A stretch of DNA of 64,000 nucleotides from Brachypterus glaber. Taxonomy: Eukaryota; Arthropoda; Insecta; Coleoptera; Kateretidae. A model generated the notes under the pieces. The model saw nothing but the letters and a program-made list of their open reading frames with translations. It made no database searches and was not told the origin of the DNA. Position 1 is the first letter of the stretch; every line of letters begins with the position of its first letter. Made by a program: the position numbers and the translations under genes. Location: contig OY294047.1 of NCBI GenBank assembly GCA_958510825.1, positions 51,629,365 through 51,693,364 on the forward strand, given 5' to 3'. Below, piece by piece: positions 1 through 64,000 of this stretch.

Positions 1-103
1 AAAAGTTTAACCGCCCATAACTTTTTTGTTTTTGGGGGATTAGTTTCAAAAACAGGAAGGATCTTTCTGTCGTAGATTTTGATTTTTCAAAAATCGTGAC
101 ATC

Positions 104-121
104 GTACGGACGGACAGACGG
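104..121. repeat. GACR-type microsatellite
   Basis: A short run of GGAC/AGAC tetranucleotides. The same GACR/GTCY tract recurs near 25599-25644, 43250-43282, 54441-54459, 60429-60447, 61890-61911 and 63520-63540. At least four of these lie inside one dispersed repeat family (see the HINE-like entries). The surrounding 1-185 is AT-rich with nothing else recognised. Confidence 0.6.
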
Positions 122-185
122 ATACTGGGCGATTTTTTAAAATTTTATGAAAAATTTTAAACTACACGGTAAAAACAAATTACAT

Positions 186-340
186 TAAATTACATAGTCC
201 GTAAATGGTAATATGTTGCCATAGACCGGAATGGTAAAAATTACATAGTCCGTAATGGTAATGTTTTGCATAGACCGGAACAGTAAAAATTACATAGTCC
301 ATAATGGTAATATTTTGCATAGACCGGAAATACATATTAA
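186..340. repeat. Tandem repeat, about 3 units of ~55 bp
   Basis: Three successive units share TTACATAGTCCGTAATGG, then ATAGACCGGAA, then a TAAAAA joint. The units differ by a few substitutions and 1-2 bp indels. No coding potential is seen. Confidence 0.7.
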
Positions 341-361
341 AAGTGCTTTTAAAACAACTTA

Positions 362-497
362 AACACTACGATATTTCAAGAACGCTTTGACATAGAACTT
401 GAAATTTGAAAAAAAAATATTTAATGCTTAGAAAATGTTTGTTCCAAATTACAAGTCTCTGTGTCAAAGCTTTTTTGAAATATCGTAGCGTAAAGTT
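362..497. repeat. Inverted repeat / hairpin
   Basis: The left arm reads CTACGATATTTCAAGAACGC and then TTTGACA. The right arm is the near-complement, ending in GAAATATCGTAGCG, around an AT-rich ~75-bp loop. It is probably a small MITE or a MITE remnant. I see nothing recognisable between it and position 850. Confidence 0.55.
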
Positions 498-849
498 CAT
501 TTGGTTTAATAAACCAAATAATTTGCACCCTTAATACGAGTATAAACTGCTTACATCTTTCTTTAAAGATCTATTGGTTGATAAAGATCGTAATTTATAA
601 TGAATGTAAATTTTAGGCCAAAAATAAAGCATTTAAATATCGTACATAAATAATACTTACCTTTTTTTACACTTTTAACACTTTAACCTAGCAGCATGCG
701 TTGCTATCTCTCTAACAATAACAATATTAAACGGTCCGTCTTATGATGCGATGCCTTCTTGGTTACTGTCCAAAGCGCACGCGCGTCTTAAAATAACATA
801 GCCCGACATTGTAAAATCATTTAAAAATATGTAAATCAATATAAATATA

Positions 850-1001
850 TTTTTTTACATTATTTTACATTCTTTTACATTCTTTTACATTCTTTTACAT
901 TCTTTTACATTATTTTACATTCTTTTACATTCTTTTACATTATTTTACATTATTTTACATTCTTTTACATTCTTTTATATTCTTTTACATTCTTTTACAT
1001 A
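850..1001. repeat. 10-bp tandem repeat TTTTACATTC (about 15 units)
   Basis: The decamer TTTTACATTC alternates with a one-base variant, TTTTACATTA, for about 150 bp. Just downstream, ACATTATTTTACATGCAG and similar words suggest decay of the array edge. No secondary feature is evident. Confidence 0.85.
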
Positions 1002-1221
1002 AATTCATGAATTATGCATATTCCAGAATAGTAAATTTACTATTCCGTACTATGTAAATGCATGTATTTTTACATTATTTTACATGCAGTTTTTACATTT
1101 ACCGTGTATTATTCTGGAGCAGGCGCTATGAATAATATGAGAAGTAAAATGTTCAGCAACCTAGTGTTAATTTATATTTCAATGTGGATTAACATTATTA
1201 TTGCAAAACAGTGTCCATATA

Positions 1222-1955
1222 CAGGGTGATCCATAACTGGCATGCCAAAATTTAAGAGGTGATTCTAGATCCAAAAATATAAAAAGAGTTCCTATAAAGG
1301 TTGGTCCGGAAATGAGCCCTAAGGGATCTAGGGCCCTTTAAAATTGTAATAAAAATAATGTTTTAAATTAATAACTCGGGTACCGTTTAAGCTAGAGCGG
1401 CGAGCTTTTGCATGTATACTAGTATTAATAAGGGCAATAAGTTTATGTAAATTAATTTTTTTAATTTATCCAGAGGCGTGCCCAGACGGACAAAATATAT
1501 GAGGCTTAAAACATTTTTGCCCCAAACTTTTCTATGTGTATGTTTTTTGGATTTGTTGTAAAAAATATAGATTTCTAGAGTAAAAATACATATAAAATAT
1601 CATATAGTGTAACACTGTAGGAGGAACCGTTATCAAAAAAAAAAAATGCAATTAAGAGGAAGTAACATTTTGTGCCACCAAAAACGTTACTTTTTAAAAG
1701 GCCATTACTCCTTTAATATTAAATTTAGGTGTTTTGGTGTATAATACTTTTTTGCTCAGTTTTAAATGAAGAATCACCCTGCAGCATTAAAATTTTATTG
1801 GTGCTTTTTTTGTTCCCCATTCAATACGTCATCTTCGAAGGGCCGTAGCTCCCTTAGGGCTCATTTCCGGACCAACCTTTATAGAAACTTTTTTTCATAT
1901 TTTTGGATGTAGAATCACCTCTTAAATTTCGGTACGCGAGTTCTGGAACAGGCTG
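1222..1955. mobile_element. Mariner-like palindromic MITE (family M1)
   Basis: The ends read CAGGGTGATCC and, complemented on the right, CAGCCTGTTCC, with TA on both sides (1220-1221 and 1956-1957). About 120 bp at each end form an inverted repeat that includes the shared block GGCTCATTTCCGGACCAACC. A second copy lies at 49359-50087 in the opposite orientation, and a solo arm at 8886-9002 (duplicated at 18670-18786). No transposase is present. CAG termini and a TA target fit the Tc1/mariner group. The empty site for the 49-kb copy confirms TA duplication for this family. Confidence 0.8.
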
Positions 1956-2331
1956 TATCATGCCAAAAAAAAAAATAAGAAATGCCCATCAATTTTGTCT
2001 AGTATATTTAATTTCAAAAATGTAGCCCAAACCGCTTGTGTTGTAAATTTAACAGTTACTTCAGAAGTCCGGCTCAAAATTTATGATACCACCATTATCC
2101 GAAAAATAATGTAACATTGTGAAAGACTGTTTAAATTACAAAAATGCTCCTTTCTCAAATGTCTTGTGATTTATTAAACTCAAATTATAAAGCTCTCGTG
2201 TTGTAAGAGAGAATTACTAGCGGACCAGAATCATTTTAACTAATTTGTATGTACTGTTATGTGACTTTAATAATATATTATGTAATATATAATTTTTTGG
2301 TTTTTGGTACATTTGTAATTGAAATTTTATA

Positions 2332-2340
<9 letters not shown>

Positions 2341-2363
<23 letters not shown>
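2341..2363. repeat. Poly-T run
   Basis: A homopolymer of about 25 T in otherwise unassigned AT-rich sequence (1960-2550). It could be the complement of a retroposon poly-A tail, but I find no matching element body or target duplication. Confidence 0.6.
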
Positions 2364-2635
2364 CAATGTTGCTATAGATTTATTAGCAGTTTTTTGATAG
2401 TGTATTGTGTAATAAAAACTAGAAATGGGTCTATTGTTGGATCAACATTGCTGGTGGAGGCCGTAATATTTTTTATTCACAATTATATGTAATAAGCTCT
2501 GTACATTGAGAAGACAACGTCATGATAAATTTACATAAAATGTTTATTATATTCTATTAGGACAGAAATTTTTAATTTTAAACAAAATTATAAAAATATT
2601 AATTTATTATTCCATCAATCTATTTTCTAATCATC

Positions 2636-2708
2636 GTACAGAGTGATATTGGTAGACTGACAGTTTCGGGCTTCTGGCCCTCTTCAGTACCAAGAGTCAA
2701 CTCTGCAC
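2636..2708 (-). ncRNA. Type I hammerhead ribozyme (locus 1, left arm)
   Basis: Read on the minus strand, the order is as follows. Outer stem I is GTGCAGAGT, closed by ACTCTGTAC (nine pairs, one G-U). A 6x4 internal loop follows, then inner stem I TTGGTA with TACCAA. Next come core CTGAAGA, stem II GGGC/GCCC with loop CAGAA, core GAA, and stem III ACTG/CAGT with a single-nucleotide loop. The cleavage triplet is GUC, just before TACCAA. All core positions match the hammerhead consensus (CUGANGA, GAAA, NUH). The one-nucleotide stem III loop is typical of hammerheads in retroelements, which often cleave better as dimers. Confidence 0.88.
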
Positions 2709-2989
2709 GCTGATTAAGAAAACGTTTTTAGACTTTACTCGCAAAAGGAATATAGCCATTAGATTGATGTAGACTTGTGCGCCATCTATTTCTAGATGTA
2801 GACAACTACTCATACCTCTCCTAATCTGGAGACTTTGAATGGTAGCAAGTGGTAAAAAAAGTCTCCAGATTAGGAGAGGTATGAGTAGTTGTCTACATCT
2901 AGAAATAGATGGCGCACAAGTCTACATCAATCTAATGGCTATATTCCTTTTGCGAGTAAAGTCTAAAAACGTTTTCTTAATCAGCGTGC

Positions 2990-3153
2990 TGAGCAGAGAC
3001 TCACTCCCCCCAAATTATGACAGATGCAACTCGCATCAGTGAGCATAGACTCACTGCCCCAACTTTCAATTCAGATTAAATATTTTTTTAGATAAATGAG
3101 CCATAGGCTGCGCCTGTCTCTTAAAGACCCAAACAAACTATTGATGATGATGA
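2990..3153 (+). mobile_element. Short retroposon insertion (SINE or truncated RTE-like LINE tail)
   Basis: A 164-bp insertion in the right arm of the foldback. It is flanked by the perfect 12-bp duplication TAATCAGCGTGC (2978-2989 and 3154-3165) and ends in a (TGA)n tail. It contains two copies of a GAGCANAGACTCACT-like motif. A long target duplication plus a simple-repeat tail indicates target-primed reverse transcription. (TGA)n-type tails are common on RTE-clade LINEs and their SINEs. The paralogous site in the second 10-kb block (13312-13329) is empty. The open frame 2839-3042 merely spans this junction. Confidence 0.75.
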
Positions 3154-3161
3154 TAATCAGC

Positions 3162-3234
3162 GTGCAGAGTTGACTCTTGGTACTGAAGAGGGCCAGAAGC
3201 CCGAAACTGTCAGTCTACCAATATCACTCTGTAC
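3162..3234 (+). ncRNA. Type I hammerhead ribozyme (locus 1, right arm)
   Basis: This is the exact complement-orientation twin of the minus-strand copy at 2636-2708. CTGAAGA is at 3183-3189, stem II at 3190-3202, GAAAC from 3203, and the predicted cleavage lies after C3215. Stem I pairs 3162-3170 with 3226-3234, and 3177-3182 with 3216-3221. The neighbouring retroposon duplicated the first four bases of the outer stem, so the ribozyme remained complete. Confidence 0.88.
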
Positions 3235-3292
3235 GATGATTAGAAAATAGATTGATGGAATAATAAATTATATTCTATTAATAGTAATTATA

Positions 3293-3823
3293 TACCAAGG
3301 TAGAGAAGACATTTTTTATAGCCGAGCGAATTAAATCCCGTGCAGCGAGGGATTTAAGAGTACGAGGATATAATAGTCTTCTCTACCGTAGTTTATATAT
3401 TATTTTTTTCACTACTAGCACTATTTAACTATTTTTATTCAAATAAAATAAATTATTAACAGAAATGATATTTCTTGAAATTTAATCAAGTAACCCTGAT
3501 CAGTGACATTTCTCAAATAAATACTTTGAAATGACTTTTAAAAATTAGATGTTTTAATTTTTTTCATAATATTTAGCTAATTATTGATTGTATTAATTGG
3601 TAATAATTATAATTAATTATTTTTATTAAATAAAAAGTTATTTAAAGCTATTTTCTTGGGTTTAATTAGTAAAAATTGCACAAAGAACTGAAACATCTAA
3701 AGTGACAGAAATCAATTGTTTGGAGAGAAAAAATTATTATTGCTATAGGTGAAGAAAATTAATTTCACAGTCTAAAAGCATTATAAATAATGGTATGTTC
3801 TAAAGCTAGTAGTGAAAAAAAAA
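3293..3823. mobile_element. Inverted-repeat element, CACTACTAG family, copy a
   Basis: An outer hairpin of ATACCAAGGTAGAGAAGAC with GTCTTCTCTACCGTAG is followed by TTTTTTCACTACTAGC. The element ends in the complement GCTAGTAGTGAAAAAA. Further copies lie at 13451-13993 (other block) and 36757-37326. It is non-coding, and the superfamily is not assigned. Confidence 0.65.
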
Positions 3824-4012
3824 TAGTTATTGACCCCAGTACTTGGCACACTATCCCACTTCTAATCAAAAATTAACAGAAAATAAATACTACTTTACTT
3901 TCGAACGAGTTGCCATATCGACTTCAAATTTAAAACACCTTCATAAGATAACTCAAATTATATTTTTGCATGTATTTGATGAGGGGATTTTTTTTAAAGG
4001 TCATATGTTATA

Positions 4013-4741
4013 CAGAGTGGTCCAAAAGTCACCCCCCCCCCCTCTTAACTTTTGAACCAGTTGAGATATCGACTTCAAATTTGGAACTTTTAAATAAGAC
4101 AACTTAAACTATCTTTTAGCATATATTTAATACTTTCAGCTCTTAAAATGTGGGCAGGGGGGCATGGGGGCACATTTCTTTAAATGGAAAGGGGGATCGT
4201 ATAATACATCATTTTAAAGCTTATAAAATTCTCCATTTAACTCCATATTTTTAAATAGAAAAAAATTGGGTTTAAAATGGGGTTGAAAATGGGTATTAAT
4301 GTCAAAATTCCTCTAAAAAAAAAACAAATAATTTTTTAAAAATGCTTAATTTCATCATAAAAAATGTTAATTATACTTTTAAACTAATTTTAGTTGACAT
4401 AAATAAAACTTTATAAAAAAAAAACTTAAAAAATCGAATGTTTTAGCACAAAAAATTTAAAAATCAAAACCTTAAAAAAACATTTTTAAAAAATTTAAAA
4501 TGTTAGTTTAAATAGAGAATTTTATAAGCTTTAAAATGATGTATCACACGACCCCCCTTTCCATTTAAAAAAATGTCCCCCCATCCCCCCATGCCCCCCT
4601 GCCCACCTTTTAAGAGCTGAAAATATCAAATATATGCTAAAAGATAGTTTAAGTTGTCTTATTGAAGAGTTCTAAATTTGAAGTCGATATCTCAACTCGT
4701 TCAAAAGTTAAAAGGGGGGGGGTGACTTTTGGACCGCACTG
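4013..4741. mobile_element. TA-flanked foldback MITE with C-rich arms (family M2), copy a
   Basis: The termini are CAGAGTGGTCCAAAAGTCAC and, complemented, CAGTGCGGTCCAAAAGTCAC, with TA on both sides. Arms of roughly 260 bp include GAGATATCGACTTCAAATTT, a C/G homopolymer and a GGGGGGCATGGGGG block. The loop is very A/T-rich. It lies inside partial related sequence on both sides (3843-4000 and 4744-4990), implying nested insertions of similar elements. The second copy is at 14176-14902. The open frames 3843-4055 and 4649-4936 fall in this repeat and are not considered genes. Confidence 0.7.
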
Positions 4742-5118
4742 TATGTTCATATAACTTATCATTTTAAAGCTTGTTGTAAAATTATCTATTCGACCATATC
4801 TTTTTAACTGATATCCAAAAAAGGAGGAGGTTAGTTTTAGAATTTTTTTTTTTTTTGAGGTGTTTAAAATGGGAAATTTCGTCAAAATGTCTTTAAAAAC
4901 TAAACAGTTTTTTAAAAATGATAAATTTAAATACACAAAAACGTAAATTATACTTTTAAACTAATATCAAATGATATAAATATAATTTTACAAAAAAAAT
5001 CTTAAATAATCGCATTAAGACACTATTTTGAATATTATTATTGAAATTTATAAATATCATCGATCAGAAGACTAGAAATGTTCCAACTAAATGCTTTTGC
5101 TTCTGTGTTTACCCTCAA

Positions 5119-5489
5119 TGGAGCTTTGTACAACTAGAATTATGAAACAAAAGACGTCTACCCTATCTCTATCTCATTTGTGCTACACTTTCCAGCCAAC
5201 CAAATAAATACTGTATTTGTTTTTTATACAACAAATACAGTATTTATTTGGTTGGCAGGAAAGTGTAGCTCTGAGTGGCACGAAGGAACACAGCTAATGT
5301 GAATCTGTAGAATAAGATAATTCTACTAAAATTTAGATGGCGCCAGTAATTTCTTTAATAAAAATATTATAAACACATTTCGCCCGGCCAAGTAAATATT
5401 GTATTTGTTCAACAAAGAACAAATACAGAATTTGTTTGGTTGGGTGTAAGTGGGTAGAACTTTTGTCCCTGTCTAATCTAACGGGAGAA
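5119..5489 (+). mobile_element. Double-hairpin insertion element (family H), copy in block 1
   Basis: This 371-bp segment is absent from the matching site in block 2, where CCCTCAA joins TTAGTGCC directly (15275/15276). It starts TGGAGCTTTGTACAAC and ends CTAATCTAACGGGAG. These ends are not inverted repeats, and any target duplication is at most AA. It has two internal hairpins: a ~45-bp arm around CCAACCAAATAAATACTG, and a second around GTAAATATTGTATTTGTTC. A reverse-orientation copy is at 41400-41802. Lack of TIRs and a minimal target duplication rule out most cut-and-paste families. A Helitron-like or unknown mechanism is possible. Confidence 0.75.
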
Positions 5490-7900
5490 TTAGTGCCTTA
5501 TTTATTCACAAGCATACACTTCTATTTATCCTTGTTACAATTCGAAGTGATTTTGATTTAAATCTTCGTTTGCACAGTTTTCATTTCAGTAAACAGGCAT
5601 ACCTACTAATGGATGTCGATATTAAATTTTTGTTATTTTAAATTTCTGACAATAACAATAAATTGGCTTGCTATCAAATTGCCAATCTGTATTTCTATTA
5701 AAAATAAGAAGAAGTTATTTCAGGAAAATAATAAATAAACACATTTTTCTTTTTCTGAATTAATTTTAACTATGGTGGATTGTGATCTGTAAAAAACGTA
5801 AATTACAGGCCACTAAGATGTAGATAGTTATATTAGTTTATTAAAAATTGCAGTATATTTACACACACAAAAAATTTTAATCCCTATTCGTACCCCAAAA
5901 ACGTCTGTAATGAAACTAGTATTCAACGGTACTGGTTTAAAATTGGTCAGCAAGTTACTTTATTTGAACAGTGTCATGATGATTATCATCAATTTTTTTC
6001 AGTTGAATTTTTCTTGTGTTGTTTATTGTCGTCTTAATGTCGTCTATTCATGTTGTTAGAGACTTTAAAAACCACAATCTGTCCTGCAATTTTTCTGAAG
6101 ACTATGTGTAAATAAGTTTTTAATTCATTTTACATTTAGTATAGACATCTATATTTTATTTTTAAAACTATTAGTTTCGAAAAAGCACCCTAAAATATTT
6201 TATAACCTAGTATCACCCATCCTTGTACCCTACTGCCACCGATTCGCGAATAATAGGGGTGCTACGAAATGTCGTAAATATCGACTGTATTACAAAAGCT
6301 GCAAAGTTCTTGCTCTAACTTGCATACAATACTCTTGGTTGTATTTATTTTTTCTAGTAATTTTCTAGTATTTTTTTTTCTCTTTATTCTTGAACCACAT
6401 TTAAAATTGCTGCCAATTTTTGCTTAAAAATTAGTTTGAACACAAAATTTTAACTTTATTATTATTTAGGAAAATTTAAAAATAGTACAACCAAACGTTG
6501 TTGTGACAAGTTTGAGGTATATAATACCATTTTTACTCTTATTCCAAAACATTATAACAATATTAGAACCTTACTTACCCAAGAATCAATATCCACAGTT
6601 ATATTAAATACACTATTAAAATTGTAGATTCATATTATTTAATAATACAACAACGTTGTTGTCACTATAAAAGTTTTTTGAGGAAGGATGATTAATAAAG
6701 ATGGCGACAATCAGCTGATTCTAATAAATGTTTTACCAAAATATTGAAAGTGGGCATTTTGGGCTAAAATTTTTATGTGCATGTGAATGTATATGTAATT
6801 ACATGTGATACTTAGTTTCTATGTACACAGAAATGAATTTAAAATACATCACAGAACACCCACATCACAGCTCGTCAAACGTAGGAAGAGACGTGAGTGT
6901 TTAAATATGGACATGCCCCCAAACCACGCGTCTGAATTCACCAGTTGTTAGATGTGCGCCTACCGCCTATCTTTCTTCCTCCAAATACTTTCTATTTCTT
7001 TCTTTTACGCAGTCCGTCACATTTCCACGTCTCTTCCTACCAGGCTCTGCTAGCCAGCCGGACGGACCGGTCAGCTGAATTGCCTGCGTTTTGAAGTGAG
7101 GATCGTGACGTAGGAAGGAGCGGCAATCCGATCCTGCAGATTTGCAAGCCACGCCTACACTCGTTAGTAAATACTGAATGCGTTTACTTTTGTGTTGTTG
7201 TATTCTATGCAATATATAGTGGTTGGCGCATATACAACTATTTATTGTTGTATACTTTAACCTATTTACGTACGTATCAGTTTACTGTAAGTACATTAAT
7301 ACATTCTTTAAAACTTTTGGAATACTAATGATTTATTTTACCTACTAAAAAGTAATCCATTTTTAATTAAAATTATGCTTATTATGGAGAGATAAGCAAA
7401 AACTTTAAAAAAAGAAAAACATTCTGAGAACTGGAAAGCCTATTTCTTTTTGTATCTTGTTTACTATTTGAAGATGGTTAGGATCAATAACCTGGCCATG
7501 GACGAAGAGTACAATCATATAATATAAAAGTGACTGTGCTGCTTGGCTTGTCTCGGCATTATACAACACTTATATTCTTTTCCTCACTTTGAAACACCAT
7601 ACACTTGCTTCTGGTTCTGATGGAAGGAAATTGCCCACATGGGAGTATTGTCGCTAGCAATTGTTTGTATAACAAAAGAACGCAGATTGATTTTTATGAT
7701 TAATTGTTTTTGGTTACAAGGAGCATGACAGGAAAAATTTATAAACTAAATTTAGGGAGAAATGTCACTACGTTTTTATTGAAAAATATGGTAATCAGTC
7801 TTAAGCAATTTTATTATCTTTCAATTTCCAGCATTTTACAGCAACAAAAGAATGTTCATCTTTCATTATAAAGGTTAATAAATATTAAAGGAAATGAGTA
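5490..7900 (+). other. Unassigned stretch of block 1
   Basis: No gene was recognised. It holds a short inverted repeat around AACGTTGTTGTGACA (6493-6660), a 111-bp repeat at 6672-6782 and a GC-richer island at 6870-7165. The island has an inverted pair, GTAGGAAGAGACGTG / CACGTCTCTTCCTAC. The open frame on the minus strand at 6967-7212 lies in the island and has no recognisable similarity. It is identical in the second block, which is expected from the duplication and is not evidence of selection. Confidence 0.4.
6672..6782 (+). repeat. 111-bp dispersed repeat, copy a
   Basis: It runs from AGTTTTTTGAGGAAGGATG to TTTTTATGTGCAT and occurs again at 22512-22622 with about four substitutions, as well as at 16459-16569 in the duplicated block. 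Block 1 is cut by the assembly gap within the first bases of what would be its next copy (12728-12739). Confidence 0.8.
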
Positions 7901-7909
7901 GAAACCAAG

Positions 7910-8023
7910 GCTGTCCATAGGCTCGCACAAGATACATGACGGCACATTAAGTCAGTCACCTATGTTATGTATTATGCATAATAATAACTAACCATGGTTT
8001 AGTCATGCGAGCCTCTGGACAGC
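7910..8023. mobile_element. 114-bp MITE with TIR GCTGTCCATAGGCTCGCA
   Basis: The left terminus is GCTGTCCATAGGCTCGCA and the right one is TGCGAGCCTCTGGACAGC. The core contains GATACATGACGGCACAT. Copies lie at 17694-17807, at 55093-55221 (divergent), and as the inner hairpin of the two mariner-like elements at 26687-27266 and 51837-52417. It is non-coding. The nearby 60-112-codon frames at 7965-8498 are shadows within repeats. Confidence 0.65.
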
Positions 8024-8397
8024 GCTTAAGCCATTTGGAATGTTTTAAAGACATATCCGTAATGATAATTTCATTAAGTCGCTCTAATTTCGAATGATTT
8101 TTTTTCGTGTACAGTTTTAAATACCTACATTTGTACTGTACTAAACTAACGTTATTTCTTTGTTTTATATTTCCATTTACAAAAGCATATTTGGTCTCAT
8201 TCTCGAATTGTTTTCTGTCCATTTCAGTAGGCGTTTGTCACAAACTACACAAAACCCCCTGCTGTGGCTTTTTTTGGAAAGCCCATACCTCAAACTGGTG
8301 CAGAGTCATGTTCATTTAACCCTTTTTTTCTGCTTTTTTTTTGTTTCTTTTTATACCCACTCTTCTCGTTCTCCGAAACAACTAGTATTAATAATCC

Positions 8398-8647
8398 TAC
8401 ACAGAAAAAAAATCGTTACAACAAGGATACATGTATTCGATATGTTCAAAGCCGTATTGTTTTCTTTTAAGGCTGGCATTTCTTTGAACCAAAGTTAATT
8501 TCCTTGAATAAAGAAAGCGTATCTTCATTTAAAAGCCGTTGCTTTTTACTTAAGACTTTGGTACAAAGCTTTGAAACAAGAGAATATGGCTTTGAACATA
8601 TCGAAAGACACGTGTTCTTGGTTCAAGGAATCTTTTTTTTCTGTGTA
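8398..8647. mobile_element. MITE with TACACAGAAAAAA termini (family A), short copy
   Basis: The termini TACACAGAAAAAAA and TTTTTTTTCTGTGTA form a TIR. The interior includes GAACATATCGAAAGAC and TTGGTTCAAGG, both shared with the 794-bp element at 59182-59975, which carries a coding exon. The duplicate is at 18182-18431. The superfamily is not assigned. Confidence 0.65.
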
Positions 8648-8885
8648 TATTATACAATTCTTTCTATTTTTTTTTATAAAAAAAATCCCTCAAAAAAAAT
8701 AGTTATGAGGGGTTAAACTTTTAAAAAATCAAAAAAGTCAGAGGGGACGTTAAAATTAGCAAATGAAAATTACATGAAATGATAGCCTTTAACAACGTTA
8801 AGGCATTTGTAAAAATTCATTACTGTGATTTATAGGGTTCCAGAAATATTAAATAAAAACTACTTTTTAGATGTACCTTTAGGAG

Positions 8886-9002
8886 AGTCGTAGCTCCCTT
8901 AGGGCTCATTTCCGGACCAACCTTTATAGGAACTTTTTTTTATATTTTGTAAAGTAGAATCACCTCTTAAATTTCTCGAACTTATTTCTGAATAACCATG
9001 TA
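8886..9002. mobile_element. Solo arm of mariner-like MITE M1
   Basis: It holds GGCTCATTTCCGGACCAACC and the subterminal AATCACCTCTTAAATTTC of the M1 family, but only one arm. It ends at AACCATGTA. The paralogue is at 18670-18786. Confidence 0.65.
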
Positions 9003-9043
9003 TACTTTACCATAATTGGGAACAAATTTTAAGTCGACTCGTT

Positions 9044-9118
9044 GTGTAGGGGCTAGTGTAACCGCTTGACTTTCTAAAGTCCCAGGTTCGAGGCCCATAC
9101 CCGGACCGTTTTTTTTTT
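9044..9118 (+). ncRNA. tRNA-like sequence with Pol III A and B boxes (SINE head or tRNA pseudogene)
   Basis: TAGTGTAACCG at 9054-9064 fits the A-box consensus TRGYNNARNNG exactly. GGTTCGAGGCC at 9085-9095 fits the B box exactly. An anticodon-like stem-loop, GACT-TTCTAA-AGTC, would read TCT (arginine). A run of ten T at 9109-9118 could terminate Pol III. The expected acceptor stem does not pair, so this is not an intact tRNA gene. A tRNA-derived SINE head or a decayed tRNA-Arg is more likely. The paralogue is at 18828-18902. Confidence 0.55.
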
Positions 9119-9177
9119 GCTTTTTTATTTTTTTGCGTTTTAGTTAAATCATTTTAACCTGTGTAAAATAAGTATTT

Positions 9178-9252
9178 GGGAAAATGCAATATACTCTCCA
9201 CTGTGAGTAGTATATAATGGATTGCGAAGCATTACATATCTGTATGACTTGT
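9178..9252 (+). repeat. 75-bp dispersed repeat with TATA palindrome
   Basis: It begins TTTGGGAAAATGCAATATAC and contains AGTAGTATATAATGGA. A diverged copy occurs at 51697-51775 in the same orientation. It is probably a MITE end. Confidence 0.55.
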
Positions 9253-9956
9253 TTTTTTTCTTTTTCAAATGGACTAAACTTGCAACTTGTCCCCGCTTCA
9301 AGCTGGTTTATATTCTCTTGTTTTTTTTTCGACGTTCATTTGTCTCTTTAAATACGAGCAAGATTAATGGTCAAAATGGACTGCAGAGGCAAAATGAAAA
9401 GACGACAAAATATAATTACCAAAATGATGATGTATATTTCTTTGTAATTTAGGATGTCTCTGGTGGAAGAGGGTTTCCTCGTTTTGTTTTTGTCTTTTTT
9501 GAGTGGTTTAGGCATGACTAAAAGTTTAATTGTTGGGTAAAAACAAAAACAATACACTAGAATTTTAATCAATAGTAAAAATAGTATACGACCTTGACGC
9601 AAACCAGTTCAGTGCAAATCAAGGGCACTTTAGTGCACTAAAAACTAGGTTCGCGTACTTATTGCGTAATATACTATTTCGTATGACCTAGTGTACACGA
9701 AATAAAGAAAAATGCATGTTCACTATATATCCTCGTTAGGATATATTTCTATCGCACGAGTACATAGTGCATATTTTAATGAAATGACAACTATGCACAC
9801 TCATTTATCCAAACGAGTACACATAGCTTTCATTTTGACAAAAGTCATTTGACGTTTATAAAATTTTGAAATGTCAAAATTAAACACAGGTAATTTTTTA
9901 AAATATACATTTTTAAAGAGTCTAGATGTAGATCGAACGAAACTCGTTTGCGACAA

Positions 9957-10032
9957 GTCCTTAGTGCACTCGAATGATTTTTTGACTTCGCTTCGCGTCG
10001 TCAAAAAAACTTCATTCTCGTGCACTAAGGAC
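9957..10032. repeat. Strong hairpin within a palindromic element
   Basis: Arms GTCCTTAGTGCACTCGAATG and its near-complement enclose a CG-rich loop containing CTTCGCTTCGCG. The surrounding 9590-10060 contains further short palindromes (TATATCCTCGTTAGGATATA; AATATACTATTTCG). This suggests a foldback MITE with AATAGTATA-like ends. The paralogue is 9784 bp to the right. Confidence 0.6.
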
Positions 10033-10513
10033 TAAAGTCGCTTTCTCGTTACGAAAACTACTAATTTAGGTGATAGTAGAAGTAACAATAATTTATTTTC
10101 GAAGTTTTACGTATGTATGTAATTAGCTTCTTTCTAAATGATTGTGATTACGTGATACCGGGGTAGACCGAAATACCACGCATCACCATGTGGAAGGGGT
10201 TTAAAATTGTAAAAAATTAATCACCTGATTTATGCCATGACGGTAAGAATATTTTTAAAAACCCTGCGTACACTGAAGAGATTTTCTCAATATTTTTTAA
10301 TTCTTAAGGTATTTTATCAGTTTAACTTGCTTTCTTGTAATCTAATATATCTCTTTAACAAAAACAGAAAAAGAAGATAAATTACTAAGCTAGTAAACAA
10401 GTGTTCTTTATAAGATTACAGGAACATACTCAGTTTTTAATAAATTTTTTCCTGCTAGATGGTTTGTAAAATCGTCAAATCAAATATCACTCAAGACAGT
10501 GAAATTTTCAGAA

Positions 10514-10697
10514 AATTTTATTATGGCCTCATAAAACAATTTTGCTCTAAAGTAATTTTTTTCGTTTATTTCTTGCTGAAAGCTTTCGTCCTTCGTGAAG
10601 CTTTTAATCTCAGCTTCGGTCTCAAGCTTTTAATAACGAAAAATATAATCAAAAAATTACCGAGCAAAATTATTTTATGGGACCATAATAAAATTAT
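10514..10697. mobile_element. Palindromic MITE-like sequence
   Basis: Left TTTTATTATGGCCTCATAAA and TTTTGCTCTAAAGTAA are matched by the complement on the right (TTACCGAGCAAAA, then TTTATGGGACCATAATAAAA). The AAAGCTTTCG-rich middle forms a smaller hairpin. The open frame 10459-10764 runs straight through both arms and is not credible. The paralogue is at 20298-20481. Confidence 0.6.
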
Positions 10698-10881
10698 CCA
10701 AAAAGTCCAAAAAAAAATGTATCACCTACAGCAACTTTTTCTCCTTAACTCTTTAATAAAATAATACATCAGTACAATGTTCCATATCTTTCGAACCATC
10801 TTCTAAGTGCAACATAAAAAACTGGATTAAATGGCAATTGTTCGAATCGAGATGAATGAACGTGTTTTTCTTTTGTTTTAG

Positions 10882-11117
10882 CCGGTCGAATATGGTTAAA
10901 CGACCGGGATATTGCCGCGAGAAAAAGTGAACATCGAGAAAAAAGTGAATATCGAGAAATGAATGAGTGGATCGTAGATGAGATTCGACATTTAATGACG
11001 ATTATGTCAAATCGCACTGGCGGAGAGAAAATTTGTACTCGCACAAGAAGGGGTCGTGAACTGTTAAGCTTCGGTTCCCTCCAAAAGTCGCAGTCGCTGA
11101 CGACTGCGACCGGGTAG
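10882..11117 (+). CDS. Possible terminal exon, unrecognised
   Basis: A polypyrimidine tract ending TTTTCTTTTGTTTTAG at 10881 resembles a 3' splice site. From there a frame stays open for 78 codons to TAG at 11115-11117. The local GC content is clearly higher than in the flanks. The predicted peptide is very basic and charged (it includes KSEHREKSEYREMNEWIVD and TRTRRGRELL), and I do not recognise a domain. No upstream partner exon is identifiable. The frame is phase-2, taking G10881 as its first base only if the upstream exon supplies it. It is duplicated at 20666-20901. The alternative is a chance open frame in a GC-rich repeat: random frames of this length occur several times in the window. 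The minus-strand frame covering the same segment (10769-11044) is judged a shadow. Confidence 0.25.
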
Positions 11118-12320
11118 CCGCGACCGAGTCGTTCTCCAATGCATTTTCAATGTCCCTGTTTTCCTAGCTGCTACCGAGTCGTTAATACTAACTGTAATAG
11201 GGTGCTGGTCCCAATTAAAGCCAAAAATATTAATTATCTAAGACATTAATTTAGAACCACACACTATTATTTGGAGGCGTATCGAATACAAATAGCTGTA
11301 TAGTTGCTATTTGGGTAGCGTGCCACCAGTCATAATATTACATAATATTATCACAATATCATATATCATATGATAACAAATGTTAATATAATAATCTAAT
11401 TACTATTTAATACTTAACTGACTTTCTTAGATGTTTCTTCGATGTCTTCCAATATCACTAACTTTATATAGAAATGTGAAAGGTAAAAAACTTCAAATAT
11501 ATTTTAAATTAATTAAAATATATCTTGCCAATAAAACAAAAGGATTAAACAACAATGAAAAGAATTTAATTCAAAGAAAAATGAAAAGTTAAAAACAAAT
11601 AAAAAAACAACAAAATATTTTAATTTGAAATGAAAAAAAATTATGAATAAATAGCATCTTTACCCTTCAGATATTTCTATACGCGCGACTCTAAATTTTA
11701 CTTTAAATTTTCACATATTACGTTAATTCTACAACTTCCCTAAGACCCAACTTTACTAGACGACTACATATTTCCGAATCCCCTTTTTGACCATAACTAA
11801 ACACAGGCAAAGATTTCCCTTCCCAGAGATGCCGATATACCAGTCATAAAACTATTAACGAAAAATATCTGAGGAGTTTTCTGCCAAAAAGTTATATTAT
11901 TATAAAAATAATATTAATTGAAAAATTACTTTAAATCACTGAAAATGAATTTAAATTTAATTAAGAGAAATGATTAAAAAAACTACTTCTACTTATTGAT
12001 TGATATTGATTTTCATGACATTGCTTCGAAGTAGAAAAAACCATTTTTACAAACAATCCCTAACTATTGCCAGTATCTAAAACAACATCATTAAAGATAT
12101 TCCCATATTTATTAATTAAGAAAACCGAATTAACCAATTAATTAGGCTAATAAAAATGTACACCCTTTTTATGTAAACGCCTCAATTACACAAAATGCAA
12201 GCTTCCCAAATACTAATAATATTAGCATCTGTAAAAATAAACAGCAAACCACCCGTTAAGAACAATGCTATGTCACGTTCAATAACCATACAAATAAAAA
12301 TATAAATACTCAATATATAC
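11118..12320. other. Unassigned AT-rich stretch (block 1)
   Basis: No coding frame, TIR pair or RNA gene was recognised. Short CG-rich palindromic words (GTCGCAGTCG...CGACTGCGAC near 11090-11110) and A-rich runs are present. The same content recurs at 20902-22104. Confidence 0.4.
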
Positions 12321-12738
12321 AGGGTGACCACTCTGTTACATAACTACCGGTCGCCGTTCTTTGGTCGCCGGTCGCTTGACCGCTCCGGGAGCAGACTCAC
12401 GACTACTTCCTCACGAATTTGACGGTGAAACAGGTAGTTTTGCGACCTGTCAAGTGTCTTTCACTACTCCACCTCTCTGAGCAGAAACATCTCATCAATT
12501 TTTACCCTTTTTTTTCATGATGTACTGTTAATAAGAGGAGGAGATTCTCCTCTTCCGCTTGATTATTCAGAAACATTAAAATAAAACGACTTTATAAAGA
12601 TATTCATACTGATTGAAAGACATAATTTCGCAAAAAAACAGCTGTTTATAAAATGGCCAGCAAACAGAATGGCGACTGGCGAGACCGAGGAAAACAGGTA
12701 GGGTCGTAACGACCTTTTAAAATAATAGTTTTTTGAGG
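12321..12738. repeat. Possible TIR element start (TACAGGGTGACC) up to the gap
   Basis: TACAGGGTGACCACTCTG at 12319 resembles a mariner-type terminus. It is followed by a GC-richer segment with CGGTCGCCG/GGTCGCCGG words. No matching right terminus was found before the gap. The paralogue at 22103-22523 also lacks a clear partner. Confidence 0.35.
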
Positions 12739-12739
12739 G

Positions 12740-12939
12740 NNNNNNNNNNNNNNNNNNNNNNNNNNNNNNNNNNNNNNNNNNNNNNNNNNNNNNNNNNNNN
12801 NNNNNNNNNNNNNNNNNNNNNNNNNNNNNNNNNNNNNNNNNNNNNNNNNNNNNNNNNNNNNNNNNNNNNNNNNNNNNNNNNNNNNNNNNNNNNNNNNNNN
12901 NNNNNNNNNNNNNNNNNNNNNNNNNNNNNNNNNNNNNNN
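12740..12939. other. Assembly gap of exactly 200 N
   Basis: The run of N is exactly 200 long, a common fixed placeholder for a scaffold join of unknown size. It sits between two near-identical ~10-kb blocks. The apparent open frame across it is an artefact. Confidence 0.98.
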
Positions 12940-12970
12940 AGTAAAGTCTAAAAACGTTTTCTTAATCAGC

Positions 12971-13043
12971 GTGCAGAGTTGACTCTTGGTACTGAAGAGG
13001 GCCAGAAGCCCGAAACTGTCAGTCTACCAATATCACTCTGTAC
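12971..13043 (+). ncRNA. Type I hammerhead ribozyme (locus 2, first unit)
   Basis: All 73 nt are identical to 3162-3234. The core CTGAAGA, stem II GGGC/GCCC, GAAAC and GTC are intact, and predicted cleavage lies after C13024. Confidence 0.88.
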
Positions 13044-13199
13044 GATGATTAGAAAATAGATTGATGGAATAATAAATTAATATTTTTATAATTTTGTTTA
13101 AAATTAAAAATTTCTGTCCTTACGAATTCTACGTCTAACCACCCGTTAGTGGTACTATGTGCTTGAGACACACAAGTCTTCAACTTGCTACCATTCAAA

Positions 13200-16100
13200 G
13201 TCTCCAGATTAGGAGAGGTATGAGTAGTTGTCTACATCTAGAAATAGATGGCGCACAAGTCTACATCAATCTAATGGCTATATTCCTTTTGCGAGTAAAG
13301 TCTAAAAACGTTTTCTTAATCAGCGTGCAGAGTTGACTCTTGGTACTGAAGAGGGCCAGAAGCCCGAAACTGTCAGTCTACCAATATCACTCTGTACGAT
13401 GATTAGAAAATAGATTGATGGAATAATAAATTATATTCTATTAATAGTAATTATATACCAAGGTAGAGAAGACATTTTTTATAGCCGAGCGAATTAAATC
13501 CCGTGCAGCGAGGGATTTAAGAGTACGAGGATATAATAGTCTTCTCTACCGTAGTTTATATATTATTTTTTTCACTACTAGCACTATTTAACTATTTTTA
13601 TTCAAATAAAATAAATTATTAACAGAAATGATATTTCTTGAAATTTAATCAAGTAACCCTGATCAGTGACATTTCTCAAATAAATACTTTGAAATGACTT
13701 TTAAAAATTAGATGTTTTAATTTTTTTCATAATATTTAGCTAATTATTGATTGTATTAATTGGTAATAATTATAACTAATTATTTTTATTAAATAAAAAG
13801 TTATTTAAAGCTATTTTCTTGGGTTTAATTAGTAAAAATTGCACAAAGAACTGAAACATCTAAAGTGACAGAAATCAATTGTTTGGAGAGAAAAAATTAT
13901 TATTGCTATAGGTGAAGAAAATTCATTTCACAGTCTAAAAGCATTATAAATAATGGTATGTTCTAAAGCTAGTAGTGAAAAAAAAATAGTTATTGACCCC
14001 AGTACTTGGCACACTATCCCACTTCTAATCAAAAATTAACAGAAAATAAATACTACTTTACTTTCGAACGAGTTGGCATATCGACTTCAAATTTAAAACA
14101 CCTTCATAAGATAACTCAAATTATATTTTTGCATGTATTTGATGAGGGGAATTTTTTTAAAGGTCATATGTTATACAGAGTGGTCCAAAAGTCACCCCCC
14201 CCCCTCTTAACTTTTGAACCAGTTGAGATATCGACTTCAAATTTGGAACTTTTAAATAAGACAACTTAAACTATCTTTTAGCATATATTTAATACTTTTA
14301 GCTCTTAAAATGTGGGCAGGGGGGCATGGGGGCACATTTCTTTAAATGGAAAGGGGGATCGTATAATACATCATTTTAAAGCTTATAAAATTCTCCATTT
14401 AACTCCATATTTTTAAATAGAAAAAAATTGGGTTTAAAATGGGGTTCAAAATGGGTATTAATGTCAAAATTCCTCTAAAAAAAAACAAATAATTTTTTAA
14501 AAATGCTTAATTTCATCATAAAAAATGTTAATTATACTTTTAAACTAATTTTAGTTGACATAAATAAAACTTTATAAAAAAAAAACTTAAAAAATCGAAT
14601 GTTTTAGCACAAAAAATTTAAAAATCAAAACCTTAAAAAAACATTTTTAAAAAATTTAAAATGTTAGTTTAAATAGAGAATTTTATAAGCTTTAAAATGA
14701 TGTATCACACGACCCCCCTTTCCATTTAAAAAAATGTCCCCCCATCCCCCCATGCGCCCCTGCCCACCTTTTAAGAGCTGAAAATATCAAATATATGCTA
14801 AAAGATAGTTTAAGTTGTCTTATTGAAGAGTTCTAAATTTGAAGTCGATATCTCAACTCGTTCAAAAGTTAAAAGGGGGGGGGTGACTTTTGGACCGCAC
14901 TGTATGTTCATATAACTTATCATTTTAAAGCTTGTTGTAAAATTATCTATTCGACCATATCTTTTTAACTGATATCCAAAAAAGGAGGAGGTTAGTTTTA
15001 GAATTTTTTTTTTGAGGTGTTTAAAATGGGAAATTTCGTCAAAATGTCTTTAAAAACTAAACAGTTTTTTAAAAATGATAAATTTAAATATACAAAAACG
15101 TAAATTATACTTTTAAACTAATATCAAATGATATAAATATAATTTTACAAAAAAAATCTTAAATAATCGCATTAAGACACTATTTTGAATATTATTATTG
15201 AAATTTATAAATATCATCGATCAGAAGACTAGAAATGTTCCAACTAAATGCTTTTGCTTCTGTGTTTACCCTCAATTAGTGCCTTATTTATTCACAAGCA
15301 TACACTTCTATTTATCCTAGTTACAATTCGAAGTGATTTTGATTTAAATTATCTGTTTGCACAGTTTTCATTTCAGTAAACAGACATACCTACTAATGGA
15401 TGTCGATATTAAATTTTTGTTATTTTAAATTTCTGACAATAACAATAAATTGGCTTGCTATCAAATTGCCAATCTGTATTTCTATTAAAAATAAGAAAAA
15501 GTTATTTCAGGAAAATAATAAATAAACACATTTTTCTTTTTCTGAATTAATTTTAACTATGGTGGATTGTGATCTGTAAAAAACGTAAATTACAGGCCAC
15601 TAAGATGTAGATAGTTATATTAGTTTATTAAAAATTGCAGTATATTTACACACACAAAAAATTTTAATCCCTATTCGTACCCCAAAAACGTCTGTAATGA
15701 AACTAGTATTCAACGGTACTGGTTTAAAATTGGTCAGCAAGTTACTTTATTTGAACAGTGTCATGATGATTATCATCAATTTTTTTCAGTTGAATTTGTC
15801 TTGTGTTGTTTATTGTCGTCTTAATGTCGTCTATTCATGTTGTTAGAGACTTTAAAAACCACAATCTGTCCTGCAATTTTTCTGAAGACTATGTGTAAAT
15901 AAGTTTTTAATTCATTTTACATTTAGTATAGACATCTATATTTTATTTTTAAAACTATTAGTTTCGAAAAAGCACCCTAAAATATTTTATAACCTAGTAT
16001 CACCCATCCTTGTACCCTACTGCCACCGATTCGCGAATAATAGGGGTGCTACGAAATGTCGTAAATATCGACTGTATTACAAAAGCTGCAAAGTTCTTGC

Positions 16101-19100
16101 TCTAACTTGCATACAATACTCTTGGTTGTATTTATTTTTTCTAGTAATTTTCTAGTATTTTTTTTTCTCTTTATTCTTGAACCACATTTAAAATTGCTGC
16201 CAATTTTTGCTTAAAAATTAGTTTGAACACAAAATTTTAACTTTATTATTATTTAGGAAAATTTAAAAATAGTACAACCAAACGTTGTTGTGACAAGTTT
16301 GAGGTATATAATACCATTTTTACTCTTATTCCAAAACATTATAACAATATTAGAACCTTACTTACCCAAGAATCAATATCCACAGTTATATTAAATACAC
16401 TATTAAAATTGTAGATTCATATTATTTAAGAATACAACAACGTTGTTGTCACTATAAAAGTTTTTTGAGGAAGGATGATTAATAAAGATGGCGACAATCA
16501 GCTGATTCTAATAAATGTTTTACCAAAATATTGAAAGTGGGCATTTTGGGCTAAAATTTTTATGTGCATGTGAATGTATATGTAATTACATGTGATACTT
16601 AGTTTCTATGTACACAGAAATGAATTTAAAATACATCACAGAACACCCACATCACAGCTCGTCAAACGTAGGAAGAGACGTGAGTGTTTAAATATGGACA
16701 TGCCCCCAAACCACGCGTCTGAATTCACCAGTTGTTAGATGTGCGCCTACCGCCTATCTTTCTTCCTCCAAATACTTTCTATTTCTTTCTTTTACGCAGT
16801 CCGTCACATTTCCACGTCTCTTCCTACCAGGCTCTGCTAGCCAGCCGGACGGACCGGTCAGCTGAATTGCCTGCGTTTTGAAGTGAGGATCGTGACGTAG
16901 GAAGGAGCGGCAATCCGATCCTGCAGATTTGCAAGCCACGCCTACACTCGTTAGTAAATACTGAATGCGTTTACTTTTGTGTTGTTGTATTCTATGCAAT
17001 ATATAGTGGTTGGCGCATATACAACTATTTATTGTTGTATACTATAACCTAATTACGTACGTATCAGTTTACTGTAAGTACATTAATACATTCTTTAAAA
17101 CTTTTGGAATACTAATGATTTATTTTACCTACTAAAAAGTAATCCATTTTTAATTAAAATTATGCTTATTATGGAGAGATAAGCAAAAACTTTAAAAAAA
17201 GAAAAACATTCTGAGAACAAAGCCTATTTCTTTTTGTATCTTGTTTACTATTTGAAGATGGTTAGGATCAATAACCTGGCCATGGACGAAGAGTACAATC
17301 ATATAATATAAAAGTGACTGTGCTGCTTGGCTTGTCTCGGCATTATACAACACTTATATTCTTTTCCTCACTTTGAAACACCATACACTTGCTTCTGGTT
17401 CTGATGGAAGGAAATTGCCCACATGGGAGTATTGTCGCTAGCAATTGTTTGTATAACAAAAGAACGCAGATTGATTTTTATGATTAATTGTTTTTGGTTA
17501 CAAGGAACATGACAGGAAAAATTTATAAACTAAATTTAGGGAGAAATGTCACTACGTTTTTATTGAAAAATATGGTAATCAGTCTTAAGCAATTTTATTA
17601 TCTTTCAATTTCCAGCATTTTACAGCAACAAAAGAATGTTCATCTTTCATTATAAAGGTTAATAAATATTAAAGGAAATGAGTAGAAACCAAGGCTGTCC
17701 ATAGGCTCGCACAAGATACATGACGGCACATTAAGTCAGTCACCTATGTTATGTATTATGCATAATAATAACTAACCATGGTTTAGTCATGCGAGCCTCT
17801 GGACAGCGCTTAAGCCATTTGGAATGTTTTAAAGACATATCCGTAATGATAATTTCATTAAGTCGCTCTAATTTCGAATGATTTTTTTTCGTGTACAGTT
17901 TTAAATACCTACATTTGTACTGTACTAAACTAACGTTATTTCTTTGTTTTATATTTCCATTTACAAAAGCATATTTGGTCTCATTCTCGAATTGTTTTCT
18001 GTCCATTTCAGTAGGCGTTTGTCACAAACTACACAAAACCCCCTGCTGTGGCTTTTTTTGGAAAGCCCATACCTCAAACTGGTGCAGAGTCATGTTCATT
18101 TAACCCTTTTTTTCTGCTTTTTTTTTGTTTCTTTTTATACCCACTCTTCTCGTTCTCCGAAACAACTAGTATTAATAATCCTACACAGAAAAAAAATCGT
18201 TACAACAAGGATACATGTATTCGATATGTTCAAAGCCGTATTGTTTTCTTTTAAGGCTGGCATTTCTTTGAACCAAAGTTAATTTCCTTGAATAAAGAAA
18301 GCGTATCTTCATTTAAAAGCCGTTGCTTTTTACTTAAGACTTTGGTACAAAGCTTTGAAACAAGAGAATATGGCTTTGAACATATCGAAAGACACGTGTT
18401 CTTGGTTCAAGGAATCTTTTTTTTCTGTGTATATTATACAATTCTTTCTATTTTTTTTTATAAAAAAAATCCCTCAAAAAAAATAGTTATGAGGGGTTAA
18501 ACTTTTAAAAAATCAAAAAAGTCAGAGGGGACGTTAAAATTAGCAAATGAAAATTACATGAAATGATAGCCTTTAACAACGTTAAGGCATTTGTAAAAAT
18601 TCATTACTGTGATTTATAGGGTTCCAGAAATATTAAATAAAAACTACTTTTTAGATGTACCTTTAGGAGAGTCGTAGCTCCCTTAGGGCTCATTTCCGGA
18701 CCAACCTTTATAGGAACTTTTTTTTATATTTTGTAAAGTAGAATCACCTCTTAAATTTCTCGAACTTATTTCTGAATAACCATGTATACTTTACCATAAT
18801 TGGGAACAAATTTTAAGTCGACTCGTTGTGTAGGGGCTAGTGTAACCGCTTGACTTTCTAAAGTCCCAGGTTCGAGGCCCATACCCGGACCGTTTTTTTT
18901 TTGCTTTTTTATTTTTTTGCGTTTTAGTTAAATCATTTTAACCTGTGTAAAATAAGTATTTGGGAAAATGCAATATACTCTCCACTGTGAGTAGTATATA
19001 ATGGATTGCGAAGCATTACATATCTGTATGACTTGTTTTTTTTCTTTTTCAAATGGACTAAACTTGCAACTTGTCCCCGCTTCAAGCTGGTTTATATTCT

Positions 19101-22100
19101 CTTGTTTTTTTTTCGACGTTCATTTGTCTCTTTAAATACGAGCAAGATTAATGGTCAAAATGGACTGCAGAGGCAAAATGAAAAGACGACAAAATATAAT
19201 TACCAAAATGATGATGTATATTTCTTTGTAATTTAGGATGTCTCTGGTGGAAGAGGGTTTCCTCGTTTTGTTTTTGTCTTTTTTGAGTGGTTTAGGCATG
19301 ACTAAAAGTTTAATTGTTGGGTAAAAACAAAAACAATACACTAGAATTTTAATCAATAGTAAAAATAGTATACGACCTTGACGCAAACCAGTTCAGTGCA
19401 AATCAAGGGCACTTTAGTGCACTAAAAACTAGGTTCGCGTACTTATTGCGTAATATACTATTTCGTATGACCTAGTGTACACGAAATAAAGAAAAATGCA
19501 TGTTCACTATATATCCTCGTTAGGATATATTTCTATCGCACGAGTACATAGTGCATATTTTAATGAAATGACAACTATGCACACTCATTTATCCAAACGA
19601 GTACACATAGCTTTCATTTTGACAAAAGTCATTTGACGTTTATAAAATTTTGAAATGTCAAAATTAAACACAGGTAATTTTTTAAAATATACATTTTTAA
19701 AGAGTCTAGATGTAGATCGAACGAAACTCGTTTGCGACAAGTCCTTAGTGCACTCGAATGATTTTTTGACTTCGCTTCGCGTCGTCAAAAAAACTTCATT
19801 CTCGTGCACTAAGGACTAAAGTCGCTTTCTCGTTACGAAAACTACTAATTTAGGTGATAGTAGAAGTAACAATAATTTATTTTCGAAGTTTTACGTATGT
19901 ATGTAATTAGCTTCTTTCTAAATGATTGTGATTACGTGATACCGGGGTAGACCGAAATACCACGCATCACCATGTGGAAGGGGTTTAAAATTGTAAAAAA
20001 TTAATCACCTGATTTATGCCATGACGGTAAGAATATTTTTAAAAACCCTGCGTACACTGAAGAGATTTTCTCAATATTTTTTAATTCTTAAGGTATTTTA
20101 TCAGTTTAACTTGCTTTCTTGTAATCTAATATATCTCTTTAACAAAAACAGAAAAAGAAGATAAATTACTAAGCTAGTAAACAAGTGTTCTTTATAAGAT
20201 TACAGGAACATACTCAGTTTTTAATAAATTTTTTCCTGCTAGATGGTTTGTAAAATCGTCAAATCAAATATCACTCAAGACAGTGAAATTTTCAGAAAAT
20301 TTTATTATGGCCTCATAAAACAATTTTGCTCTAAAGTAATTTTTTTCGTTTATTTCTTGCTGAAAGCTTTCGTCCTTCGTGAAGCTTTTAATCTCAGCTT
20401 CGGTCTCAAGCTTTTAATAACGAAAAATATAATCAAAAAATTACCGAGCAAAATTATTTTATGGGACCATAATAAAATTATCCAAAAAGTCCAAAAAAAA
20501 ATGTATCACCTACAGCAACTTTTTCTCCTTAACTCTTTAATAAAATAATACATCAGTACAATGTTCCATATCTTTCGAACCATCTTCTAAGTGCAACATA
20601 AAAAACTGGATTAAATGGCAATTGTTCGAATCGAGATGAATGAACGTGTTTTTCTTTTGTTTTAGCCGGTCGAATATGGTTAAACGACCGGGATATTGCC
20701 GCGAGAAAAAGTGAACATCGAGAAAAAAGTGAATATCGAGAAATGAATGAGTGGATCGTAGATGAGATTCGACATTTAATGACGATTATGTCAAATCGCA
20801 CTGGCGGAGAGAAAATTTGTACTCGCACAAGAAGGGGTCGTGAACTGTTAAGCTTCGGTTCCCTCCAAAAGTCGCAGTCGCTGACGACTGCGACCGGGTA
20901 GCCGCGACCGAGTCGTTCTCCAATGCATTTTCAATGTCCCTGTTTTCCTAGCTGCTACCGAGTCGTTAATACTAACTGTAATAGGGTGCTGGTCCCAATT
21001 AAAGCCAAAAATATTAATTATCTAAGACATTAATTTAGAACCACACACTATTATTTGGAGGCGTATCGAATACAAATAGCTGTATAGTTGCTATTTGGGT
21101 AGCGTGCCACCAGTCATAATATTACATAATATTATCACAATATCATATATCATATGATAACAAATGTTAATATAATAATCTAATTACTATTTAATACTTA
21201 ACTGACTTTCTTAGATGTTTCTTCGATGTCTTCCAATATCACTAACTTTATATAGAAATGTGAAAGGTAAAAAACTTCAAATATATTTTAAATTAATTAA
21301 AATATATCTTGCCAATAAAACAAAAGGATTAAACAACAATGAAAAGAATTTAATTCAAAGAAAAATGAAAAGTTAAAAACAAATAAAAAAACAACAAAAT
21401 ATTTTAATTTGAAATGAAAAAAAATTATGAATAAATAGCATCTTTACCCTTCAGATATTTCTATACGCGCGACTCTAAATTTTACTTTAAATTTTCACAT
21501 ATTACGTTAATTCTACAACTTCCCTAAGACCCAACTTTACTAGACGACTACATATTTCCGAATCCCCTTTTTGACCATAACTAAACACAGGCAAAGATTT
21601 CCCTTCCCAGAGATGCCGATATACCAGTCATAAAACTATTAACGAAAAATATCTGAGGAGTTTTCTGCCAAAAAGTTATATTATTATAAAAATAATATTA
21701 ATTGAAAAATTACTTTAAATCACTGAAAATGAATTTAAATTTAATTAAGAGAAATGATTAAAAAAACTACTTCTACTTATTGATTGATATTGATTTTCAT
21801 GACATTGCTTCGAAGTAGAAAAAACCATTTTTACAAACAATCCCTAACTATTGCCAGTATCTAAAACAACATCATTAAAGATATTCCCATATTTATTAAT
21901 TAAGAAAACCGAATTAACCAATTAATTAGGCTAATAAAAATGTACACCCTTTTTATGTAAACGCCTCAATTACACAAAATGCAAGCTTCCCAAATACTAA
22001 TAATATTAGCATCTGTAAAAATAAACAGCAAACCACCCGTTAAGAACAATGCTATGTCACGTTCAATAACCATACAAATAAAAATATAAATACTCAATAT

Positions 22101-22523
22101 ATACAGGGTGACCACTCTGTTACATAACTACCGGTCGCCGTTCTTTGGTCGCCGGTCGCTTGACCGCTCCGGGAGCAGACTCACGACTACTTCCTCACGA
22201 ATTTGACGGTGAAACAGGTAGTTTTGCGACCTGTCAAGTGTCTTTCACTACTCCACCTCTCTGAGCAGAAACATCTCATCAACTTTTATCCTTTTTTTTC
22301 ATGATGTACTGTTAATAAGAGGAGGAGATTCTCCTCTTCCGCTTGATTATTCAGAAACATTAAAATAAAACGACTTTATAAAGATATTCATACTGATTGA
22401 AAGACATAATTTCGCAAAAAAAACAGCTGTTTATAAAATGGCCAGCAAACAGAATGGCGACTGGCGAGACCGAGGAAAACAGGTAGGGTCGTAACGACCT
22501 TTTAAAATAATAGTTTTTTGAGG
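13200..22523 (+). repeat. Large near-identical block, copy 2 (right of assembly gap)
   Basis: This is the counterpart of 2861-12738. It lacks the 164-bp retroposon and the 371-bp double-hairpin insertion, so both sites are visible here as empty sites. Its contents, each matching the block 1 feature, are: CACTACTAG element 13451-13993, M2 MITE 14176-14902, 111-bp repeat 16459-16569, small MITE 17694-17807, ACACAG MITE 18182-18431, M1 solo arm 18670-18786, tRNA-like 18828-18902, hairpin 19741-19816, palindromic MITE 20298-20481 and exon candidate 20666-20901. Confidence 0.95.
13325..13397 (+). ncRNA. Type I hammerhead ribozyme (locus 2, second unit)
   Basis: Identical to the copy 354 bp upstream, with predicted cleavage after C13378. 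A transcript covering both would release a 354-nt RNA bounded by two hammerhead cuts, the size and layout described for small metazoan retrozymes. Confidence 0.88.
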
Positions 22524-22622
22524 AAGGATGATTAATAAAGATGGCGTCAATCAGCTGATTCTAATAAATGTTTCATCAAAATATTGAAAGTAGGCATTTT
22601 GGGCTAAAATTTTTATGTGCAT
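22512..22622 (+). repeat. 111-bp dispersed repeat, copy at the right end of block 2
   Basis: It matches 6672-6782 with about four substitutions. The sequence unique to the right flank starts immediately after it at 22623. Confidence 0.8.
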
Positions 22623-24781
22623 AAGTATACCCAACGATAAGCATGTACATGAACACAACTTGTCTTAGCAGGGCGGAATGACTCCATACCAACAAGGCCT
22701 TTTCCTTCTTAAGTACACAAATCATGGATACCGTTGAAAAGAAGAATTGGAAATGCAATAGCACCATAATAAATTCATGAATTTAATTAATTTGGGTACT
22801 TAAAATAACGGTAGGCAGTGACAAAAACAAATTTGCCTTTTGTTTATTTCATGAAGTCCTGAGACCAAAGCCATTTCTTTTTATGACCGTATAATTTCTT
22901 GTATTTTTTTTAAGAGAAATGATATTTAATTGTCTTAATTTTTAATTTTACATAATATTATTTTATTGTGTAAATATCAGTAAAAGGCTATAAATCCGTT
23001 ACGTTATCCGTTACCCCATGAAACCATTATGTGTCGGGTTCGGCTTTTTGTGGTATGCAATAAGATGTTAAGCCACATTGTGAGACGACAATATGTTGTT
23101 AAACTTTTTGTCCCACATCTTTTTGGCGAGTGTAGTACATAAATAAATTAATCAAGTTCAAGTTAAGTTTTAAGCTTTCTGTAAACAAAAGAGACCCTGT
23201 TATCCTGCAAATATTAACTGCATATGTAATTGCATGCAATAGCCGGTAAAAGTCAACATTAAAATGAAGGTTTCAAATAGTTTTCGTAGGCCATTGAGAT
23301 GAAAATCAAAGCCATTTTCCGACACCTTTTTACTGTAATTAACCTCACAACTTTAAAATGATTAATCGAGTGTGATCACGCAAAAAATTCCGAACGATGC
23401 GGAGAAGTGATCTCAGGGTATAGTTGATAACAGTGCAAAACTTTGCACAAAATGCTACAAGCGATACAGGGTTATTCTTTTAAATGGTACACCCCCGTAA
23501 CTTTTGAACGGAATGAGATATAAACTTCAAATTTTGATATCACACAAAAACTATAATTTGCAATATTTTTTATTTTTTATTCGATAAGGTGGCGCCAGGT
23601 GATGGACAAAATTTTAACGGTAAATTAGGTCATATGATATAATTTTAAAGAGGTTATATTCTCCGTTTAGCTGTGCAACTAGTTTTTTTTTTATTTTGTT
23701 GTTGTCATTGACAATGGTGTTATTTTTTTAAATTGTTTTCTAGTTGATGTCAAAATTCATTAAAAACATTAAAAAAAAATGAAATATACAGAACTGGGTA
23801 AAGCTTGAAGAAGTATTTTTTCTTGTGCATCAAGTTTTTTTTATAAAACCTGTCATATTTTCTAGCCCAAGTTAATCCTAATCTTTCGTAAACTATTCGT
23901 ACACATGTTTAAAAAAAATAACTTGTCACCCACCCAATAAAAAAACGTAGGACAATGAAATAAAAAATACAAAAGGTACGTCCCTCTGGGTTACTTTACT
24001 CTTTGTAAAATACGGTTGAAAGGGCATTTATTTTAAGTTTTAAAACTGATTTAAAAAAATAAAACCTACAGAAGCAACACTTTCTAAAAATTATTTAGAA
24101 AGTAAACAGTGCTGTTTAAGCACTTCAAACTTCAAAAATTAAGTATTTCTATGTTTCAAGCCTGAACCATTTTATGAAAATTTGAAGCCAAATTTTTAAA
24201 TTTTTAACTTGCTTAATTTTAAAAAGTGGTTATTTTTTTTAACTATTTTAATGCTCGTTTAAGAGCCACGTACCAACGTTTAAGCTGGGATTAACTCGAC
24301 TAAACTGAGTTTTTAGTTAAAAATGCTGTGTTCTGATTCGTTAACCGTTAACTTAATAAAAGTTTAAAGTTAAATTATCTTGATTTGGTAAACCTTTTAT
24401 GCGGAGAGTATCCACCAATAAATACGACGCATTAGACATCTTCACTTGTTTTTTTTACATAAAAGCTCGCCTACTTCGATGTACTGTCAGCGCATACTAG
24501 ATCCTCGGTGACGATAAGGCCTTCTTGATTAATAGTACAATGTACATGTGGACTTTTTGATAGATTAATCCATAGTGGGGCTCGAATAAATGGGGCCCAT
24601 ACCCGACTAATTTAACTACAATTAATTATTGTGGTATTCGCTGCAGATTTATCGCTGACAGACCGGAGGGTTTGTTGATGATACAAAAAAAAAACCGTTT
24701 TGTATACAAAACGATTTTTATACCACTGTCGAAATCTATGCTGTTTCCAAATAAGGGGATAGGAAGTTGAGAGATAAAACA
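22623..24781. other. Unassigned AT-rich stretch
   Basis: No gene was recognised. At 23466 a TACAGGGTTATTC terminus with GAGATATAAACTTCAAATTT resembles one arm of the M2 family, but no second arm was found. The minus-strand frame 22576-22767 is judged a chance frame. Confidence 0.4.
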
Positions 24782-25521
24782 CGATTCACTCGCCGCAGTA
24801 ATGAGAAAAATTCAGCGCATGCGCACTGATTTTCTTATTTTTGTTTTGACGTATGCCAAAAATTATTTTAAGGTTATTTAACATTCTTTTGTAGAATTTT
24901 ACAAAAATATCTACTTTTTTCTTTGCGAGCTAACAGTTTTTTTTTTAATTAGCTAAAGGTACTCGCTTTTAATAGTATCTTCGTAAAAAAATTGCGGAAT
25001 ATTCATTAATTAATAAACATTTGATTCTTAAAATATATTGTCTTCTAAATTCTGAAATGTCGTATCTGAAAATTGCCTCCCATTAAAAAAAACACCAAAC
25101 CAGCAGACTACCAAACCAAACCATTATTAACGTAAACCAACGCCTCCCATTAAAAAAAAAACACCAAACCAGCAAACTACCAAACCAAACCATTGTTAAC
25201 GTAAACCAACACCCCCATTAAAAAAATCAAACAGAAATTCGTGAGTATTTTAACAATCTTTTACTATATATTCTAACAAAAAAAACTAGATTTTCCGCAC
25301 CTAATTATATTCAAAACAGTAAGTTTTTGTAATAAAACCAGAAATCAGTGCAAAAATATAGTTCATTTTTGTGGACCTGATGCGCACCGTAATCCCACTC
25401 AAATTAAACTATTTCATAAAACTACAACTGCCTAAACGGAAGCCACTTTTGACATCCGTCAAAACAAAAATAAGCAAACCAGTGCGCATGCGCTAGATTC
25501 TTCTCTGCGGTGGGCGAATCG
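24782..25521. mobile_element. TIR element with GCGCATGCGC subterminal motif
   Basis: The left terminus is CGATTCACTCGCCGCAG and the right one, complemented, is CGATTCGCCCACCGCAG. Inside, both ends carry GCGCATGCGC and CTTATTTTTGTTTTGACG in mirror order, giving TIRs of ~75 bp. The ~740-bp element has no coding frame. The superfamily is unknown. Confidence 0.7.
25074..25225 (+). repeat. Tandem repeat, ~68-bp unit, about 2.2 copies
   Basis: The unit includes CTCCCATTAAAAAAAACACC, AAACCAGCA and ACTACCAAACCAAACCATT, and it ends AACGTAAACCAAC. It lies inside the TIR element above. Confidence 0.8.
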
Positions 25522-25598
25522 TCATAAAACTAAAGCAACAGAATTTGTTTTCATCAAACGTCAAAAACGTGTGACGTCATATTGTTCATTAACCCTGT

Positions 25599-25601
25599 CT
25601 A

Positions 25602-25642
<41 letters not shown>

Positions 25643-26188
25643 GGGTGTAAACTCTCTAACTCCATTTCTACATGAGATATCGACTTGCGGTTTTTTGCAT
25701 ATTGTTTCTTATCGTATTCGGAAGAGCTGATTAGATTTTGGGGGTAAACAATTGGGGGTAAGGGGGGTAAAAATAGGGTAAAATTCCTATTTTTAGCGTG
25801 TTTTGTTTATAATTAAGGCAATTATTATTGTATTTGGTTAATTTAGCACTTATATAAAAGATAATTTTAAGTTGGTCAAAAAATGTTATAAACAATGTTT
25901 TCCTAAAACGCATTGTTTTCGAGATATTGGCGTTTAAAGCAGTAAAAGGTTTTTTTAGCATATCTCACATATTTATAACCCGATTTCAAAAAATTATATT
26001 TTAAATAAAAGCTCTTTTTAAGCCCTATAAAAAATGTTATATACAGTTTTTTGCTATAATATAATGTTTTAAAGACACATAATTTAAAATCAAACAAAAC
26101 ACCTAGTTTGAAATTTGCAAACTAGATGGCTCTAGTGTACAATAGTGCCGATGTTTTGACAGGGTGCTTGCAACGTTTCATCTAGTTT
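25599..26188 (+). mobile_element. GTCY-bearing repeat (HINE-like family), partial copy
   Basis: It starts in a (GTCT)n tract of about 10 units. It continues with GGGTGTAAACTCTCTAAC and ATGAGATATCGACTTGCGG, and ends CAACGTTTCATCTAGTTT. The 5' hairpin section seen in the 43-kb and 61-kb copies is missing. The minus-strand frames 25731-25961 and 25903-26097 fall in it and also recur in the other copies, so they are repeat shadows. Confidence 0.75.
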
Positions 26189-26686
26189 AGTTTTGTATTC
26201 GCTTTATTCTTTATGTGCACAATGTTTCCAAATGGGTTTAAAAAAGGCATCAAAATTTAGTAAAACAAAGTAATTTGTTTTAGTCTGTTATTTACTTCAA
26301 AGAAAATTGTTGAAGGTATTTATCAAACTATAAAGTTTAGTGAATATAGCCCTGATTAGTACGTTTCCATTGAATTCAAGTTTCTTTATTAGCACTCTCT
26401 TCAACAGTTGTAATACACTTGTAAATCTTTTGTTTTCCACTATAGAGGGCCCCACCTCTCTCGTTTTACGTTAGCCTTTTGTTCGTCGGCTATAATGACC
26501 TGTAATGTCAACTTTTTGGTCTAAAAGTTTGAGAGCTTTGTTTCCGTTTTATATGATAACAAGTTGTTTACAGAAGAGTTTTTGGGTACATAATGTGTAA
26601 AAAAAGTCCAAACGCCGACAAGTAGGTTTAAGTTTTCCGACTTTTAGTCTAGTTTAAAGCGTAAATAATAAATGTGTTTAACTATA

Positions 26687-27266
26687 CCCCGCCCAGTTAT
26701 GCAAGACGGTAAGGGACGCGGCCCGTTTTACACCACAGAGTGCATAAATAGCATAATTATGCATAAATCGTAGTGCATCAAAAATTTAACAGATGTCGGT
26801 ACTGTTTTCCTGGAAAGAGCCTATCCAAAGACTCGCATAACAAGCATAGTACATAAGAATGTGATGCCAGGATTGGCTTAATGTGTCGTCATGTATCTTG
26901 TAATGGTTGTTATTCGAGCCTCTGGATAGGCCTTAAATTGTAATTGTAACCTAAAAATTTGACATTTTCCTTGTGTTCAATATAATTAACGTTTGTACAA
27001 TATGTAGAATATGCTAATTTAGTGTAAGTGTATGAAGAATAAACCAAAAAAGTACCTTTTTCAATACCATACAAAATAACATTAAGTATAACCATTTTGT
27101 TATGTAACTTTCTCTTCTTTTATTAGCTTAAACGAACGTCAATCATTGTCATAGACAAAAAATGTCACAATATTTTATATGTTAAAAGGTATAAGTTTTT
27201 AACCAATGATGTAGCTTAAAAATCGCGGGAATTTTAAACTACTATCTTGCATAATTGGACGGACTG
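26687..27266. mobile_element. Mariner-like MITE (family M3), copy a
   Basis: The right end, complemented, is CAGTCCGTCCAATTATGCAA. The left end is the partly eroded CCCCGCCCAGTTATGCAAG; both ends carry TA next to them. The interior has an inverted pair, GCCTATCCAAAGACTCGC / TCGAGCCTCTGGATAGGC, related to the 114-bp MITE. A copy in the opposite orientation is at 51837-52417. The frames 26910-27095 and 52007-52192 are the same repeat sequence. Confidence 0.75.
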
Positions 27267-27715
27267 TAGCTTTATGTTTTTTGGACAGCGCATGCTTTGT
27301 TTTAAATAATTATATATTTATATTTTGTATATAAATATTTAAACACAGTAATACTAAGCTTTTTCAACAATTCTATTATTAATTTTGTGAAAACTTTTGT
27401 TTGTTTTATTTAGCACAATATTTATAATTATTAAAATAAATTTGAACGTAAATTTATTATTTAGAAATGGTTTAATTATTCAGTTTTGTAGTAAATTTGC
27501 TAAATTTTAAAAAATATGCTACTCTTGAGGTCAAAAAAAACGATCCACGTATACTGGAAATTCAATTTAACCTGCAGTGACTCAGTGGCGAATGTGTGGT
27601 AAAAGGCGAAGATCATACCAGTTCGGGTGCGACTTGCGTAATTTCGTAGAAGCTTCGCAAAGGCGGACCCGTTATAAGAAAGCAGCAGAGGTATGAGTCA
27701 CAGCAGGTTTTATTG

Positions 27716-28642
27716 AATTTACAGTATAAAAAATTGCCATTTTTTAAATTCAAATATTTCGAAAACTACTTTATGGATTTGACTGATTCTTTTTTGTTTT
27801 AAAGCTTAAACATTCGGCAACAAAAACTGTACAACTATGTTTTTGACCCATCTTCTAGGACTTGCATGGTACGCCACTACAACTGTTCATCAAATTGTTT
27901 AAGTCTCTTATTGCCGCAGTATTAATGAATATTTTCTTTTTTATTTTTTTTTATATTTTTACTTCTGGATTAGAAGACAGAAGATCAGGATTATCCTGAA
28001 AATTGTCAATTTTTCAATTAACTCAAAAAGTATTACATGGATTTGATTGATGAGGTGCTTTACATTTAAAGCTTAACCAAGTTACGTTTTTCTTCTAATC
28101 AAGTTTATCAAAAACATAAATTGGGTTTGATAAAATTGAGTAAAAGAAAAAAAAAGGTCACTCCATCCGGTGGCGGTTCTGCGAAATTACCGTTGAGCCA
28201 CCGTCAGACGGGAATAGAAAGTTCCCCCCCCCCCAGGATGAAGAAACTCTAGAAGAAGAAGTAGAAGACTTGAGCTTTAAATAAAAAACAACAACTGTAC
28301 TGATTTAGAACTTTTTGAGTTAACTGAAAAAATGACAACTTTCAGAAAAATCCTAATATCTTCCAAACCAGAAATAAAAATAAAATATAAAATAGAGACT
28401 CGATAGAGACTTTAACAATTTTAAAAACAGTTGCAGTGGCGTACCATGCAGGTTCTAGAAAATGAGGCAAAAAACATAGTTGTACATTTTTTGTTGCTGT
28501 TAATACAAAAATACTTTTTTTAATAATTCAAAATAAAAACAAAAATAGATAATGTTTAAGCTTTAAAACAAAAAAGAAATCAGTCAAATCCATTAAGTAG
28601 TTTTCGAAATATTTAAATTTAAAAAATGGAAATTTTTTAAGC
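27716..28642. mobile_element. Large foldback element
   Basis: The left arm has TCGAAAACTACTTTATGGAT, GTACAACTATGTTTTTG and GCATGGTACGCCACT. The right arm has the complement order AGTGGCGTACCATGC, CAAAAAACATAGTTGTAC and AAGTAGTTTTCGAAAT. A second inner pair, including GATTTGATTGATGAG, flanks a C-rich centre at 28226-28235. Arm similarity is moderate, so it is an old insertion. No coding frame was found. Confidence 0.65.
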
Positions 28643-30560
28643 GGATCTTTTTTTTTTGCTCTCGAGTGTATATAAAAATAATTCTTTTTATTTTTAATTT
28701 TTTTCTTAAGATTTCCGTAATATTTCAAAATTGCAGGATTTTCTTTTTCGATGAAAATTTTGATATTTTCATTATTCCCGGTATATTTTCAAATTGAGCA
28801 AAATACAAGTTAGGTTTAATAATAATACCCCCTTTGTGTAAAACATAAATCGCCCAGCTCGGTGGGAGGTTGTTCACAAAAGTTTTTGTCGAGAAATGTT
28901 TTGGCACTGTGTTTATTACGAATGAATGGCATTAATTTTCGTATAACTCAAGAAACCTATTATTCGCCCTTCTGTTATTATTTTACCTTGAATAACTTTG
29001 TAGGTAATGAAAGAGAAATTCGAAATTATAGGCCCACACGAAGAGAAATTTTCAGTAATAATTTGTGTTCCCTAAATCACTTTTTCACACTAAAATTTTT
29101 ATCTACGCTTATGTGTTAAGAAGCTCTTAACTCACAATCCCTCACAAATCCCTTTTATTCCCGGCAAGTTTGAAAATCCAACCGAAATACACGTGAGAAG
29201 CCACGTACTGATACCTGGGGTTGACGACAAATGCTACTCTAAAATAAAGCTCTAGGCGGGATTTAAGACCAGAAATTGAATCTACGCAATCTTACCAAAA
29301 GACCGGTTTCAAAAAAACAATAGGGGCCTAAGCGACATAAGCATTATTATGTCTCAGCTCTTCTTATACGGACAGCTATGAAAGGGTACAGCATTTAATG
29401 TTTTCGTTAATAACTTTCTGAAAACAAACTTTTCCTGTTTAAACCTTTACCATTATATTATATTATATTCATTTGATACTCCAACGATTCCATTTTATAC
29501 CCGTTACCCCAGTTCTGGTAAAAGTAAGGTGTTGGGGGTGTCAAAATCCTGGGCTTCTGAGCTTCTCAACTTACGGGCGTAAATAAAATATTGTACAATA
29601 CACGTGAGTTAACCCCCTTAATATACTTGTGTGGTTACACACGCGTATCTTAATGATGCTGTATCGTAAATATCTATTATTATACTTTAAAATATAATAT
29701 CGGTCATCCTCTTTTTTAGCATATATTAAATTAAGAGCCAGATTTTTGAGTAAAAGTTATGTTAAACCTTTGTCAAATTGTAAAATATACCGATACCTTC
29801 CTTAATGGTTCCAAAAAGAATACCTGAGATTAAACCGGATCAGTCGATATACCCTCTATGTCGAACATAAAACCCAGATATTTTTTATGTGGTTTTTCTA
29901 AAGTAAATGATTAAATTGGTAATGTACGGTACAAAATTCTTTCGACGTGTCCCACATAGTTATTATAAGGTAGATGGGAGGTCTAAATGTTTTCAGATAA
30001 GACACGTTTTAAAAAACAACGTTTTATGGGGCCAATATCAGTTGAAGACTCCAGGGTCAAACCTCAGATGAAAGAAAGGGATACTATTAATGCCTTTGCT
30101 AAAATTTATTTTTTTAAGGTATAGTTATTTTAACTTTGCAGCTAAATACTACAAAAAGTCCGATTTACACTGAAGCATGTGGCTTGTTTTGAATGTCAAC
30201 ATTACCAAAATTTATAACTTTTGTTTACTTACTTTGTTTTTATGATTTTTTGATATAAAAAAGAGAACTGATAAAGCTGTTGCTAAAAACACTTTTGTAT
30301 TCCTGTAGAAACAAAATTTTCTTATAAAATCGCTTTTATTCCAATAATTTAGAGTCCAAACCATTGTTTTGTTCTCGTTATTGGCACGTCAACGTTTTAC
30401 GGTTGTGTAAATTGGGCCTAGTCATTTCGCTTACGACGCATGCGTATCTTACGTTGCTATGGTAATTTCGAGATTGTTTACAAGCGGGAAGGTTTAAAAT
30501 AACTATAACTTAAAAAAATTAACTCTAGATGCAGAGCTTGTTTTGACCCAAGATATCTAG
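28643..30560. other. Unassigned stretch
   Basis: No TIR pair, RNA gene or credible coding frame was recognised. The 60-85-codon frames (28725-28907, 28862-29119) show no recognisable motif. Confidence 0.4.
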
Positions 30561-30565
30561 TGTGT

Positions 30566-30792
30566 CACACTGTAAAAGTAAACTGAATATTCAGTTACAA
30601 ATGAATAGGAAATCGGAAGTTATTATCCTATACAATTGTATTTTAATTTTTGTTAAAAACACGCAACATTTCAAGTCCGTCCTTAAATATTAGAGTACGT
30701 GAGTTCAGAACTATAGTGTTTTTAACAAAAATTAAAGTACATATCATCATAACTTCCTTTCCATTTGTAACTAAATATTTAGTTACAAATGG
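30566..30792. mobile_element. CACTGTAAAA element (family C), short copy
   Basis: It begins CACTGTAAAAGTAAACTG, then TTCAGTTACAAATGAATAGG. The inverted GTTAAAAACACGCAAC and GTGTTTTTAACAAAAATT lie in the middle, and the right arm has CCATTTGTAACTAAATATT. The larger relative is at 42991-44809. Confidence 0.6.
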
Positions 30793-31338
30793 ATTAACAT
30801 AGGATCCAGAAATTTTAGGATGAAGAACTGCCCCAAACCAGTCTTGGGACTTATAACTAGATGTTATTAATAAACTTTTTTCTTCGAAAAGTGGAAATTA
30901 CAAGATTTGATCAAAGGCTCCAATTCATATTGTCTCATATACTATGACGGCCATTTGCTAGATATACAGTTTTCCACAATCTTTACCTTTAATGGGCCGT
31001 ATTTTTTAATAAAGCCATTATCACTGTCAGGTAGACGTGTAAACAGCTTTGTTTAATCGGAAATTACCCTTTTTTATGCCATCATTATGTGGTCATCTAA
31101 CATCGAACAAGCTCTTTTCCTTAAAATTTAATATCTAAGCTTATACATGTTTGGTTTTAAATTTTAAGAAACATTGAAAGATTTTTTAAAAACTTTAAAT
31201 TGTAGGTTAAAACTTTTAAAACTGCGCCTGTAGTTAGCAAATTACTTACACAGAATCTTCACCCGGTTTTTTAGTTCTTTAAAAATTAAATTAAAACTAG
31301 GTAATATATGAAAATTCCATCTAGTTTTTATAAATACC

Positions 31339-31543
31339 GTGCGGTTATAAAGTGCCGAACACTTTTTAATGCAAAACTGGCATTAGCGATGAGTAAAATG
31401 CGAGAAAGCTGCGTGCGTTTTACTGGCCACCGAGCTGTTGTACGTAGCAATCACATGGGCTTGTCGCGCACAACTCTAACAGAGGCGTGGCTTCAAACGA
31501 AAAGTATTTTCTTTTCAAACTGTTCGGCACTATATAATCGCAC
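31339..31543. mobile_element. 205-bp MITE
   Basis: The termini GTGCGGTTATAAAGTGCCGA and TCGGCACTATATAATCGCAC form a 23-bp TIR with two mismatches. The core is unusually GC-rich (CGAGAAAGCTGCGTGCG; GGCCACCGAGCTG). The 80-codon frame 31308-31550 spans the whole element, arms included, so I do not call it a gene. Confidence 0.7.
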
Positions 31544-31859
31544 TGTATAATATTTTATAGCAGAAAACATAAAAACTGCTATTTATGTAATAGTAAAATT
31601 AATTACCTAGAAAATTTATATAGCAATTTAATATATTTAAAATAAATTTAATTTATATCCATAAAAAAATCCATTACATTCCAAAAGTGTTATTGCTCGT
31701 AGAAACGCGACATTTTCTCACATATTAATTATTAATCTACCTACCCCATCAATAATAAATCATTTATTTTTTGCGATTCTTTAAGGTGCGTGTAGTTGCC
31801 GATCGTGGGTAAAAGTTAAAAACCTTTAACACGGATTTTAACATAAAAAGAATACTTAA

Positions 31860-32160
31860 TTATCGAAAAAAAAACTTAAAAAAAAGTTGAAAAAAAAAAT
31901 CAGTTTTTTTTTGTTTATTTTCTTTTCGCAAAAACCAAAAAATTTTGAAAAAAAAAATATAAAAATTATATATTTTTTTTATTTTTTAAAAGTCCTTACC
32001 CCCATAACTTTTTTTGTTTTTGGATAACTTTTAAAATTGGTAGAATTTATTCAAGTATTACGTAAGGCAAATTTTGTTCATTTTGGACCCCCCCCCCTCC
32101 CCTGTAACGTATTTTCCTATACCATTAACATGGGCGTAACACTCCAAAATGACCCCCCAC
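31860..32160. repeat. Low-complexity A/T and C-run stretch
   Basis: Long A and T runs are followed by two C-rich runs. A fragment TTCAAGTATTACGTAAGGC near 32051 matches the terminus of the TTA-target family at 38.7-39.7 kb. Confidence 0.55.
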
Positions 32161-33071
32161 CCCCTCGCACACTCTGTTGTTGAGAGCTTTAGAAAACGCC
32201 TCATATCGCACACTAGTTTGATATTTTTATATCACACTCGTGTGATATTTATGTATGGAGGTTTGCCTAATTTTATTTAAATGTTTACCTCATAGATTCT
32301 ACGAATTTTCTTCACCTTGTTTTATAAACTATTTTCCACCTTTCACTACAGCCTTTTATATTTTTTAAGTGTTTTAATCCAAATATTTCTGTTTTTCATG
32401 TATTGTATTAAATATAAAACCAAGAAAACTAAAGCTAAATGAAAACCATATTTCCTGTTTGACATGCCTACATATATAAATGCGTATGCTCTTTATAATT
32501 ATTTTGTGCTGAAAATTTTAAAATAAGAAACTTCATATTTTTTCGGGTCGTAGGAAAAATAGTGTACATAACTCGTTGGAAAGTGTATTTCTACACTCGT
32601 GGGGTTTCCTCACTCGCCTAGCGGCTTGTTCGTACACCTTCCCACTCGCGTGAAATATGTCACTTTCCACACTAGTTATGTCATATACTATTAGCTAGTA
32701 GCTTTTTCTGTGTAGCACAAACGATGTTACCGAAGAATGATTGTATTACATCGTGTAGCAAGCGCATTTTTAACCGTCTAGTATGTAATTTTTTTCTGAA
32801 ACGATAAATTTTCAGTAAACTGCAATTTTCCATGGAAGCGGGACGAAAATAAATATATCCTGTGACGTGTAAAGTTAATATATCAGTCTAGCAAAACCTT
32901 CCAACAACCGGCACTGATGTTACCTACTACGTACATTTTAGACGCGTCACAAATGTGATCTTAGTGACAGAGCTTAAGCTTACAAATTATATTATAACGT
33001 TATAACTGTAAGAAGTTGTAGTAAATATTTTATTACTAAACATGGTTTTCTCTTTTAAATAAATCTAAATT

Positions 33072-33980
33072 TTAATTGTTTATGTCCATCCAAATGACAT
33101 GAAATGCGTGATTCTACATCTAGGACGAAATAATCCAAGGAATCAATACTTTATAGGTAATTTGCCAGTGAATGTGGTGGAGGAACAGAGAGATCTGGGA
33201 GTGATTATTAGTGAGGACTTAAAGTGGGAAACCCATATAAACTCTTCCATCAAGAAAGCGAACAGCCTCATTTACATTATTTTTAAAGCATTTAAAGACC
33301 ATTCTCCCAAAATGGTATTGAGGCTGTACAAAACATACATTCGTCCAAAACTGGAGTATGCACAAGCAATATGGAGTCCCTACTATGCTAAAGACATCGA
33401 TGCCATAGAAAGAGTTCAACGTAGGGTCACCAAACTTTCTCCTGAACTTAAACATTTGCCATACGAATCAAGACTTGAAGTACTTGGACTTACAACTTTG
33501 GCTGAACGAAGACTACGAGGTGACCTTATTGAAACTTTTAAAATCATCAATGGCTACTATAACTGTGATCTCCATTTGTTTCATTTCTCTGAAAACATCC
33601 AGCTAAGGGGGCACCATCACAAAATCACCAAGGAGAGGTGCTCGAAAATTCTTAGAAAAAACTTCTTACCCAACAGAATAGCTTTCTCCTGGAACCGCCT
33701 TAGCGAAAACACAATAAATTCAACGTCCATAAATCAATTTAAAAACAGACTTGACGACGAAATGAAACTATGGTCAAGTAATCCTATTCATTATATGTAA
33801 TATTAATCGTACCTTCATGTTATTTTTTTTCATGTTATATATATTTTTTTTTTTTTATTTTTTTTTTTTTTTATATGTGATATTTTTATGTGATATTTTT
33901 ATGTGACATTTATCTTATTGTATTTCAAATTTTCATATTAACACAAAGTCTCATCGGAGCAATCCGCTTACTTTTGTTAC

Positions 33981-34010
<30 letters not shown>
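33072..34010 (+). mobile_element. 5'-truncated CR1/L2-type LINE, 3' end
   Basis: The coding remnant is followed by a T-rich 3' UTR with TGTGATATTTTTA repeats and then a (TAA)10 tail at 33981-34010. The 5' end lies within the reverse transcriptase domain, as is typical of incomplete target-primed reverse transcription. It is inserted between the arms of the foldback above. A target duplication could not be defined. Confidence 0.8.
33099..33800 (+). pseudogene. Reverse transcriptase C-terminal part, CR1/L2-like LINE
   Basis: The 233-codon uninterrupted frame reads through the end of a non-LTR reverse transcriptase. KCVILHLGRNNP and RDLGVIISEDLKWETHI correspond to the segment after the catalytic palm. 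LYKTYIRPKLEYAQAIWSP is the characteristic thumb motif. RVTKL, LPYESRLEVLGLTTLAERR, RGDLIETFKIING and FSWNRLSENTINSTSINQFK follow as in CR1/L2/Rex1-type ORF2 C-termini. The catalytic FADD region and the N-terminal endonuclease are absent, so the product cannot be active. The frame is open upstream of ATG 33099 (VHPND...), so the start is an artefact of truncation. The lack of stops suggests recent insertion. The clade is assigned by motif recall only; Jockey or Rex1 is the main alternative. Confidence 0.88.
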
Positions 34011-34011
<1 letters not shown>

Positions 34012-34830
34012 TTATCCAGTTGATTTGGGCTTTTAAAAAAGAACGCCACTTCAAACACTTCTAAGTATAGAAAAGCCAAAAGCTGTATATAGTATATAAC
34101 ATAACTAGTGTGGAAAGTGACATATTTCACGCGAGTGGGAAGGTTTACGAACGAGCCGCGAGTTATGTACACTATTTTTCCTACGATCCCGAAAAAATAT
34201 TTTAAAATTTCTTATTTTTATTAATTGTTAAGAAAAGTACAAAATAATTATAAAGAGCATACAAATTTATATATGTAGGTATGTCAAACAGGAAATATGA
34301 TTTTAATTTAGCTTTAGTTTTCTTGGTTTTATATTTAATACAATACATAACTATTTGATGGGTTGCCTATTCCTAAATAAATGCAAACTTGAGTTTACTT
34401 ATTAAACTAAATTTCTGTGGTTATGCTGCCATATAAGACAGTAAAATTATAGTGTTTTACACTTCATAAGAAAAAAACTGTGTATTTTGATGTTTTTTAT
34501 GTAATGTAAGGTAACTAAATAAAAAATTAAGTAATTTTTATAAGATTCAAACTGTCTAGACTAGACAGTAATGGTCAAAATAGTAACGTTATAACTACAG
34601 TTTCTATTTTTGACATGAAAAACAGAAATATTTGGACTAAAACACTTAAAAGATATAAAAGGCTGTGGTGAAAGGTTTATAAAACAAGGTAAATAAAATT
34701 CATAGAATCTACGAGGTAAATATCTAAATAAAATTAGGCAAACCTCCATACATAAATATAACACGAGTGTGATATAAAAATATCAAACTAGTGCAAGATG
34801 AGGCGTTTTCTAAAGAACAAAAGAGTGTGC

Positions 34831-35343
34831 TAAATGTCATTTTCATAGAGGATCGTAGGAAAATACGACTATATCAACATCTCCATTGCTATATAACAGT
34901 GTCCGAGTATATGTAAAGATGCTTTTTGCAAAGAAGTAGTCATAAAAGGACAAGTGTAAGACTGTAAACATGAAATAGTCATTTTAGAATACGTATCCAT
35001 CTTTTTTGAACACGGGAATGTAAGTAAATCCCAGAAATATGCAGTAATCCTCCAAAAACGATGTAAAGTAATTAATATTGTGTCATGTGGGCTTAAAATT
35101 GTATGACTATGACCCGTCCGAAATAGAATGTTTTCTGACATGGCCTACCTTGACTTTGAAGCTTTAAATCATGGTGAAACGTTGAAATAGATTTAGAATG
35201 TCAACAAAAGCACAATGGGATCTAAGACGGATTATTTGAATCAATATCCTGTTATTTTGTAAGTGACGTGTGAGGTACATAAAATTTATGTACCTCATTA
35301 TAATGTCGCGTTCTCTTATTGACTCGAATAGTGATCCAAAAAG
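34831..35343. other. Unassigned stretch
   Basis: No TIR pair or credible gene was recognised. The minus-strand frames 34869-35141 and 35164-35394 show no known motif. The second partly overlaps the repeat that begins at 35347. Confidence 0.4.
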
Positions 35344-35346
35344 ATG

Positions 35347-36061
35347 TTTTTCTACGACTGCTTTAGAATGTAAGCAAATACACAAACTTTTCAAACACAG
35401 AATGAATCCATTCTAGCTTTAGATATGGTATGAATATTCCGTATCAAGTGTTAGAATAAGCACATGTAGTGCGATTTCTTGTTTACAAAAGTAAAGAAAA
35501 CTGTAGCAAAATTAGCAAAAGTATAAATATTTTACCATGAAATATTGAATAAGTTAATGCAATTTAAAGTTTTGCGTTAAAATTACATAAAGTTTATTAG
35601 TTTTTCTTAATATTTGACCAGTTTTTTATCAATTTAGTTCAAAAAATTAAAACTGCTCCATCTATTGTTAAATAATTGAACCTGATATATGTCACAACAA
35701 TCTGACATAACCTTCAATTTTTGCATTATAATTTCTAAATATGTGCTAGAATTAAATAAAAATCTTTTTTAAGTACTGATTTGATATAATTATTAAATAA
35801 CATTAATTGCTTTATTTAAAAATATGGGTTTTGTCGCATTTACAATGTCGAGTCACAAAAAACATTGTTTTTAACCTTGTCCGCAGTTTAAAGCCATACA
35901 GTGTTTCATATTTGCAGTCGAAGAAAAAGTATAGTCTACAACAAGTATGGAATAGTCATTCCACGCTCGCAGTACCGTCATACTCGCTTGCCGGCTCGTA
36001 TGACAAACTTTCCGCTCGCGCGGAATATTGTCTATTCCATACTAGTTATAGAATATACTAT
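35347..36061 (+). repeat. Dispersed repeat family D, copy a (uninterrupted)
   Basis: It runs from TTTTCTACGACTGCTTTAG to GTTATAGAATATACTATT. It is collinear with 49017-50402, which is split by an M1 MITE. The last 125 bp are a foldback with GTATGGAATAGTCATTCC and GGAATATTGTCTATTCCATAC around CG-rich TCATACTCGCTTGCCGGCTC. The 134-codon frame 35807-36211 runs through it and is considered chance. Confidence 0.75.
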
Positions 36062-36756
36062 TATATCCTGAATTTTAACAAAAAAAAAACAGGAATAACG
36101 GGGATTAATAATTCCCTAATGCTAAAGAATTATTCTTATATTTTTGTTAATTTTAAGTTGGTTTGCCTTGAAAAATTTTGTTCATGTTTACCTAAACTAA
36201 ATTCAGTTTAGATTCTGTTAAAAATTCAGTAATTGATATTAGCTCACCATGTAGGTTTACAAACACCAAATAAACTTTAAACTTTAAACCGCTTTAGAAT
36301 AGCCCTCAAATTACAACAAAACCTGCAGGTTCCTGAACTAAAATTGACTTTTGATTAAAATTGTCGTTGAAAACTTTTTGGTTGTCGAATGGCCCGTAAT
36401 TAACCGTATTGTTTTTGTCGTGCGGTCTTGGAATACAGAGACTACGAGCAGAAAATCATTTTAAAATTATTTCGTAGAAGAAACTCAATTAAAGTCTGCG
36501 TAAAGTAATTTCATAGTCTGGAAACCGCAATCCGAACGTCGTTGTTGCTGTTGTTGTTTTAACTAAACAATTGGTTGACAATTTTAATTGTTGTTTATGC
36601 CAAAAAATGCAGAAATACAAGTTGTATTCGTAAACGGAAAAAAATGGCTTAACAAGCAACGAAAATCGTTAACACTTAAACCAAAAAATGTTCTAAAAAA
36701 CACCTACCATTTTTAATAGTTCTCGTTTTATAATTAGAAATAGTATCATAATTATA
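36062..36756. other. Unassigned stretch
   Basis: Nothing was recognised apart from a GTTGTTGCTGTTGTTG microsatellite near 36540 and an AAACTTTAAACTTTAAACC run near 36270. Confidence 0.4.
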
Positions 36757-37326
36757 TACCAAGGTAGTGAAAACATTTATAGCCGAGCATATTAAATCCC
36801 GAGCAGCATAGCAGCGAGGGATTTAAGAATGCGAGTCTATAATAGCCTTCTCTACCGTAGTTTATAAATTAGTTTTTTCACTACTGGCACTATTTAACTA
36901 TTTTTATTCAAATAATAAAATAAATTATAAATAGAAACGATATTTCTTGAAATTTTCATAAAAATCAAGTAGCCTTAATCAATGACATTTGCTTAAATAA
37001 ATACTTTGAACTGACGTTTAAAAATTTAGTTTTTTTTATTTTTTTTTTTTCATAATATTTAGCTAATTGTTGATTGTATTAATTGGTAATAGTTATAATT
37101 AATTATATTTAATAAATAAAAAGTAATTTATAGCTATTTTCTTGGGTTTAACTAGTAAAAATTGCACAAAGAACTGAAACATCTAAAGTGACAGAAATCA
37201 ATTGTTTATAAAATTTACTCCTACTAGAAGAGAAGAAAATATTATTGCTATAGGTAAGGAAAATTGATTTCACAGTCTGAAAAAATGATAAACAATGGTA
37301 TGTTCTAAAGTTAGTAGTGAAAAAAC
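36757..37326. mobile_element. Inverted-repeat element, CACTACTAG family, copy c
   Basis: Same structure as 3293-3823, with ATACCAAGGTAG at the left and GTTAGTAGTGAAAAAAC at the right. It has many substitutions and an extra 20-bp segment near 37210, so it is an older, unlinked insertion of the same family. Confidence 0.65.
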
Positions 37327-37472
37327 AAAATTATGTGTGCTTGTATCATTATAAAATTAAATATTTAAAAAAATCAACGCTATTTTTAAGAAATCTCTTA
37401 GTCCTTGCAAATGTGTTGGTTTCTAAAACATTTAATTGAACAAATAAATCTTTCTAAATAAATGAATAACGT

Positions 37473-38135
37473 CATCTAAAGGCTCTAACGGTCTAATTCC
37501 AAAACGTCATATTTTTCAGGAGACGTAAAAAACGATTTAAAACTTAATTATAGCAATTTAGAACTTTAAAACTAGCTTGTTCACAGGTAAAAATGTTTGA
37601 AATGTGTTAATGTATTTAAAACTTTTCATTGTTATCTATTTTATATAAATTATTTGAAAATTAAATTTTAACCACAGACTCTAAATTCACTAATGGTCTA
37701 ACTCCAAGGGAAGATAAAAGAGGATACCTATCGTATTATATCGCGTAATATTATTACAAAAAATTTATATTTTTATATTTAATATATAATATTACTACTA
37801 GGTAGGCATAATATATATATATACATTATTAATGGCAATAATTATAATTATCATCAAACAGTAAATTAACAAATATTTGAAACGGGATCCCCTGTTGTCG
37901 AGAAATAGTTTGACATTAGTGACAGTTCTCATTTAATTGTTTTCTCACAATCATATGATGGAGTTAGACACTTAGCGACTTAAAATATTTACATTTTTGC
38001 ATTTTTTGAGGCTGATATTGGTTTAATGCAACTTTTTTTTTTTTTTGAAGTATGTTGGTAATCAGACAACGAAGCAAATTTAATAAAAATCTCATTTTTA
38101 AAAATTTGGAGTTAGACAACTAGAGCCTTTAGTGG
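37473..38135. mobile_element. TIR element with repeated GTCTAACTCCA motif
   Basis: The left terminus CATCTAAAGGCTCTAACGG and the right one, complemented, CCACTAAAGGCTCTAGTTG form the TIR. GGTCTAATTCC, GGTCTAACTCCA, GGAGTTAGACA (complement) and another copy recur inside, like subterminal transposase-binding repeats. It is non-coding, and the target duplication is unclear. Confidence 0.6.
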
Positions 38136-38143
38136 ACGATAAG

Positions 38144-38395
38144 TAATAGTTATTTATGGTAGTAGTGGGTAAAGTAAGATATTGCCCATGAGAAAATTAA
38201 CCTGCGGTTTACCCATGAGTGCCATACAAGGTTTTATCCAATAAATAGCTTAGGAATTCATATTTTTGTTAAAAATTTTAATGACATTTACAAGAAAATA
38301 ATTTGACAAGTGATAGTTGAGTGGTTATTATTGAGTTTATCTATTTAAAATAAAGCTGGTAATTGTCTCATTATCTGTATGTATTGGATAAAATA
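38144..38395 (-). mobile_element. TTATCCAATA hairpin element (family T), copy a
   Basis: It shares TACCATAAATAACTATTA, CCACTA and the hairpin ACCGATATTGCC / GGGCAATATC with 56827-57161 and 60907-61226, in opposite orientation. The other end has TTATCCAATACA. It holds an AATTAACCTGC / GCAGGTTAATT palindrome. Non-coding. Confidence 0.65.
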
Positions 38396-38709
38396 TATTT
38401 TTATAAAACTGGCGTGTCTATTGTTAGCTGGTTTAGTCAGTTCATATTTATATAGTCACTTCTTTTCTTTTTCCCATTTTCTTTGCATCGATATCTACTT
38501 TTAAACGTGTTTGTTTGTAAAATGTGTCACGTATTGAAAAGTTTCAGCGTCAAAAACACACACCTTTTACTTATGCTACTTGAAAGAAAAACTCTACCTA
38601 CTTTTATACAAAGCGATATTTTTTATTTGGTTATTGCCATTAAATTTGCAATATGCAAATTAAGATATCTAACCGGTTAACTCTTAAGATAACTAATAAG
38701 ATCTTATCA

Positions 38710-39312
38710 GGGAACGTTCAAGTATTACGTAACGCATATTGTACCAAAATTCATATACTTCATACCCCGGTTCTCGCATTATTATAGATTATAGAAATGT
38801 CATATCCTACCCAAAAATAGGGGGTGTGTTAGGGGGTAGCGAAAATATGAAATCTCTACAGCCTTAAATAACGCGAGAACCGAGGTATGATGTCGACACT
38901 CCCATCCAACAAGGATGTAACTCAAGTTAGACCCATTTTGAGTTATACTCATAGGTAAACGCCTTGAAAAAAGATACACATGGTGGTACTACTTAGATTT
39001 CTCCACCGGCCATTTTAACCAAAAGTTTACCTAAAAACACTAAAGTAAGAAATTATAAATTTAAATATTATCAGAGACAAACAACAAATAAAAAATAAAT
39101 ATACAGTTAAATAGAGAATTTTATAAGCTTTCAAATGATGGCTACCTTTTCCACTTCAATCATTTGCCCACCCTTAAATAAAAAAAATATATATATTTTA
39201 GAAATTTAGCTGTCGTGAAAAATGACAATATATGAGTTACGGCTTTGTTGCTTGGGGGTATCGATGTGTGAGTTTTGGTACATTTTGCGTTACGTAATAC
39301 TTGAACGTTCCC
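38710..39312. mobile_element. GGGAACGTTC TIR element, long copy
   Basis: The termini GGGAACGTTCAAGTATTACG and CGTAATACTTGAACGTTCCC are near-perfect ~30-bp TIRs. The flanks are TCA and TTA, so the 3-bp target duplication is now imperfect. A T-rich core and GGGGGTGTG / TACCCCC words are present. No transposase. Confidence 0.75.
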
Positions 39313-39420
39313 TTAGTAGTTATTAGTGACTTTCAAAACTGAAACAGAAAAAATTATTTTTGCGAAACTTATCTGACATGTAGTAGTGAGTGCCATTTTG
39401 TAATATAATAGATAGTCTTA

Positions 39421-39657
39421 GGGAACGTTCAAATATTACGTAACGCAAATTGTACCAGAATTCATACACTTCATACCCCGTTTCTCGCGTTATTAAAGGA
39501 TGTAGAGATTTCATGTTTTGGCTACCCCCCAAATAGGGGGTGCGTTAGGGGGGTAGCCATAATATAAAATCTCTACATTCTTTAATAATGCGGGAACCCG
39601 GGTATAAAATCTATGAATTTTGGTAGAATTTGCGTTAGGTAATACTTGAACGTTCCC
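39421..39657. mobile_element. GGGAACGTTC palindromic MITE, 237 bp, TTA target
   Basis: Almost the entire element is an inverted repeat: GGGAACGTTCAAATATTACG ends, then TTCATACACTTCATACCCCG and TGTAGAGATTTCAT, with the centre near 39538. It is flanked by TTA on both sides (39418-39420 and 39658-39660). A 3-bp TTA/TAA target is the hallmark of PIF/Harbinger-type or ISL2EU-type elements. The frame 39323-39532 is a shadow. A further fragment of the terminus is at 40714-40760. Confidence 0.82.
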
Positions 39658-40145
39658 TTATTTATGTTTTAAAAGTCGTGTTTAACAAGTATTTATGAAT
39701 GTTAAAATTAGAAAATTAAGTCAAATGTCAAAATTTAATCAAATACAAGCTTTAGGTATGTCCAAAGAAAATAATTCTAAAATTTTCTCGCACATAAATA
39801 TATTTTTAGTAATTTGAACACCCTGTAATATTTTAAACGTTTCTATTTCCAGAACTATCAAGTAACATGTTAAAAACAAAAGCAAATCGACGGACGTCGG
39901 CATCTGGACGCCTACAATGTCAAACGTTTAAATATCAAAAAAGGAAAAATTGAAACTGCAGGTGTTCCTTTAAATTATTAATTTAAAAATAGTAGTTTAC
40001 CGATACTTGATTTTTTTTCGAATGGTAGGTAGTTAAAAATTTTCTTGAATTATTAATAAAACATGCAATAGGGTATGTAGTAAAATGTTTAAAAATATAA
40101 CGATTTTATTTTTACAACTTATTTTTTTGAATTGAATAAAATTAT

Positions 40146-40660
40146 TTTTTCTTCAAGCGTACTAAAATGTTCATATTTTATAACTGGACACACTAGTTAG
40201 AAGTGATCTATTTTTTTACAGTAAAAAATTGAGTTCTTTGTTGTACGCCGTAAAAAAAGTTAGTTAGCAAAACCACCACTGGCGGCAGCACTCTTTGACT
40301 TTGATGACAGCCATACTTCAAACTTGTTTGTTTATTATGTAAACAGGTGGTTCACTCGAGGTTCTGTGCAAAAACCTTGTGTGAAATTGATTAAAAATGA
40401 TTGAAGAAGAATATATGGTTTATACACCTACAAATATCTCTGAAATTGCAAATCCTACATTAGACAAGTTACCATCGAAATCGCGAAATGTGTACGATTC
40501 AGCCTACGAAAAAAAATTAAAATGAGCTAAGGAAGGTTTAAGTTTATTTCGAAAGGGTTTTATTGGCCTATTTTAATAAAAAAAACATACTTTATTACGT
40601 AATAAATTAAACTCAAAAAAGAAAAAATAGTATGTTTCACTTAGAGGAAAATAAAACCAG
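40146..40660 (+). mobile_element. Element with fossil coding exon (family Y), copy a
   Basis: It begins TTTTTCTTCAAGCGTACTAA, then the conserved non-coding block GTAAACAGGTGG / CGGCAGCACTC, then an ATG frame at 40399. It ends in an AAAAAATAGTATGTTTCAC segment. An inverted copy lies at 51072-51603. The conserved stretch spans about 500 bp at perhaps 85-90% identity. Confidence 0.7.
40399..40525 (+). pseudogene. Fossil first exon resembling a Crypton/tyrosine-recombinase N-terminus
   Basis: The ATG is followed by a peptide reading MIEEEYMVYTPTNI. After an apparent 2-nt deletion near 40440 the frame continues as EIANPTLDKLPSKSRNVYDS and then AYEKK, ending at TGA 40523-40525. The other copy (51236-51340, minus) keeps the frame across the deleted site but has an internal stop where this copy has a serine codon. 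LPSKSRNVYDSAY resembles the lead-in segment of Crypton-type and other tyrosine recombinases of insects, where an LPxKSRxxY-xxY motif precedes the core-binding domain. This is recall, not a search. Neither copy encodes catalytic residues. The pattern suggests internally deleted elements that keep the promoter and first exon of a parent. Confidence 0.5.
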
Positions 40661-41229
40661 TAAAATATCGCAAAAACACTTTTGGTTCGTTTTTAATACA
40701 CAAATTTCAATAAGGGAACGTTCAAGTATTGCGTAACGCAAATTTTGATCATTTTGTTTGTTATTACCTTAGACCAATTAAAAAAAAATGTAGAATTAAA
40801 ATGAATGCCTAATGATCTGATAATATAGGACATTACCTAGGTAATTTTATGTATTTTAAAATGTATAAAGGTAGAAAATTAAACATGACACATAGTGTGA
40901 ATGAATTCATTTAGACAATGTAAATATTAAAGACTCAAGACAATTAATGTTATTGATTTGACAGTTAAAAAGGTAAGATAGAACAAAGCCGTGTTTATAA
41001 CGAAACGATTTTACGGCCTCCTCTGTAGTTATTGTTCCGCCTGTTAACCTCAAATTACGGGATAAATATCTCATGGAATGGGCGTAAAATATGAACGCTG
41101 TGTATAGAGATATCAAAAAGTAATAATTAAATTTATCGTAGTCGGTGGTAAATATATGAAATACTGCTGCAAGTATTTTTTTTTTCAAAAACTAAATATT
41201 TTTTAGATGAAGTAGGTAACAATTTTACT

Positions 41230-41399
41230 ATGGTAATATATATTTTTAACCGACTTCCAACAAAGGAGGAGGTTATCAATTCGATGTGTGACTTTATTTT
41301 TTTTATGTTTGATCCCGCATAACTTGGGAACGGATGATTTGATTCTCGAATAGTGCCGGATAATTAAAATAAATCTAATAATTTTAACGCAATGGCGAT
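41230..41399. repeat. Fragment with the AACCGACTTCC...GGAGGAGGTT motif
   Basis: AACCGACTTCCAACAAAGG and GGAGGAGGTTATCAATTCG occur together with CATAACTTGGGAACGGATGA. I recall closely similar text as a dispersed repeat fragment in many insect genomes; the element it derives from is not identified here. A partial echo (AAAAAGGAGGAGGTTAG) is at 4818. Confidence 0.45.
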
Positions 41400-41802
41400 T
41401 TCTCCCGTTAGATTAGACAGGGACAAAAGTTCTACCCAAAAAGGATAGAAGACATACATACACTCCCACTTCCACCCAACCAAACAAATTCTGTATTTGT
41501 TCTTTGTTGAACAAATATAATATTTACTTGACCGGGCTAAAAGTGTATCTATATTATTTTTATTAAAGAAATTACTGGCGCCATCTAAATTTTAGTAGAA
41601 TTATCTTATTCTACAGATTCACATAAGCTATGTTCGTTCGTGCCGCTCAGTGCTACACTTTCCGGCCAACCAAATAAATACTATATTTGTTGTATGAAAA
41701 ACAAATACAGTATTTATTTGGTTGGCTGGAAAGTGTAGCACAAATGAGATTAAGATAGGTTAGACGTCTTTTGTTTCATAATTCTAGTTGTAGAGAGCTC
41801 CA
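41400..41802 (-). mobile_element. Double-hairpin insertion element (family H), second copy
   Basis: This is the reverse orientation of 5119-5489: TTCTCCCGTTAGATTAGAC starts it and GAGCTCCA ends it. Both internal hairpins are conserved (CCAACCAAACAAATTCTG; CCAACCAAATAAATACTA with a complementary arm). It differs from the first copy by several substitutions and small indels. Confidence 0.75.
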
Positions 41803-41835
41803 TTTCACTATTAAATTACATAATTTGGTTCTAAT

Positions 41836-42008
41836 CAGTGGCTGATTAAGGGAGGGGCTATGGGGGCCATGCACACCCCCCCTCCAGGCAAGATATATTA
41901 GCATAGAAATACCTTCAAAATTATATTTTTGATATTTTTGGTGAATGCGCAATTTTTTTCCTTATGGATGCCACCCCCCCCTTTTAAAATGAAATAAATT
42001 CGCCCCTG
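41836..42008. mobile_element. hAT-type MITE, 173 bp
   Basis: The termini are CAGTGGCTGATTAAGG and CGCCCCTG (CAGGGGCGAATTT when complemented). The 8-bp target duplication GTTCTAAT (41828-41835 and 42009-42016) is perfect. CAG-type TIRs with GC-rich ends plus an 8-bp duplication are diagnostic of the hAT superfamily. The core is C/G-run rich and non-coding. Confidence 0.85.
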
Positions 42009-42990
42009 GTTCTAATATCAACCAAATTTGTAAAGGAATATCGGACAACTCGGATAAACCAAATGATTTGATTAAGGGATCACTGAAATATTACGGCAGG
42101 CTTAAATTTTTTAAAATTCCGCTAAATTTGATTCTGTGGACCTGTAATATTAAAATACCAAGAGAAAATGATAACATTTGTGATTATACCATAAGGTGTT
42201 ATTTGATTATTACTTTAAGCTTTCTAACAAAGATTTTCTTTGGTATTTTGTTTAAAATTGGGTGGTTGGACTTTTGGCCACTGAAATATTTATATTACTA
42301 GATTGATTTAAATTAAAAAAAATTGTGACGTCAGCAGCTTGTCGAGATGGAATTAATTTAAGGAATGTTGAAACTGGCAGCGACTTATTTTTCATTTTTT
42401 ACTTTTTAGAGGTGTATTATACACTTATAACAAGTGGGTTCATTTTAATTCTTAACATTTTTTATTAGACAAAAAGATTCTTTATTGAACTTACATAACC
42501 TAAAATTAATTCTTTTTGTCTCTAAAAATTAATTAATGTTTATTATTGAATTAAGAAATGAATTGTCACTCAAAATTTCAATTAAAACTTGAATAAATTA
42601 ATCAATAGATAAATTATAAAATAATTTAATCAAACACTTGAGTAAATTTTATTGTATTTATCTTAAAGTCAGTTGTACCAACTGACATGTTTACATTTAT
42701 TAAACCCGCATCGATTTATAAGTTAAATTAATCGAAAAAAAAAACATAAATCAATTTTATTAAAATATAAATCGGAATTTTTATTTCTGTAGATAATTAC
42801 AGCTCATCCACCCCTATTTTAAATGGTCTTTCTATATGAGCAAGAGCAATATATTATAAGTTAAATATTAACGATATGGAAACTGATATCTTTTATTGGA
42901 CAAGTCAATTTAGGTGAGATTTTAATCGTCAATCTATCATGCTTCGGGCTTTAAATACGTGGGTCAATATAAAGTTATTTAATAATTTCA

Positions 42991-44809
42991 CACTCTGTAA
43001 AAAGTAAACTGAATATTCAGTTACAAATGAATAGGAAATCGGAAGTTATTATCCTATACTAAATATTACAAATGGATGGGAAGTTATAATCCTATAAAAA
43101 TGGACTTTAATTACATCGGCACTTAGTGCTACTAAGCGTGCCGATGTATTGAAATCTTCGCCGAAAAGTCAATATCTTTGACCACGTTTTTTTCACATTT
43201 CTCGACGTTTTAGACCATTCTGAGTCGAAATCAGTAAAAAAAAAATTGCGTCCGTCCGTCTGTCTGTCTGTCTGTCTGTCTGGGTGTAAACTCTCTAACT
43301 CCATTTCTGCATGAGATATCGACTTGCGGTTTTTTGCATATTGTTTCTTATCGTATTCCGAAAAGCTGATTATATTTTGGGGGTAAACGATTGGGGGTAA
43401 GGGGGTAAAAATAGGGTAAAACTCCTATTTTTAGCATTTTTTGTTTATAATTAAGGCAATTATTATTGTATTTGGTTAATTTAGCACTTATATAAAAGAT
43501 AATTTTAAATTGGTCAAAAAATGTTATAAACAACATTTTCCTAAAACGCATTGTTTTCGAGATATTGGCGTTTAAAGCAGTAAAAGGTTTTTTAGCATAT
43601 CTCACATACTTATAACCCGATTTCAAAAAATTATATTTTAAATAAAAGCTCTTTTTAAGCCCTATAAAAAATGTTATATACAGTTTTTTGCTAGAATATA
43701 ATATTTTAAAGATACAGAATTTAAAATCAAACAAAACACCTAGTTTGAAATTTGCAAACTAGATGGCTCTAGTGTACAATAGTGCCGATGCTTTGACAGG
43801 GTGCTTGCAACGTTTCATCTAGTTTTTGTTAAAAACACTATAGTTCTAAAGTCACGTACTTTAATATTTAAGGACGGACATGAAATGTTGCGTTTTTAAC
43901 AAAAATTAAAGTACAATTGTACACTAAGATAAATTTTTATATCCATGTGCATGGGTAATTTACTTGCAGCTGCTGCTGATGTGAATTTACACTCGAAGCG
44001 TTAATATTAATGCGGTGTGTATTATATTTTTACATCCAGTGTGTAAAGTTTACACCAACGCGCAAATATACTTTTTATCTAAAACCCTTCAATTTATTTA
44101 AAAAAATGGAAAAACCATTTTGTTATTTTTCTTTTTGTGAATAGTGTTTTATGGAAAAACTACGCAACAGAAAAATAAAACGTATATTCGTAATCAGCGC
44201 TACAAAAAGTACCAATATAAAATAGAAACAGAAAACATACACAAGTCTTAACAACTAAAAATTTGCAGGCCAGTGTTACCGCCTAAATAAGTAAAATATT
44301 ATAAAATGTATGTTTTAAGGATATTGTATTAATCACACTTTTTAAATATTTACTTTTAATCAACACTTACCAATTATTTCTTAGAAAAATCTAGCACACA
44401 CAAATTTATAATGGTCGACAGCCACCAGAATCGATGAAGCAGGAATTCTGGCTTCTCGAGTCACGTGACTAGCTTAACGCCCGCGATTGGCTGGCTTGTA
44501 AATCAGAAGTGTGATTTTTACACTTCGGGTGTATTGTTGCTAAAGGTATGTTTATAAAAATTCACTTTCTTGAGCTTCGAGTGTATTGTTGCAGAAGGTA
44601 TGGATGTAAAAATACACACTCTAGGTCAAAATCACCTCACCTGTGTAGTGTCACATCAATGTTGATGTACATTTATATAAAGGTGTAAATTTACCCATTT
44701 ATAGAGTGTATTTTTTTACATCTTTTCAATGTAATTTCTTTCAGTGTATAGGATACTAACTTCCGATTTCCTGTCCTGTAACTTAATATTTAGTTTAGTT
44801 TTTACAGTG
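42991..44809. mobile_element. CACTGTAAAA element (family C), long composite copy
   Basis: The left end has CTGTAAAAAGTAAACTG, ACAAATGAATAGG and CGGAAGTTATTATCCTATA. The right end has the complement: TATAGGATACTAACTTCCG, then TTTTTACAGTG. Inside sits a complete HINE-like repeat (43113-43826) and, at 43830-43915, an inverted GTTAAAAACACTATAG / TTTTTAACAAAAATTAAAG pair. The rest (43925-44745) is unassigned, with TGTAAATTTACAC-type words. Confidence 0.6.
43113..43826 (+). mobile_element. GTCY-bearing repeat (HINE-like family), complete copy
   Basis: It begins with a hairpin, ACATCGGCAC...GTGCCGATGT, with inner CTTAGTGCTACTAAG. It continues with TTCGCCGAAAAGTC and CACATTTCTCGACG, then a (GTCY)n tract, then the body, which ends TTGCAACGTTTCATCTAG. 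The terminal hairpin, lack of long TIRs and internal (GTCY)n tract resemble Helentron-associated elements (mini-me / DINE-1 type) of other insects. The minus-strand frames 43107-43304 and 43348-43734 are translations of this repeat, not genes. Confidence 0.7.
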
Positions 44810-45944
44810 CATATTGCACATCATTTAATAATATTAACCAGTAAGTTTCATTAATTTTTAACATTTGCAATGTCCTATTAAAAATGTCATTATAGTAGTT
44901 TCTTACACAATCTCTTTAACCTTAAAAAAAACTGGTAATGTTTTTCAGCAAATCATCAAAATTAAATTGTTTTTTCTAAATATATTTCTAACAATACGAA
45001 TAACTTCTGTTATATTACTATGGTAGTATCCCAGAATTTTATTATTTTAATTTTGGAGGCTCAGGAAATGTAGATTTTTGGGTTTGCCCTCGTATAGACA
45101 GTTGTATTACAGGTGATTGGGTGGTCTCTTGATTTCATGTTTCAATTTAATAAAAAAAAATAAATGACGATCGTCCCTAATCAGGTAGTCATAGAATTTG
45201 AGGGGTTATTTGTTTAACGATGATTTATGAAATATACACCTACCGATAATATATCTATAGATATATATCCACTTACTTTTTAATGCTAGATCTATTGAAT
45301 TGATTTATTAAACGTAGGATGTCCTTTAAAGGATGCAGGTTGTAGTAGTTACTGTATGCCTTTTTAATGACCTTAAAATTTCAGGTCAAACACTAGAGAG
45401 CGCAGAATCATTAGAACTATAAAATATAACTTTTTCAAATTTACAGAGCTTGTATTAACTGTAAATACATTATAAAAAATATCACTTTCGGTCTATGTGG
45501 AAGTGATACCAACTTTTGATTTTTAAATGGAACCCTATATGTTTGATATATTTTTAGATTCGTCTTTAAATTATCTTTTCATTGATATGTCACAAGTCTA
45601 TATTTGAGTTAAAGATGGCTCCACAGGATCCATTTTTCATAAAAACAACATGGAGGTCCTATGACGTCCATATTGGAATATGAAACTTGACATTTCAAAT
45701 CTTTTAGTAGTATTTAATTAAATTATTTTTAAAGCTACATTTTTGTTTATTATGTGACAGGGAATTTTAAATAAAAGTAACACAATAAAGTACCCCGCAT
45801 AGTTAATGATAAAAATGTCTCGTTGCTGAAATTTTGTTAATTTTGTTATATAGTTCCCGTTCCCGTTCACCGGTAAAAATATCACATCACATCCATATGA
45901 GATGTGAATTGCTTCCCAGCAATAAATGTCCCTAGTTGGACCAA
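44810..45944. other. Unassigned stretch
   Basis: No TIR pair or credible coding frame was recognised. A short TATATCTATAGATATATA palindrome is at 45249. Confidence 0.4.
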
Positions 45945-45947
45945 TTA

Positions 45948-47074
45948 CACTAGGCAACAAATCTCAACTTTTTTTTTACCCCTATCGGAAATTAAATTTC
46001 TTACTAATTCGAGGGCGTAGGAAGCGAATGTGACCTTAGAAAAATTTCAGCACCTAAAATTCCTGGAAATAATGACGTTTTTTTTCAAAAGAGAGTACTT
46101 AGGATTTTGAAAATTTTAGGGTATATAAAAAAATACGAGGAACTCAAAAATATATATGTCAGAGTAAGTACGCGAAAAAAAATAAAAAGGTTAAAAGTAA
46201 AGTGCAGAGTTTACTTAATTGCTATTTTGTGGCAAAACTATCAAATCTGTATAAAAATTTTATAGGACTTAATTTGTAGATTATAAAATTCTGTACAAAA
46301 ATATTTATATAATTTTTTTTTATTTTGCTTAGTTTATTTGTAAAAACTAAATAAATGAAAAAGAAACAAAGTTAAAGTACACAGTGTAAACTTTTTTCCC
46401 GAGCCCAAAAAATATATTTTTCTTATCGATTTAAAGGCGCAGAATCCAAATTTGACCTTAAAAAAAATCCAGCACGTCTTATTTTTTAAATTTTAGTACA
46501 GGCAATTATGCCAATTTAAAAATAATTTATAAAACAAAATATTGTGTATTTTTTTTTGTTTTTTTTTAATGGTTCTACATCATAAAAATGTTACTTTATT
46601 ACATAAGAACCATATTGCGTAACATTTTTTTAGTTTATTTTTGTCCCCCTAGTAATGATTTTTGACAATTTTTAGCATGAGTACGTGGCGATAAGCTTGT
46701 CCCCTTATGCACCCTTCTTTTTACCCTCCACCCCTACTTAGTTTTATCACATTATTCATTTTTTTTTTAATATATTTTTTTTTTCATAATATCCCCATTT
46801 ATTCTATCTATGAATTTAAAGTTTCCATGTTTTAAGTTGGGTATTTTTTAACTAATTGAGTCGCCGAATCTAAATTTGTCCTTGGAATATTTTTATCTCC
46901 CATGATTTTAGAACAAAATAGGGATAAAATAATGATTTTTTAACATTTTTATCTCATTTTTCTCAGAAAACTTAGGTAATAGAAATATTCTGAGGTCAGA
47001 TTCGGTTTCAGCGACCCAAAATTAGTTAAAAAACATATGACTCCAATCAGGGCAAGAAACCGTGTTGCCTAGTG
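45948..47074. mobile_element. TTA-target TIR element, 1127 bp, with internal motif repeats
   Basis: The termini CACTAGGCAACA and GTTGCCTAGTG are inverted repeats flanked by TTA (45945-45947 and 47075-47077). At least four diverged copies of one motif occur inside, in both orientations. They carry TAATTCGAGGGCGTAGGAAG, TTAAAGGCGCAGAATCC, TAATTGAGTCGCCGAATC and GATTCGGTTTCAGCGACCC, each next to GTGACCTTAG-like or GTCCTTGG-like text. They look like binding-site arrays. No transposase. Confidence 0.7.
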
Positions 47075-47459
47075 TTATGTAATCGAAAATTACATATGAA
47101 ATTGGCGTTCTTTTAGTTCCTATTAATCTATCGTAAAGTTACGAAAGTAAAATTACAATTACAGTTCTGAACTTGTATTTTACCACGATAAGTTTCAAGA
47201 GTCAAATATATACAATTAAATTGTCAATTGAATTATCTGAAGTATCTATACTGCGACTATTACGTAAAATTGCTATTTATGTGTGTATTTTAAGAGTGCA
47301 CCTTTGCGCAAGAAGTTCCCGTCTCTCTGTAGCAATAATAAGGTAATAAATAGCTCTTTGAGTGGGCGCGAGGGGGCCCCGACCGTGAGAGGGCTATCTA
47401 TAAAGGTAACCAGACAAACGCAAGTTAACCCATAGATACTGACTTGAAGATTTGGTGCT

Positions 47460-47761
47460 TAACTACTGACGTGGAGTCTCACAGACTCCCAATAGGGTAA
47501 ATTAAGTTCGCAAAGGCCGAATATGGTTAATTAAGTTCGCAAAGGAAAATAAATAGATTTTTATATGTAAGACTGCTGTTGTGGAAACTACATGCCACTC
47601 ATTCTTTTAGAGCATTACTGTCTCTTTCGTTTGGACAGCTCAACTGACACTAAACAGGAAGGTACTAGAGGCCACAGGCTGGTAAAATTTAAGTTGTGTG
47701 TGGGAGTTAGTATTAAATGCAATTCGGAGTCTGTCAGATTCCACGTCAGTAGCTACGGGTT
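47460..47761. mobile_element. Small TIR element
   Basis: TAACTACTGACGTGGAGTC and CACAGACTCCC on the left are matched, complemented, by GGAGTCTGTCAGATTCCACG and TCAGTAGCTACGGGTT on the right. Two direct copies of TTAATTAAGTTCGCAAAGG-like text are at 47497-47544. The 60-codon frame 47592-47774 lies inside and is not credited. Confidence 0.55.
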
Positions 47762-48058
47762 AAAAAAAGAATAATTTTAACTATAGAAGTTATTTACAAA
47801 TTATGTAAGTTTTTATACACCCTACATCCTTTATTATTTTTAAGCTGCCCACCCGCCCTTTTACTCCCAGCTCCTATTTCAGAACACTGTAAAAAGTATA
47901 TCTTCTTTTTTTCAGTACTAGCTTTAGTACATACCATTATTTATCATGTTATCAGACTGTGAAATAAATTTAACAACAAAAATAATGTTTAGTATTTAAT
48001 TTAGGGAATGGTGAAATTAGCACCAACTTATTTCTTATTTTTTATTTTTAGAGTCATA

Positions 48059-49000
48059 AGGCCGATTTAGTCATAATTATCACCAACTTAACTAAGCCAT
48101 TCTGTCCTTTTCATTGGCCAGGTGAGAAGCCATCTTTCTTTTTGACCAATAAAAGGACAGAACGGCTTAGTTTAGTTAGTGATAATCACGGGTCGGATGG
48201 AAGTAGCCATTTACCGGGGTCATGCAAAAATTTGAATTAAAAAAAAACTCTTTATCCAACACCTTCACAGAAACACTTGTTTTGAGCACTATTTTAAATG
48301 TCAAAAGTGAGTTTTTTTCCACTAGTGACTAAAAAATTTTTCACCCACTCTTTTACGTACAGCTTTTGATCTCACCCAAAATTAGTTACATACCCTATTA
48401 ATTAAGTATTATAACTATTCTATAAATAGAAGCACGTTAACTAAACTATGAAAATTAAAGAAACCCCCAAATTATTCTTTAGTTTTTGAATAAAATACTG
48501 TTTTTATTAAAAATTCTGTCATCGCCGCGTCCATTTTGACGTTTGTAAGAAATGTAAAACTAGCAATTGTTTATTTTTAATAGGCATACTTAGGCCATGG
48601 CTCCCTATTATTTAAGTATTAAGAAAACTTAATCTTAATATTTTTGACATAATTTTTCGCAAAATTATAGATTTTTATTTAAAAATAAAAGGTGTTGGAT
48701 AAAATTAAATTCTCAACTCGTGTATTAAGTGATTTTATCCACTTAATACACTAGTTAAGAAAATAACTAATTTTCAAGTAAATAGGCACTTTAAACTATT
48801 GTTCACCAAGCGGAATGTCATGTCGACGCTGTTAATACTCAGTGAGTCAAAAAACGAATATGACATTCCGCTTGGTGAACAATAGTTTAAAGTGTCTATT
48901 TAGTGGAAAAAAGAGTTTTTTAATATTTTAATTTTTGCATGCCCCCGGTAATGGCTACTTCAATAATTATGTGGTGATAATTATGCCTGAATCAGCCTAT
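48059..49000. mobile_element. Composite multi-hairpin foldback
   Basis: The outer pair is GGCCGATTTAGTCATAATTA / TAATTATGCCTGAATCAGCC. Next comes a self-contained hairpin at 48077-48186 (TTAACTAAGCCATTCTGTCC with complement). A third pair is GTAGCCATTTACCGGGGTC / CCCCCGGTAATGGCTAC (48203-48959). A fourth is AATACACTAG-like 48700-48775, and a fifth is a near-perfect 40-bp-arm hairpin at 48789-48890 (CTTTAAACTATTGTTCACC). Successive nesting or an intentionally multi-stem element are both possible. Confidence 0.65.
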
Positions 49001-49146
49001 ATAAGTCGGTTCAGTTTTTTTCTACGACTGCTTTAGAATGTAAGCAAATACACACACTTTTCAAACACAGAATGAATCCATTCTAGCTCTAGTTACGGTA
49101 TAAATATTCCGTATCAAGTGTTAGAATGAGAATATAGCAAAATTAG

Positions 49147-49147
<1 letters not shown>

Positions 49148-49192
<45 letters not shown>
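49148..49192. repeat. (AT)n microsatellite
   Basis: An uninterrupted TA/AT run of about 22 units lies inside repeat family D. The other family copy has only a few bases here. Confidence 0.9.
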
Positions 49193-49198
<6 letters not shown>

Positions 49199-49358
49199 TT
49201 TTACCATGAAATATTGAATAATTTAATGCAATTTAAACTTTTGCGTTAAAATCACATAAAGTTTACTAGTTTTTCTTAATATTTGACCAGTTATTTATCA
49301 ATTTAGTTCAAAAAATTAAAACTGCTTCATCTATTGTTAAATATTTAAACCTGATATA

Positions 49359-50087
49359 CAGCCTGTTTCAGAACTCGCGTACCGAAATTTAAGAGGTGAT
49401 TCTACATCCAAAAATATGAAAAAAAGTTTCTATAAAGGTTGGTCCCGAAATGAGCCCTAAGGGAGCTACGGCCCTTCGAAGATGACGTATTGAATGGGGA
49501 ACAAAAAAAAGCACCAATAAAATTTTAATGGTGCAGGGTGATTCTTCATTTAAAACTGAGCAAAAAAGTATTATACACCAAAACACCTAAATTTAATATT
49601 AAAGGAGTAATAGCCTTTTAAAAAGTAACGTTTTTGGTGGCACAAAATGTTATTTCCTCTTAATTGCATTTTTTTTTTTTTGATAACGGTTGCTCCTACA
49701 GTGTTACACTATATGATATTTTATATGTATTTTTACTCTAGAAATCTATATTTTTTACAACAAATCCAAAAAACATACACATAGAAAAGTTTGGGGCAAA
49801 AATGTTTTAAGCCTCATATATTTTGTCCGTCTGGGCACGCCTCTGGATAAATTAAAAAAATAAATTAACATAAACTTATTGCCCTTATTAATACTAGTAT
49901 ACATGCAAAAGCTCGCCGCTCTAGCTTAAACGGTACCCGAGTTATTAACCTTATTTTTATTACAATTTTAAAGGGCCCTAGATCCCTTAGGGCTCATTTC
50001 CGGACCAACCTTTATAGGAACTTTTTTTATATTTTTGGATCTAGAATCACCTCTTAAATTTTGGCATGCCAGTTATGGATCACCCTG
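49359..50087 (-). mobile_element. Mariner-like MITE M1, second copy
   Basis: It starts CAGCCTGTTTCAGAACTCG and ends ATGGATCACCCTG, reverse to 1222-1955. The site in copy a of family D reads CCTGATATATGTCAC; here one TA is duplicated on either side. The minus-strand frame 49389-49586 is an artefact of the repeat. Confidence 0.88.
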
Positions 50088-50402
50088 TATGTTACAACAA
50101 TCTGACAACCTTCAATTTTTGCATTATAATTTGTAAATATGTGCTAAAATTAAATAAAAATCCTTTTTAATTACTGATTTGATAAAATTATTAAATAACT
50201 TTAATTACTTTATTTAAAAATATGTGTTTTGTTGCATTTACAATGTCGAGTTACAAAAAACATTGTTTTTAACCTTGTCTGCAGTTTAAAGCCATACAGT
50301 GTTTCATATTCGCAGTCGAAGAAAAAGTATAGTCTACAACACGTATGGAATAGTCAATCCGCGGAATATTGTCTATTCTATACTAGTTATAGAATATACT
50401 AT

Positions 50403-50939
50403 TCTTAAATAAAATTTTACCCTTACGTTCTGCTGGGTACCACCAAAGTGTGTATACTTTGCGATCGCTTATATCTCGATAATTGAGACTAAGTGCGCTA
50501 GCATTCCGGTGAGTCCGGAGACGAAGATATAGGTTTTGTTTACCGGACGACCGGAATTTACTGGCACAATTACCGACCGAATTTCAAGTCTCACGTAACT
50601 CATTCCTAGTCGACCTTTTCAATTCTTTATTGTGCCATTTGTGCTAACCCACGCAATGTAATTGTTCAATTTATTTTTATTTCAAGTTATCGACTTGTAA
50701 ATATTTCATGGGAAACTGAGCATTTTAAAGTTTGCAATTTTAACGTTAAATTACACTCGGAAAAAGTTGAAGTGTGTAGTTTGGTTTAGTTTCCGCGATA
50801 TTTTACTAAGAATATAACACCAATTTAAATAAATAACTTTTACTATAATTATATATTTTTTGTATTTTTTTTAATTTTTCTGTTTCTGAACGAAAAATTT
50901 TATTTGAAAAAAAAATATTTGTTCAATATTTCTTTGAAA
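50403..50939. other. Unassigned stretch
   Basis: A somewhat GC-richer segment (50440-50600, with CGGACGACCGGAATTTACTG) shows no recognised frame or TIR. Confidence 0.35.
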
Positions 50940-51075
50940 AGAATAGTATATTATTTTACTAAGAGGAAAAGTGAAGCTTTCTTTACTAGTCTGTAGAATT
51001 TACGGACGATGCGAAGCGGAGTCCGGAAACTACAGACGAGTAAAAAAAGCACTTTTCCTCTGAGTGAAACATACT
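50939..51075. mobile_element. Foldback with CG-rich loop
   Basis: Left AATAGTATATTATTTTAC and AAGAGGAAAAGTG are matched by CACTTTTCCTCTGAG and CATACTATTTT on the right. The inner pair TCTGTAGAATTTACGGAC / GTCCGGAAACTACAGACG encloses GATGCGAAGCGGA. The same outer sequence ends the 40-kb family Y copy, so the two belong together or one landed in the other. Confidence 0.6.
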
Positions 51076-51603
51076 ATTTTTTCTTCAAGCATCCTATATA
51101 TTTTTTTTAAATATTAATTTTTGAATTTAATTTATTCAGTAATACAGTATGCTTTTTTTTATTAAAATAGGCCAATAAACCCTTTCAAAATAAACTTAAA
51201 CCTTCCTTAGCTCATTTTAAATTTATTTCGTAGGCTTAATCGTACACTTTTCGCGATTTCGATGGTAAATTGTCTAATGTAGCATTTGCAAATTCGGAGA
51301 GATTTGTAGGTGTATAAACCATGTATTCTTCTTCAATCATTTTTAATCAATTTCACACAAGGTTTTTGAACAGAATCTCGAGTCAATCACCTGTTTACAT
51401 AATAAACAAACAAGTTTGAAGTGTGGCTGTCATCAAAGTCAAGGAGTGCTGCCGCCAGTGGTGGTTTTGCTAACTACCTTTTTTACGGCGTACAACATGT
51501 TAACAATGAACTCATTTTTTTACTTTAAAAAAATAGATCACTTCTAACTAGTGTGTTCAGTTATAAAATATAAACATTTTAGTACGCTTGAAGAAAAATA
51601 TTT
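51072..51603 (-). mobile_element. Element with fossil coding exon (family Y), copy b
   Basis: Inverted counterpart of 40146-40660. It has TTTCTTCAAGCATCCTA near the left and TAGTACGCTTGAAGAAAA at the right, a short TIR. The conserved GGCTGTCATCAAAGTCAAGG and CCGCCAGTGGTGG block precedes the exon. Confidence 0.7.
51236..51340 (-). pseudogene. Fossil first exon, copy b (tyrosine-recombinase-like N-terminus)
   Basis: The 34-codon frame on the minus strand starts at ATG 51340 and reads MIEEEYMVYTPTNLSEF, then ANATLDNLPSKSRKVYD, then TAA (51236-51238). Downstream of the stop, AYE is still readable, so the stop is a substitution within a once longer exon. Most differences from the 40-kb copy are silent or conservative, hinting at past selection in the parent lineage. 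The family assignment is as described for copy a and equally tentative. Confidence 0.5.
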
Positions 51604-51836
51604 GCTTTTTCAACATTTCTTCGTCACGAAAATTTTTTTTTTGATTTTATTTTAATTTTTTGGTTAAATGTTATTTTTTTAATATTGTTGCGTTATTTGG
51701 GAAAATGCAATATACTATCCACTGTGAATAGTATATAATGGAATGCATAGCATTATATATCTTCACGGCTTGTTTTATTTATTGTATTATTAATAGAATT
51801 TTCTATATGACAAATTTAAAATCTCTATAGATATAT

Positions 51837-52417
51837 AGTCCGTCCAATTATGCAAGATAGTAGTTTAAAATTCCCGCGATTTTTAAGCTACATCATTGGT
51901 TAAAAACTCGTGCCTTTTAACATATAAAATATTGTGACATTTTTTGTCTATAACAATGATTGACGGTCGTTATAGGTAATAAAAGATGAAAAAGTTACAT
52001 TAAAAAATGCTTTTACTTAATGTTATTTTGTATGATATTGAAAAAGGTACTTTTTTGGTTTATTCTTCATACACTCACACTAAATTAGCATATTCTACAT
52101 ATTGCACAAACGTAAATTATATTGGACATAAGGAAAACGTCAAATTTTTAGGTTACAATTACACCTTAAGGCCTATCCAGAGGCTTGCATAACAACCATT
52201 ACAAGATACATGACGACACATCAAACCAATCCTGGCATCGCATTCTTATGTACTATGCTTGTTATGCGAGTCTTTGGATAAGCCCTTTCCAGGAAAACAG
52301 TACCGACATCTGTTAAATTTTTGATACACTACGATTTATGCATAATTATGCTATTTATGCGCTCTGTGGTGTAAAACGGGCCGCGTCCCTTACTATCTTG
52401 CATAACTGGACGGAGTG
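51837..52417. mobile_element. Mariner-like MITE (family M3), copy b
   Basis: It begins GTCCGTCCAATTATGCAAG and ends CTTGCATAACTGGACGGAGTG next to TA. It is in the opposite orientation to 26687-27266. The inner hairpin is AGGCCTATCCAGAGGCTTGC / GCGAGTCTTTGGATA. Confidence 0.75.
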
Positions 52418-52420
52418 TAG

Positions 52421-53329
52421 ATAGAGGAAAGTCGCCTAATTTCGGATACCATTTACAATGTATTCAATATTTAATACTCGGTATTACTTTTTGATATTTT
52501 TTTTATATAACCAGATACAACTTATTATAGCGAACCATGATTTATTATAAAAGCAATTTTATTACAGTTTATTTTTTCCAAAAAACACGGTTAAAAAAAA
52601 TCAGCGCATTTTTTGCATTTGAAAAAGGGCTCCTAATTTCGGACATATAGGAAAATTTTTTTTCAAGAGTAGATCTGGATCCCATTGCTTATGTTTCTTG
52701 TTATTCCTTCACATTTAAGACGTAATTTAATCATTAAGCGATTTTCTACGAAATACTATAGGAACTATAATTTTAGATTCCCAATTTCGAATATCTTAGT
52801 ATCTTAGGTAATTTTCGTTTTTTCAAAATTGTTTATCTTAGTTTGTTGTATCATTATAAAAATAATAATTAATGGTTGGTTATCCTGAATAATAATTACC
52901 TTGCGGATATCCGAAATTGGGAATCAAATGCACAAAAATGGTCTATCCGAAATTAGGCAACTTTCTGCTTTTTAGATTAGAAATTTGTAGAATGTTTACG
53001 TTTTCAAATTGCTTAATTATGAATAGTGGATCAACTTAACTAACATCATAACTTACCCAAGACAGAATCACGAACTTTTATAACGATTATTTATAAAATA
53101 AACAAGCATAATAATGCAACTGAGCACAAAACTGCCATTTGCAATATAAACGATTTGTGCTGCCATTTAAAGGGGAGAAGCTCTACCGTTATCATATTAC
53201 AGGACGGATTTAGTTTGACTTTTGGCTTCACATAAAAGTAGGTTTCTGTTTACCTTTGCAGACAGTATCTTAAATACACTACTATCCGAAATTTGGAAAC
53301 CATCCGAAATTAGGCTCATTTCCTCTATA
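52421..53329 (+). mobile_element. TATAGAGGAAA TIR element (family G), full copy
   Basis: The termini ATAGAGGAAAGTCGCCTAAT and ATTAGGCTCATTTCCTCTAT are inverted repeats. The phrase CTAATTTCGGATA and its complement recur at the ends and inside (52630, 52915, 52945, 53290). It directly abuts the M3 element. Partial copies at 60592-60900 and 61293-62510 are in reverse orientation. The frame 53222-53410 is a repeat shadow that recurs at 61205-61399. Confidence 0.7.
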
Positions 53330-54318
53330 GTTATTCTACAATTAGATGAACAATTCCTAATACACGAATACATTTTATTTTATGATAAAATAAAATTTTA
53401 TTCAGTTTAAAATCGAAACAGGTAACTGAATTATCGATAATAAGTAGTTTAGTTAGTTAATGAAATCCCGAGTTTTAAAATTGTCCTTTTAGTTGCCTGA
53501 TTGAATTTTCTGATGAATAATTCAATAAACGATCGAGAGAAGCGGTTCGAAGCCAATAATATAATTATTAATTAGATTTTAAGGGAAAGGGTAATTAATT
53601 TTTGCCTCGCTTAGTTATAAAACGGGGTATGCGTTCGTGTACAAAGTTAAGAAATTTAATTTAGTAAAAGGTAAATATTGGTTGATACGCAAAATCGTTT
53701 GCTTATCAACGAAACCACCCAAGAAATTAAATTTTAAATAAATATTTGCGTTTTTTTTCTAATTAAAAAAAAAAGGAACAACTAAGATTTGGTAAAAAAA
53801 TATTAAATATTAATTATAACATTTTTATTTGATACGAAAGCATATTGCAGAAGGGGAATAGAAGAAAAAAATACACTCCTTTAAATTGTGGTGTTAATGC
53901 ATTCAAAAGAAAGCACTAGAAAAGGGGTTGATTGGTGGGTCACACACTTAAACATTATTTTGGAGAGAGTGCTGAAAGTAAAAACCAGCCGTCTCGAATG
54001 AGCGAAAATACTTTCTTATAAAACAATTTATGTCCAGAAACAACATTTTGAAAAGAGGAGCTCATGAAAAAATTATAACAAAATATTTTGTGTAATTTTA
54101 TTTTACCTTTTAGGTGGTTTTTAAATTTTTCTTCTATTTTAAATACTAAAAAACTATGTCCAGAAAAAAACTATTACATTTTGGAACAGGCGGGGGAGGG
54201 TATGGAAAAAAATGATAATAACATTTTTTGTGCGTTTTATTTAGTTTTTAAGTTTTTCTTATATTGTAAATAATAAAAAATACCACGAAAACAATGCATT
54301 TTAGGAAAAAATAGTAAT
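53330..54318. other. Unassigned stretch with imperfect duplication
   Basis: 54030-54290 contains two diverged ~130-bp direct copies sharing CTATGTCCAGAAA, AACATTTTGTG-like words and TTTAGTTTTTAAGTTTTTCTT. Nothing else was recognised. Confidence 0.4.
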
Positions 54319-54319
54319 T

Positions 54320-54570
54320 CTTACCCACTTACCCCAATCGTTTACCCCCAAAATCTAATCAGCTCTTCCAAATACGATAAGAAACAATATGCAAAAAACC
54401 GCTTGTCGATATCTTATCTAGAAATGGAATTATCGAGTTTACAGACAGGCAGACGGACGAAACAATTTTTTTACTGATTTCTCTCAAAAAGGTCTAAAAC
54501 GCTGAGAAATGTGAAAAAAACATGGTCTAAGATTTTTACTTGTCGGCGAAGATTTCAATACACCGGCAAG
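54320..54570 (-). mobile_element. GTCY-bearing repeat (HINE-like family), fragment
   Basis: The reverse orientation shows CCCCAAAATCTAATCAGCTC, a CAGGCAGACGGACG remnant of the microsatellite, and GTCGGCGAAGATTTCAATAC next to a decayed terminal hairpin. The long 3' body is missing. Confidence 0.7.
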
Positions 54571-55570
54571 TACGTCTACATTTTAGTAAAATATCTACTA
54601 AACCGTAAACCAACTTATTTTCTTTAAATAAACTTTTTATTGGTAGAGTTTGTATATTTACTTTGTAAAAGTACCTTAAACATATCAATTTAAACGCGGT
54701 AGTTATTTACTATCCGAAGCGACTGAAAGCTTTACAGTACATAGGAAATTAATAGAGATCGTAAACATTTTTGAGGAAGTAGTTAATAATTTTCGCAGTA
54801 AAAAAAGTTTTATGACTGGCTCGAGTTGCACACATTGTGACGCTTTCATCTTTCAGCTTAAACGCGATTTTTTAAATGCTGAATACACATTAAAAACTGT
54901 TCAATCGTTACCAAAAATGAATCAATTGTTACTTAAAATTTAGCAGTTTGGTCTCAGAAAGTAGCATGTACAAGTTCCTACTTGTGTGTTTATTCCTAAA
55001 CATATAGGGATTATTAGCAAACTATTGTCATATATAATTGTTAATATATTTGAATAAAAAACTTCTATTATTAAATGATCCGCGTCTTAGGCGCCGTCCA
55101 CAGGCTCGCATAACCATAAACATAACGTTATAAACCTGCGCACAAGAAACATGACGGCACATAAAGCCAATCACGCCATCGTATGTTATGTATTATGGTT
55201 AGTTATGTATTATGGACGGTGGGTGTTAAGTTATTAAACAACAGAGGACGAAAAGTTCTTGTATTGAAAATATAAAAATGAGACAAAATGTGTATTTATT
55301 TTTTCTAGCGTAAAAGTAATAAATATTACTTACAAACTTTTGATCTAAAATATTATATGTACTTACTCTTCGAACGGGAGCTTTAATATGGAATGAAAAT
55401 ATATCCTCGGGGAACATAGGGATATTGCCAAAGTGTAGGAGAAACAAAAAGTAAGGTTAGGATATTTTGCTGAAAAATAAAGTTATTATCTTGCGAACTA
55501 TATAACGCGATTTTTCACTTATGTATGTATTGGTTTTAAACGAAATGTATCTGATAATATTAATAACTTC
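54571..55570. other. Unassigned stretch with one small MITE
   Basis: A divergent copy of the 114-bp MITE lies at 55093-55221 (GCCGTCCACAGGCTCGCA; core AACATGACGGCACAT). Otherwise no structure or credible coding frame. Confidence 0.45.
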
Positions 55571-55616
55571 AAACAAAATATAATTTATTATTCCATCAAT
55601 CTATTTTCTAATCATC

Positions 55617-55689
55617 GTACAGAGTGATATTGGTAGACTGACAGTTTCGGGCTGCTGGCCCTCTTCAGTACCAAGAGTCAACTCTGCAC
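55617..55689 (-). ncRNA. Type I hammerhead ribozyme (locus 3, left arm)
   Basis: Same 73-nt architecture as locus 1. The only change is in loop II: CAGCA instead of CAGAA. Core, stems and GUC are unchanged. Confidence 0.88.
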
Positions 55690-56133
55690 GCTGATTAAGA
55701 AAACGTTTTTAGACTTTACTCGCAAAAGGAATATAGCCATTAGATTGATGTAGACTTGTGCGCCATCTATTTCTAGATGTAGACAACTACTCATACCTCT
55801 CCTTACCTGGAGACTTTCAATGGTAGATTGATGTAGACTTGTGCGCCATCTATTTCTAGATGTAGACAACTACTCATACCTCTCCTTATCTGGAGACTTT
55901 GAATGGTAGCAAGTTGAAGACTTGTGTGTCTCAAGCACATAGTACCATAGTGGTACTATGGTACTATGTGCTTGAGACACACAAGTCTTCAACTTGCTAC
56001 CATTCAAAGTCTCCAGATAAGGAGAGGTATGAGTAGTTGTCTACATCTAGAAATAGATGGCGCACAAGTCTACATCAATCTAATGGCTATATTCCTTTTG
56101 CGAGTAAATTCTAAAAACGTTTTCTTAATCAGC

Positions 56134-56206
56134 GTGCAGAGTTGACTCTTGGTACTGAAGAGGGCCAGCAGCCCGAAACTGTCAGTCTACCAATATCACT
56201 CTGTAC
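56134..56206 (+). ncRNA. Type I hammerhead ribozyme (locus 3, right arm)
   Basis: It carries the same loop II variant (CAGCA) as the left arm of this locus. Stem II GGGC/GCCC, GAAAC and cleavage GTC are intact. Confidence 0.88.
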
Positions 56207-56362
56207 GATGATTAGAAAATAGATTGATGGAATAATAAATTAATATTTTTATAATTTTGTTTAAAATTAAAAATTTCTGTCCTTACTAAAATATAATTTC
56301 TTCCTTTTATATAATTTTTTTTATCTTAAATTGTTTATAAATTTATCAATTTTTTTTTTCAG

Positions 56363-56402
56363 GTAAGTAAGATTATAAGTGACAAATCTGTCTCAATATC
56401 TG
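56363..56402 (+). CDS. Candidate 40-nt microexon (host gene unknown)
   Basis: A strong acceptor (T-rich tract ending TTTTTTTTTTCAG at 56362) and a consensus donor (CTG followed by GTAAGTATT at 56403) bracket 40 nt, in non-repetitive sequence just beyond the locus 3 foldback. One of the three frames is open. A GTAAGT immediately after the acceptor could alternatively be a zero-length or recursive splice site. No neighbouring exons were identified, so this may be chance; if real, the window would lie in a large intron. Confidence 0.2.
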
Positions 56403-56826
56403 GTAAGTATTAGATACATCGACAATTTACAATTTATAAATTTTTTTAGAAGTTTCTGGTTCGTAATTTTATTAAAAAAATATTATTTTAGGTATTTTAC
56501 GTAAAAGTTTACTTAAATATATATATACATTTGAATAGAAAAATATTTCTTTTACTATAATTTTAAAATTTACTTTCACTTCTTTAAGAAAATCTTAATA
56601 TTATTTGTAATACGTAAAATGACATTCAGTTTAACGTAAATGTCAAAAATAAAATCAAAAACAGAATGGGTAATAGAAAATATCACTAAAAGTCATTTTT
56701 AAACCACTAATCATAGCTGCCTTAATCCAGTTTTATACTGAGATATATTCTGCCGCAGAATTTCTGCGCGAAATATTTTTAGCATAATATGCGAAAACCA
56801 AGTTGACGTTTGGTGATAAATATTAT

Positions 56827-57161
56827 TTATCCAATACAAACAGATAATAAAACAATTACCAGCTTTATTTTAAATAGATAAACTCAATAATAACCCCCGC
56901 GTGGTTTTTACTTTATTGAGTGGATAATTATTTATTTTAACCACTCAACTGTCACTTGTCAAATTATTTTCTTGTAAAAGTCATTAAAATTTTTAATAAA
57001 AATATGAATTTCTAAGCTATTTATTGGATAAAACTTTGTATGGCACTCATGGGTAAACCGATATTGCCCTCTCGAAAATTAACCTTCTTGGCTGACGCCT
57101 CGCAGGTTAATTTTCTCATCATCAATATCTTACTTTACCCACTAGTACCATAAATAACTAT
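56827..57161 (+). mobile_element. TTATCCAATA hairpin element (family T), copy b
   Basis: It begins TTATCCAATACAAACAG, continues with AACTCAATAATAACCCCCGC, contains the AAACCGATATTGCC / CAATATC hairpin and ends TACCATAAATAACTATTA. It is ~90% like 60907-61226. Confidence 0.7.
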
Positions 57162-57558
57162 TATCATTAAACGTTAACTTGGTTATCGCGGGAATTAACT
57201 TTGTTGCAAATAAAATTTAAATAAACGTAAAATTTTGTATTTTTTACATAAGAATTTCCTAGTTTTTATGTTACGATAGGGGAAAGAAAAAAAAATCAAT
57301 TATTAAAACATGGATATGTTTTAAAGCTTCTTTCGTTTTAATAATTTTATGCTCAGTCAGATTTAATTTAAAGCCATTATTTAAAAAGTTTCATCATATA
57401 AAGAAAAGAAAAAAACGATATCAGCGGGTATTTTAAAGAATAAAAAAATTAATGTGAAATTGAGTGCTCTATTAATCTTACTGTCCATCATAAAGAATTT
57501 CATATTTCTTTTTTAACGCGTGTAATTGTTTATACTTTATGTTTTGTAGTCATAATAA
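57162..57558. other. Unassigned AT-rich stretch
   Basis: No repeat partner, TIR or coding frame was recognised. Confidence 0.35.
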
Positions 57559-57561
57559 TTA

Positions 57562-58167
57562 CACCGGCACACAAAAAAAAAAGTTGTTTGTACATCAGAC
57601 ACGACCTACCTACCGGCATGTATTTTGACCCGCTGAATCCGAATTTCAAGTCAGTTTGGGCCGTCCACCCTTCAATATCGAGTAAATTGTAAAAATAGTA
57701 AAAATGGGATAAATAGTCATAAAAAAAATTTATGAATCGAAATTAAGCATAATTCTTATGTATTTCGATCTGCTGAATACAAATCTGAAGTTTATTTAGA
57801 CCATAAACCGTTCTAAATCATAGAAATTGTACAAAAACCTTGAAAAATGTTAAAAGTAGCAAAAAATTGCTATTTTTAACATTTTTCAAGGTTTTTGTAC
57901 AATTTCTATGATTTAGAACGGTTTATGATCTAAATAAACTTCAGATTTGTATTCAGCAGATCGAAATACATAAGAATTATGCTTAATTTCGATTCATAAT
58001 TTTTTTTATGACTATTTATCCCATTTTTACTATTTTTACAATTTACTCGATATTGAAGGGTGGACGGCCCAAACTGACTTGAAATTCGGATTCAGCGGGT
58101 CAAAATACATGCCGGTAGGTAGGTCGTGTCTGATGTACAAACAACTTTTTTTTTTTGTGTGCCGGTG
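57562..58167. mobile_element. Near-perfect foldback MITE, 606 bp, TTA target
   Basis: Two ~298-bp arms are complementary with very few mismatches around a loop of about 10 nt near 57864. The ends are CACCGGCACACAAAAAAAA and the complement, with TTA directly on both sides (57559-57561 and 58168-58170). No coding frame. Near-identity of the arms indicates a recent insertion or arm homogenisation. The 3-bp target suggests PIF/Harbinger-like mobilisation. Confidence 0.88.
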
Positions 58168-58230
58168 TTATTATTATAATAGGTCAAGTTATTTCTGGAC
58201 TTGAACATGAAGCTTTATTCTTGGAGTAGT

Positions 58231-58726
58231 AGTAGTAAATTTTTTGGGTTGGCCAAAGCCGGACAACTAGGCCATTTCTGGCCCTATTTGTCACCCCAGG
58301 CAATCCCAGCCATTTACTAATTTGAGTCCTCCTTGAACCTGCCCGTCCTTTCAATAAAGGTCAGGATATTGGCCCAGGGGAGATCTCTTAGTTCCTCTTG
58401 GTTGAATTGCAACCTGATCCTGTCGTATCTGACACACTCGGCTAAGTAATGAAAGGATGTTTCATCCTCTCCGCACTCTGGGCATAGCGGACTCTCTAGA
58501 CTCCGCATTATTGCCAGGTGCTTCCTTAGCTTGCAGTGGCCCGTGAGGACCCCTACATGTTTTCTGAGTGCAGTTCTTCCTTTTTCCAGCAACCAGTCGG
58601 TCTTTGATTTGCTTGGGCCAGCCAGAAAGTCCCTAACTTGCCGATAACCATCGACCGCCCTCTTCCGCCGCTCCTTTAGCTTGGTATAAGCCCACTCATC
58701 AAGAGCGATCTTTACCTGCTTCCTTG
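58231..58726 (-). mobile_element. 5'-truncated non-LTR retrotransposon with 16-bp target duplication
   Basis: The segment is flanked by TTATTCTTGGAGTAGT (58215-58230 and 58727-58742), a perfect 16-bp direct repeat. Read on the minus strand it starts inside the polymerase gene, has a ~85-bp 3' UTR, and ends in AAAAAATTTACTACT, a short ACT-type tail. This is a textbook truncated target-primed insertion. Confidence 0.9.
58317..58724 (-). pseudogene. LINE ORF2 C-terminal end (R1/I/Jockey-like) with CCHC motif
   Basis: The 135-codon frame is continuous from the truncation point (58724) to TGA/TAA at 58317. It contains ALDEWAYTKLKERRKRAVDG, then DWLLEKGRTALRKHVGVLTG, HCKLRKHLAIMRSLESPLC and a C-x2-C-x7-H-x4-C cluster (CPECGEDETSFHYLAEC), and it ends FIERTGRFKEDSN. 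The LTGHCxLxxHL block followed by a CCHC cluster is characteristic of the C-terminus of ORF2 in R1-, I- and Jockey-group elements, downstream of the reverse transcriptase and often after RNase H. The first 44 codons lack an ATG because the copy is truncated. It is not functional on its own. No stop or frameshift suggests a young copy. Clade assignment is tentative. Confidence 0.85.
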
Positions 58727-58742
58727 TTATTCTTGGAGTAGT

Positions 58743-59181
58743 TATTAATAAGAAAACATCAGATTAAAAAAAAAATAATTAACCAAAATATAAATAAGCA
58801 TTATTTAAAATAATACTAGGAATCAAGAAAAATTATTATTATTATTATTAACATAAATTGTAAAATGTATTCTTGTAAATCAAGTTTAACAGAATTTTTA
58901 CTGCTTAAAAATATTTTACTTTTCAATAAAACCTTGCATTACAACCTATAAATCTTTTCATATTCTTATTTTTCGGTAATTTTTCTATAATAAACCTAAT
59001 AATATGCAAGTTATACTGCCGCAATATATACATATATGTGTAAAATATTTGAAAAATTTTAATAAAATTCCTATTTAGGACCATATATTTTCTACACGAA
59101 TACAATTTTGCAGACTTACAAAACCAGACATGCACACATGTCTGTATGCATACTATGCATGTTTATTACTAGTTTGCCATG
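58743..59181. other. Unassigned AT-rich stretch
   Basis: A short (TTA)n run is near 58838. No TIR or credible frame was recognised. Confidence 0.35.
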
Positions 59182-59975
59182 TACACAGAAAAAACGGTTA
59201 TCTTGGCAGAAGATAATAAATTATCTTGGATTTATATTATCTTAAATCGAGGTAATAATCTTCTTTTAAGATCATGTATCCTCGGTTTAAGATTATCTGT
59301 GACTTTGGTTTCCTTTAATTATTCTCTTGGTATCCTTGTGTCAAGGATTTTTTCCTTGAATGCACGACATTTAAAATAGTAACAGAGAATCAAGGCTCAA
59401 AGCCCCTGTTGTCTTACGGTAAAGAGTTTTCCGGCCTCACCCCACGAAGATATACAGTAGACTCGCCCGTTGTTATTGTTGGCTGGCAGACAATTTGCGT
59501 AGTAGTTCAAGATATGCGCGGGAGAGAAGTTAGGTTTGTTTTTTTTTGCCGTCAGTTGTCTTTAAAGGTGTATTATTGTTTTTATCTGCTTTAAAATGGA
59601 CGAATTTGTATCTGTTACCCTCAAACGATGGGGATTTTCAAATTTACTTAAAAAATTCACGAGTAAGTAGCTTTAAATAATTTATACCTATAAGCGCCAT
59701 TTTGAAAAAAGATAATATGATCTTGAATCAAGAGAATCATGATCTTAAATCAAGATAATTACATACTTGGTAATATGGTAATTGATAATATAATCTTAAA
59801 TAAATGGTTTAAGTGGCTTTTATTTAAGGAAATGTCCTTAAATCTAGGACCACAAATGCCAAGATCACGGAGGACTTGATCCAAGACAGTCATGGCGTTG
59901 AACATATCGAAAGCCATGGCGGCCTTGGTTCAAGATCGTTTTGCTTTGATTCAAGGTATACTTTTTTCCTGTGTA
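59182..59975. mobile_element. MITE with TACACAGAAAAAA termini (family A), long copy with exon
   Basis: The ends are TACACAGAAAAAAC and TTTTTTCCTGTGTA. The outer parts contain many copies of AAGATAAT, TCTTGAATCAAGA and TCTTAAATCAAGATAAT, plus the GAACATATCGAAAG block shared with 8398-8647. Between them is a non-repetitive, GC-richer segment (59400-59665) ending in the coding exon below. Confidence 0.7.
59596..59662 (+). CDS. Start-codon exon with donor site inside a MITE (SAM-domain-like N-terminus)
   Basis: ATG at 59596 opens MDEFVSVTLKRWGFSNLLKK, then FT. It is followed by GA and a consensus donor, GTAAGTAG, from 59663; without splicing the frame stops at TAG 59668. The segment resembles the first helix and turn of SAM domains (acidic start, L-x2-W-x3-L-x2-F). 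I recall such openings in uncharacterised insect SAM proteins and transposon-associated proteins; this was not searched. The following exons are absent from the element (59664-59975 is repeat sequence). It is either a captured host first exon or the retained first exon of an autonomous relative. A region of ~190 bp upstream could include a promoter. Confidence 0.4.
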
Positions 59976-60591
59976 TGTTTCGGATGGCACTTTCCATTTA
60001 TATGGCATAAATCCTGCTTAACATAACGCAGAATTTAATTACAAACGTTCGGACACAAGAAAACGAAAACCGCAAACAAATTTAAAAAAAAATGTTGCTA
60101 AGGGTCATTTTGAATAAAAAACTTTACAAAGTTTTTCTTGTCCTTGATGGAAAAAAATTTTTATTTATGTAATTTCAATCATAAAAGTCGTTAAAGCCAA
60201 AAATTAAGAAAAAAGGACGACGTTAGTCACTCAAACAACTCTTTATTAAAGACTCTTGGAGTCTTTAACTGTACAATAAAAAAAATCATCTATATCTTTA
60301 CATATAACTGGGAATTTTTGACTCAAAATGTGATCTACAAAGTCGAAATAGGTGAGTCATAACATATATGAATATTTTTTTTTATTCGAAAAGACTTAAA
60401 TCCAATAAAGTTATAAGGATTACACAGAGGCACAGACGGACAGACTGATATTTTTTTAACACGCACTTTTTTTAATTTTCGTTTTATATGATATAAATCC
60501 AAAAATTCAAAACAAAATATTCAACATTTTTCACAGTGCAGGTGATAAAAATTTATACTCTTTTCTAAAATGACAGAAATACCAGAATTTC
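59976..60591. other. Unassigned stretch
   Basis: It contains a short hairpin, TCTTTATTAAAGACTC / GGAGTCTTTAACTG (60238-60270), and a CAGACGGACAGAC tract at 60429. No gene was recognised. Confidence 0.4.
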
Positions 60592-60906
60592 CTTGTATAG
60601 GGATGGTTTCCTGATTTCGGATAGTAGTGTATCTAAGATACTATCTGCAGAAGTAAACAGAAACCTACTTTTATGTGAAGCCAAAAGTCAAACTAAATCC
60701 GTCCTGTTTATGGTAACGGTAGGGCTTCTCCATATTAAATGGCAGTAAACAAAATGTCAAGGAATAACCAGAAACATAAGCAATAGGATTTAGATCTACT
60801 TTCAAAAAAAAAATCGGATATTTACAAAATTAGGAACCCTTTTTCAAATGCACAAAACGTTTTTTAAACGTATTTTTTGGAAAAAATTAACTGAATAAAA
60901 ATTGTT
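60592..60906 (-). mobile_element. Family G element, partial copy
   Basis: Reverse orientation relative to 52421-53329: GATTTCGGATAGTAGTGTATC, GAAGCCAAAAGTCAAACTAA and CAAAACGTTTTTTAAACG. It is cut at 60906 by the family T element that follows. Confidence 0.65.
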
Positions 60907-61226
60907 TTATCCAATTCATACAGATAATAAGACAATTACCAGCTTTTAAATAGATAAACTCAATAATAACCCCCGCGTGGCTTTTACTTTATTGAGTGGA
61001 TAATTATTTATTTTACCCACTCAACTGTCACTTGTCAAATTATTTTCTTGTAAATGTCATTAAAATTTTTAATAAAAATATGAATTACTAGGCTATTTAT
61101 TGGATAAAACCTTGTATGGGTCATGGGTAAACCGATATTGCCGTCTCGAAAATTAACCTGCTTGGCAGGTTAATTTTCTCATGGGCAATATCTTACTTTA
61201 CCCACTAGTACCATAAATAAGTAATA
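60907..61226 (+). mobile_element. TTATCCAATA hairpin element (family T), copy c
   Basis: Close match to 56827-57161, with a tighter AATTAACCTGCTTGGCAGGT hairpin. It has landed at the boundary between two family G fragments. Confidence 0.7.
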
Positions 61227-61292
61227 CTCTTTTTTGAAATGACATACATGGGATAAAAATCCCGATACTGACAGAAATACCAGAATTTCCTT

Positions 61293-62510
61293 GTATAGGA
61301 AAGACGCCTAATTTGGGATGGTTTCCTACTTTCGGATAGTAGTGTATCTAAGATACTATATGCAGAGGTTAACAGAAACCTACTTTTATGTGAAGCCAAG
61401 AGCCAAACTAAATCCGTCCTGTAATATGGTAACGGTAGAGCTTCTCCCTGTAAAATGACAGCACAAATCGTTTAAATGGCAAATAGCAAAATTATGGCTC
61501 CTAAAGTATTCGTAAAAAATTGCTTAATGATTAAATTCGAGATTAAATTACTTCTTATTTGCAGAACAAAATGTCTAGGAATAACAAGAAACATAAGCAA
61601 TGGGATCTAGATCTTCTTTCAAAAAAAATTTCGGATATTTTCGAAATTAGGAAGCCTTTTTCAAATGCACAAAACGTTTTTTAAACGTATTTTTTGGAAA
61701 AAATAAACTGAATAAAAATTGTTTTATTATAAATCATGGTTCGTGATACGTTACATCGGCACTTAGTGCTACTAAGAGTGCCGATGTATTAATATCTTCG
61801 CCGAAAAGTCAAAATCTTTGACTACGTTTTTTTCACATTTCTCGAAGTTTTAGACCATTCTGAGTCGAAATCAGTAAAACAAATTTTGCGTCCGTCTGTC
61901 TGTCTGGGTGTAAACTAACTCCATTTCTACATGAGATATCGACTTGCGGTTTTTTGCATATTGTTTCTTATCATATTCCGAAGAGCTGATTAGATTTTGG
62001 GGGTAAACCATTGTGGGTAAGGGGTAAAAATAGGGTAAAACTCCTATTTTTAGCGTTTTTTGTTTATAATTAAGGCAATTATTATTGTATTTGGTTAATT
62101 TAGCACTTATATAAAAGATAATTTTAAATTGGTCAAAAAATGTTATAAACAACGTTTTCGAGATATTGGCGTTTAAAGCAGTAAAAGATTTTTTAGCATA
62201 TCTCACATATTTAAAACCCGATTTCAAAAAAATATATTTAAATTAAAGCTCTTTTTAAGCCCTATAAAAAATGTTATACAGTTTTTTGCTAGAATATAAT
62301 GTTTTAAAGATACAGAATTTAAAATCAAACAAAACACCTAGTAATTTGCAAACTAGATGGCTCTAGTGTACAATAGTGCCGATGTTTTGACAGGGTGCTT
62401 GCAACGTTTCATCTAGTTTTATGTTGTTATATAAAAAATATCAAGAAGTAATACCGCCTATTAAATATTGGATAATTTTTAAATGGTATCCGAAATTATG
62501 CGACTTTCCC
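61293..62510 (-). mobile_element. Family G element, second reverse copy, split by a HINE-like repeat
   Basis: The left part (61293-61750) and right part (62421-62510, ending GTATCCGAAATTATGCGACT) together match 52421-53329 in reverse. The 670-bp interruption is the GTCY-bearing repeat. The intact sequence at 52480-52545 shows the pre-insertion order, with a small deletion here. Confidence 0.7.
61753..62420 (+). mobile_element. GTCY-bearing repeat (HINE-like family), complete nested copy
   Basis: It has the terminal hairpin ACATCGGCAC...GTGCCGATGT, a short (GTCY)n tract of only about four units, the shared body, and the end CAACGTTTCATCTAGTTTT. It is inserted in a family G element. The 118-codon minus frame 61871-62227 is the same repeat translation as in the other copies. 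Confidence 0.75.
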
Positions 62511-64000
62511 ATACGTTTGTTTCAAAATCTCATTTTAATTGCCATTGCGGGAGTTTCAAAAGAAAATCTAGACATCTGTGAAATATTACGTGTCAACCGT
62601 TTGAGATGATGCCAAATCGTCGCGTGGTCGGTTTTTCAAAAGACAAACTAAATTTTCTCTTTGATGTTTTGCCTGTCGAATTCAAAAGAGCATTTTTCCA
62701 GTTATTATCCAGATACACATAAAATGCTTAATGGTGAAATAATTGGAGGCTATTTATTGCGATTTGTTTTTGGTTTACATGCGTAGTTTTGATTTTTTTG
62801 AACCAAATATCTATTAAAACTAATTTCAATGTTCTGCATTTGTGGTAAATATGAAAATAACTAAAAAACAGTATTGTATTATTTTCTTCATTTGAATCTA
62901 AGTTTCGAAAAAAATAGTAAGGTACTTTTTTTTAAATAAAAATAGTTGCGAATAAAATAGTATACTAGTCTCCCGGAAAATGGTACTTTTCCTCGACCTA
63001 TAAATGGTTTCGACAGTTCGGGCCTCAACCATTAATATGGTATCGAGAAAGTACTATTTTCCCAGTCAACTTGTAATCTACTATTGTAAGACATATTTTT
63101 CTTTGTTTCCTTTTCTGTTTTTGGTAAAACGTCTGTAATTTACTTTAATTTAAATTTACAAGTGACTTATTAATCTTTTCTAATTGAATCCCCGAAATTA
63201 AGTGTTTTTAATTTGGGCTTTTTCTACTTGTTTCTTTTCTCTTCTTAGAGTTTTACCGGTTTCCATTTATTAAAATTTTCATCAAGTAACAAAATTTCAA
63301 ATACACTTTAAAACACCATAACTAATGGTTTTAAATAAAATTTTACCCTATATTTGAGTAAAAATTTAAAATAGATATTATATTATTCACAGCGCCTGCG
63401 CTAGAATAATGTTATACGGTAGTTTCGAATTTTCAGAAAATTTCAAAACTCGTCCTAGACAAAAAAATTTTGAATATAAATTTGTCTCATGAAAAAAAAA
63501 GAAACTTTTTTTGAAATGTCCGTCTGTCCGTCTGTCTGATTTTTGTGAACACGATAACTCTAGAACGAATTAAATTTTTTTTTTTTTTTGTGAAAAAAAA
63601 AAAACGAAAACTGATGGAGCCATTCTGTGAACAGATTTATTAAGTGCTGTTGTCAAAATTAAACTAAAAAAAGCTTAATATAATAAATAATCCAATATTA
63701 TAATGTTTAAGTGTTTTTAATTAATGGCCATCACTGGATAACTTTGGTTGGTTTGTGGTGAAGACCTCTTAAAACATAACAGTGATTTAGGACGACCGTG
63801 CCCAAGATTTTCTTAACTTTAAAAGTATTCCTTTGATTTTTACCTTTATTTTAACTAGTATTAACATTCTTAAAATACCTTCCTTATTTCTTATCGCACA
63901 ATTTTTTTTTTTTTTCAAGAAAGACGGGAAATTATCTCTCTATTTAATCATCGTTAATTTAACTGAAACAAATGAAAAACGAGGCAGATAAAAGGGTGTT
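62511..64000. other. Unassigned stretch with one foldback
   Basis: A foldback at about 62970-63066 pairs CCCGGAAAATGGTACTTTTC with GAAAGTACTATTTTCCC around a CG-containing loop. A GTCCGTCTGTCCGTCTGTC tract is at 63520. The remainder is AT-rich with no recognised gene. Confidence 0.4.

Follow-up and report, generated by a model that had tools for sequence, protein, structure and literature searches.

The window analysed here, a stretch of 64,000 nucleotides from Brachypterus glaber, holds six copies of a type I hammerhead motif that lie within copies of a 354-nt non-coding unit, arranged at most of the mapped loci as inverted arms. We consider it probable that this unit is a retrozyme of the animal type, which a Penelope-like element (PLE) mobilises in trans, and that the foldback arrangement is a footprint of its insertion. 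Kinship with retrozymes and PLEs, which the initial annotation of this DNA had suggested, is supported.

Hammerhead motifs in the window

All six 73-nt segments were found where they had been annotated (starting at 2636 and 55617 on the minus strand, and at 3162, 12971, 13325 and 56134 on the plus strand), within three elements that have the following features:

2546–2559: left target-site duplication of element 1 (14 bp, an exact repeat at both outer arm ends)
2560–3267: element 1, a foldback; left minus arm running to unit position 95 (tail), right plus arm running to position 52 (no tail)
2636–2708, minus strand: type I hammerhead of the element 1 left arm, predicted cleavage at 2655/2654
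2978–3165, plus strand: SINE-like insert nested in element 1 (insert at about 2990–3153, with a GAT-repeat end)
3162–3234, plus strand: type I hammerhead of the element 1 right arm, predicted cleavage at 3215/3216
3267–3280: right target-site duplication of element 1, its first base common to the arm end
12740–12939: run of 200 N, most likely an assembly gap (200-N runs also occur in loci L017 and L019)
12940–13430, plus strand: element 2, a direct tandem that begins at unit position 270, covers a complete 354-nt unit and ends at position 52
12971–13043, plus strand: type I hammerhead, first direct copy in element 2
13025–13378, plus strand: reference 354-nt unit, position 1 being the first base after the predicted cleavage site
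13325–13397, plus strand: type I hammerhead, second direct copy in element 2 (spacing 354)
55575–55586: left target-site duplication of element 3 (12 bp; right copy at 56288–56299)
55584–56282: element 3, a foldback; left minus arm running to unit position 52, right plus arm running to position 95 (tail)
55617–55689, minus strand: type I hammerhead of the element 3 left arm
56134–56206, plus strand: type I hammerhead of the element 3 right arm
56240–56282, plus strand: tail of element 3 (43 nt, unit positions 53–95), at the outer end of one arm only

Each motif contains CUGAAGA, a 4-bp stem II (GGGC/GCCC), GAAA and GUC, together with an inner stem I of 6 bp and an outer stem I of 9 bp that includes one G-U, the two being separated by a 6x4 internal loop, all as the initial annotation had described; a stem III of 3 bp with a 3-nt loop, missing from its list, is also present in every case. 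Four of the six motifs are identical, and the two at 55.6–56.2 kb have a single-base difference in loop II. A motif scan of the window, with thresholds of at least 4, 3 and 3 bp in stems I, II and III, returned these six hammerheads and nothing else. In sequence simulated from the window by a first-order Markov model, the core (stem I at least 6, stem II at least 4 and stem III at least 3 bp) was found twice in 376 Mb, on both strands and before an outer stem was required. This bears out the earlier statement that such a fold is very unlikely to arise by chance, and chance origin of the core fold, being ruled out by this frequency, is therefore no serious explanation.

The motifs have the core by which type I hammerheads are recognised (CUGANGA / GAAA / NUH) and three helices, open at stem I. 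These features support their assignment, by core and helices, as type I hammerheads with predicted cleavage. The minimum free energy structure predicted for the 73-mer is an alternative fold (−28.3 versus −20.2 kcal/mol for the hammerhead), a comparison of secondary structure in which tertiary contacts are uncounted. When the exact motif was sought in viral contigs, there were no matches.

No Rfam hammerhead family matched the window at its gathering score, and at E ≤ 10 these families were absent from both the whole window and a 1.1-kb query. With a 101-base query, RAGATH-1-hammerhead aligned in register at 21.3 bits (E 0.076; gathering score 56.3). The initial annotation had proposed that the lack of any above-threshold model match would refute the motifs and, formally, this is the outcome, the best match reaching 21.3 of 56.3 bits. 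We judge this criterion too strict, and the result a limit of the models, on two grounds: the core, the helices, the copies and their context are mutually consistent, and RF00163 (Hammerhead_1) does work in this genome, where it detects another hammerhead, at locus L001, with 45.8 bits. The hammerhead claim is therefore made by core and fold, and not as an Rfam assignment. The L001 hammerhead (L001:1121–1660; contig C10, 30.94 Mb) is a second, unrelated type I motif, and sits in an element of ~520 bp that contains a 145-bp palindrome and is bounded by imperfect terminal inverted repeats (43 bp, 84%).

Sub-threshold matches to miRNA families in the window were to long inverted repeats and provide no miRNA evidence; related repeats of this kind lie at 5172–5278 and 41646–41745 and are likely MITE-like hairpins. 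A 243-codon stop-free stretch at 33069–33800, which has relatives up to 65% identical, many of them annotated with an RT domain, and no Pfam family match, is probably the 3' part of a LINE-type retrotransposon.

Copies and arrangements of the 354-nt unit

The six motifs are not six independent events. The segments 3154–12738 and 13317–22523 are a duplication, 99.3–99.8% identical, beside the 200-N gap, and this ~10-kb duplication is probably an uncollapsed haplotype or a contig overlap caused by the palindrome. This near-identity makes the motif at 13325 a second appearance of the right arm at 3162, so that one locus is represented twice. In agreement with this, the right junction and flank of element 2 are those of element 1, of which it is a duplicate or allele, its left part having been lost in the gap. 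The two arms of a foldback belong to one insertion, and the six motifs thus represent two insertions (2560–3267 and 55584–56282) plus a duplicate or allele (12940–13430). The SINE-like insert of element 1, flanked by a 12-bp duplication (2978–2989 and 3154–3165), is missing from the duplicate at 13.3 kb; the insert (2990–3153) landed at the 5' edge of the hammerhead, and its 12-bp duplication kept the ribozyme intact.

Further copies were sought in a sample of 327,047 bases out of a 648-Mb genome, consisting of the window and 27 loci, mostly from one 264-kb region. The 200 kb around the window yielded five further loci (L006, L010, L011, L015 and L021), and six 10-kb stretches elsewhere yielded one more (L023), present in one of two stretches on contig C10 and none of four on contig C1, so that spread of the family is shown for contig C10 only. 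In total, eight distinct loci and one duplicate were mapped to the unit. A BLAST count at E ≤ 1e-6, which misses badly decayed arms, gave 16 hammerhead-bearing arms in 327 kb; the core is intact in 13 of these, one of which is without the outer stem, and lesions affect the L010 right arm, the L011 right arm and one of the three L015 arms. Scaled naively from this small and mostly local sample, the genome would hold copies in the order of ten thousand. An anoctamin-like ORF was noticed in locus L020.

The unit has 36.2% GC and no long ORF, the longest stop-free stretch in the doubled unit being 65 codons. As a 354-nt circle it is predicted to be highly self-paired (−92.1 kcal/mol versus a mean of −66.0 for 100 shuffles, z = −5.26), with a minimum free energy fold in which the hammerhead is not formed.

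The unit occurs in three arrangements. Inverted copies are found at six of the eight distinct loci (elements 1 and 3, L006, L010, L011 and L015), and L021 and L023 are single arms. Passage beyond one unit in direct tandem was observed in two of nine arrangements, element 2 and part of L011, with two direct hammerheads only in element 2, which borders an assembly gap. The arms of the inverted copies overlap on the unit in five of six cases (in L010, for example, 289–432 lies within 199–452); in the sixth, L006, the second arm is reduced to the tail, lacks a hammerhead and abuts the first arm on the unit. On the unit, element 1 reads as minus 159–450 followed by plus 173–308 and plus 293–422, with ends set by exact match, and both of its arms carry a loop II variant that none of the other loci has. 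The centre of element 3, near 55948–55960, is palindromic; just before it, at 55824–55947, the left arm returns to unit positions 249–126 and contains them a second time, as template switching by an RT would give. At L015:4610–5225, three hammerhead arms (minus, minus, plus) are contained in one insertion, the middle one being joined inside the tail region.

Arm ends, tails and target-site duplications

Outer arm ends of the 3' type fall at two positions of the unit. Thirteen of 14 lie either at position 52 (six ends) or at position 95 (seven ends) after the predicted cleavage site, as judged against anchors picked after the copies had been inspected and leaving uncounted the 5' truncation points of L021 (~293) and L023 (~155). 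The short arms, which end at 52, are element 1 right, element 3 left, L006 left, L010 left and both arms of L015, and the tailed arms, which end at 95 or within the next few bases, are element 1 left, element 3 right, the right arms of L006, L010 and L011, and those of L021 and L023; the exception is the left arm of L011, which ends near position 25. Gapped BLAST alone placed the six short-arm ends at 55–78 and the L011 left end at 32, looser values that arise because the AT-rich flanks resemble the AT-rich tail. Position 52 is itself AT-rich, and the short-arm junctions have a few bases in common with the target.

The ends set by exact match are supported by exact target-site duplications of 11–14 bp at four of the eight loci (element 1, 14 bp; element 3, 12 bp; L006, 13 bp; L010, 11 bp). 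At the other four no duplication is significant, and the lengths (L015, 4 bp; L011, 3 bp; L021, 4 bp; L023, 7 bp) are within the range of the controls, 56 cross-locus comparisons in which the maximum match was 8 bp. A tail is present on one outer end of elements 1 and 3, L006 and L010, and on neither end of L015, while L011 has a tail at one end and is truncated at the other. In four foldbacks the tailed arm is longer by 43–46 nt.

A similar tail was noticed in an unrelated repeat. At L027:3732–5677, a 269-bp unit forms seven tandem copies, and the tail that closes this array resembles the one in the hammerhead element (81% over 53 columns, E 2.4e-5). The ten-base tail ends occur eight times in 327 kb, seven times in hammerhead elements and once in L027. 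The motif scan found no hammerhead in L027, and an Rfam search of the array returned nothing near cut-off. A hammerhead-like string at L027 ~6408–6470 on the plus strand (CTGAAGA, a stem and GAAACGTC), with one extra base before stem II, is in our view reminiscent of minimal PLE-type hammerheads.

Mobilisation of the unit and origin of the foldbacks

Animal retrozymes are described as direct tandem repeats of 150–450 bp with type I hammerheads and low GC, whose circles are strongly self-paired (PMC7229834). Those of the non-LTR class are characterised as non-coding, as free of LTR, PBS and PPT, and as accumulating in linear and circular RNA form. They (Cervera and de la Pena 2020, PMC7229834) share with the present unit the type I hammerhead, a length of ~350 nt, low GC, direct tandem copies, an apparent lack of coding capacity, a self-paired circle and, where duplications are present, lengths above 4 bp (here 11–14 bp at four of eight loci). 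Among the features of an animal retrozyme, a type I hammerhead, direct tandem units in the 150–450-bp range and low GC are found here. In contrast to the direct tandems of animal retrozymes, the elements described here are mostly foldbacks or single arms. The word 'inverted' has no occurrence in PMC7229834 and is found in PMC7761336 only in a reference title; among the titles and abstract openings of the matches listed, none reported PLE insertion signatures on retrozymes, which is not proof of absence. Hammerheads of newt and salamander satellites are also alike, in that their helix III is short and could pair between two molecules; a duplex of ACUGUCAGU is predicted here at −8.3 kcal/mol with a central mismatch, and action as a dimer is reported for the amphibian motifs (PMC7229834). 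These satellites form a long array, whereas the copies here are separate insertions.

PLEs have been named as likely helpers or proposed drivers of animal retrozymes (PMC7229834, PMC7761336, PMC8969392), and have been called a 'strong candidate' because both kinds of element have type I hammerheads and tandem copies and because they co-exist (PMC7229834). Their own insertions can carry an adjacent inverted copy of the terminal repeat (PMC3846280, PMC8969392). The claim that the foldback is a distinct, undescribed design is thus not supported. In the PLE studied in vitro (PMC11167929), a hammerhead at the start of the pLTR-ORF is cut at +26 and an internal RT start lies 111–118 nt into the ORF, which by subtraction places it 85–92 nt downstream of the cut; the tail is the 30–40 bp between two RT start sites; and the purified PLE cuts and extends both strands of AT-rich targets. 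The copies described here are like PLEs and their pLTRs (PMC3846280, PMC11167929) in having an inverted arm beside a direct one, an optional tail on one arm, a hammerhead shortly upstream of two apparent internal RT start sites, AT-rich targets and short duplications, so that the insertion signature of PLEs, an adjacent inverted copy with an optional one-arm tail, is present. They differ in lengths (tail of 43–46 nt and duplications of 11–14 bp, versus 30–40 bp and 8–10 bp published for PLEs), in the presence of a helix III in the hammerhead, and in the unit being without the RT and GIY-YIG ORF of an autonomous PLE. The in-vitro RT start is in an AC-rich stem loop that is non-homologous to the cut DNA (PMC11167929), as opposed to the AT-rich position 52 here, with its bases shared with the target. 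Inspection by eye of 19 stop-free stretches of 130 or more amino acids in the 327 kb (the first 400 residues of each) brought no recognisable PLE gene, and a Pfam search of five window ORFs returned no families.

These comparisons suggest a route in which a non-autonomous 354-nt unit with one type I hammerhead would be amplified by reverse transcription of circular or multimeric RNA, with the enzyme and the form of the RNA both being inferred. Direct tandem source copies would be transcribed and the RNA presumably cut into units by the hammerheads. Reverse transcription would then start at two fixed internal sites, 52 or ~95 nt past the cleavage site, as suggested by the fixed arm ends. Both strands of an AT-rich target would be cut 11–14 bp apart, and each may prime a cDNA. 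Both cDNAs would run back through the hammerhead and join head to head, giving a foldback with a 43–46-nt tail on one arm; if only one cDNA were kept, a single-arm copy would result, and an RT that passed more than once round or along its template would leave a direct tandem. Because the arms overlap, part of the unit must have been copied two times, a pattern consistent with both target strands priming synthesis, either on a pair of RNAs or on a multimer. The first of these steps may be dispensable for insertion, given that hammerhead mutants of the PLE studied in vitro inserted like the wild type; in the same work, cleavage required protein and there were no RNA ends at the cut site (PMC11167929).

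Two of the alternatives that we weighed keep the PLE enzyme. Inversion could have arisen by self-priming, with the cDNA or an antisense template folding back, the explanation favoured for rotifer PLEs whose inverted copies meet at palindromic junctions (PMC3846280), and one that the palindromic centre of element 3 would suit. The inverted arms of five of the six foldbacks, in contrast, start at the fixed position 52 and share bases with the target, which fits target priming, and purified PLE extends both strands (PMC11167929); the loop II variant in both arms of element 1 fits a single template and decides neither way. Self-priming is compatible with mobilisation of the retrozyme by a PLE, and we regard it as rather unlikely. 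Alternatively, the copies could be solo or ORF-deleted pLTR pairs of an autonomous PLE, inserted by the same enzyme and route, the unit then being the end of a larger element. The hammerhead, inverted arm, tail and spacing of the start sites are all pLTR-like, and solo pLTRs have been described (PMC3846280). Yet the 98 nt after the cleavage site have stops in all three frames, where the ORF spans the same stretch in the PLE of PMC11167929; in two arrangements the sequence beyond the tail is again the unit, with no ORF between; and the helix III and two-part stem I seen here differ from PLE hammerheads, which are described as minimal (PMC7761336). This origin we consider unlikely.

In classical twin priming, the two parts that are copied lie next to each other on a single RNA. 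LINE-type twin priming (5' inversion) of an RNA with a hammerhead near its 3' end would account for inverted parts, for microhomology at the short-arm junctions, for the 5'-truncated single copies L021 and L023 and for the adjoining arms of L006. In five of the six foldbacks, however, the arms cover the same stretch of RNA and adjoin only in L006, which rules out ordinary LINE 5' inversion as the main account, and no poly-A or simple-repeat 3' tail was seen; as an explanation of the family it is improbable. Even less credence can be given to transposase-driven movement of a foldback or MITE-type DNA transposon whose terminal inverted repeats carry the hammerhead along as a passenger. Inverted parts at six of eight loci and duplications at four of eight speak for it, but it fails on both equal terminal inverted repeats and a fixed duplication length: the ends are unequal (one arm longer by 43–46 nt in four foldbacks), the inner ends vary, duplications range from 11 to 14 bp, and single-arm and direct tandem copies exist.

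On the reading that we favour, a retrozyme mobilised by a PLE, insertion yields the foldback as one of several products, since the family also includes single-arm and direct tandem copies, and the mirror-image copies resemble a trace left by a Penelope-type enzyme and not a novel kind of ribozyme device. A foldback cannot release a unit, because it carries one ribozyme per strand and no two direct ribozymes; the source copies should be direct tandems, and the job of the ribozyme is likely RNA processing at source loci and nothing done by the foldback itself. The proposal that foldbacks cleave on either strand is doubtful, in that a transcript of the whole of element 3 (55575–56289, 715 nt) is predicted to form one long near-complete hairpin (−560.6 kcal/mol), which pairs the ribozyme with the antisense arm. 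Both start sites are less than 100 nt downstream of the ribozyme, so that cDNAs longer than ~150 nt carry it, and this would suffice to account for a ribozyme in each arm, which would be a by-product of cDNA start just downstream of the ribozyme in both arms.

A broader proposal, which we put forward tentatively and lean somewhat against, is that the hammerhead and the following ~95 nt may be a portable PLE docking module, through which unrelated non-coding RNAs would hijack an enzyme that primes both strands at two fixed RNA sites. If so, the 269-bp tandem array of L027 would be a second user of the tail, and the foldbacks would preserve in the genome a record of target-primed synthesis from two sides, and would show which enzyme mobilises animal retrozymes. 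The genomic copies described here fit the extension of both strands by purified PLE (PMC11167929), and the combination of two fixed ends, a one-sided tail and overlapping inverted arms is a structural fingerprint that can be searched for in any assembled genome.
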